This document shows, piece by piece, positions 1 to 64,000 of a stretch of 64,000 nucleotides of DNA. The stretch comes from Alphaproteobacteria bacterium. Its GTDB lineage: Bacteria; Pseudomonadota; Alphaproteobacteria; Ferrovibrionales; Ferrovibrionaceae. The notes beneath the pieces are model-generated. The model was not told the origin of the DNA. It searched no databases and saw nothing but the letters and a program-made list of their open reading frames with translations. The translations under genes and the position numbers were made by a program. The stretch is from positions 248,001-312,000 of the forward strand of contig JAFKFH010000006.1 in assembly GCA_017307375.1 (NCBI GenBank). The letters run 5' to 3'. How positions within the stretch are numbered: the first letter of the stretch is position 1; each line of letters begins with the position of its first letter.

Positions 1-7
1 GTTTCCT

Positions 8-1216
8 TCAGCGTGGGACGGGTGCGGCGGTAACGCGCGCCCGGGTGAGTTCGGCGATCTCGTCGTCGGTATAGCCGGCTTCGCGCAGGATCTCGGCCGA
101 ATGCTCGCCCAGCCGCGGCGCCAGGCGCTCGGGTTCGGGGGACGTCTGCGACCATTGCGAGGGCACGCGCATCGAGCGGATCGGCCCTTCGGTCGGGTGC
201 TCGACCACGGGGAAGAACCCGGTGGCGGCGAGATGCGGGTCGTCGATCAGGCTGTCCAGCGTATGCATCGGCGTGCAGGGAATGTCGGCGGCGCGGAAGA
301 ACGCGGTCCATTCCGCGGTGCTGCGGGTGCGGATGATCGCGGCAAGCTCTCGGTAGAGGTCGTTGATATGCCGCAGGCGCTGGCCCAGGGTCTGCAGCCG
401 CGGGTCGCGCTCGAAAGCGTCGGGCCGGCCAAGCGCGGCATAGAAGCTGCGCCATTGCTTGTCCGAATAGATCAAGGCGCAGATATGGCCGTCGGCCGTC
501 GCGAACGGCCGCCGTTCCTCGGCCATCAGCCGGGGATAGCCGGGTTCGGCCACCGGCGGCTCGTAGGTATGTCCGCCCATATGGTCGCCCAGCACGAACT
601 GCGTCATCGTCTCGAACATCGGGATGTCGAGGCGCTGGCCCGGCCCGCCGCGGGCGCGATGCATCAGGGCGGCGAGGATCGCGCCGACGGCGTAGAGCCC
701 GACGGTGCGGTCGGCCAGGTTGGTCGGCAGGTAGCGCGGCTCGGCCCCGCTGACCCGGCCAAGCAGGCTGGGCAGGGCGGCCGCGCCCTGGATCAGGTCG
801 TCATAGGCTGGCTGGGCGGCATAGGGACCGTCCTGGCCGAAGCCGAACAGTCCGGCATAGACGATGCCGGGATTGACCGCGGCGACATCCTCGTAGGCAA
901 GGCCCAGCCGGGCCATCGCCAGCGGCCGCACGTTGTAGACCAGTGCGTCGGCCGTGGCCGCCAGCCGCAGCAGCGCCGCGCGCCCCGCCGGCTGCTTCAG
1001 GTCCAGCACGATCGAGCGCTTCGAGCGGTTGGTGTTGAGGAACATCGGTCCCATGTCGGCATGCCGGCCCGGCCCGATACCCCGGACCAGGTCGCCCTCG
1101 GGCGCCTCGACCTTGACGATATCGGCCCCGAAATCGCCGAGGATCTGCGTCGCGTACGGCCCCATCAGCACGGTGGTCAGATCGATGATGCGGATGCCGG
1201 CCAGCGGACCACCCAT
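8..1216 (-). CDS. CaiB/BaiF family (class III) CoA-transferase
   Basis: A 402-residue protein of the family III CoA-transferases, which move CoA between a carboxylic acid and an acyl-CoA donor in the cytoplasm. The N-terminus (GIRIIDLTTVLMGP, DFGADIVKVEAP) is typical, and Asp169 in LPTNLADRTVGLY sits where the catalytic aspartate of formyl-CoA transferase lies. The ATG at 1216 is preferred because GGGGAG lies about 10 bases upstream; a GTG at 1234 is possible. It diverges from the cupin gene, and its upstream region carries the sequence block shared with the aldehyde dehydrogenase operon. The acid substrate is unknown; involvement in the same catabolic route as the 3-10 kb operon is inference. 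Confidence 0.9.
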   Translation of the reverse strand: MGGPLAGIRIIDLTTVLMGPYATQILGDFGADIVKVEAPEGDLVRGIGPGRHADMGPMFLNTNRSKRSIVLDLKQPAGRAALLRLAATADALVYNVRPLAMARLGLAYEDVAAVNPGIVYAGLFGFGQDGPYAAQPAYDDLIQGAAALPSLLGRVSGAEPRYLPTNLADRTVGLYAVGAILAALMHRARGGPGQRLDIPMFETMTQFVLGDHMGGHTYEPPVAEPGYPRLMAEERRPFATADGHICALIYSDKQWRSFYAALGRPDAFERDPRLQTLGQRLRHINDLYRELAAIIRTRSTAEWTAFFRAADIPCTPMHTLDSLIDDPHLAATGFFPVVEHPTEGPIRSMRVPSQWSQTSPEPERLAPRLGEHSAEILREAGYTDDEIAELTRARVTAAPVPR

Positions 1217-1236
1217 CAGTTTTTCACTCCCCACGA

Positions 1237-1284
1237 CTTATTTTTCATATACAGGAATTTTTTATACCGATATGTGAAAATTAG
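1237..1284 (-). promoter_or_regulatory. Conserved upstream block A (candidate operator/promoter of the CoA-transferase gene)
   Basis: This AT-rich 48-base block matches 10341-10388, upstream of the aldehyde dehydrogenase operon, at 35 of 48 positions with no gaps. Both begin with CTTATTTTTCAT on the plus strand and both keep TTTTTC and GAAAA arms at the same spacing. Both lie just upstream of minus-strand genes. The IclR regulator at 2745-3482, or the Lrp regulator at 10450-10929, is the likely binder (inference). Confidence 0.55.
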
Positions 1285-1311
1285 TCAAGACCACATTCGT
1301 GATCCTGGTCT

Positions 1312-1327
1312 CTGACAGGTCTGTCAG
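1312..1327. promoter_or_regulatory. Inverted repeat before the cupin gene
   Basis: Two perfect 7-base arms, CTGACAG and CTGTCAG, are separated by GT and end 19 bases before the cupin start codon. This spacing suits a repressor operator over the promoter or early leader. The binding protein is unknown. Confidence 0.4.
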
Positions 1328-1346
1328 GACGGCCTATCATCGCGCG

Positions 1347-1883
1347 ATGGAAACGATAGCGCATCATCCGGTCGTCGCCTGCCTGCAAGCCGAGATCAGG
1401 GCGATCGGCCCCGGCCGCGATCTCCCGGCTTTAGGCCGCGCGCTGCGCCGCGCCGCCCTCGATCAGGCCTGGGTGACGCCGCGCCATCGCGAGATCGATG
1501 CCGAACAGGGTTTCGGCTCGCACCTGGTGTTCGAGGAGGGCAACCACGACCTCGCCCTGTTCGTCGTTTCCTGGGCGCCCGGCCGGGGTGCGCCGCCGCA
1601 TGATCACGGCACCTGGGGCGTTGTCTGTGGGATGACAGGTTTTGAAACCAACACGACCTGGACCAGGCGTCCCGGCGGCGGGATCGAAAGGGGTGGTGAT
1701 TACGTTGTCGGCCCGGGTGATCTCGTCACGGTCGGGCCGGAGGATATCCACAGCGTGACCAACCTGACCGACCGTCCGGCCACCTCGCTGCATCTCTATG
1801 GCCGTCATCTCGATCATGTCGCCCGCAACCGGTTCGACCCGGCCGCCGGCACCGTCAGTCCTTTCATCGTTCGTATCAGGTAG
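1347..1883 (+). CDS. Cupin protein of the cysteine/thiol dioxygenase family
   Basis: A 178-residue single-domain cupin. His85 and His87 (PPHDHGTWG) and His135 (EDIHSVTNL) form the three-histidine iron site of cysteine-dioxygenase-type enzymes; Cys94 and Tyr151 fall near the positions of the Cys-Tyr pair of mammalian CDO. The family oxidises small thiols such as cysteine or 3-mercaptopropionate to sulfinates with O2. The ATG at 1347 starts just before the conserved part. The next gene follows 6 bases after the stop, so the two are almost surely co-transcribed. Substrate not determinable from sequence. Confidence 0.82.
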   Translation: METIAHHPVVACLQAEIRAIGPGRDLPALGRALRRAALDQAWVTPRHREIDAEQGFGSHLVFEEGNHDLALFVVSWAPGRGAPPHDHGTWGVVCGMTGFETNTTWTRRPGGGIERGGDYVVGPGDLVTVGPEDIHSVTNLTDRPATSLHLYGRHLDHVARNRFDPAAGTVSPFIVRIR

Positions 1884-1889
1884 GTATCA

Positions 1890-2648
1890 ATGGCCACTCT
1901 CGGCATCGTCGGCACCGGCAAGCTCGCGGCTTTTCTGGTCGAAGGCCTGCGTCTTGGCGGTGATGACGGCGAGATCGTGCTGTCGCCGCGCAACGCCGAC
2001 CGCGCGCGGCTGCTGGCCGACCTGTTCCGCTGCCGAGTGGCCGAAGACAACCAGGCGGTGGTCGACGCGGCCGACGCCGTGGTGATCGCCACCCCGCCGG
2101 CGCATGCGCTGGCCACGATGCGCGAGTTGCGCTTCCGGCCGGGCATGCTGGTGGTCTGCTGCGCCATCGACGTGACGCTGGCCGAACTGCGCGCCGCGGC
2201 CCCGGGCATCCGCGTCGTGCGGGCGATGCCGACGGCGGCCTCGGCCTTCGGGCTGGGCTCGACCCCGATCTGCCCGCCCGATACCGAGGCGCGGCTGCTG
2301 TTTGCCAAGGTGGGCGATGTCCATGCCTGCGCCGACGAGGCGATCTTCCGCGCCGCCACCGCGCTGACCGTCTATCACCTCTGGGCCTTCGCCCTGATGG
2401 AGCAGGTGGCCCAGGCCGGCCAGGCCGCCGGCCTGCCGCGCGAACTGGCGGTCAGCCTGGTGGCCGGCCTCACCCGCACCGCCGGCGCCTACGCCGCGGC
2501 CGCCGATCCGGCGCAGCCGATCCGCATCCCGCTCGACGAGAACGGCACCGAGGGCACGATGACGGCCGACGGCCTGGCGGTGCTCGATGCCCGCGACGCC
2601 TTCAAGCCCTGGGGCGAGGCGGTGGCGGCGGCGGTCCGGCGGGCGTGA
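1890..2648 (+). CDS. ProC-like NAD(P)-binding oxidoreductase (pyrroline-5-carboxylate reductase-like)
   Basis: A 252-residue protein with an N-terminal Rossmann fold (LGIVGTGKLA, residues 4-13) followed by the helical dimerisation part of the P5C reductase family (PRELAVSLVAGLTRTAG). The family reduces pyrroline-5-carboxylate or related cyclic imines with NAD(P)H. It is second in a two-gene operon with the cupin, so it may act on an imine or keto product of that route rather than in proline synthesis. It lacks the closely conserved C-terminal signature of true ProC, so a divergent substrate is likely. Confidence 0.75.
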   Translation: MATLGIVGTGKLAAFLVEGLRLGGDDGEIVLSPRNADRARLLADLFRCRVAEDNQAVVDAADAVVIATPPAHALATMRELRFRPGMLVVCCAIDVTLAELRAAAPGIRVVRAMPTAASAFGLGSTPICPPDTEARLLFAKVGDVHACADEAIFRAATALTVYHLWAFALMEQVAQAGQAAGLPRELAVSLVAGLTRTAGAYAAAADPAQPIRIPLDENGTEGTMTADGLAVLDARDAFKPWGEAVAAAVRRA

Positions 2649-2744
2649 TCTCACGGTCGCCGCCGCCACGGCTGCTGGCCAGACGGCCCTCGTCATCCCG
2701 GCTTTCGCCGCGGCGACGATTGGCCTTTACGGCCAAGGCGGCCG

Positions 2745-3482
2745 CTACTCGCCCTTGCGCAGATACCGCGCCACCATCTCGCGCATGATCGCGGCGGTTG
2801 CCGGAATCTTCTCGCGCAGGCGCCCGGCCGGGCCGGCGACGAACAGCGACAGCCGCCGGTCGCCGACCGGCAGGGCGACCGAGACGCCGACGACGTCGGG
2901 GGTGAATTCGGTCAGGCTCTGGAACCAGCCGCGCTCGACCGAGGCCGCGATCTCGGCCTCGACCGCCTCGGGGGTCATCGGCGTCGACGGGTGGTAGGCG
3001 ATGTACTCGCAGCGCTTCAGCACCGAGGCGCGTTCGGCCTTGGAGAGTTGCGAGAGGATGGCGCGGCCGTTGGCGGTCGCATGGATCGGGATGCGCTTGC
3101 CGATCCGGGCGGCGTAGCGGATGGCCGAGTCCGATTCGACGGCGTCGAGGAACACGCAATGGGTGCCCGCCTGGGCGCCGACGCCCACGCTTTCGCCGGT
3201 CGCGGCCGCCAGTTCCTTGACCAGGTCGTGGATCGAGGCCGGCAACGGCTCGGCCTCGGATATGTCCTGGGCCAAGGACAGCCAGCGCGGCGTCGGGTAA
3301 TAGCCGCCGCGCGCCTTCGGCTCGTAGAGAAAGCCGCGCTCGACCAGCGTGCCGAGCAGATTGAACGTCGACGACCGCGGCCAGGACATTTCGTCGGACA
3401 CTTCCGTCAGGGTCGCCGGCCGCTTGCGCTTGGCAAACATCTCCAGGAGGTCGAGGACGTTGGCGGCTTGCTTGACGATCAT
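2745..3482 (-). CDS. IclR family transcriptional regulator
   Basis: A 245-residue regulator with an N-terminal winged helix (residues 1-60, ANVLDLLEMF...LTEVSDEMSWPRSSTFNLLGTLVERGFL) and a C-terminal IclR effector domain with typical GESVGVGAQAG and NGRAILSQL segments. The ATG at 3482 has AGAGGA about 8 bases upstream, which favours it over longer alternatives. It is the last gene of the operon that starts with the aldehyde dehydrogenase. It is the natural candidate for binding the shared blocks at 1237-1284 and 10341-10388. Confidence 0.9.
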   Translation of the reverse strand: MIVKQAANVLDLLEMFAKRKRPATLTEVSDEMSWPRSSTFNLLGTLVERGFLYEPKARGGYYPTPRWLSLAQDISEAEPLPASIHDLVKELAAATGESVGVGAQAGTHCVFLDAVESDSAIRYAARIGKRIPIHATANGRAILSQLSKAERASVLKRCEYIAYHPSTPMTPEAVEAEIAASVERGWFQSLTEFTPDVVGVSVALPVGDRRLSLFVAGPAGRLREKIPATAAIMREMVARYLRKGE

Positions 3483-3527
3483 CCCGTGTCCTCTACATGA
3501 GGCGTGTTCCCGTTTCAAACGCCAGTT

Positions 3528-4238
3528 TCACTGGCCGAGATAGGCGGCCCGGACCTGACGGTCGGCCAGCAGGTCGGCGGCCGGCCCCTCGAGCACCAGC
3601 CGCCCCTGCTGCAGCACATAGGCATAGTCGACCGAGCGCAGCGACAGCTGGATGTTCTGCTCGACCAGCAGCAGGCTCATGCCGCGTGCGCTCAGCGCCG
3701 CCAGCACCGCGAAGATCTCGGCCACCACCTTCGGCGCCAGGCCGATCGACGGTTCGTCGAGGATCAGCAGCCGCGGGCGTGTCATCAGGGCGCGTCCGAT
3801 CGCCACCATCTGCTGCTCGCCGCCCGACAGCGTCCCGGCCCGCTGCCGCGCGCGTTCGCGCAGGCGGGGGAACAGGTCGAAGACCTCGGCCTTGGTCTCC
3901 TCGCGGCGGGCCTTGGCCGCGCCGTGGGTCGAGGCCGCCACCAGGTTTTCTTCGACCGTGCAGTCGGGAAACAGGAGGCGCCCCTCGGCGACGGTCGCGA
4001 TGCCCAGGCGCGTGCGATCGTGCGGGCGGGTGCGGGTGATCTCCTGCCCATCCCAGCGCACCGCGCCGGCGCGCGCCGCGATCAGGCCGTTGATCGTCTT
4101 CACCAGCGTCGTCTTGCCGGCCCCGTTCGAGCCGACGAGGGCGACGCGGCCGCCGGCGGGCAGGTCGAGGCCGACCCCGTGCAGCACGTCGGCGGCGCCG
4201 TAGCCGGCGGCAATCGCCGCGATGTTCAGGTCGGGCAT
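3528..4238 (-). CDS. livF: Branched-chain amino acid-type ABC transporter ATPase LivF
   Basis: A 236-residue ATPase with Walker A GSNGAGKT, signature LSGGEQQM, Walker B RLLILDEPS and the LivF hallmark SIGLAPKVV. It energises a Liv-type importer at the inner membrane together with LivG. It overlaps the end of livG by 13 bases, so translation is probably coupled. Family members carry branched-chain amino acids, amides, urea or aromatic acids; the enzymes in this operon suggest a non-standard solute. Confidence 0.93.
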   Translation of the reverse strand: MPDLNIAAIAAGYGAADVLHGVGLDLPAGGRVALVGSNGAGKTTLVKTINGLIAARAGAVRWDGQEITRTRPHDRTRLGIATVAEGRLLFPDCTVEENLVAASTHGAAKARREETKAEVFDLFPRLRERARQRAGTLSGGEQQMVAIGRALMTRPRLLILDEPSIGLAPKVVAEIFAVLAALSARGMSLLLVEQNIQLSLRSVDYAYVLQQGRLVLEGPAADLLADRQVRAAYLGQ

Positions 4239-4957
4239 GGTGCGGCACTCCCCAGATAGGCGTCCTGGACTCGGCCGTCGGCCAGCACGGCGGCCGTCGG
4301 CCCTTCGGTCAGCACCTCGCCGAAGTTCAGGACGACGGCGCGGTCGCACAGGGCCGAGACCACCGGCACCGAATGTTCGACCAGCAGGATGGTCAGGCCG
4401 CGGTCGCGCAAGGCGCGGATCTGGTCGCACAGCGCCGCCGCCTCGGTCGCGGTGAGCCCGGCGAGCATCTCGTCCAGCAGCAGGACCTGCGGGTCGGTGG
4501 CGAGCGCCCGGGCGATTTCGAGCCGGCGCAGTTCGGCCACGCCCAGGATCCCGGCATCGGTCGCCGCCATATGGGCCATGCCGAGATCGGCCAGCACGGC
4601 GCGGGCATGGGCCTCGGCGGCGGGGCCGCGGTCGTGGCGGGCGAAGGCCGCGACCTTGACGTTCTCCAGGACCGACATGCCGCGGAACGGCCTGACGATC
4701 TGGAAGGTGCGGGCAAGCCCCAGCCGGCAGATGCGATGCGGGCGCAGCCCCTGGATCTCGCGCCCGCCGAAGCGCACGCGCCCGGCATCGGGTTTCATCA
4801 GCCCGGAAATGCAGTTGAACAGCGTGGTCTTGCCGGCGCCGTTCGGGCCGATGATGCCCATGATCGCGCCCTGCGGCACCTGGAAGGCGACATCGCGCAG
4901 CGCGGTGAGGCCGCCGAACGACTTGCCGATGCCGTCGACGTCGAGCAGCGCGGTCAT
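4226..4957 (-). CDS. livG: Branched-chain amino acid-type ABC transporter ATPase LivG
   Basis: A 243-residue ATPase with Walker A GPNGAGKT, GLARTFQIVRPF after the Q-loop, and Walker B QVLLLDEMLAGL. The signature motif is degenerate (LGVAELRRLEIARAL instead of LSGGQQ), a variant often seen in LivG-like subunits. It overlaps livM by 4 bases (ATGA type) and livF by 13, showing a tightly packed operon. Confidence 0.93.
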   Translation of the reverse strand: MTALLDVDGIGKSFGGLTALRDVAFQVPQGAIMGIIGPNGAGKTTLFNCISGLMKPDAGRVRFGGREIQGLRPHRICRLGLARTFQIVRPFRGMSVLENVKVAAFARHDRGPAAEAHARAVLADLGMAHMAATDAGILGVAELRRLEIARALATDPQVLLLDEMLAGLTATEAAALCDQIRALRDRGLTILLVEHSVPVVSALCDRAVVLNFGEVLTEGPTAAVLADGRVQDAYLGSAAPCPT

Positions 4958-5898
4958 GACACCCTCCGCCGCCAGCGCAGCGCACCCAGGCCCTGCGGCA
5001 GGAACAGGGCCAGGCCGATCAGCAGGCTGGCATAGAGCACGATGTTGACGCCGTAGAACGACGCCCCGATCCAGATGCGCAGCAGTTCGGACGCCGGGAT
5101 CAGGATCGCCGCGCCCAGCAGCGGCCCCCACAGCAGGCCCATCCCGCCGATGATCGAGAACACCAGGAGCTGGATGGAAAGCTCGACCCCGAGGACCGAG
5201 CGCGGGTCGACGAAGGCGACATAGCAGGCGTAGAAGGCGCCGCAGACCGCGACGATCCCGGCCGACAGGGCGAAGGAGAACAGCTTGAAGCCGAAGATCG
5301 GCACGCCCAGCGCCTCGGCCGCCTCCTCGTTGTCGCGGATCGAGCGCCAGTAGTAGCCGGTCTTCGCGCGCAGCAGCGCCCAGCCGGCGATCAGCGTGGC
5401 CAGCAGCACGACCAGGATCATCAGGCCATAGGGCCACTTGGCGCGGAATTGCAGGCTGATCCAGGGATCCCCCCCGGCGGGAAGCATCATGCCGTCGGAA
5501 CGGCCGAGCCAGACGGCGGCCGAAACCAGGAAGAAGGCGATTTCCGAGAAGGCCAGCGTGGCGATGCCGAAATAGTAGCCCTTCAACCCGTAGCGAAAGC
5601 ACAGCACGCCGATCGCCAGCGCGCAGACGACGGCGATGAGGACCGCCAGCGGCAGCATGACCCAGGGGCTGAGGCCATGGGCGGTGACGCCATAGGCGAC
5701 CGTATAGGCGCCGATGCCGATGAACAGCGAATGGCCGAGCGAGAGCAGGCCGGTGAAGCCGGCAGCCAGGTTCCAGGCCACCGCCATCGTGCCGTAGAGG
5801 CAGGTCAGCACGAAGACGTCCATCAGATAGCGGTCCTGCGTCGCTGCCGCGAAGCCCGCGACGACCAGCAGCACCGGGATCAGCGGGAAACGGATCAT
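4954..5898 (-). CDS. livM: Branched-chain amino acid-type ABC transporter permease LivM
   Basis: A 314-residue inner-membrane permease with about nine hydrophobic segments and the LivM core GLLSLGHSLFIGIGAYT and SIRDNEEAAEALGVP. It pairs with LivH to form the channel. Start and stop overlap livH and livG by 4 bases each. Confidence 0.93.
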   Translation of the reverse strand: MIRFPLIPVLLVVAGFAAATQDRYLMDVFVLTCLYGTMAVAWNLAAGFTGLLSLGHSLFIGIGAYTVAYGVTAHGLSPWVMLPLAVLIAVVCALAIGVLCFRYGLKGYYFGIATLAFSEIAFFLVSAAVWLGRSDGMMLPAGGDPWISLQFRAKWPYGLMILVVLLATLIAGWALLRAKTGYYWRSIRDNEEAAEALGVPIFGFKLFSFALSAGIVAVCGAFYACYVAFVDPRSVLGVELSIQLLVFSIIGGMGLLWGPLLGAAILIPASELLRIWIGASFYGVNIVLYASLLIGLALFLPQGLGALRWRRRVS

Positions 5899-6773
5899 CG
5901 TGCGACCCTCCGGGCGATCAGGCCTTCCGGCCGCCACAGCATCGCGACGATAAGCAGCGCGAAGGGCACGGCGGCGGCGATCGAGGCCGAGAACCAGGCG
6001 CCGGCGATGCTTTCGGCCAGGCCGACCAGCAGCGCCCCGAGCAGCGCCCCGCCGAAATTGCCCAGGCCGCCGGCGATCACGATGACGAAGGCCTTCAGCG
6101 TGAACAGCGCGCCGACATGCGGATTGACATAGAGGGTCGAGGCCAGCAGCGGGCCGGTGATACCGAGCGTGCCGATGCCGATGCACAGGGCCCAGCGATA
6201 GACCGCGCCGAGGCCGATGCCGCAGAGCACCGCGCCGTCGCGCGACTGGGCGACTGCCCGCATCATGATCCCGAAATCGGTCAGCCGCAGCACCAGCCAC
6301 AGTGCCGCGATCAGCAGCAGCGAAGCCAGGGCGGCGATCGCCTGCGGCAGTTGCAGCAGCGCAGGGCCGATGGCGATGCTTTCGGTCGCGCGCGCCAGCG
6401 GGATCAGGAGGTTGTCGCCCTTGAAGGTCATCAAGGCCAGGTTCTGCAGCAGCAGCGACAGGCCCAGCGTGACCGCCATCTGGTTGATTTCCGGCGCGGC
6501 GAGAGCGCGGCGGATGATGCCGTCATAGAGCAGCACGCCGATCAGCATCAGCAGCGGCGTGACGATGAAGATCGCCAGTACCGGGTCGATCCCGGCCAGC
6601 GCCCAGGCGAAATAGCCGGCATACATCGCGATCATCAGGAATTCGCCATGGGCGAAGTTGATGATCCGCATTACCCCGAACACCAGGGTCAGGCCGACGG
6701 CCACCAGCGCGTAGATCGCGCCGTTGGCCAGCCCGCTGACCACGGCCTGGGCAAAGATGTCGAAGGTCACCAT
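5895..6773 (-). CDS. livH: Branched-chain amino acid-type ABC transporter permease LivH
   Basis: A 292-residue permease with the LivH N-terminal signature GLANGAIYALVAVGLTLVFG and NFAHGEFLM, and about eight membrane segments. It lies downstream of the binding protein gene across a 54-base gap that contains a strong hairpin, which may set the ratio of binding protein to membrane parts. Confidence 0.93.
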   Translation of the reverse strand: MVTFDIFAQAVVSGLANGAIYALVAVGLTLVFGVMRIINFAHGEFLMIAMYAGYFAWALAGIDPVLAIFIVTPLLMLIGVLLYDGIIRRALAAPEINQMAVTLGLSLLLQNLALMTFKGDNLLIPLARATESIAIGPALLQLPQAIAALASLLLIAALWLVLRLTDFGIMMRAVAQSRDGAVLCGIGLGAVYRWALCIGIGTLGITGPLLASTLYVNPHVGALFTLKAFVIVIAGGLGNFGGALLGALLVGLAESIAGAWFSASIAAAVPFALLIVAMLWRPEGLIARRVAR

Positions 6774-6796
6774 CGCGGAGCCCTATGGAAAGAGTC

Positions 6797-6821
6797 GCCC
6801 GGCCACATGACGTGGCCGGGC
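6797..6821. other. Intercistronic hairpin between the binding-protein gene and livH
   Basis: A perfect 10-base stem (GCCCGGCCAC with GTGGCCGGGC) and ATGAC loop lies between two minus-strand genes of one operon. There is no T-run, so it is more likely an mRNA-stabilising or partial-termination element that raises binding-protein levels than a full terminator. Confidence 0.55.
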
Positions 6822-6827
6822 AGGGGG

Positions 6828-8024
6828 TCAGCGGACCGGCTTCTGCTGGGCGACGCTTGCCGGCCAGACGGTGACGAACTTGCCGTCGATGACCTGGGCG
6901 ACGACGGCGCCGACCGTGTTCTGGCCGCGCTCGTCGAACTCGATCACATCGTCGGGCAGTACCGCGGCCGGGCCGTCGGTCACCTTGATCCTGGCCAGCG
7001 CATCGCGCACCTTGGCCGGGTCGCGCGAGGCCGCGGCATCGATCGCCATCGCCGCGATCCAGGTCGACGAGAAGGCCTGGGCCTGGTTCGACAGCGGGAT
7101 TTCGTTGTTGAAGGCGGCAGCGAACGCCTTGACGAAGGCGAGCGAGGCGGGCTTGGCGACGTCGGGCATCCATTCGACGATACCGAAGGTCTTCTCGGCG
7201 ATGCCGCCGGCCTGCAGCAGGGTCTGGTGCACATGGCCGCCGCCGAAGCCGATGATGACCGGGTTGAATTTCTGTGCCGCCATGGCGCGCAGCAGCACGA
7301 CCTCGTCGTCGACGTAGGAGACGATCAGCACGGCGTCGGCACCCGACGCCTTCAGCTTGGCGGCCTGGGTCGACAGATCGGGCGTGCCGGTCTTGAAGCT
7401 TTCCTCGGCCACGACGAACACGCCCTTGGCCAGCAGCGTCTCCTTGTAGTTCTTCGAGACCGACTGGCCGTAGGGGCCGTCCTCGAAGGCGAGGCCGACC
7501 TTGCGGATCTTGGCGTCGCCGGTATTCAGGTCGGCCATGAAGCCGGCGACGTTCTCGGCGAACCACTTCGCCTTGGGCGCCACGCGGAAGACGTTCTTCA
7601 GGCCCTGCTCGGTGATCGAATCGGTGACCGCCGAGGTGACGATGAACGGCACGCCGTTGCGGTCGGAGATCTGCATCGCCGGGATGGTGGTGGCAGAGGC
7701 CCAGGCTCCCATCAGGAGCGAGACGTTGCCGCGGGTGATCAGCCGGTCGGCTTCGCTACGCGAAATCTCGGGCTTGGACTGGATGTCGGCCACCACCAAC
7801 TCGACCTTGGCGCCGCCGAGCGACTTGATGCCGCCGGCCTCGTTGATCTGCCGGGCCGCCAGTTCATGCGCCTTCAGCATGCGCCCGCCATCGGCGGCAT
7901 TGTTGCCGGTGATCGGCAGCAGCACGCCGATCTTGACGGTGTCCTGGGCCAGGGCCGCGCCTGCGCTCAAGGCGCAGGCCATCAGCGCCGCCGCGGCACC
8001 GCGGCGGATCATCGAACTCAACAT
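6828..8024 (-). CDS. Periplasmic amino-acid/amide-binding protein (LivK-like)
   Basis: A 398-residue solute-binding protein. A signal peptide (MLSSMIRRGAAAALMACAL, cleaved near AALAQ) is followed by a type 1 periplasmic binding fold beginning TVKIGVLLPITGNNAADG. The ATG at 8024 has an AGGAGG-rich site about 10 bases upstream. It is third in the operon, after the aldehyde dehydrogenase and SDR genes, and feeds LivHMGF. The ligand is not predictable from sequence. Confidence 0.92.
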   Translation of the reverse strand: MLSSMIRRGAAAALMACALSAGAALAQDTVKIGVLLPITGNNAADGGRMLKAHELAARQINEAGGIKSLGGAKVELVVADIQSKPEISRSEADRLITRGNVSLLMGAWASATTIPAMQISDRNGVPFIVTSAVTDSITEQGLKNVFRVAPKAKWFAENVAGFMADLNTGDAKIRKVGLAFEDGPYGQSVSKNYKETLLAKGVFVVAEESFKTGTPDLSTQAAKLKASGADAVLIVSYVDDEVVLLRAMAAQKFNPVIIGFGGGHVHQTLLQAGGIAEKTFGIVEWMPDVAKPASLAFVKAFAAAFNNEIPLSNQAQAFSSTWIAAMAIDAAASRDPAKVRDALARIKVTDGPAAVLPDDVIEFDERGQNTVGAVVAQVIDGKFVTVWPASVAQQKPVR

Positions 8025-8064
8025 GCGGGTACTCCCCCCTCCTGGTTGTTCTGCTTGGCCCGGC

Positions 8065-8835
8065 TCAGCGGGCGGTGAAGCCACCGTCGACCGGCAGCGC
8101 CACGCCGGTCACGTAGGATGCATGGTCGGAGGCCAGCCACAGCGCGGCCTCGGCCATCTCCTCGGGCAGGCCGACGCGGCCCAGCGGGATCGCGGCCATC
8201 AGCTTGCGCTTGTTTTCCTCGATGACAGCGGGATCGTTCACCCGGCCGACGAATTGCGGCAGCATCGGGGTCTCGGTCGGGCCGGGGCAGACGACGTTGA
8301 CGCGGACGCGGTCGGCGGCAAAGCGCTGGGCCAGCGACTTGGTCAGGCCGACCACGCCGAACTTGGCCGCCGAATAGACCGGGCTGAACATCGATCCGAC
8401 CAGCCCCGAGACCGAGGCGGTGAACACGATCGCGCCGCCGCCGCGCTTGCGCATATGCGGCACCGCCGCCCCCGCCGACAGCAGCGCCTGGGTCAGGTTC
8501 AGCATGATCGCCTTGTCGTATTCGCCGATGTCGATGTCCTCGACCGCCGCGGGGCCGGGCGTGCCGGCATGGGCCCACAGGATGTCGAGACCGCCGAGCC
8601 AGTCGGCCGCCTCGCCGATATAGCGGCGGCAGTCTTCCTCGCGCGACAGGTCGGCGACGAAGCCGCGCGCCTCGCCACCTGCCGCCTTGACCGCGTCGAC
8701 CACCTCGTCCAGGCCCTGGCGGTTGATGTCGACCGCGGCGATCCTGGCCCCTTCGCGGGCGAAAAGTTCGCAGCCGGCCCGGCCCATGCCGGAGGCGGCG
8801 GCCGAGATGACGGCCAGCTTGTTCTTGAGCCGCAT
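8065..8835 (-). CDS. Short-chain dehydrogenase/reductase
   Basis: A 256-residue classical SDR. The cofactor region (AVISAAASGMGRA) is a slightly atypical version of TGxxxGxG. The catalytic Ser lies in ASVSGLVGS and Tyr/Lys in YSAAK, followed by NVVCPGPTETPM and the common C-terminus VTGVALPVDGGF. It oxidises or reduces a hydroxyl/keto group with NAD(P). It sits between the aldehyde dehydrogenase and binding protein genes of one operon, suggesting consecutive alcohol or hydroxy-acid oxidation steps on the imported solute. Confidence 0.9.
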   Translation of the reverse strand: MRLKNKLAVISAAASGMGRAGCELFAREGARIAAVDINRQGLDEVVDAVKAAGGEARGFVADLSREEDCRRYIGEAADWLGGLDILWAHAGTPGPAAVEDIDIGEYDKAIMLNLTQALLSAGAAVPHMRKRGGGAIVFTASVSGLVGSMFSPVYSAAKFGVVGLTKSLAQRFAADRVRVNVVCPGPTETPMLPQFVGRVNDPAVIEENKRKLMAAIPLGRVGLPEEMAEAALWLASDHASYVTGVALPVDGGFTAR

Positions 8836-8849
8836 TGATATCCCTCCCT

Positions 8850-10328
8850 TCAGGTCGCGTAGGCGTCGGCGAAGCGGCCGGTCAGGTTGACCACCGTCGC
8901 GCGGGTTTCCAGGTAATTGTCGAGCGCCTCGGGGCCGTTCTCGCGGCCCAGCCCGCTCATCTTGAAGCCGCCATAGGGGATCGACCACCTGATGTAGCGA
9001 TAGGTGTTGACCCAGACGGTGCCCGCCGCGATCTGGTTGGCGACGCGATGGGCGCGGCCGACATCGCGGGTCCACAGCCCGGCGGTCAGGCCGTAGCGGG
9101 TGTCGTTGGCGATCGCCACCGCCTCGTCCTCGTCGCGGAAGCGGATCACGCTGCACACCGGCCCGAAGATTTCTTCCTGGGCGATACGCATGTCGTTGGT
9201 CACGTCGGCGAACACGGTCGGGGTGACGAAATAGCCCGGGCCCAGGTCTTCGCGGCGCCGCCCGCCGGCGACCAGCCGTGCCCCCTCGTCCCGGCCGATC
9301 GCGAAGTAGCTCAGCGTCTTCTCCAACTGTTCGGCATGGGCCTGCGGGCCCATCTGCGTCGCCTCGTCGAGCGGCATGCCGACGCGCACGCGGCCGGCGC
9401 GCGCGGCCAGTTCCTCGACCACGCGGTCATAGATCGCGTCCTGCACCAGAAGCCGCGAGCCCAGGGCGCAGCTCTGCCCGCAGGCCACGAAGGCGGACGA
9501 GGCCGCGGCGTTCAGGGCCTGCTCGACATCGGCATCGTCGAAGATGATATGGGGCGACTTGCCGCCGAGTTCGAAGGAGAAGCGCTTCAGCGTGGTGGCG
9601 CCGGACCGGACGATCTCCTGCGCCGTGCGATGCTCACCGGTGAACGAGATCTTGTCGACGCCGGGATGGGCCACCAGGCGGGCGCCGGCGAGGTGCCCGT
9701 GGCCCGGCACCACGTTCAGCACGCCCGGCGGCAGGCCGACCGCCTCGGCGATACGGGCCAGCGCGAAGGCGGTGACCGGCGTCTGCTCGGCCGCCTTGAC
9801 GATCACGGCGCAGCCGGCGGCAAGCGCCGGCGCAACTTTCCAGGCGGTGGTCAGCATCGGTGCGTTCCACGGCACGATGGCGCCGACCACGCCGACCGGC
9901 ACCCGTGTCGTATAGGCATGGATCGTCGGATCGATCGGGATGGCGCGGCCGTCGAGCTTGTCGGCCAACGCGGCGTAATAGTGGTACCACTGGCCATGGG
10001 CGCCGATATCGGCGCGGGTTTCGCGGATCGGCCGGCCGTTGTCGCGCGATTCCAGCACGGCCAGTTCGGCCGCCTGCGCCTCGTAGGCCTGCGCGAAACG
10101 GCGCAGCAGCCCGGCGCGCTCGAACACGCTCATCCGGCCCCAGGGGCCTTTCATCGCCGCCCGGGCCGCATCGACCGCCCGGTCGATGTCGCGCACGCCG
10201 CCGAAGGCGGCGACCGCCCAGGGCGTGCCGGTCGACGGGTCGATCGATTCCGCGATCTCGCCGTCGAGCGGCGCGACCCACTCGCCGCCGATGAACAATC
10301 TGTCCTGCCGATGCAGCGCCGCCACCAC
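8850..10328 (-). CDS. NAD(P)-dependent aldehyde dehydrogenase
   Basis: A 492-residue ALDH superfamily enzyme. The general-base Glu253 (FELGGKSPH) and catalytic Cys287 (VACGQSCALGSR) are present, with the PWNAP and EEIFGPV motifs. It oxidises an aldehyde to a carboxylate in the cytoplasm. I place the start at GTG 10328 because GGAGG lies 5 bases upstream. The ATG at 10352 has no ribosome site, and its first four codons belong to the regulatory block shared with the CoA-transferase gene. It is the first gene of the eight-gene operon. Confidence 0.93.
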   Translation of the reverse strand: MVAALHRQDRLFIGGEWVAPLDGEIAESIDPSTGTPWAVAAFGGVRDIDRAVDAARAAMKGPWGRMSVFERAGLLRRFAQAYEAQAAELAVLESRDNGRPIRETRADIGAHGQWYHYYAALADKLDGRAIPIDPTIHAYTTRVPVGVVGAIVPWNAPMLTTAWKVAPALAAGCAVIVKAAEQTPVTAFALARIAEAVGLPPGVLNVVPGHGHLAGARLVAHPGVDKISFTGEHRTAQEIVRSGATTLKRFSFELGGKSPHIIFDDADVEQALNAAASSAFVACGQSCALGSRLLVQDAIYDRVVEELAARAGRVRVGMPLDEATQMGPQAHAEQLEKTLSYFAIGRDEGARLVAGGRRREDLGPGYFVTPTVFADVTNDMRIAQEEIFGPVCSVIRFRDEDEAVAIANDTRYGLTAGLWTRDVGRAHRVANQIAAGTVWVNTYRYIRWSIPYGGFKMSGLGRENGPEALDNYLETRATVVNLTGRFADAYAT

Positions 10329-10340
10329 GTTTCCTCCGAT

Positions 10341-10388
10341 CTTATTTTTCATCTATATGAATTTAAAGTACACATATCGGAAAAATGG
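10341..10388 (-). promoter_or_regulatory. Conserved upstream block B (candidate operator/promoter of the ALDH-liv operon)
   Basis: This block matches 1237-1284 at 35 of 48 positions with no gaps. It holds the same 12-base start CTTATTTTTCAT and flanking TTTTTC/GAAAA arms, and lies 13 bases upstream of the GTG start. Two matching intergenic blocks before genes of one apparent pathway suggest a common regulator, probably the IclR protein encoded at the operon end. Confidence 0.55.
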
Positions 10389-10449
10389 CGCAGCGTCAAT
10401 TGTCCCGCCGCTGGTGCGGGGATAGGCTCGGGTTCCCTGGATTTCGGCG

Positions 10450-10929
10450 TCAGGGAGCCGGGGGCAGCGGCGGCCAGACCTCGGTGATCTCGGCTTGGAC
10501 CGGGCGTTCGAGATAGGTGCTGAGCACGACGTAGCTGCGGGTCGCGGTAACGCCCGGCACGGCATAGATCTGGGCCAGCACGGCCTCGAGCTCGCGGGTA
10601 TTGCGGCTGCGGATCTTGAGGATCATGCAGGTATCGCCGGATACCGAGTGCATTTCCTCGATCTCGGGAAAGGCCGCCAGCTTCATCATCCGCGGCCCCT
10701 TGCTCCACCCTGTCGTATCGACATGGACGAAGGCGAGGAGGGGCTTGCCGACTGCGTCGCCGTCGAGGCGGGCCGAGGTCGCGGTGATCACCCCGGTCTT
10801 GCGCAGCCGCTTGACCCGTTCATGCACCGCCGGGGCCGACAAGCCGACCTTCTCGCCCAGCCGGGCATAGCTGATCGTCGCATCGGCGGCGAGAACGCCG
10901 AGAATCTTCCGATCGAACGGGTCGAGCAA
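10450..10929 (-). CDS. Lrp/AsnC family transcriptional regulator
   Basis: A 159-residue regulator. The N-terminal AsnC-type helix-turn-helix (FDRKILGVLAADATISYARLGEKVGLS) is followed by an RAM/ligand-binding domain (VSGDTCMILKIRSRNTRELE). The start is a TTG with a TGAGGTG site about 7 bases upstream. It lies between the aldehyde dehydrogenase operon and gcdH, both read in the same direction. Lrp-family proteins usually sense an amino acid; control of the neighbouring operons is inference. Confidence 0.9.
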   Translation of the reverse strand: MLDPFDRKILGVLAADATISYARLGEKVGLSAPAVHERVKRLRKTGVITATSARLDGDAVGKPLLAFVHVDTTGWSKGPRMMKLAAFPEIEEMHSVSGDTCMILKIRSRNTRELEAVLAQIYAVPGVTATRSYVVLSTYLERPVQAEITEVWPPLPPAP

Positions 10930-11012
10930 GACATCACCTCAGGCATGTCGCGGTGCGGCTCGAATACTGTTCGGCGATTCCCGGCAATCCTGCAACAGCT
11001 ATTCCGCTTCTA

Positions 11013-11026
11013 AAGGCTTAAGCCTT
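11013..11026. promoter_or_regulatory. 14-base perfect palindrome at the gcdH 3' end
   Basis: AAGGCTTAAGCCTT is fully self-complementary and overlaps the gcdH stop codon, 84 bases upstream of the Lrp start. It has no loop, so it is better suited to binding a dimeric protein than to termination. It may also be chance. Confidence 0.25.
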
Positions 11027-12203
11027 ACGAGAAGGCCTGGATGCCGGTGATGGCGCGACCGATGATCAGGGCATGGATGTCATGCGTGCCCTCGTAGGTG
11101 TTCACCGTCTCCAGGTTGGCGGCATGGCGCATGACGTGGAAGGCGGCCGAGATGCCGTTGCCGCCATGCATGTCGCGGGCGATGCGCGCGATGTCGAGCG
11201 CCTTGCCGCAATTGTTGCGCTTGATGATCGAGATGGTCTCGACCGGCAGGGTGCCGGCATCGAACAGCCGACCGACGGCCAGCACCGCCTGCAGGCCCAG
11301 CGCGATCTCGGTCTGCATGTCGGCGAGCTTCTTCTGCACCAGCTGGTTGGCGGCGAGCGGCCGGCCGAACTGCTTGCGGTCCAGGGCGTAGCCGCGCGCC
11401 GCCTCGAAGCAGAATTCGGCCGCGCCCATCGCGCCCCAGGCAATGCCGTAGCGGGCGCGGTTGAGGCAGCCGAAAGGACCCTTGAGGCCGGAGACGTTGG
11501 GCAGGAGGTTCTCTTCCGGCACCACGACGTCGTCCAGCACGATCTCGCCGGTGATCGAGGCGCGCAGGGACAGCTTGTTGTCGATCTTCGGGGTAGAGAA
11601 GCCGGCCATGCCGCGTTCGACGACGAAGCCCCTGATGGCACCGTCATGGGCTTCCGACTTGGCCCAGACCACCGCGAGGTCGGCGATCGGGCTGTTGGTG
11701 ATCCACATCTTGCTGCCGCGCAGCGAATAGCCGCCGGGAACCTTGGTGGCCCTGGTCCGCATCGAACCGGGGTCGGAGCCTGAATCGGGTTCGGTCAGGC
11801 CAAAGCACCCGACCCATTCGCCCGAGGCGAGCCTGGGCAGGTACTTGCGCCGCTGCGCCTCGTCGCCATAGGCGTAGATCGGGTGCATCACCAGCGAGGA
11901 TTGCACCGACATCGCCGAACGATAGCCGCTGTCGACCCGCTCGATCTCGCGCGCCGCCAGGCCGTAGGCGACGTAGCCGAGGCCGGCGCCGCCGTATTCG
12001 GCCGGCAGGCTGGAGCCGAGCAGGCCCAGCGCGCCCATCTCGCGCATCAGCTCGCGGTCGAAGCGTTCCTGCATGTAGGCGTCGGTGATGCCGGGCAGCA
12101 GCCGGTCGGTGGCAAAGCCCCGCGCGGCCTCGCGCACCAGGCGCTCCTCCTCGGTCAGCTGCGCATCGAGGCCGAAAGGGTCGGTCCAGTCATAGGCGGT
12201 CAT
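11025..12203 (-). CDS. gcdH: Glutaryl-CoA dehydrogenase-like acyl-CoA dehydrogenase
   Basis: A 392-residue FAD enzyme of the acyl-CoA dehydrogenase family. The sequence closely follows glutaryl-CoA dehydrogenase: [49 protein letters not shown], and catalytic Glu371 in TYEGTHDIH. It converts glutaryl-CoA to crotonyl-CoA and CO2 in lysine, tryptophan or aromatic catabolism. A divergent LysR gene lies 115 bases away, as is common for gcdH and its activator. A glutarate CoA-transferase is often a neighbour; the CaiB protein at 8-1216 could serve (inference). Confidence 0.9.
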
Positions 12204-12318
12204 CGGGGCATTCTCCGGTTCGTCTGACGGCCGGGGATGATCGGGGCGAGTTGGGCCTTTGCTGCAACGACGAATCTTCCGATTATCGCGACCGGATGGA
12301 ATGCCTGGAGTCGTTCGG

Positions 12319-13233
12319 ATGCCGCTGTCCCGCCGCCTGATGCCCTCGATCACCGAACTCGTCGCCTTCGAGGCATCGGCCCGCCATGGCAGCTTCACCC
12401 GCGCCGCCGAGGAACTGGCGCTGACGCAAGGGGCGGTGTCCAAGCAGGTCCGGCAACTCGAGGACTCGCTCGGCGTCGCCCTGTTCGAGCGCGAGCAGCG
12501 GCGGGTCATCCTGACCGATGCCGGCCGCAACTATCTCGGCGATGTCCGCGACCTGCTCGACCGGCTGGAACAGTCGACCCACGCCGTCCTGGCCACCGGC
12601 GGCGGCGCGGTGGTCAACCTGGCGGTGCTGCCGACCTTCGCCAGCCGCTGGCTGATCCCCCGGCTGCATCGCTTCACGCGGGATATCCCGGTCAACCTGA
12701 CCACGCGGCTGGAACCGTTCGATTTCGAGCGCGAACCCTTCGATCTCGCCATTCACCACGGCACCGGCAACTGGCCGGCGGCGCGGGCCTATCACCTGCT
12801 GGACGAGGAGATGATCGTGGTGGCAAGCCCGGCCTATCGTGCCGCCAGGGCACTCGACCGGCCGGAAGACCTGGCGCGCGCCGCGCTGCTGCAACAGGCC
12901 ACGCGCCCCAATCTGTGGCAGGACTGGTTTGCCGCCTGCGGCGTCGAGGCGGCGGCGCCCTATCGCGGCGCGATGCTCGACCAGTTCTCGATGACCGCCG
13001 AGGCCGCGGCCAATGGCCTGGGCGTCGGGCTGGTGCCGCGCTTCCTGGTCGAGGGTGAGTTGGCCAGCGGCCGGCTGGTCATACTGTTCGACCGGCCGCT
13101 GCGTCAGGATCGCGCCTATTTCGTGGTCACGCCGACCGGGCGCCGGCGCAATCCGGCCGCCGCGGCCTTCCTCGACTGGCTGCGCGACGAGGCTGCCGCC
13201 TACATGGCCGGCCGCGCCACCACCGGAACGTAG
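12319..13233 (+). CDS. LysR family transcriptional regulator (GcvA/GcdR-like)
   Basis: A 304-residue LysR protein. The N-terminal HTH ([32 protein letters not shown], about residues 10-45) is followed by a substrate-binding domain ([16 protein letters not shown]) typical of the GcvA subgroup. The ATG at 12319 places the HTH near the N-terminus; in-frame starts at 12259 and 12301 exist. It diverges from gcdH, so it probably activates it. It overlaps the oxidoreductase gene tail-to-tail by 34 bases. Confidence 0.9.
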
Positions 13234-14432
13234 GTCTCCAGCGCCGGATCGGGCAGGGTCACGGTGCGGCCGAGCTCGGCCGACCGGTACAGCGCCATCA
13301 GCATCTCGACCACGGCGACGCCGTCGGCAAAGGTTTCGAGCGGCTTGCGGCCATGCCGGAAGGCCTCGACGAAATGGCGGTTCTCCAGCGTGTAGCCGTA
13401 GATGCCGGCCTCGTCCTCCAGCACCGGCATCAGGCCCTGCTCGGCATTCTGCTTCTCGACCAGGTCCTCGCCGGCAGTGCCGGTGACGGCGCGCGACAGG
13501 AAAACCTTGAGGCCGGTGTTGAGCGACGAGAACTCCATCGCATATTCCGGCCCCAGCAGTTCGAGCGTGATGCGCAGGCCTGGTCCGACATAGGCCCAGG
13601 AGGTCGTGGCCTCGATCATCACGGTCTGGCCTTCCGCATCCTGCAGGGTCAGCAGGCCGCGGGCGAAATCCTCGGCGGGCCGGGTCGTGTAGTCGACCTC
13701 CGGCCCCATCTGCGCCTTCAGCCGCGCAGCGTAATGCGGCCGGGTCCATTTCAGGTTGGCGACGGTCGCGTTGGCCGAGACCAGCTTCAGCGCATCGCGC
13801 GGCTCGTCGGGCCCGGTCAGCAGATAGCGGCCGACCTCGACGCTGTGGCACATCATGTCGGAGAGGACCCCGCCGCCCTGTTTCTCGCCCTGCCAGAACC
13901 AGGGCTCGTGCGGCCCCGAATGCTCCTCGGCGGCGCGCGCGATATAGGGGCGGCCGGCATTGGGCACGGCCCGGCGCCAGATGATGTCGCGGCCGCGCTG
14001 GACCGCGGTCGAGAACAGCTGGTTCTCGAGATAGCCGTGGTTCAGCCCGCAATCCTCGACCAGCCGCAGCATTTCGCGGGCTTCGGCGAGCGTGCGGGCC
14101 AACGGCTTCTCGCAGGCCACCGCGCGCAGGGTCGTGCCGCCCGCCTTGACCAGCCGGTGGATCTCGGTCATCGCCTCCAGCCGGGCGTGGTTCGGATTGG
14201 CGATCCAGATCGCGTCGACCGTACCGGAATCGATCATGTCGGCGATCGAGCCATAGGCGACGCAAGGTCCCAGATCGAGGTCGCGCACGCGGGCGGCGAA
14301 CCGGTCGCGCCGCGCTGCGGTCGTCGAGTAGACCGCCGTGACTTCGACGTGCCGCACCCCGGTCAGCGCCTGCAGGTGGAAATGGGCGATGAAGCCGGAC
14401 CCGATGAAACCGATGCGCAGCGGCTGTGACAT
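13200..14432 (-). CDS. Gfo/Idh/MocA family oxidoreductase
   Basis: A 410-residue protein with an N-terminal Rossmann domain (LRIGFIGSGFIAHFH), the family EKP motif (AVACEKPLARTLAEA) and a C-terminal alpha/beta domain. Members act on sugars, amino sugars, inositols or related cyclic polyols with NAD(P). It is the last gene of a minus-strand operon, 14 bases after dppC, and probably processes the imported solute. The nearby ROK repressor and nagB make an amino-sugar-containing substrate reasonable, but this is inference. Confidence 0.88.
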   Translation of the reverse strand: MSQPLRIGFIGSGFIAHFHLQALTGVRHVEVTAVYSTTAARRDRFAARVRDLDLGPCVAYGSIADMIDSGTVDAIWIANPNHARLEAMTEIHRLVKAGGTTLRAVACEKPLARTLAEAREMLRLVEDCGLNHGYLENQLFSTAVQRGRDIIWRRAVPNAGRPYIARAAEEHSGPHEPWFWQGEKQGGGVLSDMMCHSVEVGRYLLTGPDEPRDALKLVSANATVANLKWTRPHYAARLKAQMGPEVDYTTRPAEDFARGLLTLQDAEGQTVMIEATTSWAYVGPGLRITLELLGPEYAMEFSSLNTGLKVFLSRAVTGTAGEDLVEKQNAEQGLMPVLEDEAGIYGYTLENRHFVEAFRHGRKPLETFADGVAVVEMLMALYRSAELGRTVTLPDPALETYVPVVARPAM

Positions 14433-14446
14433 GGGGCGCTCTCCGA

Positions 14447-15268
14447 TCAGGCGCGGGGGTTGAGGACGTCGTTCAGGGCATCGCCCAGCAGGTTGAAGCC
14501 GACCACGACGGCGACGATGGCCACGCCCGGCCACACCGCCATCCAGGGGGCATCGACCAGGAATTGCCGGGCAGCGTCGAGCATGCTGCCCCAGCTCGGC
14601 GCCGGCGGGGCCTGGCCCAGGCCGAGAAACGCCAGGCTCGCCTCGGCCAGCACGGCGACGGCGGTGGTCAGCGTCGCCTGCACCACGATCGGCGGCAGCA
14701 CGTTGGGCAGGACATGGGCGAACAGGATCCTGGGTGCGGCGACACCCTGGCCGATCACCGCCTGGATGTAATCCTCGGTGCGGACCGCGAGCGTCTGCCC
14801 CCGGGTCAGCCGGGTGAAGATCGGCATCGCCGAGATGCCGATGGCGATCATCGCGTTCTCGAGGCTCGGCCCCAGGAACGCGGCCAGCGCGATCGCCAGG
14901 ACCAGGAAAGGGCAGGCCAGCAGCGCATCGGTCAGGCGCGAGATGATCACGTCGGCCACGCCGCCGAAATAGCCCGCGACCAGGCCCAGCGGAATGCCCA
15001 GCAGCATGGCGACGACGACCGAGATGCAGCCGGCGGCAAGCGAGGCGCGCGCGCCGTAGATCACGCGCGACAGCACGTCGCGCCCGAGGTCGTCGGTGCC
15101 GAAGGGGTGGGCAAGGCTCGGACCCTCGCGTACCACCAGCCAGTCCGACGCCGTCGGGTCATAGGGCGCGATCAGCGGGGCGAAGACCGCGAGGATCACG
15201 AACAGCAGGACGATCGCGCCGCCGGCGATGGCGGCAGGTTCGCGGATCAGGCGGCGCCAGGCGGTCAT
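14447..15268 (-). CDS. dppC: Dipeptide/oligopeptide-type ABC transporter permease, DppC family
   Basis: A 273-residue inner-membrane permease. The DppC/OppC N-terminal part (LAHPFGTDDLGRDVLSRVIYGAR) and the binding-protein-dependent transport segment (LPNVLPPIVVQATLTTAVAVLAEASLAFLGLG) are present. It overlaps dppB by 4 bases. Confidence 0.93.
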   Translation of the reverse strand: MTAWRRLIREPAAIAGGAIVLLFVILAVFAPLIAPYDPTASDWLVVREGPSLAHPFGTDDLGRDVLSRVIYGARASLAAGCISVVVAMLLGIPLGLVAGYFGGVADVIISRLTDALLACPFLVLAIALAAFLGPSLENAMIAIGISAMPIFTRLTRGQTLAVRTEDYIQAVIGQGVAAPRILFAHVLPNVLPPIVVQATLTTAVAVLAEASLAFLGLGQAPPAPSWGSMLDAARQFLVDAPWMAVWPGVAIVAVVVGFNLLGDALNDVLNPRA

Positions 15269-16206
15269 GCGCGCAGCCGCGGGTTCAGCGCCATGTAGGC
15301 GAGGTCGGCGACCAGGCTCATCAGCAGGAAGATCGCCGCGGCGACGATGACCACGGCCTGGACCACCGCGTAGTCGCGGCCGAACACGCCGTCGACGATC
15401 ATCTTGCCGAAGCCGGGGATGCCGAAGACCTGCTCGGTCAGCACCGCGCCCGACAGCAGGTGGCCGAATTCGAGGGTGGCGAGGGTGACGACAGGGATCA
15501 GCCCGTTGCGCAAAGCGTGGCGGGCGATCACCAGCCGCTCGCGCAGGCCCTTGGCCCGCGCGGTGCGGACGAAATCCTGCTTCAGCACGGTCAGCATGGC
15601 CGAGCGGGTGTGGCGCATGATGACGGCGGTGGCAGCCGTGCCCAGCACCACCGCGGGCAGCAGCATCGACCTGAGATTGCCGACGATGCTCTCCGATACC
15701 GGCACGTAGCCGCCCGAGGGCAGCCAGCCCAGCCCGACCGAGAAGGCGAGGATCAGCATGATGCCGAGCCAGAAGCTGGGGATCGACAGCCCGGCCAGCC
15801 CGACCACGCTGACCGCATAGTCGGTGACGCCGCCGCGGCGCAGGGCGGCGATGACCCCGGCAGGAATGCCGACGGCCAGCGCGACCAGCATCGACAGCGT
15901 GGCAAGCTCGATGGTGACCGGCAGCTTGTCGATCACCATCTCGCGGATCGGCAGCCGCGTGCGCACCGACGTGCCGAAATCGCCGGCCACGAAGGCCGAC
16001 AGCCAGCGGGCGTACTGGACCGGCCAGGGCTTGTCGAACTGGTACTTCTCGCGCAGATGCGCGATCACCTCCGGATTGTTCTCCTCGCCTGCCAGGGCGA
16101 CCGCGGGGTCGCCCGGCAGGAACTGCTGCAGGCCGAACATCAGCACCGAGACCAGCAGCAGCGTCGGGATGGCGACGGCGAGCCGTCGCCCGATGAAACC
16201 GAGCAT
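15265..16206 (-). CDS. dppB: Dipeptide/oligopeptide-type ABC transporter permease, DppB family
   Basis: A 313-residue permease with the DppB N-terminus (RLAVAIPTLLLVSVLMFGLQQFLPGDP) and the GLSIPSFWLGIMLI and EFGHLLSGAVLTEQVFGIPG motifs; about six membrane segments. Its start codon shares one base with the stop of the binding protein gene (TGATG), so translation is coupled. Confidence 0.93.
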   Translation of the reverse strand: MLGFIGRRLAVAIPTLLLVSVLMFGLQQFLPGDPAVALAGEENNPEVIAHLREKYQFDKPWPVQYARWLSAFVAGDFGTSVRTRLPIREMVIDKLPVTIELATLSMLVALAVGIPAGVIAALRRGGVTDYAVSVVGLAGLSIPSFWLGIMLILAFSVGLGWLPSGGYVPVSESIVGNLRSMLLPAVVLGTAATAVIMRHTRSAMLTVLKQDFVRTARAKGLRERLVIARHALRNGLIPVVTLATLEFGHLLSGAVLTEQVFGIPGFGKMIVDGVFGRDYAVVQAVVIVAAAIFLLMSLVADLAYMALNPRLRA

Positions 16207-17708
16207 CAGCCGGCCGGCTTGACGCCCTTCAGCCGCAACAGGCCGTCGGGATAGACCGCCAGGCCGTCGACGGCCGAGCGCGCGGCGAAGAACCAGTTCG
16301 GATGATAGATCGGGATGGTCGGCAGGTCGGTCAGGTACATGCCGGTCGCCTTGGCATAGAGCGCCTTGCGCTTCGGCATGTCGCCCTCGGCGCGGGCGGC
16401 GTTCAGCACACCCTCCAGCTCCTTGTTGCAGTACTTGTTGACGTTCTGGCCGCCGTTGCAGGCGAAGAAGGCGTAGAGCGTCGGGTCGGGATCGCCGCGG
16501 CCGGACCAGTTGCCGATATACATTTCGAAATTGCCGGCCAGATAGCGCTGGATCGCGGTGGCCGTCTCGAGCGGCTGCAGCTTGACGTCGAAGCCGGCTT
16601 CCTTGGCCATCGACTGCACGATCTGGGCGACACGGGAATCGGTCAGCGCGTTCTCGAAGGTCAGCTCGACCGGCACCGTCGTCATGCCGGCCTCCCTGAT
16701 CAGCTTCTTCGCCGCCTCGACGTCGCGTTTCGGCGCCGGGTTGTCCTTGGAGTAGAACGGATCCGACGGCGGGATCATCTGATTGTCGGCGGTGTACTCG
16801 CCGTTGAAGGCGACCTTGTTGATCGCGTTGCGGTCGATCGCCAGTTCGAAGGCGCGGCGCAGCCGGGCATCCTTGCCCAGCGGGGTGTTGGCCTTTTCGC
16901 CGGCACCGACATTGACCATCAGATGCGAGACGGCAAGGCCCGGGGCCGAATGCAGCTTCAGGTTCCGGTCGTCGCGCACCGTCTTCAGGTCGGTCGGCGC
17001 CACGCGTTCGGCGATGTCGAGGTCGCCGGCGCGCACGCGGGCGAGCCGGACGGTCGAATCGCTGATGTAGTAGTAGACCACCTGGTCATAGCCGTAGGAT
17101 TTGGCATCCCAGTAGTCGGCGAACTTCTCCAGCCGGATCAGGTCGCGCGCCTTGCGCTCGACGAACTTGTAGGGGCCGGCGCAGACGGGAGCGTTGGCGA
17201 AGTCGTCCCCCGCCTTGGTCGAGACCATCATGCCGGCCCGGTCGCTCAGCACCGACAGGAGCGGCGCGAACGGTTCCTTGAGGTCGAGGCGCACCTGCGT
17301 CGGCGACAGCACGGTGACGCCGGCCACCGCCGACAGCTCGGCCTTGCGGCGGCTGTCCTTCATCGTCGTCATGCGCTCGATGTTGAACTTCACCGCTTCG
17401 GCGTCGAAGGGCGTGCCGTCGTGGAACTTGACCCCCGGCCGCAGGTTGAAGGTGATCGATTTCTGGTCGGGCGCCCAGGTCCAGTCGGTCGCCAGCTGCG
17501 GCACGATGGTCAGGTCGGGCGCAATGTCGACCAGCTTGTCGCACATCGCGGCGAAGACGAAGCGCCCGGCATAGGTGCCGGAAACCGCCGGGTCCAGCGC
17601 GTCCGGATCGTCCTGGATCCCCACGCGCAGGGCGGCGGCGTCGGCCGCTCCGGCCCAGGCAGCAGAAGCCAGCAAGGCGGCAATCAGTGTCGACCAGCGT
17701 TTGCGCAT
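16206..17708 (-). CDS. dppA: Periplasmic solute-binding protein, DppA/OppA family (SBP_bac_5)
   Basis: A 500-residue extracellular binding protein. A signal peptide begins MRKRWSTLIAALLASAAWAG and is cleaved near ADAA; family motifs include LATDWTWAPDQKSITFNLRPGVKFHDGTPFDAEAVKFN. The ATG at 17708 opens the signal peptide and follows a GGAGGGGG site. It is the first gene of the operon dppABC plus oxidoreductase and diverges from the ROK repressor gene. Ligands of this family range from peptides to glutathione and opines. Confidence 0.92.
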   Translation of the reverse strand: MRKRWSTLIAALLASAAWAGAADAAALRVGIQDDPDALDPAVSGTYAGRFVFAAMCDKLVDIAPDLTIVPQLATDWTWAPDQKSITFNLRPGVKFHDGTPFDAEAVKFNIERMTTMKDSRRKAELSAVAGVTVLSPTQVRLDLKEPFAPLLSVLSDRAGMMVSTKAGDDFANAPVCAGPYKFVERKARDLIRLEKFADYWDAKSYGYDQVVYYYISDSTVRLARVRAGDLDIAERVAPTDLKTVRDDRNLKLHSAPGLAVSHLMVNVGAGEKANTPLGKDARLRRAFELAIDRNAINKVAFNGEYTADNQMIPPSDPFYSKDNPAPKRDVEAAKKLIREAGMTTVPVELTFENALTDSRVAQIVQSMAKEAGFDVKLQPLETATAIQRYLAGNFEMYIGNWSGRGDPDPTLYAFFACNGGQNVNKYCNKELEGVLNAARAEGDMPKRKALYAKATGMYLTDLPTIPIYHPNWFFAARSAVDGLAVYPDGLLRLKGVKPAG

Positions 17709-17829
17709 TTTCCCCCTCCGTTGACCGGTTCCCATGGCACCAGCATGCACGATGACTTCAATTTGTAAAGGTCGCGAACGAAATTGCCATGAAGAAGGCC
17801 TTTTCAACCGTCATTCGGCGGGTTGGTGC

Positions 17830-17858
17830 TTGACGGATCCGTCGATCTTTCATCTATT
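17830..17858 (+). promoter_or_regulatory. Sigma-70-like promoter for the ROK-nagB-ggt-dppDF operon
   Basis: TTGACG and TCTATT are separated by 17 bases, 34 bases upstream of the chosen ROK start codon. It lies in the 184-base divergent region shared with dppA, so the ROK repressor could control both directions here. Confidence 0.5.
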
Positions 17859-17892
17859 CGTTCGGATGGTAGACGAAGTGACCGGAGCCGCG

Positions 17893-19110
17893 ATGACGTC
17901 AGACCCCCACAGCGCGCATGTCGCCCGCCAGTTCTCGGTCCGTCAGGTCTTCGAGGCGGTGCTGCATCGCGGGCCGATTTCGCGGGCCGAGCTGGCGCGG
18001 CTGACCGGGCTGTCGAAGCAGACGACGTCCGAAGTCGCCCGCGTGCTGGAGGATGGCGGCTGGATCCGCGAAAGCGGGCGGACCTCGGGCGGGCTGGGGC
18101 GCAGCGCCACGACCTACGAGATCAACGATGCCGGCGCCTATGTCGTCGGTATCGACCTGGGCGGCACCAAGATTCACGTGGCCCTCGCCAACCTGCTCGG
18201 GGGTGTCGTCGCCGAGGCGGTCGAGCCCACCGACCGGCGCGGCGGCCGGCACGTCACCGCCCAGATCGGCGACATTGCCGCCCGTCTCGCCGCGCAGGCC
18301 GGCGCCGCCCCCGGCGCGATCCGCGGTGCGGCGATGGGCAGCCCCGGGGTGTTCGATCCGCGCTCGGGCGTCATCACCATCGCGCCGAACATTCCCGGCC
18401 TGGACGAGATCGACGTGGCCGCCGCGCTGCGCGAGGCGCTGGGGGTCGATTGCGCGGTCGAGAACGACGTCAATCTCGCCGCGAAGGGCGAGCAGTGGCA
18501 GGGCTCCTGCGTACAGGCACAGACCTTCGCCTTCATCGCATTGGGCACCGGGATCGGCATGGGCCTCGTCGCCGACGGGCGGCTGATCCGGGGCGCGCGC
18601 GGCGCGGCGGGCGAGATCGCCTACCTGCCCCTCGGCGGCGACCCCTTCGATTCGCGCGGCTTCCGTTTCGGCACGCTGGAGACCGCGATCGGCAGCGCCG
18701 CGATCCTCGACCGCTATCGCGGTTTCGGCGGCATGGCGGCGCAGACCGTGCGCGACGTCTTCGACCGCATCGCGCAGGGCGACCAGGCCGCGATCGCGGC
18801 GATCGACGAGACCGCGCGCATCCTGGTCCAGACCATCATGGCGGTGAAGGCGATCCTCGATCCCGAACTCGTCGTGCTTGGCGGCAGCATCGGGGTGCGG
18901 CCCGAGATCGTCGATCGCGTGCGCCGGCTGGTCGATCGCTACCTGCCCGACCCGCCCGCCATCGCGCCATCGGCGCTGGGCGCGCGCGCCTCGCTGATCG
19001 GCGCGGTCGGCGTGGCGCTGACCGGGTTGCACGAACAGCTCTTCGGCGTGGCGGTGCAGCCGGGTGTGCTGGCCCTGCCCGTCGTCGAGGCCGAGCGGCG
19101 CACGGCATGA
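17893..19110 (+). CDS. ROK family transcriptional regulator (NagC/XylR type)
   Basis: A 405-residue protein with an N-terminal MarR-like winged helix (VRQVFEAVLHRGPISRAELARLTGLSKQTTSEVARVLE) followed by a ROK domain (GIDLGGTKIHVALA, VENDVNLAAKGEQ). The usual ROK zinc cluster (CxCGxxGCxE) is absent; the equivalent stretch reads GGDPFDSRGFRFGTLE. The ATG at 17893 has GGAG 5 bases upstream. Its stop overlaps the nagB start. NagC-type repressors answer to amino-sugar phosphates, which fits nagB. It probably controls the divergent dpp operon too. Confidence 0.9.
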   Translation: MTSDPHSAHVARQFSVRQVFEAVLHRGPISRAELARLTGLSKQTTSEVARVLEDGGWIRESGRTSGGLGRSATTYEINDAGAYVVGIDLGGTKIHVALANLLGGVVAEAVEPTDRRGGRHVTAQIGDIAARLAAQAGAAPGAIRGAAMGSPGVFDPRSGVITIAPNIPGLDEIDVAAALREALGVDCAVENDVNLAAKGEQWQGSCVQAQTFAFIALGTGIGMGLVADGRLIRGARGAAGEIAYLPLGGDPFDSRGFRFGTLETAIGSAAILDRYRGFGGMAAQTVRDVFDRIAQGDQAAIAAIDETARILVQTIMAVKAILDPELVVLGGSIGVRPEIVDRVRRLVDRYLPDPPAIAPSALGARASLIGAVGVALTGLHEQLFGVAVQPGVLALPVVEAERRTA

Positions 19111-19823
19111 GGCGGCCACAGCTGATCGTCGTCGACGACGCCGAGGCCGCCTCGGCCGTGGCGGTGGCGCGGGTGCTGGCACTGCTGGCGGCGAAGCCGC
19201 AGGCCGTGCTGGGCCTGGCCACCGGCGAGACGATGCGGCCGGTCCATCGCCGGCTGGTCGAGGCGCACCGGCGCGGCGCGGTTTCCTTCGCGCGGGCGCG
19301 CTCGTTCAATCTCGACGAGTATATCGGGCTGCGGCCCGGCCATCCCGCGTCGTTTGCGAGCTTCATGCGGCGCACCCTGTTCGACGCGGTCGACTTCGCG
19401 GCCGGCACGACGCATCTGCCGGACGGTGGCGATCCCTCAGCCTACGAGGCCGCGATCAAGGCGGCCGGCGGAATCGATCTGCAACTGCTGGGCATCGGCG
19501 GCAACGGCCATATCGGCTTCAACGAACCTGGTTCGGACTTCGCCTCGCGCACCCGGGTCGTACGGCTGGCCGAGGCGACGCGCGCCGCCAACGCACCCGC
19601 TTTCGCACCCGATCCGGTGCCCGGCCAGGCGGTGACGATGGGCATCGGCACGATTCTCGAGGCGCGGGCGATCGTGCTGATCGCGACCGGCGGGGCCAAG
19701 GCGCAGGCCGTCGCCGCGGCGCTCGGCCCGGCGACGACGCCGGATTGCCCGGCTTCGGCCTTGCGCCTGCATCCGGCCGCCGTCATCGTCGCCGACCGCG
19801 CGGCAGCCGCCGGCATCAGCTAG
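19107..19823 (+). CDS. nagB: Glucosamine-6-phosphate deaminase
   Basis: A 238-residue enzyme of the NagB/6-phosphogluconolactonase fold. FNLDEYIGL holds the catalytic Asp, and GIGGNGHIGFNEPG holds the His and Glu of the active site, with Asn at the position of E. coli Asp141, as in many short NagB proteins. It converts glucosamine-6-phosphate to fructose-6-phosphate and ammonia. It overlaps the ROK gene (ATGA) and is followed by ggt after 18 bases, so the four plus-strand genes form one operon. Confidence 0.9.
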   Translation: MRRPQLIVVDDAEAASAVAVARVLALLAAKPQAVLGLATGETMRPVHRRLVEAHRRGAVSFARARSFNLDEYIGLRPGHPASFASFMRRTLFDAVDFAAGTTHLPDGGDPSAYEAAIKAAGGIDLQLLGIGGNGHIGFNEPGSDFASRTRVVRLAEATRAANAPAFAPDPVPGQAVTMGIGTILEARAIVLIATGGAKAQAVAAALGPATTPDCPASALRLHPAAVIVADRAAAAGIS

Positions 19824-19841
19824 TCTTTGAGGGAAGAGACC

Positions 19842-21425
19842 ATGGCAGCACTACGCGATTTCACCCGGCCGGGCCGGTCGGTGGCGGTGGCCGAAAACGG
19901 CATGGCCGCGACCTCGCATCCGCTGGCGACGCTTGCCGCGGTCGAGATGCTGCGGGCCGGCGGCAATGCGATCGACGCGGCGATCGCCGCGGTCGCGCTG
20001 CAGGGTATCGTCGATCCGCACATGACGGGTATCGGCGGCGACTGCTTCGTGCTCTACGCCCCGCGCGGCGGCACGCCGATCGCGCTGAACGGTTCGGGCC
20101 GGGCGCCACTTGCCGCCAGTCTCGACTGGTATCTCGAGCGCGGCTTCACCGCGATCCCGGAAACCTCGCCGCATGCGGTCACCGTGCCCGGCGCGGTCGA
20201 TGCCTGGTGCCGCCTGGCCGCCGATCACGGCAGCCGCAGCCTCGAGGAAATCCTCAAGCCCGCGATCACGGCGGCCGAGGATGGCTATCGCATCCATCCC
20301 CGCGTCGCGCTCGACTGGGCCCGATATGGCGAGCGCATGGCGCACGATGCCGATGCCGTGGCGCAGTACCTGCCGCCGCCGCAGGTCGGCGACCGCATGG
20401 CCCATCCCGCTGCGGCCCGCACGCTGCGCCGCATCGCCCGCGAAGGCCGCAAGGCGTTCTACGAAGGCGAGGTGGCCGAACGGATCGTCGCCAAGCTCAA
20501 TCGCCTGGGCGGGCTGCACACGGTCGAGGACTTCGCGGTGCAGACCGCCGACTACGTGACGCCGATCTCCACCGGCTATCGCGGCTATACCCTCCATGAA
20601 TGCCCGCCCAACGGCCAGGGCCTCGCCGCCCTGCTGATCGCGCGTATCGCCGAGCGTTTCGACCTGAAGAACCCGGGCTACAGCGAGGCCGATCGCATCC
20701 ATCTGCTGGCCGAGGCGACCAAGGCTGCCTATCACGAGCGCGACTGGCTGGTCTGCGACCCGGCCGTGCATCCCGTCGACATCGACGGCATCCTGTCGGA
20801 CGCCTCGATCGATCGCCTGAGTGCGCCGATCACGCTCGAACGGGCTCTGGAAGCCAGCGCCTGGGATGGCCCGACCCATCGCGACACCGTCTATGTCAGC
20901 GTGGTCGACCGCGACCGCAACGCGGTCTCGTTCATCAATTCGAACTTCTTCGCCTTCGGCAGCGGCATCTACGAGCCCGGGACCGGGGTGCTGCTGCAGA
21001 ACCGCGGCGCCGGCTTCCGCGTCGAAGCCGGCCATCGCAACGCCATCGGCCCGCGCAAGCGGCCGCTGCACACGATCATCCCGGCGATGCTGGCGCGCGA
21101 CGGCCGCGCCGTGATGCCGTTCGGGGTGATGGGCGGTCAGTTCCAAGCGGCCGGCCATGCCCATATCCTGTCGCGCATCGTCGATCACGGCGACGATCCG
21201 CAGGCCGCGTCCGACCGGCCGCGCTCGTTCTCGTTCGGCGGCACGCTGTCGCTTGAGCCGACGATCGGCCAGGCGATCTTCGACGACCTGACGCGGCGCG
21301 GCCATCGCACCGCCTGGGCCGACGAGGCGCTGGGCGGTTGCCAGGCCATCTGGATCGATCATCGGCGGGGCGTCCTGCTCGGCGGGTCGGATCATCGCAA
21401 GGACGGCCTGGCATTGGGCTGGTAG
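19842..21425 (+). CDS. ggt: Gamma-glutamyltransferase family protein
   Basis: A 527-residue N-terminal-nucleophile hydrolase. The large-subunit region contains [30 protein letters not shown]. The small-subunit start is probably the Thr of [20 protein letters not shown], aligned with the self-cleaving Thr of E. coli Ggt. A GGMGG-like glycine pair (FGVMGGQFQ) completes the active site. No clear signal peptide is visible, so it is likely cytoplasmic, unlike classical periplasmic Ggt. GGGAAGAG precedes the ATG at 19842. It probably cleaves a gamma-glutamyl or related amide of the imported solute. Confidence 0.9.
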
Positions 21426-21427
21426 CC

Positions 21428-23020
<1,593 letters not shown>

Positions 23021-23088
23021 CGCTCGCCTTCCGCACCCAGGCAGGCTATAGCCGTTGCCGGTGTGATTGCCCCCGGGGGTTGCCGGCT

Positions 23089-23937
23089 ATGCGGGCTGTT
23101 CTGTGGATGCTGGGCGCGGTGGCCAGCTTCGTCGTGATGGCGTTGAGCGTGCGCGGGCTCGGCGGCACGCTGTCGGTGTTCCAGATCCTGTTCTTCCGCG
23201 GCTTCGTCGGCCTGCCGTTCCTGCTGGCCGGCATCCTGATCTGGCGCGGCCCGGCGGGCTTTCGCCTGCTGCGCTCAGGCAACATGAAGCTGCAGGTGGC
23301 GCGCAACGCGATCCACATCGTCGGCACGTTGTCGTGGATCTACGGCCTGACCCTGCTGCCGCTTGCGATGGTGTTCGCCGTCGAGTTCTCGGCGCCGCTC
23401 TGGTCGGTGCTGCTGGCGGCCCTGGTGCTGCGCGAATATCCGAACCGGCCACAGCAGATCGGCGTCGTGCTCGGCCTGATCGGCATCCTGATCATCCTGC
23501 GGCCGGGACTGGCCGGGTTTTCCTGGGCGGTCATGTCGGTGCTGCTCGCCGCCTTCGCCTATGCGGCCACCTATCTGTGCACGCGCATGCTGGGCCGCAC
23601 CGACGGCGTGCTGGCCGTGCTGTTCTGGATGGCAGTGCTGCAATCCCCCGTCGGCTTCGTGCTGTCGCTGACCGACTGGCGGCCCGTGCCGCTGGAACTC
23701 GCGCCGATCATCCTGCTGCTCGCGCTCAGCGGGACGGCGGCCCATCTGTGCCTCGCCGCCGCGCTGCGTGCGGCGCCGCTGGCCCGCATGCTGCCGCTCG
23801 ACTACCTCCGCCTGCCGATCATCGCCGTCATCGGTGCGCTGTTCTACGGCGAACCCTTCGACCCGTTCATTCTCGTCGGCGGTGCGGTCGTGCTGGTATC
23901 GGTGTTCCTGACCCAGAAGAAAGCGGCCGCGCGATAG
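23089..23937 (+). CDS. DMT superfamily (EamA) transporter
   Basis: A 282-residue inner-membrane protein with about ten hydrophobic helices in two EamA repeats (residues 3-135 and 145-280). The conserved end of helix 4 (LPLAMVFAVEFSAPLWSVLLA) is clear. Such proteins export amino acids, purines or other small metabolites. The ATG at 23089 follows a G-rich stretch. It is separated by 68 bases from the interrupted ATPase gene, so co-transcription with the dpp genes is uncertain. Confidence 0.88.
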   Translation: MRAVLWMLGAVASFVVMALSVRGLGGTLSVFQILFFRGFVGLPFLLAGILIWRGPAGFRLLRSGNMKLQVARNAIHIVGTLSWIYGLTLLPLAMVFAVEFSAPLWSVLLAALVLREYPNRPQQIGVVLGLIGILIILRPGLAGFSWAVMSVLLAAFAYAATYLCTRMLGRTDGVLAVLFWMAVLQSPVGFVLSLTDWRPVPLELAPIILLLALSGTAAHLCLAAALRAAPLARMLPLDYLRLPIIAVIGALFYGEPFDPFILVGGAVVLVSVFLTQKKAAAR

Positions 23938-23972
23938 CGGCTTCTCCTTTGGTCGGGTAACGGCCGCAGTCA

Positions 23973-24000
23973 TTGACAGCGGCCCCCCGCATGATACGGT
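23973..24000 (+). promoter_or_regulatory. Candidate sigma-70-like promoter upstream of rnk
   Basis: A perfect TTGACA -35 is followed after 16 bases by TACGGT. It lies in a 227-base gap with no other recognisable gene, 165 bases before rnk. The -10 match is weak and the leader would be long. Confidence 0.35.
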
Positions 24001-24164
24001 CGCCCGATGACGACGAAATGCCTGCGTAAGCTGATGCGATCGCGCCGGGCCTGCCAAGTCAGGGCAGGCACGCCCGCCTCGGGTATGTCGCGCTGATCAG
24101 GCGCGGCGGCGTTGCCCGAGGCCTGCTGGCCACCGCGATCCCGCCGTTCCGTCCGAGGTTACCC

Positions 24165-24569
24165 ATGCAATCCAATTCGCCGCTGCCGGCCATCATGCTG
24201 GCGCGTTCCGACAGCGACCGTCTCGATGCGCTGGTCGAAACCTATCCTTCCTGTCCGAGTTTCGTGCGCGATTATCTGCGCCGTGAACTGGGCCGGGCCG
24301 AGGTGGTCGACGATCCCGCTTTGCCGGGCGACATCGTGCGCATTTCATCGGCCGTGACCTATCGCGACGATCGCAGCGGCCGCACGCGGACGGTGACACT
24401 GGTCTATCCGTCGGCCGAGGATGCGGCCCAGGCCCGCGTCTCGGTGATGACGCCGATCGGCGCGGCCCTGATCGGGCTGAAGGCCGGACAGTCGATCGAC
24501 TGGATCGCCCCGTCGGGCGAGCGCAGGGCGCTGACCGTGCTGGCCGTCGCGCCGGGGCCTGAGTCATGA
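24165..24569 (+). CDS. rnk: Rnk-like protein with GreA/GreB C-terminal domain
   Basis: A 134-residue protein: a short N-terminal helix region (residues 1-50) and a GreA/GreB-type FKBP-like C-terminal domain (GDIVRISSAVTYRDD, TLVYPSAEDA, VSVMTPIGAALIGLKAGQSIDW). E. coli Rnk binds RNA polymerase near the secondary channel; it lacks the Gre coiled coil and does not stimulate cleavage. The family was named as a regulator of nucleoside diphosphate kinase. The stop overlaps the next start (ATGA), so a two-gene operon is likely. Confidence 0.85.
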   Translation: MQSNSPLPAIMLARSDSDRLDALVETYPSCPSFVRDYLRRELGRAEVVDDPALPGDIVRISSAVTYRDDRSGRTRTVTLVYPSAEDAAQARVSVMTPIGAALIGLKAGQSIDWIAPSGERRALTVLAVAPGPES

Positions 24570-24754
24570 ACGCCGGCAATCCCGCCGCGGACGACGAAGC
24601 CGCCGCCGCGGCGCTCGAGATGATCGCCCGCCACGGTGTCCGTGCGGTGCATGTCATGCGCGACCGCATCGAGGCCCTGACCCGGGGGGGCGACATGCGC
24701 GCCCTGGACCGCGCCTATCGCGTCCTGACGCTGGTCGAGCGCGAGGTCGGCTGA
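24566..24754 (+). CDS. Small hypothetical protein, 62 residues
   Basis: I recognise no family. The sequence is helical, with a conserved-looking core (EMIARHGVRAVHVMRDRIEALTR and ALDRAYRVLTLVEREV). It overlaps rnk by 4 bases, and the overlap and similar base composition support a real coupled gene. Possibly a partner or regulator acting with Rnk. Confidence 0.6.
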   Translation: MNAGNPAADDEAAAAALEMIARHGVRAVHVMRDRIEALTRGGDMRALDRAYRVLTLVEREVG

Positions 24755-24842
24755 GCCGCCCGGCTGGCCCTGCCGACGGTTTTATGATCCACTTCACGGA
24801 TTAGTGATTGTTGGAGGCGGCCTGCCCGCGTAGCCGACGGCC

Positions 24843-25460
24843 ATGGTCAGACGGATCTACAGCGACGAGGAATTGCGCGAGCGTGCGGTCGCTGCCGCCG
24901 AGGAACTGCTGCGTCGCCACGGCCCGCAGAAGACCCGGCTGGTCGACGTCGCCAAGGCGATCAAGGTGTCGCATTCGGTGCTCTATCGCGTGTTCCCGGA
25001 CCGGGAGGCCCTGATGGACGCGGTGTCGGCCCGCTGGCTCAGTTGCATCGATGACGAACTGGGCCGCATCGCCGCCTCGGAGGCGGCTCCGGACCAGCGT
25101 TTGCGCGCCTGGTTTCGGCATCTGCACCATGTAAAGACCGTGAAGATCGCGCAGGATCCGGGCCTTTGGGCGAACTACGACATCGCTGCGGCGCGCACCT
25201 CGCCGACGGTGTGCAGCCATGTCGGAATCATCCAATCGCAGGTGGCCTCGATCATCCGCGACGGGATCGGTCGGGGGATGTTTCCGAAACTCGACATCGA
25301 CCGTTGCGTCGAGTCGTTCTTCAACGCGACGATGGCGTTTCACCACCCGCGGCTGGTGGCGGAGGAGGGCGCGCGCGAGCGCCCGGACGAGCTTGATCGG
25401 ATCCTCGATCTGATGCTCCATGGTCTGAGGGCGCAGGCCGCCGCCGCGGCGGCGAAATGA
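24843..25460 (+). CDS. TetR/AcrR family transcriptional regulator
   Basis: A 205-residue regulator. The N-terminal TetR HTH (LRERAVAAAEELLRRHGPQKTRLVDVAKAIKVSHSVLYRVFPDREALMDAV, about residues 7-58) is followed by a helical ligand domain. Upstream at 24785-24801 an imperfect repeat TGATCC/GGATTA flanks 7 bases and may be its own operator. It lies in the same direction 186 bases before iorA, which it probably controls. Confidence 0.9.
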   Translation: MVRRIYSDEELRERAVAAAEELLRRHGPQKTRLVDVAKAIKVSHSVLYRVFPDREALMDAVSARWLSCIDDELGRIAASEAAPDQRLRAWFRHLHHVKTVKIAQDPGLWANYDIAAARTSPTVCSHVGIIQSQVASIIRDGIGRGMFPKLDIDRCVESFFNATMAFHHPRLVAEEGARERPDELDRILDLMLHGLRAQAAAAAAK

Positions 25461-25646
25461 AACATTAGACAATAATTGGTTTTTGTTTTATCGTGCGTGC
25501 CACTGCGGTTGCCCGGAGTGCCCGACGCCGTGCGATATGGTTCGCCGGCCGGCTGGCTCCGCCCGACCTTGCCGGGCGCCCCGAGCCGCAGTTCGCTCTT
25601 ACAGAATTTGCCGATCCCGATAACCCCTGATCAGAGGCCTATCCCC

Positions 25647-26102
25647 ATGATCAAGCTGTCGATCAACAACGTCGAGCACAGCCTCGACGTCCCGCCCGAC
25701 ATGCCGCTCCTCTGGGCGGTGCGCGACGTTCTCAACCTCACCGGCACCAAGTTCGGTTGCGGCCAGGCGCTGTGCGGCGCCTGCACCGTGATGGTCGACG
25801 GCAACCCGACCCGGTCCTGCCAGACCCTGGTCGGCGACGTCACCGGTGCCAAGATCACCACGATCGAAGGCGTCGAGGGCAAGGTCGCCCAGGCCGTGCA
25901 GGCGGCCTGGCGCAAGCTCGACGTCGTTCAGTGCGGCTACTGCCAGTCGGGCCAGATCATGTCCGCGATCGGCCTGTTGTCCACGACGCCGAAGCCGACC
26001 GATGCCGACATCGATTCGGCAATGGATGGGAATGTCTGCCGATGTGCGACCTATGTCCGCATCCGCGCCGCCATCCACGAAGCCGCCACGATGCTGGGTT
26101 GA
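25647..26102 (+). CDS. iorA: [2Fe-2S] subunit of a molybdenum hydroxylase (isoquinoline 1-oxidoreductase alpha-like)
   Basis: A 151-residue protein with two [2Fe-2S] domains: a plant-type ferredoxin loop (FGCGQALCGACTVMVDG then SC) and a helical cluster (CGYCQSGQIMS with VCRCATY). It passes electrons from the molybdenum cofactor of the partner subunit. The ATG at 25647 opens directly at the ferredoxin fold (MIKLSINNVEH). iorB follows 12 bases after the stop. Confidence 0.92.
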   Translation: MIKLSINNVEHSLDVPPDMPLLWAVRDVLNLTGTKFGCGQALCGACTVMVDGNPTRSCQTLVGDVTGAKITTIEGVEGKVAQAVQAAWRKLDVVQCGYCQSGQIMSAIGLLSTTPKPTDADIDSAMDGNVCRCATYVRIRAAIHEAATMLG

Positions 26103-26114
26103 GGGAGGGGGCAC

Positions 26115-28307
26115 ATGCTGATCGCCAAGACTGCCGCGGGTATCGCCAAGCCGGCCGCTCCGAACCGCCGTTCGTTCCTCAAGGCCTCGGGCGTCGCCAC
26201 CGGCGCGCTGCTGGTCGCCACCCATATCGGGGCGAAGAAGGGCTTCGCCGCCACGCCCAACGATCCGCCGGCACCGAATGCCTTCGTCAAGATCGCGGCC
26301 GACAACACCGTCACCGTGATGATCAAGCATCTCGACATGGGGCAGGGCGTGACGACCGGTCTTGCCACCATTGTCGCCGAGGAGCTCGACGCCGACTGGA
26401 GCCAGATGCGCTCCGCCTTCGCGCCGTCCGATCCGCAACTCTACAACAACCTGTTCTTCGGCCCGATCCAGGGTACCGGCGGGTCGACCTCGACCGCCAA
26501 TTCCTGGATGCAGCTGCGCCAGGCCGGCGCCGCCGCGCGGGCGATGCTGGTCGCCGCCGCTGCCGCCGAATGGCAGGTGCCGGCGGCCGAGATTTCGGTC
26601 GCCAAGGGCGTCGTCGCGCATAAGTCGGGCAAGTCGGCCAGGTTCGGCGATCTGGCCGCCAAGGCCGGCACCATGCCGGTGCCGACGTCGGTGACGCTGA
26701 AGGATCCCAAGGACTTCGTCCTGATCGGCACGCGGCTGCCGCGCCTCGATTCCAACGACAAGACCGACGGCAAGGCGGTCTACGCGCTGGACATCCGCCG
26801 GCCGGGCATGAAGACCGCCGTCGTGCTGCATCCGCCGCGGTTCGGCGGCACGGTGAAGTCGGTCGACGACGCCGCGGCACGCAAGATCCCCGGCGTGGTC
26901 GACGTGGTGACGATTCCCCAGGGCGTGGCCGTGATCGCCGACAATACCTGGGCCGCGCAGAAGGGCCGCGAAGCGCTCAAGGTCACCTGGGACGATTCCA
27001 AGGCCGAGACGCGCTCGTCCGACAAGATGCTGGCCGACTACAAGGCCGCGGCCGCCAAGCCGGGCATCGTGGCGACGCAGCGTGGCGAGGTCGATGCCGC
27101 TCTCAAGCAGGCGGCCAAGGTGGTCGAGGCCGAGTTCGTCTTCCCCTATCTGGCGCACGCGCCGATGGAGCCGCTGAACTGCGTCATCGAGATGACGCCG
27201 GCGGGCATCTGCGAGATCCACGCCGGCTCGCAGTTCCAGACCGTCGAGCATGCGACGGCCGCCGCCGTGCTGGGCCTGAAGATGGAGCAGGTCAGGATCA
27301 ACACGCTGTGGGCCGGCGGTTCGTTCGGCCGGCGGGCGACGCCCAATGCCGACTATGTCGCCGAGGCCGCCGCAATCCTGAAGGCGTCCGGTGCCAAGTA
27401 CCCGGTCCATCTGGTGCAGACGCGCGAGGACGACATCAAGGGCGGCCGCTATCGCCCGATGTTCTACCACAAGGTCCAGGCGGGGATCGGCGCCGACGGC
27501 AACCCGCTGGTCTGGACCCATCGCCTGGTCGGGCAGTCGTTCGTCATCGGCACGGCGCTCGAGGCGATGGTGGTCAAGAACGGGCTCGATCATCTCGCGG
27601 TCGAGGGCGTGGCCGACATGCCCTATGCGGTGCCGAACATGCTGGTCGACTGGCACGATGCCCCATCGCCGGTGACGACCTTGTGGTGGCGCTCGGTCGG
27701 GCACAGCCACACCGCGCAGGCGGTCGAGGTGATGATCGATGAACTGGCCCATGCCGCCGGCAAGGACCCGGTCGCCTATCGCCTGGCCCTGCTGAAGGAT
27801 CATCCGCGCCACCGCGCGGTGCTGGAACTGGCGGTGGCCAAGGCCGGCAACGACAAGCTGCCGGCCGGGCGCGGCCGCGGCGTCGCGGTGCACGAAAGCT
27901 TCTCCAGCTTCGTTGCCATGGTTGCCGACGTCACCGTCAACAAGGACGGGGTCAAGGTCGACCGGGTCGTGGCCGCGGTCGATTGCGGCATCGCGGTCAA
28001 TCCGGACGTGGTGCGGGCGCAGGTCGAGGGCGGCATCGGCTATGGCCTGGGCCACGCCCTGCGCAACCAGATCACCTTCACCGACGGCGTCGTCGACCAG
28101 GCGAACTTCGACGGCTACGAACCGCTGCGCATGTCGGACATGCCCAAGATCGAGGTGCATATCGTGCCGTCGACCGCGGCCCCGACCGGCATCGGCGAAC
28201 CCGGCGTGCCGCCGATCGCGCCGGCCGTGGCGAATGCGATCTTCGCCGCGACCGGCAAGCGCCTGCGCTCGTTGCCCTACGACCTGAAGCTGCTCGGGTC
28301 GGCATAA
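26115..28307 (+). CDS. iorB: Molybdopterin-binding subunit of an IorB-type oxidoreductase (xanthine dehydrogenase family)
   Basis: A 730-residue catalytic subunit. A Tat signal ([20 protein letters not shown], residues 17-36) shows export to the periplasm folded, with the small subunit. The CoxL-like molybdopterin regions include [20 protein letters not shown] and the terminal [19 protein letters not shown] with the probable catalytic Glu. No FAD subunit is present, which is typical of IorAB-type enzymes that pass electrons to cytochromes. They hydroxylate N-heterocycles or oxidise aldehydes. Closed by a strong terminator. Confidence 0.92.
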
Positions 28308-28316
28308 GTCCATGGC

Positions 28317-28370
28317 GGCCGCAGGCGAGAACCTTCTTCTCGCCTGCGGCCCGCCGGCTTCTTTTTCTTC
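28317..28370 (+). terminator. Rho-independent terminator after iorB
   Basis: A perfect 15-base stem (GGCCGCAGGCGAGAA, 28317-28331, with its complement at 28337-28351) and a 5-base loop are followed by a T-rich run at 28358-28370. It starts 10 bases after the iorB stop and touches the end of the convergent gene. Confidence 0.8.
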
Positions 28371-29507
28371 CTACCCGGCCACCTGTCTGAGCGCCGCGAT
28401 GGCATCGGCCAGGTTGTCGGCGCAGGCATAGCCGCGCTGGCCGAACAGGCCCTGGGCCTCGGCCATCGTCATTTCCCGTTCGGCACTGCCGGTGGCGGCG
28501 AAGCCGACGACCAGCGGCTTGGGGGGCGGGCTGGCGTCGAGCAGCCGCAGCAGCCCGGTCACCAGGCTCTTCAGGGACGACGCCGAGAGGGTGAGGTAAA
28601 GCAGGATGGCGCGCACGTCGTCGCGTGCGGCCCGCTCGAACACCAGCCGCGATTGCAGCGCGAAGACCTCGGGTCCGCTGCCGCCGGGGGCATCGACGAA
28701 ATTTGCCGCCCGCAGGCCCGCGTCGCCGACCAGGTCGAGGATCGCCATGCCCAGTCCCGCGCCGCCGGTCAGCAATGCGACATTGCCTTCGAGCTCGACG
28801 AAGGTGCAGCCGGCCTCGGCCGCGCGCCGCTCCAGCGCGGTCATGCCGGCCTGTTCCAGCGCATGCGAGACCAGCCCCCGGCGCGACTGGTGGCGGAAGG
28901 CAGCGTTGTCGTCGACCACGACCTTGGCGTCGAGTGCGACGAGACCGCCGGCCGAGGTCAGCGCCAGCGGGTTGATCTCGATCAGTTCGGCGTCGATGGC
29001 ACGGAACACGCGCCCCAGCTCGGCAGCGAAGCGCGCCAACGCCCCCAGGTTGCGGCCGGCCGCGCCGGCGGCACGGAAGAAGCCGACGAGATCGTGCGGC
29101 CGCACCGGGCGCCGCGGGTCGGCGCGGTATTCGCGCAGGGCATCGGGCCGTTCCTCCACCGCGATGCCGCCGGCGGGCGAAAACATCAGGATTGGTGCCT
29201 GGGCGACGTCGTCGATGCGCCAGGCCATGTAGAACTCGGCGGCGATATCCACGGCGGCCTCGACCAGCAGCGGCACGGCCGGCCCGGCCAGCGCCCGGAT
29301 CTCCCCGGCCGCCGCCGCGGCGGCTGCGCCATCGACGACGCGGACCAGGCCCTGCTTGCCGCGCCCGCCTGCCAGCATCTGGGCCTTGATCGCGACCCGG
29401 CCGCTTGCCGCCGCGATCTCCTCGCCCGGGTGGTACAGTCGCCCGGCCGGCACGGCGATGCCGGCCTCGGCCAGCAGTGCCTTGCCGTCTGCCTCGATCA
29501 GCCGCAT
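28371..29507 (-). CDS. Succinyl-CoA synthetase beta-like (ATP-grasp) subunit of an acyl-CoA synthetase
   Basis: A 378-residue protein of the SucC type. An N-terminal ATP-grasp domain starts MRLIEADGKALLAEAGI and includes AIKAQMLAGGRGKQG and AELIEINPLAL, and a C-terminal CoA-ligase domain holds ELEGNVALLTGGAGLGMAILDLV. With a SucD-like alpha subunit it forms an acyl-CoA from a free acid with ADP or GDP release. It is the last gene of the operon, and the matching alpha gene lies 5.4 kb away near the operon start, an unusual split. It probably activates the acid brought in by the TRAP transporter. Confidence 0.85.
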   Translation of the reverse strand: MRLIEADGKALLAEAGIAVPAGRLYHPGEEIAAASGRVAIKAQMLAGGRGKQGLVRVVDGAAAAAAAGEIRALAGPAVPLLVEAAVDIAAEFYMAWRIDDVAQAPILMFSPAGGIAVEERPDALREYRADPRRPVRPHDLVGFFRAAGAAGRNLGALARFAAELGRVFRAIDAELIEINPLALTSAGGLVALDAKVVVDDNAAFRHQSRRGLVSHALEQAGMTALERRAAEAGCTFVELEGNVALLTGGAGLGMAILDLVGDAGLRAANFVDAPGGSGPEVFALQSRLVFERAARDDVRAILLYLTLSASSLKSLVTGLLRLLDASPPPKPLVVGFAATGSAEREMTMAEAQGLFGQRGYACADNLADAIAALRQVAG

Positions 29508-29532
29508 CGCCGGCGCTCCCCGCCCTGTCGGC

Positions 29533-31317
29533 TCACGGCCGCAGGCCCCAGGACGCCGGCACGGCGATCGGGATGTCCAGCGCCATCTGGGCAAAGCCCT
29601 TGGCCAGCGGATCGTTGCGCAGGCTGGCCATGCCGCCGCCGCCCAGCGCCTCGCGCAGCAGGAAGTTCATCGCCGAGATGCCCGGCACGTCGAAGCGCTC
29701 GACCGGCCCCTTGATCAGGTGGGCGAAATAGCCGGCGACGACGTCCGGTGTCAGCGCCGCGCGCAAAAGCGGCAGATAGGCCGGGTCACGCGCAATGATG
29801 CCGATATTGGCGCTGTCGCCCTTGTCGCCCGACCGGGCCCAGGCCAGGCGGATCAGCGGTACCTCGACTGTCGGGCCACCGGCCGGTCGCGCCGCCACCG
29901 GTGTTGGCGCGGCATGCGTGGTTGGCCGGCCGGGGGCGGGTAGGACGACCGGGATCTCGGCATCGCCGAGGTGAACCGACGGCGCCGGCAATGCCGCCTT
30001 GTCCAGCAGGAACGAAAACAGCCGCACGATCGGCACCGGCTTGGGCCGCCCGCCCGCCACGCCCGTGGTGCCGGGCGACCAGGAGGTGCCGGCCGGCGCG
30101 ATCTCGCGGGCGAAGATGCCCAGTGCGGTCGGGTTCTCGTGTTCGACCCCGAGCTTCATGACGACCTCGCGGGCGCCGCGCGCGCGGCTATGCGGCCCGT
30201 AGCCGGCCTCGGCGCCCAGGATCTCGATATCGGTGGCGCGATAGTCGCCGAGATTGAGGTGGCGGAAGATGCCTCGCGTGCGTGCCAGGATGGCCTCGGC
30301 CGTGCGCTCGGCCTTGCGCGCGGCGTCGATGCCGATGACGGTGAGCATGCCGAAGCAGCGCCAGCCGTCCATGTAGGTCGCCGAAACCTTGTAGGTGGCC
30401 GTCGGCGCCCGGCCGCGCGTGCCCGACACTTCGACCCGGTCGGGGCCGACCTGGGTCATCGTCACCGCGGTAAAATCCGCGATCACGTCGGGCAGGATGT
30501 AGCTCGACGGATCGCCGACTTCGTACAGCATCTGCTCGGCGACGACGGCCGGCACGACGAGGCCGCCGGTGCCTGCGGGCTTGGTGACGACGAAGCTGCC
30601 GTCGGCGCGGCATTCGGCGATCGGATAGCCGATGTCCTCCCAGCGTTCGACCGCTTCCCAGTCGGTATGCAGCCCGCCGGAGCCTTGCGCGCCGCATTCG
30701 AGGATATGGCCGACCAGGCTGCCGGCCGCCAGGCGGTCGTACTCGTCGGGCGCCCAGCCGAATTCGTGCATCAGCGGCCCCAGCGCCAGCGCGCTGTCGA
30801 CGCAGCGGCCGGTGATGACGATGTCGGCACCTTCGGCCAGGGCGGCGGCGATCGGCACGGCGCCGAGATAGGCATTGGCGCTGGCCAGCTTCTCGGGCAG
30901 GGCGATGCCGGAGAACATCTCGGCCACGCCCTTCTCGCGCAGGCCCGGGATCAGCGGCGTCACATCGTCGCCGGTGATCACCGCCACCTTGAGGTCGACG
31001 CCCATCTCGGCGCACAGCGCCCGCAGCGCGGCGCCGCAGGCCGGCGGGTTGACCCCGCCGGCATTGGTGACGACCTTGATGCCCTTGCGGGCGATATCGC
31101 GCAGGATCGATTTCATCGCGGTGCCGACGAAGTCGGTGGCATAGCCCAGCGCCGGATCCTTGGTGCGGGCCCTGACCAGCAGCGACATCGTCACCTCGGC
31201 CAGGTAGTCGTAGACCAGGTAGTCGACCTCGGCCCGCCGCACCAGCTGCGGACCGGCCACCGCGCTGTCGCCCCAGAAGCCTGACGCGCCGCCGATCCTG
31301 ACGATCTTCTCGCTCAT
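29533..31317 (-). CDS. AtuA-like protein (DUF1446 with C-terminal AtuA-like ferredoxin-fold domain)
   Basis: A 594-residue protein. The DUF1446/AtuA core occupies about residues 1-450 (IGGASGFWGDSAVAG, VVTNAGGVNPPACGAAL, ADIVITGRCVDSALALGP), and the AtuA-like domain residues 490-594 (LIRLAWARSGDKGDSANIGIIAR). AtuA is required for acyclic terpene (citronellol/geraniol) use in Pseudomonas, but its reaction is not established. ATG at 31317 begins the conserved core. It lies between an enoyl-CoA hydratase and the SucC-like gene, so it probably acts on a CoA-linked intermediate. Confidence 0.87.
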   Translation of the reverse strand: MSEKIVRIGGASGFWGDSAVAGPQLVRRAEVDYLVYDYLAEVTMSLLVRARTKDPALGYATDFVGTAMKSILRDIARKGIKVVTNAGGVNPPACGAALRALCAEMGVDLKVAVITGDDVTPLIPGLREKGVAEMFSGIALPEKLASANAYLGAVPIAAALAEGADIVITGRCVDSALALGPLMHEFGWAPDEYDRLAAGSLVGHILECGAQGSGGLHTDWEAVERWEDIGYPIAECRADGSFVVTKPAGTGGLVVPAVVAEQMLYEVGDPSSYILPDVIADFTAVTMTQVGPDRVEVSGTRGRAPTATYKVSATYMDGWRCFGMLTVIGIDAARKAERTAEAILARTRGIFRHLNLGDYRATDIEILGAEAGYGPHSRARGAREVVMKLGVEHENPTALGIFAREIAPAGTSWSPGTTGVAGGRPKPVPIVRLFSFLLDKAALPAPSVHLGDAEIPVVLPAPGRPTTHAAPTPVAARPAGGPTVEVPLIRLAWARSGDKGDSANIGIIARDPAYLPLLRAALTPDVVAGYFAHLIKGPVERFDVPGISAMNFLLREALGGGGMASLRNDPLAKGFAQMALDIPIAVPASWGLRP

Positions 31318-31327
31318 CGTTTTCTCC

Positions 31328-32110
31328 TCAGCGCCCGGTCCAGTTGGGCTTGCGCTTCTCGTTGAAGGCCGCGACTCCTTCGCGCGCATCCTCGGTCTGC
31401 GCCATCAGCGCGATCTGGCCTTCGGTGAAGGCGATCGCCTGATCGAAGGTCATCGAGCGGACGGCGCGCATCGCATACTTGCCGCGGCGGATCGCGGTCG
31501 GCGACTTGTCGGTGATGCGACCGAGCAGCCATTGCACCTTGGCGTCCAGCTCGTCGGCCGGCACGACATGATTGACCAGCCCGACCTCGCGGGCTTCGGC
31601 GGCGCCGATCGGTTCGCCGGTGATGCAGAGTTCGTTGAGCACGCGCGGGCTGACGAGATCCTGCAGGACCGACAGGACCTGCATGGGAAAGACGCCGATC
31701 TTGACCTCGGGCAGGCCGAAGATGGCGTGATCGGCCGCCACCGCCATGTCGCACATGGCCAGCAGGCCCATGCCGCCGGCCATGCACACGCCGTTGATCC
31801 GCGCCACGATCGGCAGGTTGGTCGATTTGACCAGGCGCAGCAGATTGGCGTAGGCCGTGGTCGGTTCGGCCAGGTCGCGACCGAAGGTCGAGGTGCCGAC
31901 CGACAGGTCGGCCCCGGCGCAGAAGGCCTTCTCGCCCGCGCCCGTCAGCACGACGGCGCGCACGGCCGGATCGGCCGCCGCCTGGCGGATGCCGGCGGTC
32001 AGGCCTTCCAGCACGCCGGCCGACATCGCGTTGCGCCGCGCCTCGCGGTTGATGGTCAGCCAGACCGCATGGTCGCGAACTTCGGTCAGCACTTCCTGAT
32101 CGGTCGTCAT
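31328..32110 (-). CDS. Enoyl-CoA hydratase/isomerase family protein
   Basis: A 260-residue crotonase-fold protein. The oxyanion-hole regions are AFCAGADLS and NGVCMAGGMGLLAMCDMAVAADHAIFGLPEVKIGVFP. It hydrates or isomerises an enoyl-CoA. It is one of two crotonase genes in this operon (the other at 35791-36579), and each probably handles a different step. It follows dctP after 11 bases. Confidence 0.9.
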   Translation of the reverse strand: MTTDQEVLTEVRDHAVWLTINREARRNAMSAGVLEGLTAGIRQAAADPAVRAVVLTGAGEKAFCAGADLSVGTSTFGRDLAEPTTAYANLLRLVKSTNLPIVARINGVCMAGGMGLLAMCDMAVAADHAIFGLPEVKIGVFPMQVLSVLQDLVSPRVLNELCITGEPIGAAEAREVGLVNHVVPADELDAKVQWLLGRITDKSPTAIRRGKYAMRAVRSMTFDQAIAFTEGQIALMAQTEDAREGVAAFNEKRKPNWTGR

Positions 32111-32121
32111 CACACTCTCCT

Positions 32122-33129
32122 TCAACCCTGCTTGGCTGCGGCCTGGAAGGCCTTCAAGACGTCGGTTCCCGGCAATTTGCGGTCGTCGAGGCGCTTGGCC
32201 CAGTCGCCCGTCACCGGCTCGAGCCGGCGGGCCAGGTCGGCGCGCTCGCCGTCGTTCAGCCGCCAGGCCTTGCCGCCGGCCGCCTCGAATTCCTTGACCG
32301 CCTCTTCCTCCTGGTCGTCCGACACCTTGCAGAACGACTTGATCGTGGCCTCGCCGGCATCGGCCAGCGCCTTCTGGATCTCGGGCGACAGGCCCTGCCA
32401 TTTCTTCAGGCTGATCGAATAGGTCGCGACCAGGCCGCCGAAGCTGGCGCCGACCGTGGTGTTCTTCACCACCGTCAACAGGTCGTAGGGCTTCATCGAC
32501 CCGGCCGGCCCGACGGTGCCGTCGATCGTGCCGCGCAGCAGCGATTCGCGCACGTCGGGGGCGGCCAGCCGGATCGGCACGGCACCGAGCGTGCGCAGCG
32601 TCAGGTCGAAGGCCCCGCCGGCCGCGCGGATCTTCAGGCCCTTGAGGTCGTCGAACTTTGCCAGGGGCGCGCCTCGCGTCGACACCTGGTAGGGCGAGAT
32701 GGCGAAGGCCATCAGCGGCTTGACGCCGTTCGGCTTGAATTCGCGATCGTAGAGGATGCCGTCGCGGCTCAACGCCCAATAGGCGGCCGAACCCTGGCAG
32801 GCGGTGGCGAACATGCCGGGCAGCTCGCCCACCGCCGACAGCGGCATCTTCTCGGAGACGTAGGAGGGGACGATATAGGCGATGTCCATCACCCCGGCCG
32901 TGGTCAGCTGCAGGAAGTCCTTGGCCTTGCCGAGCTGCTCGGTCGGATAGTACTCGAACTTCAGGGCCCCGTTCGCGTTCCTGGTCGCCTCGTCCATGAA
33001 CTTCCTTGCGGCATGGACCGAGATGTAGTGCGAGGTCGGAAAGGAATCGGCCAGTTTCAGCGTCACCTGCGCCGAGGCGGGCAGGGCGATGCAGGCAAAG
33101 GCGAAACCGAGCGCCAGGGTCTTGTTCAT
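32122..33129 (-). CDS. TRAP transporter solute-binding protein, DctP family
   Basis: A 335-residue periplasmic protein. A signal peptide (MNKTLALGFAFACIALPASA) precedes VTLKLADSFPTSHYISVHAARKF. The TRAP ligand helix region is GLKIRAAGGAFDLTLRTLGA with the Arg that usually salt-bridges a carboxylate, so an organic acid ligand is expected. GGAGG precedes the start. It is downstream of dctQ and dctM in the same operon. Confidence 0.92.
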   Translation of the reverse strand: MNKTLALGFAFACIALPASAQVTLKLADSFPTSHYISVHAARKFMDEATRNANGALKFEYYPTEQLGKAKDFLQLTTAGVMDIAYIVPSYVSEKMPLSAVGELPGMFATACQGSAAYWALSRDGILYDREFKPNGVKPLMAFAISPYQVSTRGAPLAKFDDLKGLKIRAAGGAFDLTLRTLGAVPIRLAAPDVRESLLRGTIDGTVGPAGSMKPYDLLTVVKNTTVGASFGGLVATYSISLKKWQGLSPEIQKALADAGEATIKSFCKVSDDQEEEAVKEFEAAGGKAWRLNDGERADLARRLEPVTGDWAKRLDDRKLPGTDVLKAFQAAAKQG

Positions 33130-33140
33130 TGTTTCCTCCC

Positions 33141-34430
33141 TCAATTTGCCATCGTCGCCGGCAGCCACAGCACGATGGCCGGGAAGGCTGCGAGCAGCGC
33201 GATCAGCAGGATATGGGCGATCACATGCGGGGTGACGCCGGCGAAGACCTCGCCGACCGGCCTGCCGGTGTAGCGGGCGACGACGAAGACGTTCATCCCG
33301 ACCGGCGGGGTCACCAGCCCGACCTCGGCGGTCAGGATGACGATGATGCCGAACCAGACGCCGTCATAGCCCAGGGCCTTGATGACCGGGACCAGGATCG
33401 GCACGGTCAGGATCAGGATCGCGACCTGGTCGAGAAAGCAGCCGAGCACCAGGTACATCAGGATGATGATGGCGATGATCGCATAGGGCGGCACGTCGAG
33501 ACCGGCGATGAACGAGACGAAGCCCTGCGTGGTCTGGGTGATGGTCAGGCAGTAGCTGAAGATATGGGCGCCGACGATGATCATGGCGATCATTGCCGAG
33601 GTGCGCGCCGCACCCTCGAGCGCGGTGAAAAGCGCGGACCAGGTCATCTTGCGGCGGAACACGGCGATGGCCAGCGCGCCGGCCGCGCCGAGGCAGGCAG
33701 CCTCGGTCGGCGTGGCGATGCCGAGATAGATGACGCCGGTGACCAGCAGCATCAGCACCGCCATCGACCCGGTGACGCGCAGCGACGCGATCTTCTCGCC
33801 CAGCGAATAGCGCCGGCCCGGCGGGGCGCGGCGCTGGTCCATCAGCACCAGGACGACGACGGTGGCCGCGATGGTCAGCGTCACCAGGATGCCCGGGACG
33901 ATGCCGGCGATCAGCATCGCCGAGACGCTTTCGCCGGCGACCAGCGCATAGAGGATCGCGGCCATCGACGGCGGGATCAGCATGGCCAGCGTGCCGGAGA
34001 TCGCGACGACGCCGTTGGCGAGGTTGCGCTCATAGCCGTGGCGCAGCATGGCCGGCAGCGAGGTCGAGGCAAGCGTCGCCGCGCCTGCGGTCGACGACCC
34101 CGAAATCGCGCCGAAACCGGCTCCGGCAAGGGCCGTGGCCACGGCGAGCCCGCCGGGCAGCCGGCCGACCCAGACCACCATGGTGTCGAACAGTTCGTCG
34201 GCGATCCGGCTGACGATGACGATCTCGGCCATCAGGATGAACATCGGGATCGACAGCAGTTCGTAGGTCGAGACCGATGTCAGCGGTGTGGTCGACAGGA
34301 TTCCCATGACGGTCGAGAAGCCGCCGATCAGGTAGAGCCCGATCATGCCGGCAACGCCCATGGCATAGGCGACCGGCAGGCCGATGGCGAGCAGCAGCAG
34401 CAGCAGGCCGGTGATCGTCGCCGCGATCAT
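33141..34430 (-). CDS. TRAP transporter large permease, DctM family
   Basis: A 429-residue membrane protein with about twelve helices. DctM motifs include IPMFILMAEIV, GFGAISGSSTAGAATLAS and TPPVGMNVFVV. It uses the sodium or proton gradient with DctQ to import the solute held by DctP. It overlaps dctQ by 4 bases. Confidence 0.93.
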   Translation of the reverse strand: MIAATITGLLLLLLAIGLPVAYAMGVAGMIGLYLIGGFSTVMGILSTTPLTSVSTYELLSIPMFILMAEIVIVSRIADELFDTMVVWVGRLPGGLAVATALAGAGFGAISGSSTAGAATLASTSLPAMLRHGYERNLANGVVAISGTLAMLIPPSMAAILYALVAGESVSAMLIAGIVPGILVTLTIAATVVVLVLMDQRRAPPGRRYSLGEKIASLRVTGSMAVLMLLVTGVIYLGIATPTEAACLGAAGALAIAVFRRKMTWSALFTALEGAARTSAMIAMIIVGAHIFSYCLTITQTTQGFVSFIAGLDVPPYAIIAIIILMYLVLGCFLDQVAILILTVPILVPVIKALGYDGVWFGIIVILTAEVGLVTPPVGMNVFVVARYTGRPVGEVFAGVTPHVIAHILLIALLAAFPAIVLWLPATMAN

Positions 34431-34924
34431 GCGGCACCCATGGCGCGGCGCGATTCCGCCACGAGTTCGAGGGCGAGGCGGCCGAGCAGCGGGGTCAGGC
34501 CGAGCGGGATCAGCAGATAGACCGGCCACAGCGGCCAGGCGATCGCGCCATCCGAGGCCAGCCCGTCGCGCCAGGCTTCCCAGAAGCTCGCCGCCCCGGC
34601 CCACCAGATCAGGGCGAACATCACGATGACGAAAATGCCGGCGACCGCCAGCGCCCCTGCCCGCAGCCGCGGCGGCAGCAGGTTGGCGATGACGTCGACA
34701 TTGACGTGCTGGTGCCTCGCCTGCGTCGCCGAAACCGCCAGGAAGAAGGCGGCCGCCATCAGGTAGGTGCCGATCAGTTCGAACGACCAGGTCAGCGGCG
34801 CATTGAAGGCATAGCGCATGACGACGTCGACCACGGTGACACCCATCATGGCCAGGAAGGTCAGCGAGGCGACAAACAGCGCGACGCGCTCGATCAGGTC
34901 CAGAACCCTGGCAAGCGCGGTCAC
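34427..34924 (-). CDS. TRAP transporter small permease, DctQ family
   Basis: A 165-residue membrane protein with four helices and the DctQ motifs VVDVVMRYAFNAPLTWSFEL and HVNVDVIANLLP. The start is GTG 34924, whose GTGA overlaps the stop of the upstream SucD-like gene, showing translational coupling between acid activation and transport genes. Confidence 0.9.
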   Translation of the reverse strand: MTALARVLDLIERVALFVASLTFLAMMGVTVVDVVMRYAFNAPLTWSFELIGTYLMAAAFFLAVSATQARHQHVNVDVIANLLPPRLRAGALAVAGIFVIVMFALIWWAGAASFWEAWRDGLASDGAIAWPLWPVYLLIPLGLTPLLGRLALELVAESRRAMGAA

Positions 34925-35787
34925 CGGGTCAGCTCCGCCACAAGTGTCGCGACGGCCATCGGGGACTCGGCGACACGGGCGCCGGCCTCGGCCAGGGCGG
35001 CCCGTTTGGCCGCGGCGGTTTCGCGGTCGGCACCGATCAGGGCGCCGGCATGGCCCATGCGCTTGCCCGGCGGGGCATGGCGCCCGACGACCAGGGCGAC
35101 CACCGGCTTCCGGGCCGCCGCGATCACGTCGAGCATCGCATATTCCTTCCCGCCGCCGATCTCGCCGAGATAGGCGACCGCATCGGTCGCCGGATCGGCC
35201 AGGAAGGCCTGCAGCCATTCATGCGGGTTGCGGCCGGCCATCATGTCCCCGCCGATATGCACCGCCGTGCTCTGGCCGATGCCGGCCTGGCTGAGGATTC
35301 GGGTCGTGGTCAGGGTCAGCGTGCCGCTGCGGCCGATCACGCCGATCCGGCCGGGCCGGGCGAAGCCGGGCGCGATCGACCCGAGCAGCGCGGCGCCCGG
35401 ACTGATCATGCCGAGCGAATTGGGCCCGACGACCCACATGCCGTGCTCGCGGGCGACGGCGAGCGCCTCGAGCGTGTCATGCACCGGCACGAATTCGGCG
35501 GCCACCGCCGCCAGCCTGATGCCGGCCTCCGCACATTCGATCAGCGCGTCGCGCGCGCCGGCGGCCGGCGTATAGACCATGGCCGTATCGGCCCCGGCCG
35601 CGGCGACGGCTTCCGCCACCGTGTCGAAGGCGGGAACGTCGTCGATGATCTCGCCGCCGCGACCCGCCGAGACCGAAGCGACGACGATGGTACCGGACTG
35701 GCGCATGGTCTGGACCTGGGCGCGGCCATAGGCGCCGGTGGCGCCGATCACGGCCACGCGTGCCGAAGCGTCGAGCAGGACGGCCAT
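34921..35787 (-). CDS. Succinyl-CoA synthetase alpha-like CoA-binding subunit
   Basis: A 288-residue SucD-type protein. The N-terminal CoA-binding Rossmann domain is VAVIGATGAYGRAQVQTM, and VVGPNSLGMISPG follows. The active-site phosphohistidine lies in KRMGHAGALIGADRETAAAK, aligned with His246 of E. coli SucD. It should pair with the SucC-like subunit at 28371-29507, although six genes separate them. The pair would make a CoA thioester of the TRAP-imported acid. It is too far from the usual TCA genes to be the housekeeping enzyme. Confidence 0.87.
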   Translation of the reverse strand: MAVLLDASARVAVIGATGAYGRAQVQTMRQSGTIVVASVSAGRGGEIIDDVPAFDTVAEAVAAAGADTAMVYTPAAGARDALIECAEAGIRLAAVAAEFVPVHDTLEALAVAREHGMWVVGPNSLGMISPGAALLGSIAPGFARPGRIGVIGRSGTLTLTTTRILSQAGIGQSTAVHIGGDMMAGRNPHEWLQAFLADPATDAVAYLGEIGGGKEYAMLDVIAAARKPVVALVVGRHAPPGKRMGHAGALIGADRETAAAKRAALAEAGARVAESPMAVATLVAELTR

Positions 35788-35790
35788 GGG

Positions 35791-36579
35791 TCAGGCGAGC
35801 CCGGCGAACAGCGCCGGTTCCTTGGCGAGAAAGCGCCGCACCGCTTCCTTGTGAAAGTCGGAGGTGAAGCAGATGCCCTGGTAGGCCGCCTCGATCTCCA
35901 GGTTGGCGCGCAGGTCGTGCGACTGGGCCTGGTTCAGGGCCTGCTTGGCAAGGCCGAAGGCATCGGGCGACGCGGTCGCGATCCGTGCCGCCAGCGCCAG
36001 CGCCGCCTGCGGCAGGGCCGCCCGGTCATGGATTGCGTAGACGATGCCGAGCGCATGCGCCTCGGCGGCGTCGATGGTGCGGGCCGAGAAGACGAGTTCC
36101 TTGGCGCGCTGCAGCCCGACGATGCGCGGCAGCAGGTGCAGCCCGGCGAAATCGGGTACCAGCCCGACCCGGGCGAAGGACTGGGCAAAGCGCGCCTCGG
36201 GCGTGGCCAGGATGAAATCGGCGGCCAGCGCCAGATTGAACCCGGCGCCTGCGGCATGGCCGTCAACAGCGGCGATGACCGGCCGGTCCAGCATCACCCA
36301 TTCCTGCAGCCAGTCGATGTTGCTGCGCAGGCGGTCGCGTCCGGCCGCCGCATCGGGGATGGCGCCTTGCATCGAGGCCAGATCGCCGCCGGCGCAGAAG
36401 CTGTTGCCGGCACCGGCGATGATCACCGCGCGCACGCCCTTGTCCCGGCGGATCTCGCCGACCGCCCATGCCAGCTCGTTGCGCATGGCAAGGTCGAGGG
36501 CGTTGCGCCGCTCCGGCCGGTTCAGCGTGATCGACGCGATCCCGTCGACCACCGCATAGCGGATGGCCTGGTACTCCAT
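35791..36579 (-). CDS. Enoyl-CoA hydratase/isomerase family protein
   Basis: A 262-residue crotonase-fold protein. The oxyanion-hole segments are SFCAGGDLASMQG and DGHAAGAGFNLALAADFILA; the Glu seen in classical hydratases is not obvious, so isomerase, hydrolase or decarboxylase activity is possible. It is the first metabolic gene after the GntR regulator and lies 3 bases before the SucD-like gene. Confidence 0.9.
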   Translation of the reverse strand: MEYQAIRYAVVDGIASITLNRPERRNALDLAMRNELAWAVGEIRRDKGVRAVIIAGAGNSFCAGGDLASMQGAIPDAAAGRDRLRSNIDWLQEWVMLDRPVIAAVDGHAAGAGFNLALAADFILATPEARFAQSFARVGLVPDFAGLHLLPRIVGLQRAKELVFSARTIDAAEAHALGIVYAIHDRAALPQAALALAARIATASPDAFGLAKQALNQAQSHDLRANLEIEAAYQGICFTSDFHKEAVRRFLAKEPALFAGLA

Positions 36580-36607
36580 CTGGGCGTCTCCTCCGGTCGC
36601 TGGCTTG

Positions 36608-37360
36608 TTACCAGACGTGCTTGATGTAGGTCGACAGGTCGCGCTCCGAGCCGAAGCGGTCGCCGCGATAGGAAAACTGTCCGAAATAGATGATGCGCTC
36701 GGCCTCGTCGCAGAAGACGCGGGCCAGCCGGGCCACCGGCGCCGACATCGGATAGGCCAGGGCCGCGGCTTCCTCGAAATCGGCGGCGGCGACGGTCAGT
36801 CGCTCGCGCCCGGTGGCGAGGGCGGGGGCTGCGTGCATCTTGACCAGCCGCGCGAGCTTCTCGCGCTCGTCGGCACCGCTCGGCAGGCGGCGGTACAGGT
36901 CGCGCTCGATATGGATTTCCATCACGCAATAGGGCGCGCCGCCCTCGGAATGGATCTTGCGCACCCGCATGTAGGGTCCCGCCGGCTGGCCGAAGAAGCG
37001 TCCGGCCTCGGGCAGTTCGGCAACCTCGCTGCGGTCGAGCACGGTGATGACATGGTCGGCCGCCATCACCAGCATCGGTTCCATGACGGTGTAGAGCGGG
37101 GCGGCGTCAGGCCGGCTGGCATCATAGGTGACCGCGGTGCGGCGGCCGCGCTGGCTCGATACCAGCCCCTCCGTCGCCAGCATCTGCAGGGCCTGGCGCA
37201 CGGTCACACGGGCGACGCCATAGCGGATGCAGAGCTCCTCGATGGTGGGGATTTCGGCGCCATTGGCCCAGAAGCCGGCCTTGATCTGCGCCCGCATGAT
37301 GCTGGCGAGCTGTACGTACAGCGCGATCGGACCGGGCTGAAGCTTCTGCGGCTGCGACAT
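36608..37360 (-). CDS. GntR family regulator, HutC subfamily (UTRA domain)
   Basis: A 250-residue regulator. The N-terminal GntR winged helix (ALYVQLASIMRAQIK...EIPTIEELCIRYGVARVTVRQALQMLATEGLV) is followed by a UTRA ligand domain (about residues 95-240, RVRKIHSEGGAPYCVMEIHI). It is the first gene of the nine-gene TRAP operon. A perfect palindrome two bases upstream of its start codon would allow it to repress itself and the operon. The effector is probably the imported acid or its CoA ester (inference). Confidence 0.9.
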   Translation of the reverse strand: MSQPQKLQPGPIALYVQLASIMRAQIKAGFWANGAEIPTIEELCIRYGVARVTVRQALQMLATEGLVSSQRGRRTAVTYDASRPDAAPLYTVMEPMLVMAADHVITVLDRSEVAELPEAGRFFGQPAGPYMRVRKIHSEGGAPYCVMEIHIERDLYRRLPSGADEREKLARLVKMHAAPALATGRERLTVAAADFEEAAALAYPMSAPVARLARVFCDEAERIIYFGQFSYRGDRFGSERDLSTYIKHVW

Positions 37361-37362
37361 AG

Positions 37363-37374
37363 CCTATTAATAGG
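37363..37374. promoter_or_regulatory. Palindromic operator candidate for the GntR regulator
   Basis: CCTATTAATAGG is a perfect 12-base palindrome centred about 8 bases before the gntR start codon. Position and symmetry fit an autoregulatory GntR operator that would control the TRAP operon. Confidence 0.5.
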
Positions 37375-37415
37375 ACTACCAGTCATCTTCGGTCAAGGGT
37401 GCCTTGCAACCGACG

Positions 37416-37431
37416 CTTAGGTATCTAATAT
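37416..37431. promoter_or_regulatory. MarR-type operator candidate at the marR promoter
   Basis: CTTAGGTATCTAATAT contains TTAG-N4-CTAA, the symmetric form typical of MarR operators. It lies 27 bases before the marR TTG start. Nearly the same sequence (14 of 16 bases) occurs at 47430-47445 before the importer operon. Confidence 0.55.
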
Positions 37432-37457
37432 CCAGATCGTTGCAGAGGGGGGAAACC

Positions 37458-38024
37458 TTGGGCCGGACGAACGCTGGCGGCGAGTCGACGGAGGTCATCC
37501 TGCGTCACTGGCGCGAGGTGGTGCCCGATGATCGTCTGGCCCATCTGGTCAAGGATGCCACGCGCGCCCTGGTCCGTGCGCTGCAGGCACGGCTGGCGGC
37601 ACACGGCGTGTCGTTCGGGCACTGGTCATTCCTTCGCATCCTGTGGGAGCGTGACGGGCTGACCCAGCGCGAACTGAGCGAGCAGGCCGGGGTGATGGAG
37701 CCGACCACCTTCGCCGCCCTGAAGGCGATGGAGAAGCTCGGCTATGTCACCCGCGACCAGATGCCGGACAATCGCCGCAAGGTCTTCGTTCATCTGACTC
37801 CGTTCGGCCGGTCGCTGCGCGACCGGCTGGTGCCGCTGGCCGAGGAGGTCAACCGCCTCGCCATTGCGGGGGTGTCCGATGCCGACGTGGCGGCGACGCG
37901 GCGGACCCTGCTTGCGGTGATCGAGAACCTGGCCGCCGACGAGGCCGCCGCCGCGCTCGTCCAGCGCCGCATACCCTCGACGCGCGAGATGGCGCGGCGC
38001 GTCTCGATCGCCGCTAAGGGCTGA
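37458..38024 (+). CDS. MarR family transcriptional regulator
   Basis: A 188-residue winged-helix regulator (LTQRELSEQAGVMEPTTFAALKAMEKLGYVTRDQMPDNRRKVFVHLTPFG). The start is TTG 37458 with AGAGGGGGG 5 bases upstream. MarR proteins in catabolic clusters commonly release DNA on binding aromatic acids or their CoA esters. The repeat at 37416-37431 and its copy at 47430-47445 suggest it represses itself and the ABC importer-hydrolase-CoA ligase operon 10 kb away. Confidence 0.9.
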   Translation: MGRTNAGGESTEVILRHWREVVPDDRLAHLVKDATRALVRALQARLAAHGVSFGHWSFLRILWERDGLTQRELSEQAGVMEPTTFAALKAMEKLGYVTRDQMPDNRRKVFVHLTPFGRSLRDRLVPLAEEVNRLAIAGVSDADVAATRRTLLAVIENLAADEAAAALVQRRIPSTREMARRVSIAAKG

Positions 38025-38934
38025 AGCCTGCCTCGCGCTGCCGGACAAGCGCCGTCAGCGTCGCATTGACCGGTGCCTCGATGCCGACCTTGGCCGCTTC
38101 GCGCGGGACTGCGCCGTTGATCATGTCGATTTCGCCGCGCCGCCCGCGTTCCAGGTCCTGCGCCAGCGATGGCCGTGCGTTGGGAATACGAGCGCCGAAG
38201 GCGCGGACATGGGCGACCGGGTCGGCGATGTCGATGCGGATGCCGCGCGCCTTGGCGACCGCCCAGGCCTCGCCGGCCGCGGCGCGGCTGACCGGGCCGA
38301 TATCCGGATCGTCGATGACTTGGCCGACGGTCAGGCCGGTCAAGGCGCAAGGGGCGCTGTAGGCGACGTTGCAGATCAGCTTGTCCCACTGCATCGCGGC
38401 GATGTCGGCGACCGCCTCGGCCCGGAACCCGGCGGCACGCCACAGCGCGGCAATGGCGTCGACCCGCCTCGGGTCCAGGCCCGCATGTGCGCCCATGCGG
38501 ACCACTTCCATGCCGTTGTGGAAGGCATGGCCCGGCGCCTTCATCGCCGCGCCGAACCCGCCGGCGATGCCGACCGCGAGCCGGTCGGGACCGACCGCCG
38601 CGGCGACGATGTCGGCACTGCCCAGGCCGTTCTGGATCGTCAGTACGGCCGTGTCGGAGCCGGTCAGCGACCGGGCCTCGGCGGCCGCCGATCCGATGCC
38701 GGTGGCCTTGGCGGCGATGATCACAAGGTCCATCGTTTCCCGCGGCGCCGCCGTGGTGGCGCGCAGCCGCACGATGCGGTCGCCGCTGGCCCCCTCGACC
38801 CGCAATCCGGCCCTATTGATCGCCGCGACATGGGCTGCCCAGGAATCGACCGCCAGCACCTCGTTGCCGGTACCTGCCAGCAGGGCGGCGTAGACCGAGC
38901 CCATCGCACCGCATCCGACCACCGCGATCTTCAT
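38014..38934 (-). CDS. 2-dehydropantoate 2-reductase family (ApbA/PanE) protein
   Basis: A 306-residue NAD(P)-dependent reductase. The N-terminal Rossmann motif is IAVVGCGAMGSVYAALLAG, the central TIQNGLGSADIVAAAVG is typical, and the C-terminal helical domain contains RPSLAQDLERGRRGEIDMINGAV. The name family reduces ketopantoate, but catabolic clusters use relatives for other 2-keto or 2-hydroxy acids. It overlaps the enolase-superfamily gene by 4 bases, so the two act together. Confidence 0.88.
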   Translation of the reverse strand: MKIAVVGCGAMGSVYAALLAGTGNEVLAVDSWAAHVAAINRAGLRVEGASGDRIVRLRATTAAPRETMDLVIIAAKATGIGSAAAEARSLTGSDTAVLTIQNGLGSADIVAAAVGPDRLAVGIAGGFGAAMKAPGHAFHNGMEVVRMGAHAGLDPRRVDAIAALWRAAGFRAEAVADIAAMQWDKLICNVAYSAPCALTGLTVGQVIDDPDIGPVSRAAAGEAWAVAKARGIRIDIADPVAHVRAFGARIPNARPSLAQDLERGRRGEIDMINGAVPREAAKVGIEAPVNATLTALVRQREAGFSP

Positions 38935-40091
38935 GCCAGCCTCCCCAATGCGTGACGCAGTTCGGGCTTCTCCTCGAGCCCCCAGCCCGGCGCATCCGAC
39001 GGGATGACCATGCCATCGCCCAGCACGCAGCCGGGACCATAGCCGCCGAAGGGCTGGAACACGCCGGGATAGGCCTCGCAGCCGCCCAGGCCGAGGGCCG
39101 TGGCGATGTGCAGGTTGATCAGATGTCCGCCGTGCGGATGGGCCTGGGCGCGATCGAAGCCGCGCGCCTCCATCGCCGCCAGCATGCAGACATATTCATC
39201 CAGGCCGTAGGCGAGGCCCGGATCCATCTGGAAGATGTCGATGCCCGGTCGCATGCCGCCGAAGGCGATCAGGTTGCGCGCATCCTGCAGCGAGAACAGA
39301 TTTTCGCCCGTTGCCACCGCACCACCGTAGGCCGAGACGATCCGCGCGTTGAGGTCGTAGTCCAGCGGGTCGCCCGCCTCCTCGAACCAGCGCAGGCCAT
39401 AGGGCCGCAGTGCCTCGGCATAGGCGGCCGCGGTGGTGAAGTCGAAGCGGCCGTTGGCGTCGACCGCGAGATTTGCCCCGGGGCCGGCGATCGCCAGTGC
39501 CGCTTCGATCCGGGCAATGTCGTCGCCGAGCGCCGCGCCGCCGATCTTGATCTTGTAGGCGGCGAAGCCCTGGTCGCGATAACGGCGCAGTTCGCCGGCC
39601 AGCCGTCGCGTCGAATCCTCGGGATAATAATAGCCGCCGGCGGCATAGACCGGCACCGCATCGGCTGGTCGGCGTCCGTAATGTCGGGCGATGGTGGCAT
39701 AGGCCGGTTCGTCGGCCAGCTTGGCGTTGACGTCCCAGCAGGCCAGTTCGATCGCCGCGACGGCGCCGGCACGGTCGCCATGGCCGCCGGGCTTTTCGTC
39801 GCGCATCGCCGCCCGCAGCACGCCGACCGGATCGAAGGCGTCGCCCGCCGCGTTCAGCAACTCGCCGGGTCCGGCCGCCATCAGCCGCGGGATCACCCGC
39901 TCGCGCAGGATGCCGCCCTGGGCGAAGCGGCCGATCGAATTGAAGCCGTAGCCGACGACCGGCCGGCTGCCCCGCCTGGCATCGGTGACGACGGCGACCA
40001 GCGATACGGTATGCGTGCGGAAGTTCACCAGGGCGTTGGCGACATCCCCTTCCAATGGGACGGTGATTTCAAGGATATCGGTGATGCGCAA
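38931..40091 (-). CDS. Mandelate racemase/muconate lactonizing enzyme family protein (enolase superfamily)
   Basis: A 386-residue enzyme. The Lys pair is in AAYKIKIGG, metal ligands are the Asp of AVDANGRFDF, the Glu of RWFEEAGDP and the Glu of VATGENLFS, and a His lies in AHPHGGHLIN. The family abstracts the alpha proton of a carboxylate, giving racemisation or dehydration of hydroxy acids. Coupled to the reductase gene, it may dehydrate or epimerise an acid that is then oxidised or reduced. Substrate unknown. Confidence 0.9.
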   Translation of the reverse strand: MRITDILEITVPLEGDVANALVNFRTHTVSLVAVVTDARRGSRPVVGYGFNSIGRFAQGGILRERVIPRLMAAGPGELLNAAGDAFDPVGVLRAAMRDEKPGGHGDRAGAVAAIELACWDVNAKLADEPAYATIARHYGRRPADAVPVYAAGGYYYPEDSTRRLAGELRRYRDQGFAAYKIKIGGAALGDDIARIEAALAIAGPGANLAVDANGRFDFTTAAAYAEALRPYGLRWFEEAGDPLDYDLNARIVSAYGGAVATGENLFSLQDARNLIAFGGMRPGIDIFQMDPGLAYGLDEYVCMLAAMEARGFDRAQAHPHGGHLINLHIATALGLGGCEAYPGVFQPFGGYGPGCVLGDGMVIPSDAPGWGLEEKPELRHALGRLA

Positions 40092-40141
40092 CGGCCATTC
40101 CCCTGTCAGGATGAAAAGCCTAGAGAGCGGAGGAGATGCGG

Positions 40142-41053
40142 ATGGGCGGCATTCTGTCGGGCAAGGTCGTGTTGATTACCGGGGCCGGCGGCGCGATCGG
40201 CCGGGCGGTCGCGCATGCCGCGGCGGCCGAGGGGGCGTCGATCGTGGTCAACGACCTCGGCGTCCCGGTCGATGGCGCGGGGGCAGCCGACGACAGTGTT
40301 GCCGGGGCGCTGGCCCGCCAGATCGGCCCCCGTGCGATCGCCGACGGCGGCAGCGTCGCCGATGCCGCTGCAGCCCGGGCGATGGTCCGGCGTGCCGTCG
40401 ATCATTTCGGCCGGCTTGATGCGGTGATCAACATCGCCGGGGTGATCAGCCTGACCAAGGTGCACAGGATCGCCGAGGCCGAATGGCGGCGGTCGATCGA
40501 CATCAACCTGACCGGTGCCTTCCTGGTATCGCGCGCCGCCATCGACCAGTTCATCGCGCAGGGCGGCGGTGGCGCGATCGTCCATTTCACTTCGACCGCG
40601 GCGTTGATCGGCAACTGGGGGTTCGCCCACTATGCCGCCGGCAAGATGGGGGTTGTCGGTCTGTCGCGCTCGATCGCGCTGGGGCTGCGCCGCCACGGCA
40701 TCCGCTCGAACTGCATCGCGCCGATGGCCTGGAGCCGGATGCTGGCGCTGGTACCGGAGGATACGCCCGAGCGCGCCGGCCGGGTCGAGCAGTTGCGTCA
40801 GCTGAAGCCGGAAAAGGTCGCGCCGCTGGCCGTCGGCCTGTGCGCCGACACCGCTGCCGACGTATCGGGGCAGATCTTTGCCGTCCGCAACGACGAGATC
40901 TTCATCATGAGCCAGCCGCGCCCGATCCGCGGCATCCACAATGGCGATGGTTGGACCCCGGAAGGCGTCGGCTCGACCGTTCTGCCGGCCCTTTCCGGAT
41001 CCTTCACCCCGCTCGAAGCGACCGAGGGTGTCTTCACCTGGCCGCCATTGTAG
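40142..41053 (+). CDS. Short-chain dehydrogenase/reductase with C-terminal extension
   Basis: A 303-residue SDR of the multifunctional-protein hydroxyacyl-CoA dehydrogenase-like type. VLITGAGGAIGRAV binds cofactor, and Ser (FTSTAAL) and Tyr/Lys (YAAGK) form the active site. The extra 50 residues after the fold (SGQIFAVRNDEIFIMSQPRPIRGIHNG) are typical of SDRs that act on CoA esters. ATG 40142 has AGGAG at better spacing than ATG 40136. It diverges from the enolase-superfamily gene by 50 bases. Confidence 0.88.
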   Translation: MGGILSGKVVLITGAGGAIGRAVAHAAAAEGASIVVNDLGVPVDGAGAADDSVAGALARQIGPRAIADGGSVADAAAARAMVRRAVDHFGRLDAVINIAGVISLTKVHRIAEAEWRRSIDINLTGAFLVSRAAIDQFIAQGGGGAIVHFTSTAALIGNWGFAHYAAGKMGVVGLSRSIALGLRRHGIRSNCIAPMAWSRMLALVPEDTPERAGRVEQLRQLKPEKVAPLAVGLCADTAADVSGQIFAVRNDEIFIMSQPRPIRGIHNGDGWTPEGVGSTVLPALSGSFTPLEATEGVFTWPPL

Positions 41054-41064
41054 CCGCGGCACTC

Positions 41065-42597
41065 TCAGATCGCCCGGCCGACGCCGGCCCAGTAGGGATC
41101 GCGCAGGCGGCGCTTGGCGATCTTGCCCGAATCCTCGCGCGGCAGGCCCGGCACGAACTCGAACTCGCGCGGCACCTTGAAATCGGCCAGCCGCGCGGCG
41201 AGATGGGCGCGCAGTTCAGGCGTGCCGGCAGAGGCACCGGGCACGAGTTGAACGACCGCCAGCAGGCGTTCGCCGAACTCCGGATCGGGGATGCCGAAGA
41301 CCGCGCAATCCTGCACCGCGGGATGGGCGATCAGGTTTGCCTCGATCTCGGCCGGGTAGATGTTGACGCCGCCCGATATCACCATGTCTTTCTTGCGATC
41401 GGTCAGATAGAGGAAGCCGTCGGCGTCGACCCGGCCGACATCGCCGTTGGTGATCATGCCGTTGCGCTCGATCGCCCGGCGCGCCTCGGGTTTGCCGAGA
41501 TAGACGAAGTCGGGTACGGCCGGATGGCGGACGAAGACCTCGCCGATCTCGCCGGTCGGCACCTCGCGGCCTTCGTCGTCGAGAATGGCGACGCGGGCGT
41601 CGGGCGTGATGCGGCCGACGGTACCGGGATGGGCCAGCCATTCGGCGGTGTCGCACAACGCGATCGGGCCGGATTCGGTGGCGCCGTAATACTCGTGGAT
41701 AACCGGCCCCCACCAGTCGATCATCGCGCGCTTGACGTCGGGCGCGCAGGGGGCCGCGCCGTGCACGACATGCTGCAGCGACGACAGGTCGTAGCGGCGT
41801 CGTACCGCCTCGGGCAGGCGCAGCAGCCGCACGAACATCGTCGGCACCATGTGCAGATGGGTGATGCGCTCGGCCTCGATCAACTGCAGCAGCGCCTCGG
41901 GCTCGAACTTGGCCTGCAGCACCGACATCGTGCCGGCGCGGCAGGACATTAGGCCGTAGTTGCAGGGGGCCGAATGGTACATCGGCCCGACCAGTACGGT
42001 CCGCGCCTTGTCGTGCAACGGGAAGACCTGCAGGCGGTAGCGCTGCAAGATGGCGGCCGCCTCGCCCTCGACCGGGTTGCGGCGGACGCCCTTGGGCTTG
42101 CCGGTCGTGCCCGAGGTATAGATGATCGCCCCCGGCGGCGCCTCGGGCGCGCGTGTCCACGGCGTCTGCGCCGCCAGCCAGTCATACCAGAGCAGCGATC
42201 CGGTCGGTGGCACGCACTCGGCAGCGGCGACGCCATAGGCTGCCGCGATCTCCGGCGGTGTCGGCACCACCAGCAGCAGGCTGCCTTCGGGCAATGGCCC
42301 CAGCCGGGGCAGCAGATCGGCATGGGCGACGACGATGCGTGCTCCGCAATCCTCGACGACATACGCGGTCTCGTCGGGCTTGCCATGCCAGTTGAGCGGC
42401 ACGGTGAAGGCGCCGAGATTGCCTGCCGCGTAGGTCGCCTCGAAGATCGGGAAATCGTTGCGCAGCAGCAGCGCGATGGCGCCGCCTTTCTGCAGGCCGG
42501 CAGCGGCGAAACCGCCGGCGGCAAGGTCGATGCGGCGGGCCAGCTCGGCCGGGTCCAGCACACGGTCGCCGCTCTTCAGCAGGCCGAAGGTTGCCAT
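41065..42597 (-). CDS. Acyl-CoA synthetase (AMP-dependent ligase)
   Basis: A 510-residue ANL superfamily ligase. The P-loop YTSGTTGKPKG, the EYYGATES core motif, the YLTDRKKDMVISGGVNIYPAEIE hinge and the C-terminal catalytic Lys (DSGKIAKRRL) are all present. It makes an acyl- or aryl-CoA with ATP to AMP. It is the last gene of the operon importer-hydrolase-ligase, 13 bases after the hydrolase, suggesting an ester or amide is imported, hydrolysed and its acid activated. Confidence 0.92.
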   Translation of the reverse strand: MATFGLLKSGDRVLDPAELARRIDLAAGGFAAAGLQKGGAIALLLRNDFPIFEATYAAGNLGAFTVPLNWHGKPDETAYVVEDCGARIVVAHADLLPRLGPLPEGSLLLVVPTPPEIAAAYGVAAAECVPPTGSLLWYDWLAAQTPWTRAPEAPPGAIIYTSGTTGKPKGVRRNPVEGEAAAILQRYRLQVFPLHDKARTVLVGPMYHSAPCNYGLMSCRAGTMSVLQAKFEPEALLQLIEAERITHLHMVPTMFVRLLRLPEAVRRRYDLSSLQHVVHGAAPCAPDVKRAMIDWWGPVIHEYYGATESGPIALCDTAEWLAHPGTVGRITPDARVAILDDEGREVPTGEIGEVFVRHPAVPDFVYLGKPEARRAIERNGMITNGDVGRVDADGFLYLTDRKKDMVISGGVNIYPAEIEANLIAHPAVQDCAVFGIPDPEFGERLLAVVQLVPGASAGTPELRAHLAARLADFKVPREFEFVPGLPREDSGKIAKRRLRDPYWAGVGRAI

Positions 42598-42610
42598 GCG
42601 GGAGTCTCCT

Positions 42611-43888
42611 TTACAGCGGCAGGCGCGACTGAACCCAGGGCAGCAGCTTGCCGACCAGCGCGTCGAGGTCGCTGGTATCGCGGCTGCCCCAGGGGGCTTC
42701 GAAGTAGTGCAGCGCGTCGGGGAATTCCTCGAGCGTCTTGTCGGTCGAGGCCAGGGCATGGTGGATGGCGCGGGCATCCTTGGGGAAGACGTCCATGTCG
42801 CGGCCGGCGTTCACCACCAGGGCCGGTTCGGTGATGTTCAGCGCGGTCCGCTCGATCGTGGCGTTCGACGACAGGCCCGACCAGGTCGACAGCCAGGCGA
42901 GCGGCGTGGCCAGGCGCCCGAAGCCGAACAGCTGGAAATTCATCAGGTCCGGCCGTTCGCTCAGGATCGAGCCGTAGGGCCGGTTCGACGGATCGATCCG
43001 GCGGTCGACATAGGCGAGGTTCGCCATCGTGCGGTAGATCGTCATCATCGGCTGGAACGCCTCGCGGCGCAGCACCTCGCGCCGCTGATCGTAGGGCAGC
43101 TTCTGAAAGTCGGCGTCGTCGTTCAGCTTCTTGGCCTGTTTGGCCTCGTCCAACATGGCCAGTGCGGCCGCGTCGATGCGGGCCACGCGGGCACGCTGGG
43201 CGGCACGATAGCGGGTGACGAATTCGGGGCCGTACTCGCTCCATTCCGGGGGCGGGCGAAAGCCGTTGCGCGCCTGGTACATGTCGAGGTCGGGATCAGA
43301 CAGCAGCGGCCGTGCCTCGTCGACCACGGCGGGGTCGACCAGATCGAGCAGCATATGGCCTTCGCCGAGATGGGCGGCGAGGAAGATCATCGCGTCGAAG
43401 GCCGGCATCTCGGCGTCGCGCAGCGGCACCCGCCGGCCGCCGGGGGCGTGGCTCAACCGTTCCGCCGGCGCCAGTTTGGCCTGGTTCTGGTAGAAGGCGC
43501 CGAGCGAGCCGCCGCCGGAATTGCCGATGAACAGCACCTTCTCGACGCCCCGGCGTTTCAGGAAGCGCACGGCCGCGGCGACGTCGAGCAGGATGACTTC
43601 GTGCAGCGTGGCCGAATCATTGTTCGGGCTGCGCGTGTTGGCGCCAAGGCAGCCATAGCCCGCGTCCAGCAGGGCGGGGAAGATGTAGTGCTGGGTGAAA
43701 TCGGCACGCGGATGCATCGCCAGCACCGCGACCCTGGGATTGGGGTTGTTCTTCGGCGTCCACCACAGCCCGCGCAACTCGGCGCCGTCATGGGCGTGCA
43801 GCACCAGCGGTTCTGCCGCCGCATCCCGCGGCGGCCGGCGGAAATGCACGGGCGAACCCTGCCAGTAGGTCTTGGCGACGAGTTTCAT
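42611..43888 (-). CDS. Alpha/beta hydrolase
   Basis: A 425-residue enzyme. The nucleophile elbow is FIGNSGGGSLG, the oxyanion region is LAMHPRADFTQHY, and a C-terminal His lies in FPDALHYFEAP with Asp in NAGRDMDVFP. The middle 150 residues form an unusually long lid. No signal peptide, so it acts in the cytoplasm. It is flanked by importer genes and the CoA ligase in one operon and may release the acid that the ligase activates. Confidence 0.88.
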   Translation of the reverse strand: MKLVAKTYWQGSPVHFRRPPRDAAAEPLVLHAHDGAELRGLWWTPKNNPNPRVAVLAMHPRADFTQHYIFPALLDAGYGCLGANTRSPNNDSATLHEVILLDVAAAVRFLKRRGVEKVLFIGNSGGGSLGAFYQNQAKLAPAERLSHAPGGRRVPLRDAEMPAFDAMIFLAAHLGEGHMLLDLVDPAVVDEARPLLSDPDLDMYQARNGFRPPPEWSEYGPEFVTRYRAAQRARVARIDAAALAMLDEAKQAKKLNDDADFQKLPYDQRREVLRREAFQPMMTIYRTMANLAYVDRRIDPSNRPYGSILSERPDLMNFQLFGFGRLATPLAWLSTWSGLSSNATIERTALNITEPALVVNAGRDMDVFPKDARAIHHALASTDKTLEEFPDALHYFEAPWGSRDTSDLDALVGKLLPWVQSRLPL

Positions 43889-43913
43889 GATACTCCCTCC
43901 CCGAACGGTATCG

Positions 43914-44699
43914 TCAGTCGCGCGGGCCGGCGAAGCGGCGCGCCAGCGGGTCGATGATCAGTTTCTCGCCCGCGATGAACAGAAGGACGATGGCGACGCA
44001 GGTAGCCAGCACCAGCGCATTGTTGGCGGTGTACTGGGCGCGCACCATGACGTAGCCGAGCCCGGAATTGGCGCCGAACAGCTCGGCGACCAGGGCCAGC
44101 TTCCAGCAGACGCCGTAGGAAATCCGCAGCGCCGCGATCAGGTAGGGCATCAGCAGCGGCAGGTAGAGCATCGTCAGGTTGCGCCAGGTCGAGCGCGTGA
44201 AGCTGCGCCCCATCTCGACCACTTCCTGATCGATTTCGTCGAGGCCGGCCGACAGGTTGATCAGGCAGAACGGCAGCAGGATGACGACTTGCACGAACAG
44301 GACCGAGAAGTTCGAGACGTCGAACCAGATCACCGCCAGGATCGCCCAGCCGATCGACGGGAACGAGTTCAGCAGCGGTTGCAGCCGGCGCAGGATGACC
44401 CATTCGAGATCGGGGACGGTGCGCGCGACCAGCGCGAGCGCCAGTCCACCGACCAGGGCCAGCGCCACCGATGCGACGACGCGCAGCGTGGTGGCGACGG
44501 TATTGATCATCAGCGACGGTTCGCTGAACAGCTTCCACAGGGCAGCCAGCACGTCGACCGGGCCGGGCAGCACGAAGCTCGGCATCGTGCGCGACACGCT
44601 CCACCAGCCGAGAATGGCCAGCAGGACGCCGCCTTCGGCGATCAGGCGCTGGATCAGCGCGGCGCGGCGGCCGCCCTTCGAGGTCGCGCTATCGGCCAT
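43914..44699 (-). CDS. ABC transporter permease, NitT/TauT (SsuC/TauC) type
   Basis: A 261-residue permease with about six membrane segments and the family motif LPLLMPYLIAALRISYGVCWKLALVAELFGANSGLG. It overlaps the other permease gene by 11 bases. The two differ in sequence, so the importer probably uses a heterodimer, unlike the single permease of taurine and sulfonate systems. Confidence 0.9.
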   Translation of the reverse strand: MADSATSKGGRRAALIQRLIAEGGVLLAILGWWSVSRTMPSFVLPGPVDVLAALWKLFSEPSLMINTVATTLRVVASVALALVGGLALALVARTVPDLEWVILRRLQPLLNSFPSIGWAILAVIWFDVSNFSVLFVQVVILLPFCLINLSAGLDEIDQEVVEMGRSFTRSTWRNLTMLYLPLLMPYLIAALRISYGVCWKLALVAELFGANSGLGYVMVRAQYTANNALVLATCVAIVLLFIAGEKLIIDPLARRFAGPRD

Positions 44700-45501
44700 A
44701 ATGTCGCTGAATCCGTTCCTGGGCCGGCTTGAAGAACAGCCGGTCGCCGGCGAAGACGATGACGATGATCCACAGGATCACCGCCAGGATGACCTCGGTC
44801 TCGTAGTTCTGCCGCGACTGGTTGACGACGTAGCCGAGCCCCCGGTTGGCGCCGAACAATTCCGCCAGCAGCGTCGACTTCCAGGCGACGCCGAAGGAGA
44901 TGCGCAGGGCGGCAAAGCCGAACGGCACCAGCAGCGGCAGGGTGATTTGCCGGAAGCGGCGCAGCCCGGACCGGGTGAATGACCGGCCCATTTCCTGCAG
45001 TTCCGCATCGAGGGATTCGAGCCCCTCATGCAGGTTGATGAAGATGAACGGGACCAGCACGCAGGCCATCGCGAAGAAGACCGCGCCGTCGGTCTGCCCG
45101 AACCAGATCACCGCCAGCACCGCCCAGCCGATGCCCGAGAACGAATTGAGCAGCGGATAGATCCGGCCGCGGATCAGCAGCCGCGTCGGCCGCACATAGT
45201 GCGCGGCCAGCGCCAGCGCCGCGCCGATCGACAGCGAGATCGCCAGGGCGCCGAAGACGTGGAACAGGGTCGTCGTCAGGTGGAAGAAATAGGTCTTGGT
45301 CGTCACGAACAGCAGGAACTTCTGCAGGACCAGCATCGGCCCAGGCAGGATATAGGCGGGTACGAACGGGCTGACGGCAAACCAGGTGCCGACCAGGGCG
45401 ACCACCAGGCCATTCGCCCACCAGGCCTTGCGGCGCCGGGCGGCGCGCCTGAGCGCGTCGCCGTCGTCCGGGGCCATCCCGCTGTCGGCGACAGCGGTCA
45501 C
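44689..45501 (-). CDS. ABC transporter permease, NitT/TauT (SsuC/TauC) type
   Basis: A 270-residue permease, paralogous to its downstream neighbour, with the matching motif LPLLVPFGFAALRISFGVAWKSTLLAELFGANRGLG. An N-terminal cytoplasmic extension of about 30 charged residues precedes the first helix. It overlaps the binding protein gene by 4 bases. Confidence 0.9.
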   Translation of the reverse strand: MTAVADSGMAPDDGDALRRAARRRKAWWANGLVVALVGTWFAVSPFVPAYILPGPMLVLQKFLLFVTTKTYFFHLTTTLFHVFGALAISLSIGAALALAAHYVRPTRLLIRGRIYPLLNSFSGIGWAVLAVIWFGQTDGAVFFAMACVLVPFIFINLHEGLESLDAELQEMGRSFTRSGLRRFRQITLPLLVPFGFAALRISFGVAWKSTLLAELFGANRGLGYVVNQSRQNYETEVILAVILWIIVIVFAGDRLFFKPAQERIQRHYGR

Positions 45502-46493
45502 TGGCGCGGCGCCTGCGACCAGACCGCGGGCTCGACCGGAATGGTGTTCTCGATCACGCCGATCTGCTTGGAATAGTCATAGAGCTTGGTCAGCGCCTTG
45601 ATGTCGCTGTCCTTGATGTAGATCGGCACGTCGACCGCCTCGCGGAACAGGTAGACGAAGAAGTCCTCGTCGATCTGCTCCTGTTTGGCGACGATCGGGT
45701 TGACGTCCTTGGCATGCTCGATGGCGTAGTCGCGCGAGGCGCGCAGGAGCCGCAATGCCTCCTTGTAGGCATCGGGTTTCTTGTCCATCCGCTCGGGATA
45801 ACCGATGATCACGGTCGAGACCGGATCGCCGTCGAACACGCCCTTGTAGGTCTCGTACATCTTGGCCAGCGGCCGGAACTCGGGGTTGCGCGACGCCTTG
45901 TAGTTGTTCGACAGCGCCAGCACGCCGGCATCGACCTGGTTGGTCAGCAGCGCCGGGGCGATGTTGGCCGAGGCCATCTCGTTGAACTTGATGTCGCCGC
46001 CCTCGAGCGCGACGTTGAAACCGTAGTGCTTCCACAGCGCGATGCGCATGATGGTGATGCCGGTCGAGTTCAGCGCGAAGGTGCCGAGCTTCTTGCCCTT
46101 CAGTTCCTTGATGTCCTTCAGCGGACTGTTCTGCGGCACCCAGATGTTGCCGCCATCGCCCGAGATCAGGCGCAGCGAGATGCCGGCGATCTTCAGGTCC
46201 AGCCCGCGCTGCGCCAGCCGCGGCAGGCTGATCGCCGCCGCCTGGACGAGGTCGTAGCGCTTGGTCGCCGTGACCTGCAGCAGGGCGGGCAGGTCGAGGG
46301 CGACGGGCTCGACCTCGACGGTGGACGACGAGACCTTGCCCGACTTGATGCCGTAGAGCGTCAGTTCCATGGACGGGTCGATGACGTAGGCGAAGGAGAT
46401 CTTCTCCTTGGCCTCGGCCAGGCTGGCAAGGCCGAGCAGGGCGACGGCACTGGCGGCGACGAAGGTGGTCAGGCGCTTCAGGCGCGAGTTCAT
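45498..46493 (-). CDS. Periplasmic binding protein, NitT/TauT family
   Basis: A 331-residue protein with a signal peptide (LTTFVAASAVALLGLASLAEA) and a type 2 periplasmic binding fold (LLQVTATKRYDLVQAAAISLP, KDIKELKGKKLGTFALNS). Members bind sulfonates, nitrate, thiamine precursors or aromatic acids. It lies between the ATPase and permease genes of the same operon. Confidence 0.88.
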   Translation of the reverse strand: MNSRLKRLTTFVAASAVALLGLASLAEAKEKISFAYVIDPSMELTLYGIKSGKVSSSTVEVEPVALDLPALLQVTATKRYDLVQAAAISLPRLAQRGLDLKIAGISLRLISGDGGNIWVPQNSPLKDIKELKGKKLGTFALNSTGITIMRIALWKHYGFNVALEGGDIKFNEMASANIAPALLTNQVDAGVLALSNNYKASRNPEFRPLAKMYETYKGVFDGDPVSTVIIGYPERMDKKPDAYKEALRLLRASRDYAIEHAKDVNPIVAKQEQIDEDFFVYLFREAVDVPIYIKDSDIKALTKLYDYSKQIGVIENTIPVEPAVWSQAPRQ

Positions 46494-46517
46494 GGTTATT
46501 CTCCTCCCCCTCTGGTC

Positions 46518-47351
46518 TTAATGCTGGTTGCCGGACTCCATCTGGGCGAACGATCTCAGCAGATGGTCGCGCAGGCCGCGCAGCTCGGCGTCGTGGTCGA
46601 TCAGGCGCGGCCGCGGCGCGTCGATCCTGACGATCTCGCGCACCACCGTCGGTTTGTTGGAAAGCAGCAAGATACGGTCGGCCAGGGCCACCGCCTCGTC
46701 GACGTCGTGCGTCACGAACAGCACTGTCTTGCTGGTCTTCTGCCAGATCGCGATGATCTCGGCGCGCAGGCGCTGCCGCGTCGTCGGGTCCAGCGCCGAG
46801 AACGGCTCGTCCATCAGCACGATGTCGGGGTCGACCGCCAGGGCGCGGGCGATCGAGACACGTTGCCGCTCGCCGCCCGACAGCATGCGCGGATACTTGG
46901 CGGTGTCGTGCGACAGCCCGACGAGATCGAGCAGATCTGCCGCGCGCTTGCGCGCGGCGGCGTCCGGCTTCTCGCCGAAGCGCAGTTGCCGGGCCAGCAG
47001 GACGTTGTCTAGCGCGCTGCGCCACGCGGCCAGCCGCGGCGACTGGAACACGAAGGCCATGCGCTGCCAGGCCGCCTCGGGCGTCTCGCCGTCGATGGTA
47101 ATGCGGCCTGCAGTGGCGGCGAGCAACCCGCCCAGCAGGCGCAGCGCCGTCGACTTGCCGCAGCCCGACGGTCCCAGGATGCAGACGAACTCGCCCGGGG
47201 CGACGGTGAAGCTGAGGTCGCGATAGAGCTGGTGGCCCGACAGTTCCAGGGTGACGCCGTCGAAGCGGATCAGCGGCTCGGCGCTTGCCTCCGCCGGCGC
47301 GCGCGGCGTCGGACGGACTCCCTCTGTCGTCAGGGCCGTATCGGGCGTCAC
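46518..47351 (-). CDS. ABC transporter ATPase, NitT/TauT (SsuB/TauB) type
   Basis: A 277-residue ATPase with GPSGCGKS, LSGGERQRVSIARAL and IVLMDEPFSALD. The start is GTG 47351 with GGAGG 7 bases upstream; an earlier in-frame start lacks a site. The first 25 residues form a proline- and alanine-rich leader before the fold. It is the first gene of the six-gene importer-hydrolase-ligase operon, downstream of a TTGACA promoter overlapped by a MarR-type operator. Confidence 0.9.
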   Translation of the reverse strand: MTPDTALTTEGVRPTPRAPAEASAEPLIRFDGVTLELSGHQLYRDLSFTVAPGEFVCILGPSGCGKSTALRLLGGLLAATAGRITIDGETPEAAWQRMAFVFQSPRLAAWRSALDNVLLARQLRFGEKPDAAARKRAADLLDLVGLSHDTAKYPRMLSGGERQRVSIARALAVDPDIVLMDEPFSALDPTTRQRLRAEIIAIWQKTSKTVLFVTHDVDEAVALADRILLLSNKPTVVREIVRIDAPRPRLIDHDAELRGLRDHLLRSFAQMESGNQH

Positions 47352-47423
47352 TGGGTTTCCTCCGGGTACTCTTTTTATACTTTTGGACTGGTGGGCTACC
47401 AAACGGTCGTCCGCCGGTCTCCG

Positions 47424-47455
47424 GAGAAACTTAGGTCTCTAATTTATCGGCTGTC
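47424..47455 (-). promoter_or_regulatory. Promoter and MarR-type operator of the importer-hydrolase-ligase operon
   Basis: On the minus strand, TTGACA (47455-47450) and TAAGTT (about 47431-47426) are separated by 18 bases. The plus-strand sequence CTTAGGTCTCTAATTT at 47430-47445 fills the spacer and -10 and matches the marR upstream site at 14 of 16 bases. A protein bound here would block RNA polymerase. Confidence 0.6.
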
Positions 47456-47539
47456 AAGCATCCGGCGCGCGCGAAGACGATGCGACGATCGTCGCCTGAT
47501 CGCCCGCGGGCCCTTGGGCATGAATTCCGCTCGGGATGG

Positions 47540-47576
47540 AAAAAGGGTGGTGGCGGCCCGCCAGCGGGCCGCCACC
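47540..47576 (-). terminator. Rho-independent terminator after the sulfatase gene
   Basis: On the minus strand a 13-base perfect stem (47549-47561 with 47564-47576) is followed by TTTTT at 47544-47540. It lies 18 bases after the sulfatase stop and separates the sulfatase operon from the importer operon. Confidence 0.75.
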
Positions 47577-47593
47577 CGGCGCCTGGGGCGCGG

Positions 47594-49072
47594 TCAGTCT
47601 TCCTCGCCCATGTGGTAGAGGATGTCGCCCGGCGTCGACAGCGGGGCGGAAAGCGTGATGCGCAAGGCCGCGGCATAGAACAGCGGCGGGGCCATGGTGC
47701 GGGCCAGCTCGACCACCCGGGCCTGCAGTTCCGCGACCTTCTGCGGGTTGCTCGCCGACAGGTCGGTCTTCTCGGAGGGATCGGCCTCGATGTCGAACAG
47801 TTCCAGCTTCGGCGGCAGCAGCACCTGCCAGACCAGCTTCCACTTGCCGTCGCGCACCGCGCCCTGGGTCGGCTCGATATTGTAGACCAGCCCGTCGCGG
47901 GGCGAGCCCTTGCCGGCGGCCAGGGCCTGCCAGATGTCCATGCCGTCGATCGGCTTGGTGTTCTCGACCTTGGCCCCCGCGAGCTTGGCGAGGGTCGGCA
48001 GCATGTCGACGACATGCATGACGCCGTTGGCCTCGCCGGGGGCGATCCGGCCCGGCCAGTTCGCCAGCGCCACGACGCGCGTGCCACCTTCGTAGAGGCT
48101 GCCCTTGCCTTCGCGGTAGGGGGTGTTGTTCGGCGGCAGGTCGCCGGCCACGACGCCCTCGCCGACGAACATCGCCGAGCGGGTGCCGCCGTTGTCGCTG
48201 TGGAAGACGATCAGCGTGTTGTCGCGCATGCCGCGACGGGTCAGCGCGTCGACCACGCGGCCGATCTGCTCGTCCATCGCGGTGACCATGGCGGCATAGG
48301 CGCGCCGGCTGGGGTCGGCGATGGTCGCGTAGCGGTCGAGATAGGCCTGGGGCGCCTGGTAGGGCGTATGCGGCGCGGTGAACGACAGGTCGAGGAACAG
48401 CGGTGTCGCCGGATCGTGGCTCTCGATCAGCCGGACGGCCTCGGCCCCGAACAGTTCGGTATCGTAGCCGACCTCGTCGAGCAGGGTGTTGTCGCGGTAC
48501 CAGTCCTTGGCGCCGTGCGATTCCAGCTTGAAGTGGTCGATCTCGCCGACCAGCGCGCCGTAGAAGTAGTCGAAGCCGCGCTGGCGCGGCCAGTAGTCCT
48601 GCTTGGCGTGCCCCAGATGCCACTTGCCGATCAGGGCCGTGCGATAACCCGCCGACTTGAGGATCTGCGGCAGCAGCGTCTCGTCGGTCGCGAGCCCGTA
48701 GGTCGCGCCCGACGGGATCGCGCCGGTCTGCAGGCCGTAGCGCATCGGGTAGCGCCCGGTCATCAGCGCCGCTCGGGTCGGCGTGCAGAGGGGCAGCGTG
48801 TAGAAGCTGGACAGCTTCATCCCCTCGGCGGCCAGACGGTCGAGGACCGGCGTCTTGATGTCCGAGCCGTGGAAGCCGACATCGGCAAAGCCGAGATCGT
48901 CGGCGATGATGTAGACGATATGCGGGCGCGGCGCGGCCTGGGCGCCGGCCGGGGAGGCGAGGGCCGAAAGGCCCGCCACCGCGGCCAGGAAGCCGGCGCC
49001 GCCGGCCAGCACGTCCCGCCGGCTGGGGGCGGCGCTTGCGGCGTCGCTCGGGGACTGGGTGTCATTGCTCAT
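47594..49072 (-). CDS. Tat-exported sulfatase (formylglycine type)
   Basis: A 492-residue type I sulfatase. A Tat signal (SRRDVLAGGAGFLAAVAG, residues 17-34) sends it to the periplasm. Asp58-Asp59 bind metal, and Cys96 in the CTPTR motif becomes the formylglycine residue; GKWHLGH and SDNGG are also present. It removes sulfate from an aryl or alkyl ester. It lies 8 bases after the FGE gene that matures it. Because Tat substrates are exported folded, modification before export is possible. Confidence 0.92.
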   Translation of the reverse strand: MSNDTQSPSDAASAAPSRRDVLAGGAGFLAAVAGLSALASPAGAQAAPRPHIVYIIADDLGFADVGFHGSDIKTPVLDRLAAEGMKLSSFYTLPLCTPTRAALMTGRYPMRYGLQTGAIPSGATYGLATDETLLPQILKSAGYRTALIGKWHLGHAKQDYWPRQRGFDYFYGALVGEIDHFKLESHGAKDWYRDNTLLDEVGYDTELFGAEAVRLIESHDPATPLFLDLSFTAPHTPYQAPQAYLDRYATIADPSRRAYAAMVTAMDEQIGRVVDALTRRGMRDNTLIVFHSDNGGTRSAMFVGEGVVAGDLPPNNTPYREGKGSLYEGGTRVVALANWPGRIAPGEANGVMHVVDMLPTLAKLAGAKVENTKPIDGMDIWQALAAGKGSPRDGLVYNIEPTQGAVRDGKWKLVWQVLLPPKLELFDIEADPSEKTDLSASNPQKVAELQARVVELARTMAPPLFYAAALRITLSAPLSTPGDILYHMGEED

Positions 49073-49080
49073 GGAATACC

Positions 49081-50046
49081 TCACGGGGCAGGGGAGCGGC
49101 GGATGCAGCGAAAGCCGATATGGACGGACGAGGTGTCGACCGTCTGGGGTTGACGGGCTGCCGGGCGATAGCGCCGGCAGTAGCTGGGGGCGCAGAGATG
49201 CGAGCCGCCTTTGAGGACCTTGCGCGGCAGCCGGTCACCGGCGGCGAGATCGCGGCTTTCCGCTTCGCTGCCGCCGCGCGGATTGCGCGGCAGGCAGCAC
49301 GGCTTGCCCGCCGTCGCGGCGTGATCGGCCCGGTACCAGTCGGCAGTCCATTCCCAGACATTGCCGATCATGTCGTAGAGGCCATGGCCGTTGGCCGGGA
49401 AGGCCGCGACCGGCGAGGTGCCGACATGGCCGTCTTCGGCCAGATTCTCGACCGGAAAGCGGCCCTGCCAGGTGTTGGCCCGGTGAATGCCGTCGGGCAC
49501 CAGCGTGTCGCCCCAGGCGAAGGCTGCGCCGTCGAGGCCGCCGCGGGCCGCATATTCCCATTCCGCCTCGGTCGGCAGTTCCTTGCCCTGCCAGCGGGCA
49601 TAGGCTTCGGCGTCGGCCAGGGCGACATGGACCACGGGGTGATCGGCCCGGCCGTCGATCGTGCTGTCGGGGCCTTGCGGATGCCGCCAGTCGGCACCGG
49701 GAACGAGGTGCCACCAGCGCGTCCAGTCGTCGGTGCCGGCCTGACCCGGCTGGCGGAAGACCAGCGACGCGGGCACCAGCAAGGCGGGGTCGGCGCCCGG
49801 ATAATCCTCGGGTCGGGGCTGCCGTTCGGCGAGGGTGACGTAGCCGGTCGCCGCGACGAAATGCGCGAAATCGGCGTTGGTCACCGGAAAGCGATCGATC
49901 CAGAAACCATCTACCGCAACCAGGTGTGCCGGTGCCTCTTCGGGGTAGTGGACATCCGACCCCATGCGGAACGTACCGCCGGGCAGCCGGACCATCGTTT
50001 CCTCGGCTGCGGACGCAGGGGCGCAGGCCGCAAGTCCACCGTTCAT
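49081..50046 (-). CDS. Formylglycine-generating enzyme (SUMF1 family)
   Basis: A 321-residue protein: RLPGGTFRMGSD, RFPVTNADFAHFV, LPTEAEWEYAARGG, GNVWEWTADWY, and the copper-binding catalytic pair Cys285 and Cys290 in GGSHLCAPSYCRRYR. It converts the cysteine of CxPxR in the neighbouring sulfatase to formylglycine. ATG 50046 has GGAG 6 bases upstream; ATG 50070, directly after the AraC stop, has no site. No signal peptide is visible, so it acts in the cytoplasm. Confidence 0.93.
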   Translation of the reverse strand: MNGGLAACAPASAAEETMVRLPGGTFRMGSDVHYPEEAPAHLVAVDGFWIDRFPVTNADFAHFVAATGYVTLAERQPRPEDYPGADPALLVPASLVFRQPGQAGTDDWTRWWHLVPGADWRHPQGPDSTIDGRADHPVVHVALADAEAYARWQGKELPTEAEWEYAARGGLDGAAFAWGDTLVPDGIHRANTWQGRFPVENLAEDGHVGTSPVAAFPANGHGLYDMIGNVWEWTADWYRADHAATAGKPCCLPRNPRGGSEAESRDLAAGDRLPRKVLKGGSHLCAPSYCRRYRPAARQPQTVDTSSVHIGFRCIRRSPAP

Positions 50047-50070
50047 GCTCGTCTCCGCCGGGCCCGACAT

Positions 50071-51120
50071 TCAGGCTTCGCGCTGGGATAGCGACGATCC
50101 GCCGGTCCTCGCAATTGCCATTTGGCGCCACGCCATGGGTGTCAGCCCTTCCCAGCGCCGGAAGGCGCGGACGAAATGGGCCGGGTCGGAATAGCCCAGG
50201 GCACGGGCGACGCTGCCCACCGGCAGCGGCGACTCCGCAAGATAATGGCGCGCCCGGCCCTGGCGCCATTGATCGAGCAGCGCCTCGAATGACGTGCCGC
50301 GGGCGGCCAGCCGGCGCTGGAGGCTGCGCGGCGATATGCCTAGCGTCTGGCTCGTATCGAGCAAGGTCGGGGGCCGGACCAGAACGACGGCCTCGAACAA
50401 GGACAGGAGGATCCCGACCAGCGCGTCGTCGTCGAGGGGCCCCGGTCCGGCCGGCAGCGAGACGTCGTCCCTGATGATACCGGCCGCGCCAATGGCAACA
50501 TTCCGCCGGTCGAGCAAGGCGGCATCGAAACTGAGCGTGAGTTCGGCCCCCGGCGCGAAACTGACCGGCGTTTGCAGCTTGTCCTCATAGCGCGCCATGG
50601 TGACACGCGCGCGATGCGGCAACGTGACGTGGATGTCGGCCCGGGCATCGCCGACAATCCCCCGGATTGCGCCGAGCAGGAATCCCGCAACCCCCTCGTT
50701 CAGCACGGCGGCATGGTCGGTGTCGCTGTCGGCGAGCCGATGGTGCATGACGGCGCGGTCGCCGCGCAGTCTGAGGCCGTAGGCGATGCCACCCTGCAGG
50801 GAAGGCATGTGGCGAACATGCGCGACCAGGCATTCACCCAGGGTACCGCCGGCGAAGAGCGCCTGACCGGTCGGGCCAAGTTCGGCAGGATCGGCCGAGG
50901 TCGCCAGGTCGAGGCCGATGGCCGGGTTGTCGCTGCGCCGGGCCAGATTCTGCAACACGCTGCAGATCTGGGCACGGGCGACGACGCGGCCTATCGGCAG
51001 GGTGTCTTCTGCCTTGATGCCCGCCTGTGCCAGCATTGCCGGCAGGGACAGGCCGTGCGCCTGTGCCACCTGGGGCAGCATGTGGAGCAGAGCCAGCCTG
51101 ACGGGATGTCGGTCCCACAT
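50071..51120 (-). CDS. AraC family transcriptional regulator (OruR-like, arabinose-binding-like N-terminal domain)
   Basis: A 349-residue regulator: an N-terminal ligand domain of the PF12625 type and a C-terminal AraC double HTH (SQTLGISPRSLQRRLAARGTSFEALLDQWRQ, VARALGYSDPAHFVRAFRRWEG). The ATG at 51120 gives the usual family length; the upstream ATG at 51210 lies inside an inverted repeat and is unlikely. Its stop is adjacent to a start of the FGE gene, so the regulator is probably first in an araC-FGE-sulfatase operon, and it diverges from the Lpd-like gene. Confidence 0.88.
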   Translation of the reverse strand: MWDRHPVRLALLHMLPQVAQAHGLSLPAMLAQAGIKAEDTLPIGRVVARAQICSVLQNLARRSDNPAIGLDLATSADPAELGPTGQALFAGGTLGECLVAHVRHMPSLQGGIAYGLRLRGDRAVMHHRLADSDTDHAAVLNEGVAGFLLGAIRGIVGDARADIHVTLPHRARVTMARYEDKLQTPVSFAPGAELTLSFDAALLDRRNVAIGAAGIIRDDVSLPAGPGPLDDDALVGILLSLFEAVVLVRPPTLLDTSQTLGISPRSLQRRLAARGTSFEALLDQWRQGRARHYLAESPLPVGSVARALGYSDPAHFVRAFRRWEGLTPMAWRQMAIARTGGSSLSQREA

Positions 51121-51196
51121 CGCTGCCGCCGTCCTTCCCTTCGATACTGTCGCGATTGTGCCACGGCTCGGCCCGTCTCGATAGATTGGCAGGAAA

Positions 51197-51220
51197 CTTT
51201 CACCCTTCATAAGGTGAAAG
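51197..51220. promoter_or_regulatory. Inverted repeat between the AraC and Lpd-like genes
   Basis: Perfect 8-base arms CTTTCACC and GGTGAAAG flank an 8-base spacer. It lies between two divergent genes, 77 bases from the AraC start and 60 bases from the flavoprotein start. A dimeric regulator is the likely binder. Confidence 0.45.
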
Positions 51221-51279
51221 ATTGTGCCGGTGTCGGCGTCGCCAGAAACCCGCGCCTTGGTCATGGCGTTAGCCCGGCC

Positions 51280-52650
51280 ATGAGAAACATGCATTGCGAT
51301 GTCGCTATCATCGGCGCCGGCACGGCCGGCCTGGCCGCCCGCCGTGCGGCGATTGCGGCCGGCGCCCGTACCGTGCTGATCGAGCGCGGGCCGGGCGGCA
51401 CCACCTGCGCCAGGGTCGGCTGCATGCCGTCCAAGCTGCTTGTTGCCGCGGCCGAGGCAGCCCAGGCAGTGCGCGCGGCGGCACATTTCGGCCTGCGCTG
51501 CGACGGGCCTGCAGTCGACGGCCGTGCGGTGATGGCCCGGGTCCAGCGCCGGCGCGACGGCTTTGTCGCCGGCATGCTGGACGATCTCGATCGTCTCGGC
51601 CCTGACGAGAAGGTCATGGGCGAGGCGCGTTTCATCGATCGCAACACCCTGATCGTCGGTGACGAGGTCAAGATTGCCGCCGCGGCAACGGTGATCGCCA
51701 CGGGGTCGGTTCCGCGCCTGCCCGAGGACCTCGTCGCGCTCGGCGACCGGGTGATCACGTCCGACGCGGCGTTCGACCTGGACGACCTGCCGGCAAGCCT
51801 GGCCGTGCTCGGTGCCGGGCCGCTCGGGCTGGAACTCGGCCAGGCCTTCGCGCGGCTGGGCGTGTCGGTGCACCTGTTCGACCAGAGTGTGTCGCTCGGC
51901 GGATTGGCCGACCCGGGCATCATGGCCGAGGCGCGCCATGTCTTCGGTGCCGACATGGCGATCGCGCTGGGGGTCAGGGTCCGGGCGTCGGCGGATGGCG
52001 ACGGCGTGCGGCTCGCCTGGCGCGATGCCGACGACCAGCCCCGCTCGGTCCGGGTCGACCGCGTGCTGGTGGCGGCCGGCCGGGTGCCCGGCGTGGCCAG
52101 CCTCGATCTTGCGCGCACCGGCCTCGCCCTCGACGACGACGGGCTGCCGCAGGTCGATCCGGTCACCCGGGCCTGCGGCCGCAACCCGATCTTCATGGCC
52201 GGCGACGCCGACGGCGACCGGCCGGTGCTGCACGAGGCCGCGATCGAGGGTCGCATCGCGGGCTGGAACGCGGCGACCTATCCGGTGATCGAGGCCGGCC
52301 GCCGGCATGTGGCACTGGCGGTCGTCTTCACCGATCCGGGGCTGGCCCGGGTGGGGGAAGCCGGCCCGGGCGAAGGCGGCGTCACCGGCTGCCACGACTT
52401 TGCCGGCAACGGGCGCGCCGTGATCGCGGGGCGCGGCGCCGGATTGCTCAAGATCCATGTCGGGCGCGACGGCCGGGTGCGTGGCGCCGAGATGGTCGCG
52501 CCGGGGGCCGAGCATCTGGCTCATCTGCTGGCCTGGGGCATCGCTGCCGGGATCGACCTTCCCCGCATGCTGGACATGCCGTTCTACCACCCGACCTTCG
52601 AGGAGGGCGTGCGCGGGGCGCTGGAAGATGCCCGGAAAAGGCTCGGCTGA
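51280..52650 (+). CDS. Dihydrolipoamide dehydrogenase-like flavoprotein disulfide reductase
   Basis: A 456-residue class I pyridine nucleotide-disulfide oxidoreductase. FAD site VAIIGAGTAGLAARR, redox pair Cys43/Cys48 (TTCARVGCMPSK), NAD site VLGAGPLGLELGQAFARLG, and the C-terminal His437-Glu442 pair (FYHPTFEEG) are all there, so it should be an active dithiol reductase. It is not next to any 2-oxoacid dehydrogenase gene, and the sequence is shorter in the dimer domain than housekeeping Lpd. The partner disulfide is unknown. It ends 20 bases before an EcfG-type promoter. Confidence 0.88.
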   Translation: MRNMHCDVAIIGAGTAGLAARRAAIAAGARTVLIERGPGGTTCARVGCMPSKLLVAAAEAAQAVRAAAHFGLRCDGPAVDGRAVMARVQRRRDGFVAGMLDDLDRLGPDEKVMGEARFIDRNTLIVGDEVKIAAAATVIATGSVPRLPEDLVALGDRVITSDAAFDLDDLPASLAVLGAGPLGLELGQAFARLGVSVHLFDQSVSLGGLADPGIMAEARHVFGADMAIALGVRVRASADGDGVRLAWRDADDQPRSVRVDRVLVAAGRVPGVASLDLARTGLALDDDGLPQVDPVTRACGRNPIFMAGDADGDRPVLHEAAIEGRIAGWNAATYPVIEAGRRHVALAVVFTDPGLARVGEAGPGEGGVTGCHDFAGNGRAVIAGRGAGLLKIHVGRDGRVRGAEMVAPGAEHLAHLLAWGIAAGIDLPRMLDMPFYHPTFEEGVRGALEDARKRLG

Positions 52651-52669
52651 GATTTTCTGCGCGGGGGTT

Positions 52670-52694
52670 GGAACCCGGCTGCCGCCCCGGCGTT
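52670..52694 (+). promoter_or_regulatory. EcfG-type stress promoter for the 58-residue protein
   Basis: GGAAC (52670-52674), 16 bases, then CGTT (52691-52694): an exact match to the alphaproteobacterial EcfG consensus. The -10 lies 24 bases before the start codon, with a GGAGG ribosome site between. Confidence 0.7.
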
Positions 52695-52717
52695 CATCGG
52701 CGTCTGGAGGTGCTGCG

Positions 52718-52894
52718 ATGCCGATGACCTTCAACCAGATCTGGTTGGGCCTGTTCCTTCTGGTGGCAGCCCTGGCCGCGGCCAGCGACTTCGGGGCGCC
52801 CGATCTTCAGCGCGACCTGGTCGCCCGGATCGCCGATGGCGACGCTTGCTCCGCGCCGGCGCCCTGTGTCCCGGAACTTGCGGCGGTACGCTGA
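52718..52894 (+). CDS. Small membrane protein, 58 residues
   Basis: No family recognised. An N-terminal hydrophobic helix (IWLGLFLLVAALAAASDFGA) is either a membrane anchor or a signal peptide, followed by about 35 polar residues with two cysteines (DACSAPAPCVPE). TGGAGG stands 7 bases before the ATG, and a perfect EcfG-type promoter lies upstream, which supports expression under stress. Confidence 0.62.
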   Translation: MPMTFNQIWLGLFLLVAALAAASDFGAPDLQRDLVARIADGDACSAPAPCVPELAAVR

Positions 52895-52898
52895 AGTT
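52873..52898 (+). promoter_or_regulatory. Weaker EcfG-type promoter for the BON-DUF72 pair
   Basis: GGAAC (52873-52877), 17 bases, then AGTT (52895-52898). The -10 has one mismatch. It overlaps the end of the small membrane protein gene and lies 43 bases before the BON start, so the three genes could also be read from 52670. Confidence 0.45.
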
Positions 52899-52941
52899 GT
52901 CCCGCTACCGCCGGTAATCCCGGTTGCAGGAGGTAGCATCA

Positions 52942-53529
52942 ATGTCGCAGCGTTTTCGTCCTGATCCGTCGCACCGCGACCTCGGCTATTCCCCCTATGA
53001 CGATGATCGCGGGCGTTATGCGGCCGGCCTGCAGCGCGACGACTATCGGCGGTCGCCGGAACGCGACGATATCGCTGGCAGATACCCCGATCGGGATGGC
53101 GGCGACGTCCAAACCGGAGATGTCGATGCCCGTGGCCGGTCGAAGGCCAGCGAGTCTACCGGCCGGGTCCATGGCCCGGTCTACGGCGTCTCGGGCGCCT
53201 CGTCCTCACGAGACTATTGGCGCCGCGCCCTCCGGCGCCAGCCCTCGGTGCCCGAGGGACCGCATCGCGGACACGGCCCGAAGGGTTACACCCGCACCGA
53301 TGCCCGGCTGCATGAAGCGATCTGCGACCGCCTCACCGACGATCCCGATATCGACGCCCGCAACATCACCGTCACGGTGAGCGATGGTGTGGTCACGCTC
53401 GAAGGGCGGGTCGACAATCGACTGTCGAAGCATATCGTCGAGGACTTGGTCGACGATTGCGGTGGGGTGAAGGGCATCCGCAATCTGATCGATGTCGAGG
53501 CTCGTTCCGGCACGCCAGGCCGGGCATGA
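52942..53529 (+). CDS. BON-domain protein
   Basis: A 195-residue protein. The first 110 residues are disordered and rich in Arg, Asp, Gly and Ser, and the C-terminal 70 form one BON domain (LHEAICDRLTDDPDIDARNITVTVSDGVVTLEGRVDNRLSKHIVEDLVDDCGGV). BON domains bind membranes or lipids and appear often in stress-induced envelope proteins. There is no signal peptide, so it may be cytoplasmic. AGGAGG lies 7 bases upstream. It overlaps the DUF72 gene (ATGA). Confidence 0.88.
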   Translation: MSQRFRPDPSHRDLGYSPYDDDRGRYAAGLQRDDYRRSPERDDIAGRYPDRDGGDVQTGDVDARGRSKASESTGRVHGPVYGVSGASSSRDYWRRALRRQPSVPEGPHRGHGPKGYTRTDARLHEAICDRLTDDPDIDARNITVTVSDGVVTLEGRVDNRLSKHIVEDLVDDCGGVKGIRNLIDVEARSGTPGRA

Positions 53530-54470
53530 CCCAGCCGCGCCGGCCCGCTGGGTGGCCGGCCAGCGTCCGCATCGGCATATCCGGCTGGACCTATGCTCCC
53601 TGGCGTGGGGCTTTCTACCCCGATGACCTGCCGAAGAAGCGCGAGCTTGCCTTTGCCGCTCGCCGCTTCGAGGCGATCGAGATCAACGGCACCTTCTATG
53701 GCCTGCAGACCCCGGCAAGCTTCGGTCGCTGGGCGGAGGAGACGCCGGAAGACTTCGTCTTCGCCGTCAAGGGCTCGCGCTTCATCACCCATCTGTTGCG
53801 CCTGCGCGATATCGAGACGCCGCTGGCCAATTTCGTTGCCTCCGGCCTGCTGCGTCTGGGGGCCAAGCTTGGCCCTATACTATGGCAGTTCCCGCCAAGC
53901 TTTCGCTTCGAGCCCGACCGGCTGGAGGCCTTCCTCGCCCTGTTGCCGCAGCATACCGATGCGGCGGCGCGGCTGGCGCGGCGCCATGACGGGCGCCTGA
54001 ACGGCCGCGCCTGGATCGAAACGGATGCACGTCGCCGCATGCGCCATGCGATCGAAATCCGGCACGACAGTTTCCGCGACCCTGCCTTCGTCGCCCTGCT
54101 GCGCCGCTACAACGTCGCGCTGGTCTGCGCCGACACCGTCAAGTGGCCGCTGCTGATGGACCTCACCGCGGATTTCGTCTATTGCCGGCTGCATGGGTCG
54201 CAGGAACTCTACCGCAGCGCCTATCCGGCGGCTGAACTCGACCGCTGGGCCGATCGTGTCGGCGCATGGGCGACAGGTCAGCCGATGGAAGACGGCGATT
54301 TTGCTGGGCGTGGCCGTGGTGTCCGGCGTCGGCGTGATGTCTTCGTGTTCTTCGACAACACCGACAAGCTCCAGGCCCCCATTGATGCCGGGGGCCTGAT
54401 CGAACGCGTCGGACGCCGTCTCGGCGCTCAGGCCAGCGTGTGCAGTTCGCCGGCCGTGGCCGGCGGCTGA
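53526..54470 (+). CDS. DUF72 (YecE-like) protein
   Basis: A 314-residue TIM-barrel-like DUF72 protein: RIGISGWTYAPWRGAFYPDDLP at the start, FEAIEINGTFYGLQTPASFGRWAEETP, ILWQFPPSF, and DVFVFFDNTDK near the end. Function is unknown in the family; proposals include nucleic-acid or cofactor handling. Its start overlaps the BON gene, and its end overlaps the diiron oxidase gene tail-to-tail by 43 bases. Confidence 0.88.
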   Translation: MTQPRRPAGWPASVRIGISGWTYAPWRGAFYPDDLPKKRELAFAARRFEAIEINGTFYGLQTPASFGRWAEETPEDFVFAVKGSRFITHLLRLRDIETPLANFVASGLLRLGAKLGPILWQFPPSFRFEPDRLEAFLALLPQHTDAAARLARRHDGRLNGRAWIETDARRRMRHAIEIRHDSFRDPAFVALLRRYNVALVCADTVKWPLLMDLTADFVYCRLHGSQELYRSAYPAAELDRWADRVGAWATGQPMEDGDFAGRGRGVRRRRDVFVFFDNTDKLQAPIDAGGLIERVGRRLGAQASVCSSPAVAGG

Positions 54471-55369
54471 CCCGCGCCTTCGCGGAACCGGGCTCCCATC
54501 GCGGCGAAATGGCGGCGATAGCGCTCGAAACAGCGCGCCCCGCACCACAGCCGCAGCAAGGCACCCTCGGCGATCGGTCGCGCGCAGGCCGGATTGTCGG
54601 CTACGAGCGGCAGCAGCACCTCGTGGTTCCAGGCCGCCGAATGCCGCACGTCGAGGGTCGCATGCAGCGTGAAGTAATGGCGTGTGCCCGCCGCCAGCCC
54701 GAGCCGCCGCAGGCCCGCATCGACAAAGGGCGCTCGCGTCGGCGCCGTCAGCTCGATCACCCCCAGCGCGCCGATCGACTGGTAGGCGTAGCGCCGATTG
54801 GCAGCCAGCCCGACCATCAGATTGGCCAGCGCCAGCGCTTCCGCCACGACCGGGTCGGGCATCGTGTCGAGTCCAAGGTGATCGGCCAGCCGCGCCAGCA
54901 TCGGGCCATGCATCCCGCGCGCATTGCCTCGCCCCATCTCGTCCCAGAAGTTCCGCGCCATTTCGAGTTTGGGCCGATCGGGCAGGCGCAGCTGAGTCAG
55001 CGCGACCAAGTCTTCGAACCCGGCCTCGCCTGCCACTTCCTGGCGCAGGAACCAGCGCATCTGCGCCAGATCGGCCTTTTCCGCCAGATAGGGAAACAGC
55101 GGATCGTACTGACCTGGCCCGTCGCGCTTGAGATCTTCGAACCAGGCGACGAAGGCGTCGGCTTCATCCGGCACGGCATCGAGCAGCGGGGCAACGGCCG
55201 TGCGGGCATCCTCGATGAAGGCATGTTCGGCGAGGCGGGCATGGTGCTCGCGCTCCAGCGCGGTCCGCCAGTCGGGGTCGCCGGCCACGGCCGGCACCAG
55301 GCGGTTGCGATTGAAGCGCGCGAGATCCATCTGCTGCTGATGGGAGAGGATGCCGGGTACGGCAGACAT
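54428..55369 (-). CDS. Heme-oxygenase-like diiron oxidase (HDO, iron-containing redox enzyme family)
   Basis: A 313-residue all-helical protein. The second metal-binding helix matches HDO enzymes exactly: His236-x3-Asp240-x2-His243 (LHATLDVRH). Glu111/Glu115, Glu144 and His154 (FWDEMGRGNARGMHG) and Glu206 (GVIEL) are further candidate ligands. HDO-fold enzymes use O2 for N-oxygenation, C-C cleavage or desaturation of amino acids and fatty acids in natural-product pathways. It starts 5 bases after the methyltransferase stop, so the two form one operon. Substrate unknown. Confidence 0.82.
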   Translation of the reverse strand: MSAVPGILSHQQQMDLARFNRNRLVPAVAGDPDWRTALEREHHARLAEHAFIEDARTAVAPLLDAVPDEADAFVAWFEDLKRDGPGQYDPLFPYLAEKADLAQMRWFLRQEVAGEAGFEDLVALTQLRLPDRPKLEMARNFWDEMGRGNARGMHGPMLARLADHLGLDTMPDPVVAEALALANLMVGLAANRRYAYQSIGALGVIELTAPTRAPFVDAGLRRLGLAAGTRHYFTLHATLDVRHSAAWNHEVLLPLVADNPACARPIAEGALLRLWCGARCFERYRRHFAAMGARFREGAGQPPATAGELHTLA

Positions 55370-55374
55370 GGCAA

Positions 55375-56328
55375 CTACCTTTCCTGGGTGACGACCATCA
55401 GCACGGCCGCGATGCGGTCGGCGCGGCCGTAAGCTGCGGTTTCGAGTTCTTCGCCGAAGACGTCAGGGTCGATTTCCTCGTAATGCCAGTTGCGGCCTGC
55501 CAGGCGCGCAACCATCTCGGCCCGGAAGGCATCGTGGCCGCCGACGATGGCCGACCCGGTGTAGAGAACGAGGCGTCCGCCGGGATTCAGCCGGGCGGCC
55601 GCCTGCTCGGCGATCCGCACCGACAGCGCAGCACCGAGGTCGCCGCCCCCATGGCGATAGCGTCGTCGCCCGGCATCGACCAGGTATGGCGGATTGGCGA
55701 TGATCAGATCGGCCGTGCCCTCGATGCCGTCCAGCACGTCGCTGTGCCGGCAGGCAACATTTGCAAGGCCGTTGATCGCGGCATTGACAGCGGCGAAGCG
55801 CAGCGCGGCATCATTGATGTCGCCCAGCACGACTGCGGCGCCGTTTCCCAGCCAGGCCGCGACCGCAAGTCCGCCGGCACCGCTGCCGGCACCGATGTCG
55901 ACGATGCGGGCGGTATCGACCGGGACGAGCGGCAGCAGCGCGCGAACGAAGCGATAGGTATCCGGGCCGAAGAACACGGCATCCGCGGCGGTCGTGGGAT
56001 AGGCCGAGTGCACGAACAGCTGGTTTCCCAGGGTCGAGCAGCGGATGCGCGCGCGCAGCAGGCCGGCTTCGGGCTGCAGGATCCCGGCGCGGTCCATCAG
56101 CGCCAGCATCTCCGGCGGCGGCAGCATCGGATCGAATGGGCATGACCAGCCGAAGATATCGGCGAGGTCGGCCGCGATCGGGCTGGCGCGGCGTGCCAGA
56201 ACGCGCCGATGGGTTTCCGGCGTCACTGTCGTGAATCGATATCCACCCGAGATCAGCGCGCGGCCCAGCGCCACCAGCGCGGCATCCTCGTGCCCCAATG
56301 CCTCGCCAGGTGCTGTCGGGATCGTCAT
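55375..56328 (-). CDS. Class I SAM-dependent methyltransferase (NPPY type)
   Basis: A 317-residue protein. An N-terminal helical domain of about 100 residues precedes a Rossmann methyltransferase: motif I VDIGAGSGAGG (143-153), acidic loop GDIND, and NPPY (212-215). NPPY marks enzymes that methylate an amide, amine or aromatic nitrogen, as in PrmC. The C-terminal part (RLNPGGRLVLYTGSAIVGG) is normal. The start codon lies only about 9 bases past the stress promoter -10, so the mRNA may be leaderless. It is first in an operon with the HDO gene. Confidence 0.85.
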   Translation of the reverse strand: MTIPTAPGEALGHEDAALVALGRALISGGYRFTTVTPETHRRVLARRASPIAADLADIFGWSCPFDPMLPPPEMLALMDRAGILQPEAGLLRARIRCSTLGNQLFVHSAYPTTAADAVFFGPDTYRFVRALLPLVPVDTARIVDIGAGSGAGGLAVAAWLGNGAAVVLGDINDAALRFAAVNAAINGLANVACRHSDVLDGIEGTADLIIANPPYLVDAGRRRYRHGGGDLGAALSVRIAEQAAARLNPGGRLVLYTGSAIVGGHDAFRAEMVARLAGRNWHYEEIDPDVFGEELETAAYGRADRIAAVLMVVTQER

Positions 56329-56334
56329 GTGGCC

Positions 56335-56361
56335 GGAACCAACAGCCGGGGGTTTGGTTCC
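56335..56361. promoter_or_regulatory. Symmetric bidirectional EcfG-type promoter
   Basis: Perfect arms GGAACCAA and TTGGTTCC flank 11 bases. On each strand this reads GGAAC-N16-GGTT, one base from the EcfG consensus CGTT at the -10. One element therefore could drive both the methyltransferase-HDO operon (minus) and the ATP-grasp gene (plus). Confidence 0.65.
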
Positions 56362-56396
56362 TCCGGTCGCGATGCAAGGCGGATGGGAGACGTGGC

Positions 56397-57698
56397 GTGC
56401 GCTTTCTCGGCGTCGGGGACGACAACAGCCTGGGCGATCTTTATCGCCAGCTCCAGTCGGCCGGGCATGATGTCCGGGTGCATGTCGACAACCCCGACTG
56501 CCATCGGACCCTCGATGGTTTCGTCACGCGGGTGGCCGACTGGCGCGCCCATCTCGACTGGCTGCGTGCTGCCGGCAGGGATGGCGTCCTGCTGTTCGAA
56601 ACGGCACATGACGGCCCGCTGCAGGACCGGCTGCGCCGGGACGGTTTCAACGTCATCGGCGGCAGCAGTTTTGGCGACCGGCTGGAGAACGATCGCGCCT
56701 TCGGCCAGCACTGGATGCGCGCCGCCGGGTTGCAGACCGCGGAGACGCGCGAATTCAGGTCGTTCGCCGCTGCGGCCGAGTTCATCGAGCGCCGGCGCCG
56801 CCGCTATGTCTTCAAGTTGTCGGGCGGCACGTTCTCTTCCAGCCAGAACTATGTCGGCGTGATGGACGACGGTACCGATGTCCACGCCCTGATGCGCAGA
56901 TACGACAGGCACTGGCCGGGCGAGGTGCCGACCTTCATCCTGATGGATCACGTCTCGGGGGTCGAGGTCGGAGTCGGCGCCTATTTCAATGGCGAGGATT
57001 TCATGGAGCCAGTCTGCCTCGACTGGGAACACAAGCGCTTCTTCGACGGCGACCTCGGCGAGTTGACCGGCGAGATGGGCACGCTAGTCACCTATCGCGG
57101 CGCCGGGGCGCTGTTCGATGCGACGCTGCGGCGGCTGGGCGTGCCGCTGCGCGATGGGGGCTATGTCGGCTACATCAACATCAACACGATCGTCAACGAC
57201 GCCGGTGTCTGGCCGCTCGAGTTCACCTGCCGGTTCGGCTATCCCGGCTTCGCTATCCTGTCCGCTTTGCATCGCGAGGACTGGGGCCAGCTGTTCGGAC
57301 GCATGATCCGGCGCGACAGCCTGGCCTTCGCCACGGCGCCCGGCTATGCCGTCGGCGTCGTCCTGACCGTCCCGCCCTTCCCCTATGGCGGCCATGCCGG
57401 CCTGCCGTCGGCCGCGGGGCTGCCGATCGTCATCCGCGGCGAGATCGACGAAGCTACCCGCCGCCACCTGCATTTCGACGAGGTGGCCGAGGTTGCGGGG
57501 GCGCTGCAGACCACCGGACCGCTCGGCTATGTCATCGTGGCGACCGGGGCCGGCGCTACCGTGCCGGACGCCCGCGCCGCATGCTATGGACTGGTCGACC
57601 GCATCGCGATGCCCAACCTGCGTTTCCGCCGCGACATTGGCCAGCGTTTCGTTGGCGGTGAGGGCGCCAGATTGCGTCGCCTCGGCTGGCTCGAGTAA
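56397..57698 (+). CDS. ATP-grasp ligase, phosphoribosylamine-glycine ligase (PurD)-like
   Basis: A 433-residue protein with PurD-like order: N-terminal domain (RFLGVGDDNSLGDLYRQLQ), ATP-grasp core (RYVFKLSGGTFSSSQNYVGV, GVEVGVGAYFNGEDF), magnesium region (YININTIVNDAGVWPLEFTCRFGYPGF) and C-terminal domain. ATP-grasp ligases join a carboxylate to an amine through an acyl phosphate. It diverges from many PurD features at the N-terminal phosphoribosyl site and is not near pur genes. GTG 56397 with GGGAG upstream. Probably a peptide- or amide-forming step linked with the HDO and methyltransferase. Confidence 0.8.
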   Translation: MRFLGVGDDNSLGDLYRQLQSAGHDVRVHVDNPDCHRTLDGFVTRVADWRAHLDWLRAAGRDGVLLFETAHDGPLQDRLRRDGFNVIGGSSFGDRLENDRAFGQHWMRAAGLQTAETREFRSFAAAAEFIERRRRRYVFKLSGGTFSSSQNYVGVMDDGTDVHALMRRYDRHWPGEVPTFILMDHVSGVEVGVGAYFNGEDFMEPVCLDWEHKRFFDGDLGELTGEMGTLVTYRGAGALFDATLRRLGVPLRDGGYVGYININTIVNDAGVWPLEFTCRFGYPGFAILSALHREDWGQLFGRMIRRDSLAFATAPGYAVGVVLTVPPFPYGGHAGLPSAAGLPIVIRGEIDEATRRHLHFDEVAEVAGALQTTGPLGYVIVATGAGATVPDARAACYGLVDRIAMPNLRFRRDIGQRFVGGEGARLRRLGWLE

Positions 57699-57708
57699 CG
57701 CGGCGGGT

Positions 57709-58116
57709 TCAGAAGACGGTGTTGCGCTGGCGCCCTTCGGAATACTGGAACGCCGGCAGCGCCTCGAGCTGCGCCTTGGTCAAGTTGACCATGATCCGCC
57801 CGCCCTTGTCCGAAAGGTGCAGTTCCCGCCAGCCCAATGCGACGTCGCGTTGATCGGTGCCGAGGAACTTGCCGACGTCGACGATGACGTCGGCGGCCCG
57901 GCCGTCGCCGTCCAGCCGTACGGCGCGAACCACCCCGATGACCGCTTCCTGGCCGTTGGTGATCTCGCGGCCGATCAGCTTGCCGGCCTCGACCTTGTCG
58001 GGGGCGGGGGCGACGGCGGTCGCCTCCTGCGCGCGCACCAGCATCGGCAGGGAAATATCGATCACGGCAACACAGGCGAGGGTGCCGATCAGCGCCAGGG
58101 CGGCGAGCTTTGCCAT
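57709..58116 (-). CDS. PRC-barrel domain protein with signal peptide
   Basis: A 135-residue protein. The N-terminal hydrophobic stretch (LAALALIGTLACVAVIDISLP) is a signal or anchor, and a PRC-barrel follows from about residue 45 (KLIGREITNGQEAVIGVVRAVRLDGDGRAADVIVDVG). PRC-barrels of this sort occur in envelope or stress proteins of alphaproteobacteria. GGAGG is 8 bases upstream, and an exact EcfG-type promoter lies before it. It ends 10 bases from the convergent ATP-grasp gene. Confidence 0.85.
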   Translation of the reverse strand: MAKLAALALIGTLACVAVIDISLPMLVRAQEATAVAPAPDKVEAGKLIGREITNGQEAVIGVVRAVRLDGDGRAADVIVDVGKFLGTDQRDVALGWRELHLSDKGGRIMVNLTKAQLEALPAFQYSEGRQRNTVF

Positions 58117-58152
58117 CGTTGCGTCCTCCGCGGTCGTTCAGGCCCCGCAGAC

Positions 58153-58178
58153 AACGGGCAAGTCGCCCCGAAGGTTCC
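58153..58178 (-). promoter_or_regulatory. EcfG-type stress promoter for the PRC-barrel gene
   Basis: On the minus strand GGAAC (58178-58174), 17 bases, then CGTT (58156-58153): an exact consensus match, 36 bases before the start codon. Confidence 0.7.
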
Positions 58179-58182
58179 CCAC

Positions 58183-58208
58183 GGAACGGGCGGTGCCTGC
58201 CGCCGGTT
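58183..58208 (+). promoter_or_regulatory. EcfG-type stress promoter for the acidic 135-residue protein
   Basis: GGAAC (58183-58187), 17 bases, then GGTT (58205-58208), with one mismatch in the -10. It is back-to-back with the PRC-barrel promoter and 38 bases before the start codon. Confidence 0.55.
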
Positions 58209-58246
58209 TTGCACGGCGACACTGCAAACAGGCCAGGAGGAATGCC

Positions 58247-58654
58247 ATGCGACGCCATCGTTCACCCGCGGGGCAGGAGGAAGATAGCCAGATCGAGCTG
58301 TTCGACCAGGCGCGAACCGCCGCGCCCGAGTTGTCGGTCGCCCGCGCCGTGGTCGGCCGCGAGGCCGAAGACGAAGTCGAAGGCGTCAGCGGCGCGGATT
58401 GGGTGGCGGCCGAGCGGGCTCGTCCCGATCTGCCGGACGAGACGATTGACGGCCTGTCGGAACTCGAGGAGGAGGTGCGCCGCCAGGCCGAGGACGTTCC
58501 GACCGGCGCACCGAGCCCGTTGCTGTTCGACACCGATCGCCCCGTCGAGCCGGAAGAAGCGCTGGCCAACCAGGGCGAATTCCCCGATCTCGCCGATCAG
58601 GGCGAAATCCCGGATCCCCAACTCCCGGATACCCGACGTCGGGGCGGTCGATGA
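58247..58654 (+). CDS. Acidic hypothetical protein, 135 residues
   Basis: No family recognised. The protein is strongly acidic, rich in Glu, Asp, Pro and Ala, probably disordered, and carries a small internal repeat near the end (NQGEFPDLADQGEIPDPQLPD). AGGAGG lies 6 bases upstream of the ATG. An EcfG-type promoter before it suggests a hydrophilin-like stress protein, which is inference. Confidence 0.7.
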   Translation: MRRHRSPAGQEEDSQIELFDQARTAAPELSVARAVVGREAEDEVEGVSGADWVAAERARPDLPDETIDGLSELEEEVRRQAEDVPTGAPSPLLFDTDRPVEPEEALANQGEFPDLADQGEIPDPQLPDTRRRGGR

Positions 58655-58672
58655 AAAATGTGTGGTCAGGGT

Positions 58673-58697
58673 GGAACCGGGGCAGGGCCGCCGCGTT
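58673..58697 (+). promoter_or_regulatory. EcfG-type stress promoter for a short terminated transcript
   Basis: GGAAC (58673-58677), 16 bases, then CGTT (58694-58697): an exact consensus match. The region downstream ends at a terminator within 70 bases and encodes no convincing protein. Confidence 0.68.
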
Positions 58698-58703
58698 TAA
58701 AGC

Positions 58704-58768
58704 CCGTTCATGAGTAATTGCCCACCACCCACGACCTCAGGGGCGGCTATCGGCCGCCCCATTTTTCT
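58704..58768 (+). ncRNA. Candidate stress-induced small RNA
   Basis: An exact EcfG-type promoter 6-9 bases upstream and a rho-independent terminator at 58740-58766 bound a transcript of about 65 bases. Just before the terminator stem is an unpaired C-rich run (CCCACCACCCACGACC, 58721-58736), the type of region that pairs with purine-rich ribosome sites. The one possible reading frame (ATG 58710, 23 residues) runs through the terminator and has no ribosome site. No known RNA family recognised. Confidence 0.5.
58740..58766 (+). terminator. Rho-independent terminator
   Basis: An 8-base perfect stem (GGGGCGGC with GCCGCCCC), a TATCG loop and ATTTTT follow the candidate small RNA. It would also stop read-through from the acidic protein gene. 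Confidence 0.75.
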
Positions 58769-59644
58769 TCACCCCTGGTAGGTGCAGGCGAAGACATGAG
58801 TGGCCTGGGCACCGGGAGCAAGTTGCCGCATCGACGGCTTCACGCCGATATCCCCGGCAAATCCGACGGGATCGCCGTGGCCCGTCCAGCCTTCTATGCA
58901 CAGGAACGGCGCATCGTCCTTGGTCCACAATGCCAGATGCGGCAAGTCCCGGACAGTGACGCGCAAAGCCTCCCCGGCATCGTTGGCGAAGGTCAGCGTC
59001 GTCGACGCCGCATTCAGGAAACACAGCGCGTCGGCCTGAAACAGGGCGTGGTTCAGGGCAAGACGGGTACCGCCGTGGGTGAGTGGCACCGGCCGCATTT
59101 CCGGTGCGAAGAGGCCCTCCGGCGTGATGACCGGAACCGATGCCTTCTCCGGACGATCGAAACGAATCTCGTGGGCGGCTGCGGGGCTGTCGAAAGGCCA
59201 GCGAAACGCAGGATGGAACCCCATCGCATAGGGAAGCGGCTCGTCGCCGGGGTTGCCGACGGTTGCGGTCGTCTCGATCGAATCGGCCGTCAGGCGATGC
59301 GTGACCGTCAGGGCGAAGGCAAAAGGGTATTGGGCGCGGCTGGCCGCATCGTCGCGCAGAACGAAGGTCGCATGGTCCTCGGCCCGGGACTGCAGAACGA
59401 ACTCGCGATCGCGGGCAAAACCGTGGCCGCCGATCGCATAGGCCCGGCCGGCGACGTGCAGCCTGTTGTCATGGCACCGTCCGACGATGGGAAACAGCAG
59501 CGGGGCCCGGCGCGGCCAATAGGGCGGGTCGCCCGACCAGAGCAGATCGCGATCGCCAACCGACCACGATTGCAACTCGGCGCCGTGGCGCGCGATCACC
59601 GCGCGGGCGCTGCCCTGCCTCAGCTCGATATCGTCGCCGGCCAT
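58769..59644 (-). CDS. Aldose 1-epimerase (mutarotase) family protein
   Basis: A 291-residue galactose-mutarotase-fold protein: LLFPIVGRCHDNRL, IGGHGFARDREF with His, MGFHPAFRWPF with the second catalytic His, and LALWTKDDAPFLCIEGWTGHGD with Glu near the end. Such proteins interconvert anomers of free or phosphorylated sugars (YeaD-like). It stands alone on the minus strand with its own promoter. Confidence 0.88.
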   Translation of the reverse strand: MAGDDIELRQGSARAVIARHGAELQSWSVGDRDLLWSGDPPYWPRRAPLLFPIVGRCHDNRLHVAGRAYAIGGHGFARDREFVLQSRAEDHATFVLRDDAASRAQYPFAFALTVTHRLTADSIETTATVGNPGDEPLPYAMGFHPAFRWPFDSPAAAHEIRFDRPEKASVPVITPEGLFAPEMRPVPLTHGGTRLALNHALFQADALCFLNAASTTLTFANDAGEALRVTVRDLPHLALWTKDDAPFLCIEGWTGHGDPVGFAGDIGVKPSMRQLAPGAQATHVFACTYQG

Positions 59645-59668
59645 CGCGATCTCCCTGTTCGAGCCGCG

Positions 59669-59697
59669 ATTCTAGTGGCCGGGCGGGGCAATCTCAA
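59669..59697 (-). promoter_or_regulatory. Sigma-70-like promoter of the mutarotase gene
   Basis: On the minus strand TTGAGA (59697-59692) and TAGAAT (59674-59669) are separated by 17 bases, 25 bases before the start codon. Confidence 0.55.
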
Positions 59698-59739
59698 CCC
59701 GAGCGGCCGATGCTGCCTGCACCGCCCGCGAACTGCCGC

Positions 59740-61746
59740 CTACAGCGCTGCGATCGCCGACAGAAAGTCGCCGACTTCACGCTGCAGGGCGGCGCTGGCG
59801 GCTGCCACCTCGTGCGACGCTGCATCGACGACGCCGGCGGCCGCTTCCGACCGTCCGGCGGCACCCAGGACCGTGTCGCTCGATCGCGATACCAGGCCGA
59901 CCGCTTGCGCGGCGCTGCTGACGTTGCCGGCGATTTCCCGGGTGGCCGACGACTGCTGTTCGATCGCCGAGGCTACGGCGGCCGACGCATCGTGCAACTG
60001 GTCGATCGTGCCGCGGATTCGGTTGATGATGTCGACGGTGCCGCCGACGCTGTCCTGAATGCCGCTGATCAGCGTGCCGATCTCTTCGGTCGCCTTCGAC
60101 GTCTGGTCGGCCAAACTCTTCACCTCGCCGGCGACGACGGCGAAACCCTTGCCCGCGTCCCCGGCCCGCGCCGCTTCGATCGTCGCGTTCAGCGCCAGCA
60201 GGTTGGTCTGGCCGGCGATGGCGCGGATCAACCCGACCACCGTGCCGATCGAACGGGCGATTTCGTCAAGCCGGGCAATGCGCCCCTCGGCCTCCTTGCC
60301 CTGTTCGACCGCGGCGCCCGCGATCGTCGAGGACCGGGCGATGCGGCCGGCGATGTCGCTGATCGATGCCGACAGCTGCCCGCTGGTCGTGGCCACGGTC
60401 TGCAGGTTGGCGTCCGTCTGCCGCGCCGCAGCCGAGACTTTCGACGATTCGGCGTTGACCTCGGCGGCCGTGGCTGTAATCGCGCTCGATGCCGCGCTCA
60501 TCCGTTCGGCCGAACGGCTAAGCGTTGCCATCACCTTCTGCATGTTGACGTCATAGTCGCGAACCAGCCCCGCCATTTTGTCGGCCTGGGCCAGCTTGCG
60601 CGCGATCGCTTCCTTGGCGGCGGTGATGTCGGTCGCATACTTGACCACCTTGAACGGCCGGCCGGCGAGATCGAGGATCGGGTTGTAGGATGCCTGGATC
60701 CAGACCTCCCGGCCGCCCTTGGCCAGGCGCCGGTACTCGGCGGTCAGGTGCTCGCCCTGGTTCAACATCGCCCAGAACGCCCGGTATTCTTGGCTCTCGG
60801 CATAGTCGTCGTCGACGAACATGCGGTGCTCGCGGCCCAGAACCTCGTCGAGGCGGTAGCCCATGACACTCAGGAAGTTCTCGTTGGCGGCGAGAATGGT
60901 TCCATCGGTGCCGAATTCGATCACCGCCTGCGACTTGCCGATGGCTGCGATCTGCCCGGCATAGTCGGCAGCCTGCAGCTTGGCGGTCGTCACGTCGGTC
61001 GCGAACTTGACGATCTTGAACGGCTGGCCGTCGGCATCGAGGATCGGGTTGTAGGATGCCTGGATCCAGACCGCGCGCCCGCCCTTGGCCATCCTCATGT
61101 ATTCGCCAGCCTCGTAGGCCCCCTGGGACAGGCGGTCCCAGAACAGGGCGTATTCGGCCGAGCGGGCGTAGTCCGGATCGACGAACTGGCGATGATGGCG
61201 CCCGACGATTTCCGCCTGGGTATAACCCGTCAGTTCCAGGAACTGGCGATTGGCGCCGGTCACCGTGCCGTCGAGATCGAACTCGACCACCGCGACGGCC
61301 CTGGCGATCGCGGCTACCTGTCCGGCGTGGTCGGCGGCACGGCGCTGCTGCGCGGTGATGTCGGTCGCGTATTTCAGGACCTTGAATGGGCGGCCGTCGC
61401 GGTCGAGCACCGGGTTGTAGCTGGCCTGCAGCCAGACTTCCGAACCGTCCTTGGCGAAGCGCTTGTAGACGGCGCTGCAATGCTCGCCGCGCGCCAGCGC
61501 CGCCCAGAAGCGGCGATACTCCTCCGACGCCGCCACCGATGGCGCGACGAACAGGTTGTGGTGACGGCCGACGATCTCGTCGAGGCGATAGCCCATGACG
61601 TCGAGGAAATTGTCATTGGCGGTGAGGATTCTGCCGTCGGTACCGAATTCGATGATCGCCTGCGACTTGTCCATCGCCGCGGCCATAGCCTGCAATTCGA
61701 CGGCGTAGGCCGAGGCGAATCTTCCTACCGATCTCGAGTTTGGCAT
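59740..61746 (-). CDS. Soluble methyl-accepting chemotaxis protein with three PAS domains
   Basis: A 668-residue receptor. Three tandem PAS domains (about residues 20-135, 145-260, 267-382) are near copies of each other; each ends in a form of [13 protein letters not shown]...[12 protein letters not shown] coiled signalling domain follows, with the hairpin tip [42 protein letters not shown]. There is no membrane segment, no HAMP domain and no CheR-tethering pentapeptide at the end. It probably senses an intracellular redox or ligand signal and acts on CheA. Cofactor unknown. Confidence 0.92.
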
Positions 61747-61870
61747 AGTCGTCTACCTTCCCGTGCCCCCCACAGGATCCACGAGACGGGATAATGCACC
61801 GGCGCGGCATATCCATTGCCCAATTGCTGCAAATTGTTGCCCGTGCCGTGTAACGGATTGTCGCGCGGCC

Positions 61871-61895
61871 GAGAGGGCGCTCCCGGCCCCCTCTC
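61871..61895. other. Hairpin downstream of the MDR oxidoreductase gene
   Basis: Arms GAGAGGG and CCCTCTC flank 11 bases, 14 bases after the oxidoreductase stop on the minus strand. There is no T-run, so it is at best a weak terminator or 3' end stabiliser. Confidence 0.3.
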
Positions 61896-61908
61896 GCCGC
61901 GTCCGGCA

Positions 61909-62910
61909 TCACACCTTCAGGACCAGCTTCCCGAAGTTCTCGCCGGTGAACAGCATGTTCAGCGTCTCGGGGAAGGCCGGGATACCGCCCTCGACGATGT
62001 GCTCACGCGTCTTCAGCTTGCCCTGCGCCAGCCAGCCGGCCATCTCGCGCACCGCCTCGGGGAAGCGGTCGACATAGTCGAAGATCACCATGCCTTCCAT
62101 GCGCGCCCGGTTGACCAGCAGCGACAGGTATTTCGACGGTCCCTTGACCTCGGCCGTCGCGTTGTACTGCGAGATCGCGCCGCAGATGACGATGCGGCCG
62201 CGGAAGGCCAGCGCACCGAGCGCGGCATCCAGGATGTCGCCGCCGACATTGTCGAAATAGACGTCGATGCCCTTCGGGCAGTGCTGGCGCAGTGCCTTGC
62301 CGACCGGCTCGGCCTTGTAGTCGATCGCGGCATCGAAGCCGAGGTCGTCGACTACCCAGCGGCATTTGTCGGCCCCGCCGGCGATGCCGACGACACGGCA
62401 GCCCTTCAGCTTGGCGATCTGGCCGACCACCTGGCCGACCGCGCCCGCCGCGCCGGAGACCACGACGGTCTCGCCGGCTTTCGGCTGGCCGACGTCGAGC
62501 AGGCCGAAATAGGCGGTCAGGCCGGGCATGCCCAGGACCGACAGGTAGTTGGTCAGCGGTGCCAGGCCGAGATCGAGCCGGACCAGGTCCTTGGCCCGGG
62601 CCAGCGCATATTGCTGGACGTTCAGCGTGCCCGAGACATGGTCGCCGGGCTTGAAGCCTTCCGCCTTGCTTGCCACCACCTCGCCGACGCCGCCGGCGCG
62701 CATCACCTCGCCCAGCCCGACCGGCTTGATGTAGGAACGGACGTCGTTCATCCATCCGCGCATCGCGGGATCGAGCGAGAGGTAGAGCACGCGGACCAGG
62801 ACTTCGCCCTCGCCCGGTTCCTGGACGGGGACCGTCTGCAATGTCCAGTCGGTGGCCTTGGGCATGCCCATCGGCCGGGCGGCGAGCAGGATCTGCTGGT
62901 TGTCGGTCAT
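61909..62910 (-). CDS. NADPH-dependent MDR oxidoreductase (leukotriene B4 dehydrogenase-like)
   Basis: A 333-residue zinc-free medium-chain reductase. The NADPH loop is VVSGAAGAVGQVVGQIAKLKGCRVVGIAGG, and LGFDAAIDYK and GIDVYFDNVGG are classic for the prostaglandin/leukotriene reductase group. It reduces the double bond of enones and alkenals. It follows the SDR gene after 19 bases, so the two are co-transcribed. Confidence 0.92.
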   Translation of the reverse strand: MTDNQQILLAARPMGMPKATDWTLQTVPVQEPGEGEVLVRVLYLSLDPAMRGWMNDVRSYIKPVGLGEVMRAGGVGEVVASKAEGFKPGDHVSGTLNVQQYALARAKDLVRLDLGLAPLTNYLSVLGMPGLTAYFGLLDVGQPKAGETVVVSGAAGAVGQVVGQIAKLKGCRVVGIAGGADKCRWVVDDLGFDAAIDYKAEPVGKALRQHCPKGIDVYFDNVGGDILDAALGALAFRGRIVICGAISQYNATAEVKGPSKYLSLLVNRARMEGMVIFDYVDRFPEAVREMAGWLAQGKLKTREHIVEGGIPAFPETLNMLFTGENFGKLVLKV

Positions 62911-62929
62911 CGTTGCCTCCTGTCTTTCG

Positions 62930-63688
62930 TTATTGTGCGGTGAAGCCGCCGTCGACCGTCATCAGATGCCCGGTGACGAAGCCCGCCTGGTCCGAGCAAA
63001 GCCACATCACGGCGGCCGCCACCTCCTCGGGTTCGCCGATCCGGCGCATCGGATGGATGCGGTCCATCGCCTCCTTGCGGCGCGGATCGGCCGCGACGGC
63101 GCGCTCGTACATGGCCGTTCGGATCACGCCGGGGCAGACCGCGTTGATGCGGATGCCCTTGGAGGCATATTCGACCGCCGCCGTCCGGGTCAGCCCGACC
63201 ACGCCGTGCTTGGAGGCGGCATAGGAAGGCATCGTCGCCGCGGCGCCGAGGCCCGCGACCGAGGCGGTATTGACGATCGCGCCCCCGCCCCCCTGCGCCA
63301 GCATCTGGCGGATCTGGTATTTCAGGCAGAGGAAGACTCCCTTCAGGTTGACCGCGATGATCCGGTCGAAGGCGTCTTCCTCGGCGTCGGCCATCCGCGC
63401 GGCCTCGAGTTCGATGCCGGCATTGTTGAAGGCATGATCGAGCCGGCCATGACGGCGCACGCACTCGGCCACCAGCGTCTCGACCGAGGCCGACGAGGTC
63501 ACGTCGGCCTCGATGAAAGTCGCAGCGCCGCCGCCGTCGACGATGCTGCGTGCCAGATGCCGTCCGGCCTCACCGGCGATATCCGAAATCACGACGGTCG
63601 CGCCGGCCTGCGCGAAGGCCAGGGAGGTAGCGCGGCCGATGCCGCCCGCCCCGCCGGTGACCAGGACGGTCTTGCCCACAAATGACAC
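62930..63688 (-). CDS. Short-chain dehydrogenase/reductase
   Basis: A 252-residue classical SDR: VLVTGGAGGIGRATSLAFA, NNAG, Ser in ASVAGLGAA, YAASK, and the end VTGHLMTVDGGFTAQ. GTG 63688 is preferred because GGGGG lies about 10 bases upstream and the fold starts at once (VSFVGKTVLVTGG). It heads an operon with the MDR oxidoreductase. Longer in-frame starts reach 63781. Confidence 0.88.
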   Translation of the reverse strand: MSFVGKTVLVTGGAGGIGRATSLAFAQAGATVVISDIAGEAGRHLARSIVDGGGAATFIEADVTSSASVETLVAECVRRHGRLDHAFNNAGIELEAARMADAEEDAFDRIIAVNLKGVFLCLKYQIRQMLAQGGGGAIVNTASVAGLGAAATMPSYAASKHGVVGLTRTAAVEYASKGIRINAVCPGVIRTAMYERAVAADPRRKEAMDRIHPMRRIGEPEEVAAAVMWLCSDQAGFVTGHLMTVDGGFTAQ

Positions 63689-63809
63689 TTTGACGTTTCC
63701 CCCATTTGATTGCGCCCGGGTCGCGGGCGGGCCGATGATCGGCCGGGCCGTCACGTTGGTCAATTGGGCCCGGAACATCATAGGGCGGGCATTTCTTCGG
63801 CGACCGGCT

Positions 63810-63823
63810 TATGATATATCATA
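63810..63823. promoter_or_regulatory. Palindrome between divergent SDR genes
   Basis: TATGATATATCATA is a perfect 14-base palindrome in an AT-rich patch of a GC-rich region, 30 bases before the plus-strand SDR start. It is a candidate operator for both directions. Confidence 0.45.
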
Positions 63824-63853
63824 TATCCATATTGATCGATGAAGGAGGTTCCG

Positions 63854-64000
63854 ATGTCGCTGCTGCAGGGCAAGACGGCGGTGGTGACCGGCGGGTCGAA
63901 GGGGATCGGGGCCGAGATCGCCCTCGACCTGGCCCTGGCCGGCGCGGCCGTGGCGGTCAACTACCGGTCCGACGAAGCCGGCGCCCGCCGCGTCGTCGAC
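63854..64000 (+). CDS. Short-chain dehydrogenase/reductase, N-terminal part
   Basis: The gene is cut by the window end; 49 codons are visible. [19 protein letters not shown] with [18 protein letters not shown] is a typical NADP-preferring SDR start (Asn-Tyr-Arg after strand 2). GAAGGAGG stands 5 bases before the ATG. Divergent from the SDR-MDR operon. Confidence 0.85.

What the first reader, a model, noticed from the sequence alone, without database searches (positions are those of the whole stretch)
54428..57698. Methyltransferase, diiron oxidase (HDO) and ATP-grasp ligase form an undescribed three-gene module
The NPPY methyltransferase and the HDO-fold enzyme are 5 bases apart in one operon; the PurD-like ligase diverges from the same promoter. 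N- or amide-methylation, O2-dependent oxidation and amide-bond formation are three steps of small natural-product pathways. No core enzyme such as an NRPS is needed if the substrate is an amino acid. Placed in a stress island, it may make a protective metabolite or metal-binding compound. I know of no described pathway with this set; the product is unknown.
Basis: partly seen in the sequence, partly recalled or inferred. Interest (0 to 1): 0.82.

Follow-up and report, generated by a model that had tools for sequence, protein, structure and literature searches.

The report
Stress-linked amino-acid methylating and oxidising genes
Two neighbouring bacterial genes, a methyltransferase and an iron-dependent oxidase, recur together in distant bacteria, sometimes beside a peptide-bond-forming enzyme, and may make a small modified amino-acid compound that the cell switches on under stress.

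Summary
HDO and methyltransferase (MT) form a conserved pair; the PurD-like ligase is optional. In 249 genomes of one family HDO occurs in 38, MT in 27, both in 23, mostly unlinked (Fisher p=1.2e-18, not tree-corrected). Of the 64 other MT loci held, 18 have such an HDO within 5 kb, 13 a second HDO type, one a YqcI/YcgG gene, a family of guanidine N-oxygenases. The HDO keeps seven candidate metal ligands; its nearest solved structures are the N-oxygenases HrmI, RohS and SznF. Some relatives have arginine-related neighbours, ADI/DDAH enzymes or cyanophycin genes; the window's genome gave no match for either. The MT/ligase gap carries a two-way EcfG-type motif; such motifs precede 24 of 66 HDOs against 12 of 851 other genes. 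I read it as an N-oxygenating, N-methylating amino-acid pair with interchangeable amide ligases under general-stress control; substrate, product and activity are inferred. Closest described system: mangotoxin (HDO, ATP-grasp ligases, arginine deiminase).

The parts
54428..55369 (-). HDO: heme-oxygenase-like diiron oxidase/oxygenase, HrmI-like (313 aa)
   Evidence: PF14518 5.9e-42; nearest PDB chain HrmI, 1.3e-27, 1.9e-43 with a profile; model pLDDT 85.2, Foldseek order HrmI, RohS, SznF; E111, E144, H154, E206, H236, D240, H243 invariant in 16 of 16
55375..56328 (-). MT: N-methyltransferase with NPPY motif (317 aa); the true start may lie a little downstream
   Evidence: PF05175 1.1e-15; NPPY invariant in 13 of 13; model pLDDT 89.3; first Foldseek matches the gentamicin N-methyltransferase and AerE, TMq 0.60-0.72, rmsd 5-7 A
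56335..56361 (.). Palindromic EcfG-type promoter motif, GGAAC-N16-GGTT on each strand
   Evidence: published consensus in PMC6599016 and PMC7083833 (passages)
56397..57698 (+). PurD-like ATP-grasp ligase, GTG start (433 aa)
   Evidence: GARS_A 1.2e-10, GARS_C 1.2e-6, the latter under its cut-off; TIGR00877 90.7 bits against 288; PurD motifs PNTGGMG and EFNxRFGDPE replaced by ELTGEMG and EFTxRFGYPG
52670..52694 (+). EcfG-type motif about 230 bp upstream of the BON-domain ORF at 52924 (context)
   Evidence: BON PF04972
58153..58178 (-). EcfG-type motif beginning 62 bp upstream of the PRC-barrel gene 57709-58116 (context)
   Evidence: PRC PF05239

Best explanation
The conserved core is the MT-HDO pair. 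It methylates and N-oxygenates a side-chain nitrogen of a basic amino acid, most likely arginine, free or in a small peptide. The HDO would use a diiron site and O2 as HrmI and SznF do; the MT would add a methyl group to an amine, guanidine or ureido nitrogen. An amide ligase then joins the modified residue to another amino acid or carboxylate. Which ligase does this varies by lineage; in the window it would be the PurD-like ATP-grasp protein read from the same gap. In Alphaproteobacteria the sigma factor EcfG turns the genes on as part of the general stress response. Shown here: gene identities, conserved residues and motifs, repeated pairing, genome co-occurrence, enrichment of the promoter motif. 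Inferred: activity, substrate, order of steps, product, EcfG control itself, and that the window's ligase acts on the same compound.
For: Co-occurrence of HDO and MT at mostly unlinked loci: 38, 27 and both 23 of 249 genomes, p=1.2e-18; by genus 22, 19 and both 15 of 96, p=3.6e-9. Tree of 64 HDOs: 3 changes of linkage against a shuffled mean of 15.9; two linked rows, L156 and L089, sit inside a solo clade. MT partners within 5 kb over the 65 MT loci held, window included: HDO 19, second HDO type 13, YqcI/YcgG 1. In 398 genomes of the phylum MT is in 18; 17 of these have one of the three oxygenase types: 3 the window's HDO type in the genome (one of them unlinked), 13 the second HDO type adjacent, 1 YqcI/YcgG adjacent. 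YqcI/YcgG members studied so far are guanidine N-oxygenases (PMC10849742, passages). Arginine hints: ADI/DDAH genes beside HDO or MT in L006, L056, L059, L131, L141 and fused to MT in L147; of 80 genomes 7 have such a gene, 6 of them with HDO, and in 4 it adjoins HDO or MT; cphA within 5 kb of MT in 7 of 65 loci, one of them a co-directional run with MT and HDO. Ligases within 5 kb of MT: PurD-like 6, a small ATP-grasp 5, CphA 7, GCS2 5, in all 23 of 65 loci. Fold neighbours of the HDO are N-oxygenases. EcfG-type motif before 24 of 66 HDOs against 12 of 851 other genes, p=3e-21, rows not independent.
Against: No activity, substrate or product was measured. The window's genome gave no ADI/DDAH and no CphA match, so the arginine link comes from some relatives. 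15 of 38 HDO genomes had no MT match and 4 of 27 MT genomes no HDO match at the limits used. In the phylum sample only 3 of 18 MT genomes have the window's HDO type. 32 of 65 MT loci have no oxygenase and 42 none of the four ligases within 5 kb. The EcfG-type motif is before 8 of 45 MT and 1 of 6 ligase loci, that one being the window. HrmI acts on lysine. The YqcI case is one locus. PurD's EFN reads EFT in the three close ligases; if this is the metal site, as I recall, activity is not assured. Loci were gathered by homology and include near copies (L012-L014, L148/L157, L189/L191).
Confidence: 0.5

Rival explanations
1. Only the MT-HDO pair is a unit; the PurD-like ATP-grasp protein is an independent stress gene that merely shares the gap and its promoter motif.
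For: Ligase in 3 of 249 genomes against 38 with HDO; divergently transcribed; relatives in other settings, on a Roseomonas plasmid beside a type III PKS and in Halarchaeum; in one of the 3 genomes (L146) it is not near MT or HDO; a small SET protein is beside it in 5 of the 7 loci looked at.
Against: All 3 ligase genomes of that family also have MT and HDO; the ligase lies beside MT in L004, L089 and L123, about 0.9 kb from it in L151, and, as a version of 24% identity, between MT and HDO in L006; in other lineages other ligases lie near the pair.
Confidence: 0.25
2. The HDO is a lysine N-oxygenase like HrmI and BelK, making an N-hydroxy or nitro lysine derivative, and the arginine-related neighbours are incidental.
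For: HrmI is the nearest solved protein by sequence and fold; all seven candidate ligand residues are shared; HrmI oxidises lysine (PMC13108848, passages).
Against: Identity is 26-27%, too low to carry over the substrate; ADI/DDAH or cyanophycin genes are neighbours in several lineages.
Confidence: 0.2
3. The MT modifies a protein or RNA (PrmC- or RsmC-like) and the HDO is a separate stress oxidase or iron/O2 protein; the pairing reflects co-regulation only.
For: The MT's best NCBIfam match is PrmC, far below cut-off, and RsmC is its best profile match in the PDB by sequence; the genes sit among stress genes.
Against: The first fold matches are the gentamicin N-methyltransferase and AerE; co-occurrence at unlinked loci, the ADI fusion, the cyanophycin run and the second oxygenase types beside MT.
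Confidence: 0.1
4. Chance neighbours in a stress island.
For: HDO without MT nearby is common in the family scanned, and apart from one syntenic group no fixed neighbour was seen.
Against: Recurrent pairing in Myxococcota and three classes of Pseudomonadota, and the co-occurrence test.
Confidence: 0.03

Closest known systems
Mangotoxin cluster mboABCDE (PMC13185094)
   Same: An HDO with two ATP-grasp amino-acid ligases and an arginine deiminase, acting on an arginine-containing tripeptide. The paper reports 1447 HDOs near an ATP-grasp ligase and at least 25 such cluster types, so this module may be among them.
   Different: The word methyltransferase does not occur in that paper; MboA forms an alkyne at carbon and needs a partner, MboB; the window HDO is HrmI-like and its genome gave no ADI/DDAH match; EcfG-type motif here. 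Whether one of the 25 types is this one was not checked (supplements not available).
HrmI/BelK lysine N-oxygenases
   Same: HrmI is the nearest solved sequence and fold; the seven candidate ligand residues are shared.
   Different: 26-27% identity; the hormaomycin and belactosin settings are recalled and nothing like them was seen beside this gene.
SznE/SznF of streptozotocin
   Same: SznF's HDO domain oxidises N-methylarginine (PMC10849742, passages); six ligand positions align. That SznE makes the methylarginine is recalled.
   Different: No cupin domain on the window HDO (313 aa); the MT was not compared with SznE.
RohS N-oxygenase
   Same: Second nearest fold.
   Different: 18-19% identity; its role on 2-aminoimidazole is recalled.
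PurD
   Same: Matches PurD over most of its length.
   Different: Below the family cut-off; two PurD motifs changed; a canonical purD elsewhere.

Membership tests
HDO superfamily | PF14518 / heme-oxygenase-like helical fold | tested here: met
HDO superfamily | Three His and three carboxylate ligand residues present | tested here: met
   conserved 16 of 16 and in HrmI
HDO superfamily | Binds a dimetal cofactor and activates O2 | not testable with these tools
   needs protein
HrmI/BelK lysine N-oxygenase | Six-electron N-oxidation of lysine | not testable with these tools
   needs enzyme assay
SznF | HDO domain with a C-terminal cupin domain | tested here: not met
   313 aa, only PF14518 found
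PurD (TIGR00877) | Score over the curated cut-off | tested here: not met
   90.7 against 288; a canonical purD elsewhere at 527.7
PrmC (TIGR03534) | Score over the curated cut-off | tested here: not met
   73.7 against 199.1
Amino-modifying class I methyltransferase | NPPY-type motif | tested here: met
   13 of 13
HDO + ATP-grasp small-peptide cluster (mangotoxin kind) | HDO near an ATP-grasp ligase | tested here: met
   window; also L004, L006, L089, L151
HDO + ATP-grasp small-peptide cluster (mangotoxin kind) | Ligase joins amino acids; product is a modified small peptide | not testable with these tools
   needs assay
HDO + ATP-grasp small-peptide cluster (mangotoxin kind) | Dedicated redox partner (MboB-like) | not tested
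   no search was made
EcfG regulon | GGAAC-N16/17-[C/G]GTT motif near the start codon | tested here: met
   56335-56361 on both strands; consensus
EcfG regulon | Expression lost in an ecfG mutant | not testable with these tools
   needs transcript data

The most novel reading that the evidence does not exclude
A widespread, undescribed pathway of Pseudomonadota and Myxococcota in which arginine (free, or as Asp-Arg from cyanophycin) is N-methylated and N-oxygenated to an N-oxy-guanidine, -urea or nitroso-type unit and joined by an interchangeable amide ligase, giving a small metal-binding or nitric-oxide-releasing protectant, made in Alphaproteobacteria under EcfG control; distant or unrelated oxygenases (HrmI-like HDO, a longer HDO, a YqcI/YcgG heme enzyme) fill the same step.
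Probability: 0.25. Interest if true: 0.85.

Novelty: new variant of a known kind. Interest (0 to 1): 0.62.

Why it matters
If right, many environmental Alphaproteobacteria make a stress product from an amino acid that nobody has looked for; methylation joins the HDO/ATP-grasp toolbox; and in some lineages a nitrogen store (cyanophycin) is tied to oxidative chemistry. The gene sets are short enough to rebuild in vitro, and the promoter motif gives a prediction that one ecfG-mutant transcriptome can test.

Tried and rejected
Rejected: the ligase as the cell's PurD; the trio as an obligatory unit; CphA as a required partner (5 of 80 genomes, 3 of them among the 38 family genomes with HDO); ADI/DDAH as a required partner (7 of 80). 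The 80 genomes were my choice: the window's, the 38 with HDO, 4 with MT only, 37 with neither. Solo HDOs showed no fixed neighbour apart from one syntenic group. Rfam gave nothing at gathering threshold in 50000-60000. Phage records gave only distant matches to the ligase, at most 29% identity. The Mur-ligase neighbours of L128 and L134 were not counted as partners. The EcfG pattern (N16-17, C or G before GTT) was fixed after I had seen the window gap, so the window is not an independent hit. The control of 851 other genes uses crude gene starts; random 345-bp pieces gave 185 of 20700. A first count, 27 of 65, held four loci that had come in twice (L016-L019, again as L058, L067, L061, L093); one search drops those rows and adds later loci. 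The tree leaves out those four and L093 and L151, whose HDO reading frames are interrupted; it is a quick tree with a midpoint root and four long branches, the window's among them, so it cannot tell gain from loss of linkage. The gene caller is crude and missed several MT genes; neighbour counts rest on tblastn and on annotated records.
Full report
What is there. The window lies in a 7.54-Mb genome, an alphaproteobacterium by its kinship labels and its NepR genes. HDO (54428-55369, minus), MT (55375-56328, minus) and a PurD-like ATP-grasp gene (56397-57698, plus) are open frames. The 3' end of the HDO gene overlaps that of the convergent DUF72 gene; BON and PRC-barrel genes lie on either side.

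The HDO. Its closest solved protein is the lysine N-oxygenase HrmI (phmmer 1.3e-27; profile 1.9e-43), then SznF, FlcD-like chains, BesC and RohS. E111, E144, H154, E206, H236, D240 and H243 are invariant in 16 of 16 relatives and align with the same residues in HrmI; the last six also with SznF. E144 sits where SznF carries its additional glutamate (numbering recalled), so a 3H/4C site is possible; the review lists HrmI as 3H/3C (PMC13108848, passages). The model (pLDDT 85.2) matches HrmI (TMq 0.76-0.78), RohS (0.67-0.71) and SznF (0.62-0.71) first by E-value. All three are N-oxygenases by record title or by the passages read; BesC, CADD and FlcD follow.

The MT. NPPY is invariant in 13 of 13. 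The model (pLDDT 89.3) matches first the N-methyltransferase of gentamicin biosynthesis (GenN, name recalled; TMq 0.60-0.65) and AerE of aeronamide (0.70-0.72), at rmsd of 5-7 A, ahead of PrmC and rRNA enzymes. By sequence profile RsmC and HemK score above them. On balance this favours a nitrogen of a small molecule or peptide.

The ligase. It matches PurD over most of its length at 90.7 bits against a cut-off of 288. PurD's PNTGGMG and EFNxRFGDPE read ELTGEMG and EFTxRFGYPG. A canonical purD (527.7 bits) lies on another contig.

Pairing and spread. A scan of named genomes gave 16 HDO loci; MT lies within about 2 kb of HDO in 10 of them, in 2 of these with a ligase between: MAGs or strains of Rhodospirillales, Myxococcales and Polyangiaceae, Nevskia, Sinobacteraceae and Brevundimonas. 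Plasmids add Komagataeibacter, Variovorax, Legionella and Sphingobium. In one family of the same class 38 of 249 genomes have HDO, 27 MT and 23 both; the 3 with the close ligase have both. In one of the 23, G429, HDO and MT are within 8 kb of each other; in the others I saw them apart or on different contigs. So the association does not come from linkage. Fisher p=1.2e-18 by genome and 3.6e-9 by genus; neither is tree-corrected. On the HDO tree linkage needs 3 changes (shuffled mean 15.9, 0 of 500 as low); the linked rows outside the sphingomonad-like group are together, most rows in that group are solo, and L156 and L089 lie as linked rows inside it, which reads as re-linking (limits under Tried and rejected).

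Other partners of the MT. In 398 genomes of the phylum HDO is in 6, MT in 18, both in 3. Thirteen of the 15 MT-only genomes carry, directly beside MT, a second and longer HDO: three of these were scanned and hit PF14518 (465-498 aa), the rest match them by tblastn. One has a YqcI/YcgG gene (PF08892, 7e-52) about 80 bases upstream of MT on its strand; one has nothing I recognised (L185). YqcI/YcgG enzymes studied so far are heme-dependent guanidine N-oxygenases (PMC10849742, passages). With one locus this swap is a lead, not proof. It also means that the MT is not tied to the window's HDO type.

Arginine and ligases. A gene of the ADI/DDAH kind follows HDO in the MT-ligase-HDO-ADI run of L006, is fused ahead of MT in L147, lies just after HDO in L056 (by tblastn only) and L059, and adjoins MT in L131 and L141; the best NCBIfam match of the four tested is dimethylargininase, below cut-off. 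Cyanophycin synthetase lies within 5 kb of MT in 7 of 65 loci, three of them near copies. Sphingobium yanoikuyae pKN1 has cphA, isoaspartyl peptidase, cyanophycinase, MT, HDO and a dicarboxylate symporter in one direction, two of the joints overlapping. The symporter is near MT in 9 of 65 loci, with a 4-bp overlap on three Sphingobium plasmids and on the other strand in some loci. Ligase types within 5 kb of MT: PurD-like 6, an ATP-grasp of about 360 aa related to glutathione and cyanophycin synthases 5, CphA 7, GCS2 5, together 23 of 65. The window's genome itself gave no CphA and no ADI/DDAH match, so these are hints from relatives.

Stress control. The MT/ligase gap reads GGAAC-N16-GGTT on both strands. 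Published sphingomonad consensus: GGAAC-N17-20-GTT and GGAAC-N16-CGTT, with GGTT among natural -10 boxes (PMC6599016 and PMC7083833, passages). The pattern precedes 24 of 66 non-redundant HDO loci (all 24 within a mostly alphaproteobacterial subset of 51), 8 of 45 MT loci, 5 of 7 cphA genes, 1 of 6 ligases (the window's) and 12 of 851 other genes of the same loci. In the window the HDO is the second gene of its pair and so counts as a miss among HDOs. The genome has two NepR matches over cut-off. Eight motif hits fall in the 64-kb window, seven of them between 52.6 and 58.7 kb, the two strands of the gap counted apart.

Reading. A core pair that N-methylates and N-oxygenates a basic amino acid, arginine most likely, with an exchangeable amide ligase, under the general stress response in Alphaproteobacteria. 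The mangotoxin pathway (HDO, two ATP-grasp ligases, arginine deiminase on Leu-Ala-Arg; PMC13185094, passages and sections 7 and 10) shows that an HDO, ATP-grasp ligases and a deiminase do make a small modified arginine peptide. What looks new here is the methyltransferase in the core, the several oxygenase and ligase types beside it, the cyanophycin link in some lineages and the stress motif. No activity has been shown.

Noticed in passing
L156 (NZ_CP115457.1) 392-8131: Cyanophycin genes, MT, HDO and a dicarboxylate symporter form one co-directional run on a Sphingobium yanoikuyae plasmid.
   Followed up: partly
L004 9458-9922; L089 11281-11685; L123 6237-6620; L146 9287-9673; L151 5265-5684: A small SET-domain protein lies near the PurD-like ligase in 5 of the 7 ligase loci looked at (not in the window or L006; L186 and L187 not looked at).
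   Followed up: partly
L170-L179, L181, L183, L184: A second, longer PF14518 HDO type pairs with the MT in 13 genomes, in five of these loci with a GCS2 carboxylate-amine ligase nearby.
   Followed up: partly
L180 6001-7881: A YqcI/YcgG gene (heme guanidine N-oxygenase family) stands about 80 bases upstream of MT where other loci have an HDO.
   Followed up: partly
L147 5076-6905: An ADI/DDAH domain fused to the MT, annotated only as arginine deiminase family protein.
   Followed up: partly
L151 5265-8696: A Sphingomonas daechungensis plasmid holds HDO, MT, PurD-like ligase and SET together, with the HDO and ligase reading frames interrupted.
   Followed up: no
L150 and L190: Novosphingobium sp. 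ES2-1 carries HDO on plasmid p1 and MT on plasmid p2.
   Followed up: no
L186 6001-7275: A PurD-like ligase near a type III polyketide synthase and an aminotransferase on a Roseomonas plasmid.
   Followed up: no
window 52670-58700: Seven of the window's eight EcfG-type motif hits cluster here, with BON and PRC-barrel genes.
   Followed up: partly
L147 and L152: HDO near Ku (and LigD in L147) genes, another sign of stress islands.
   Followed up: no
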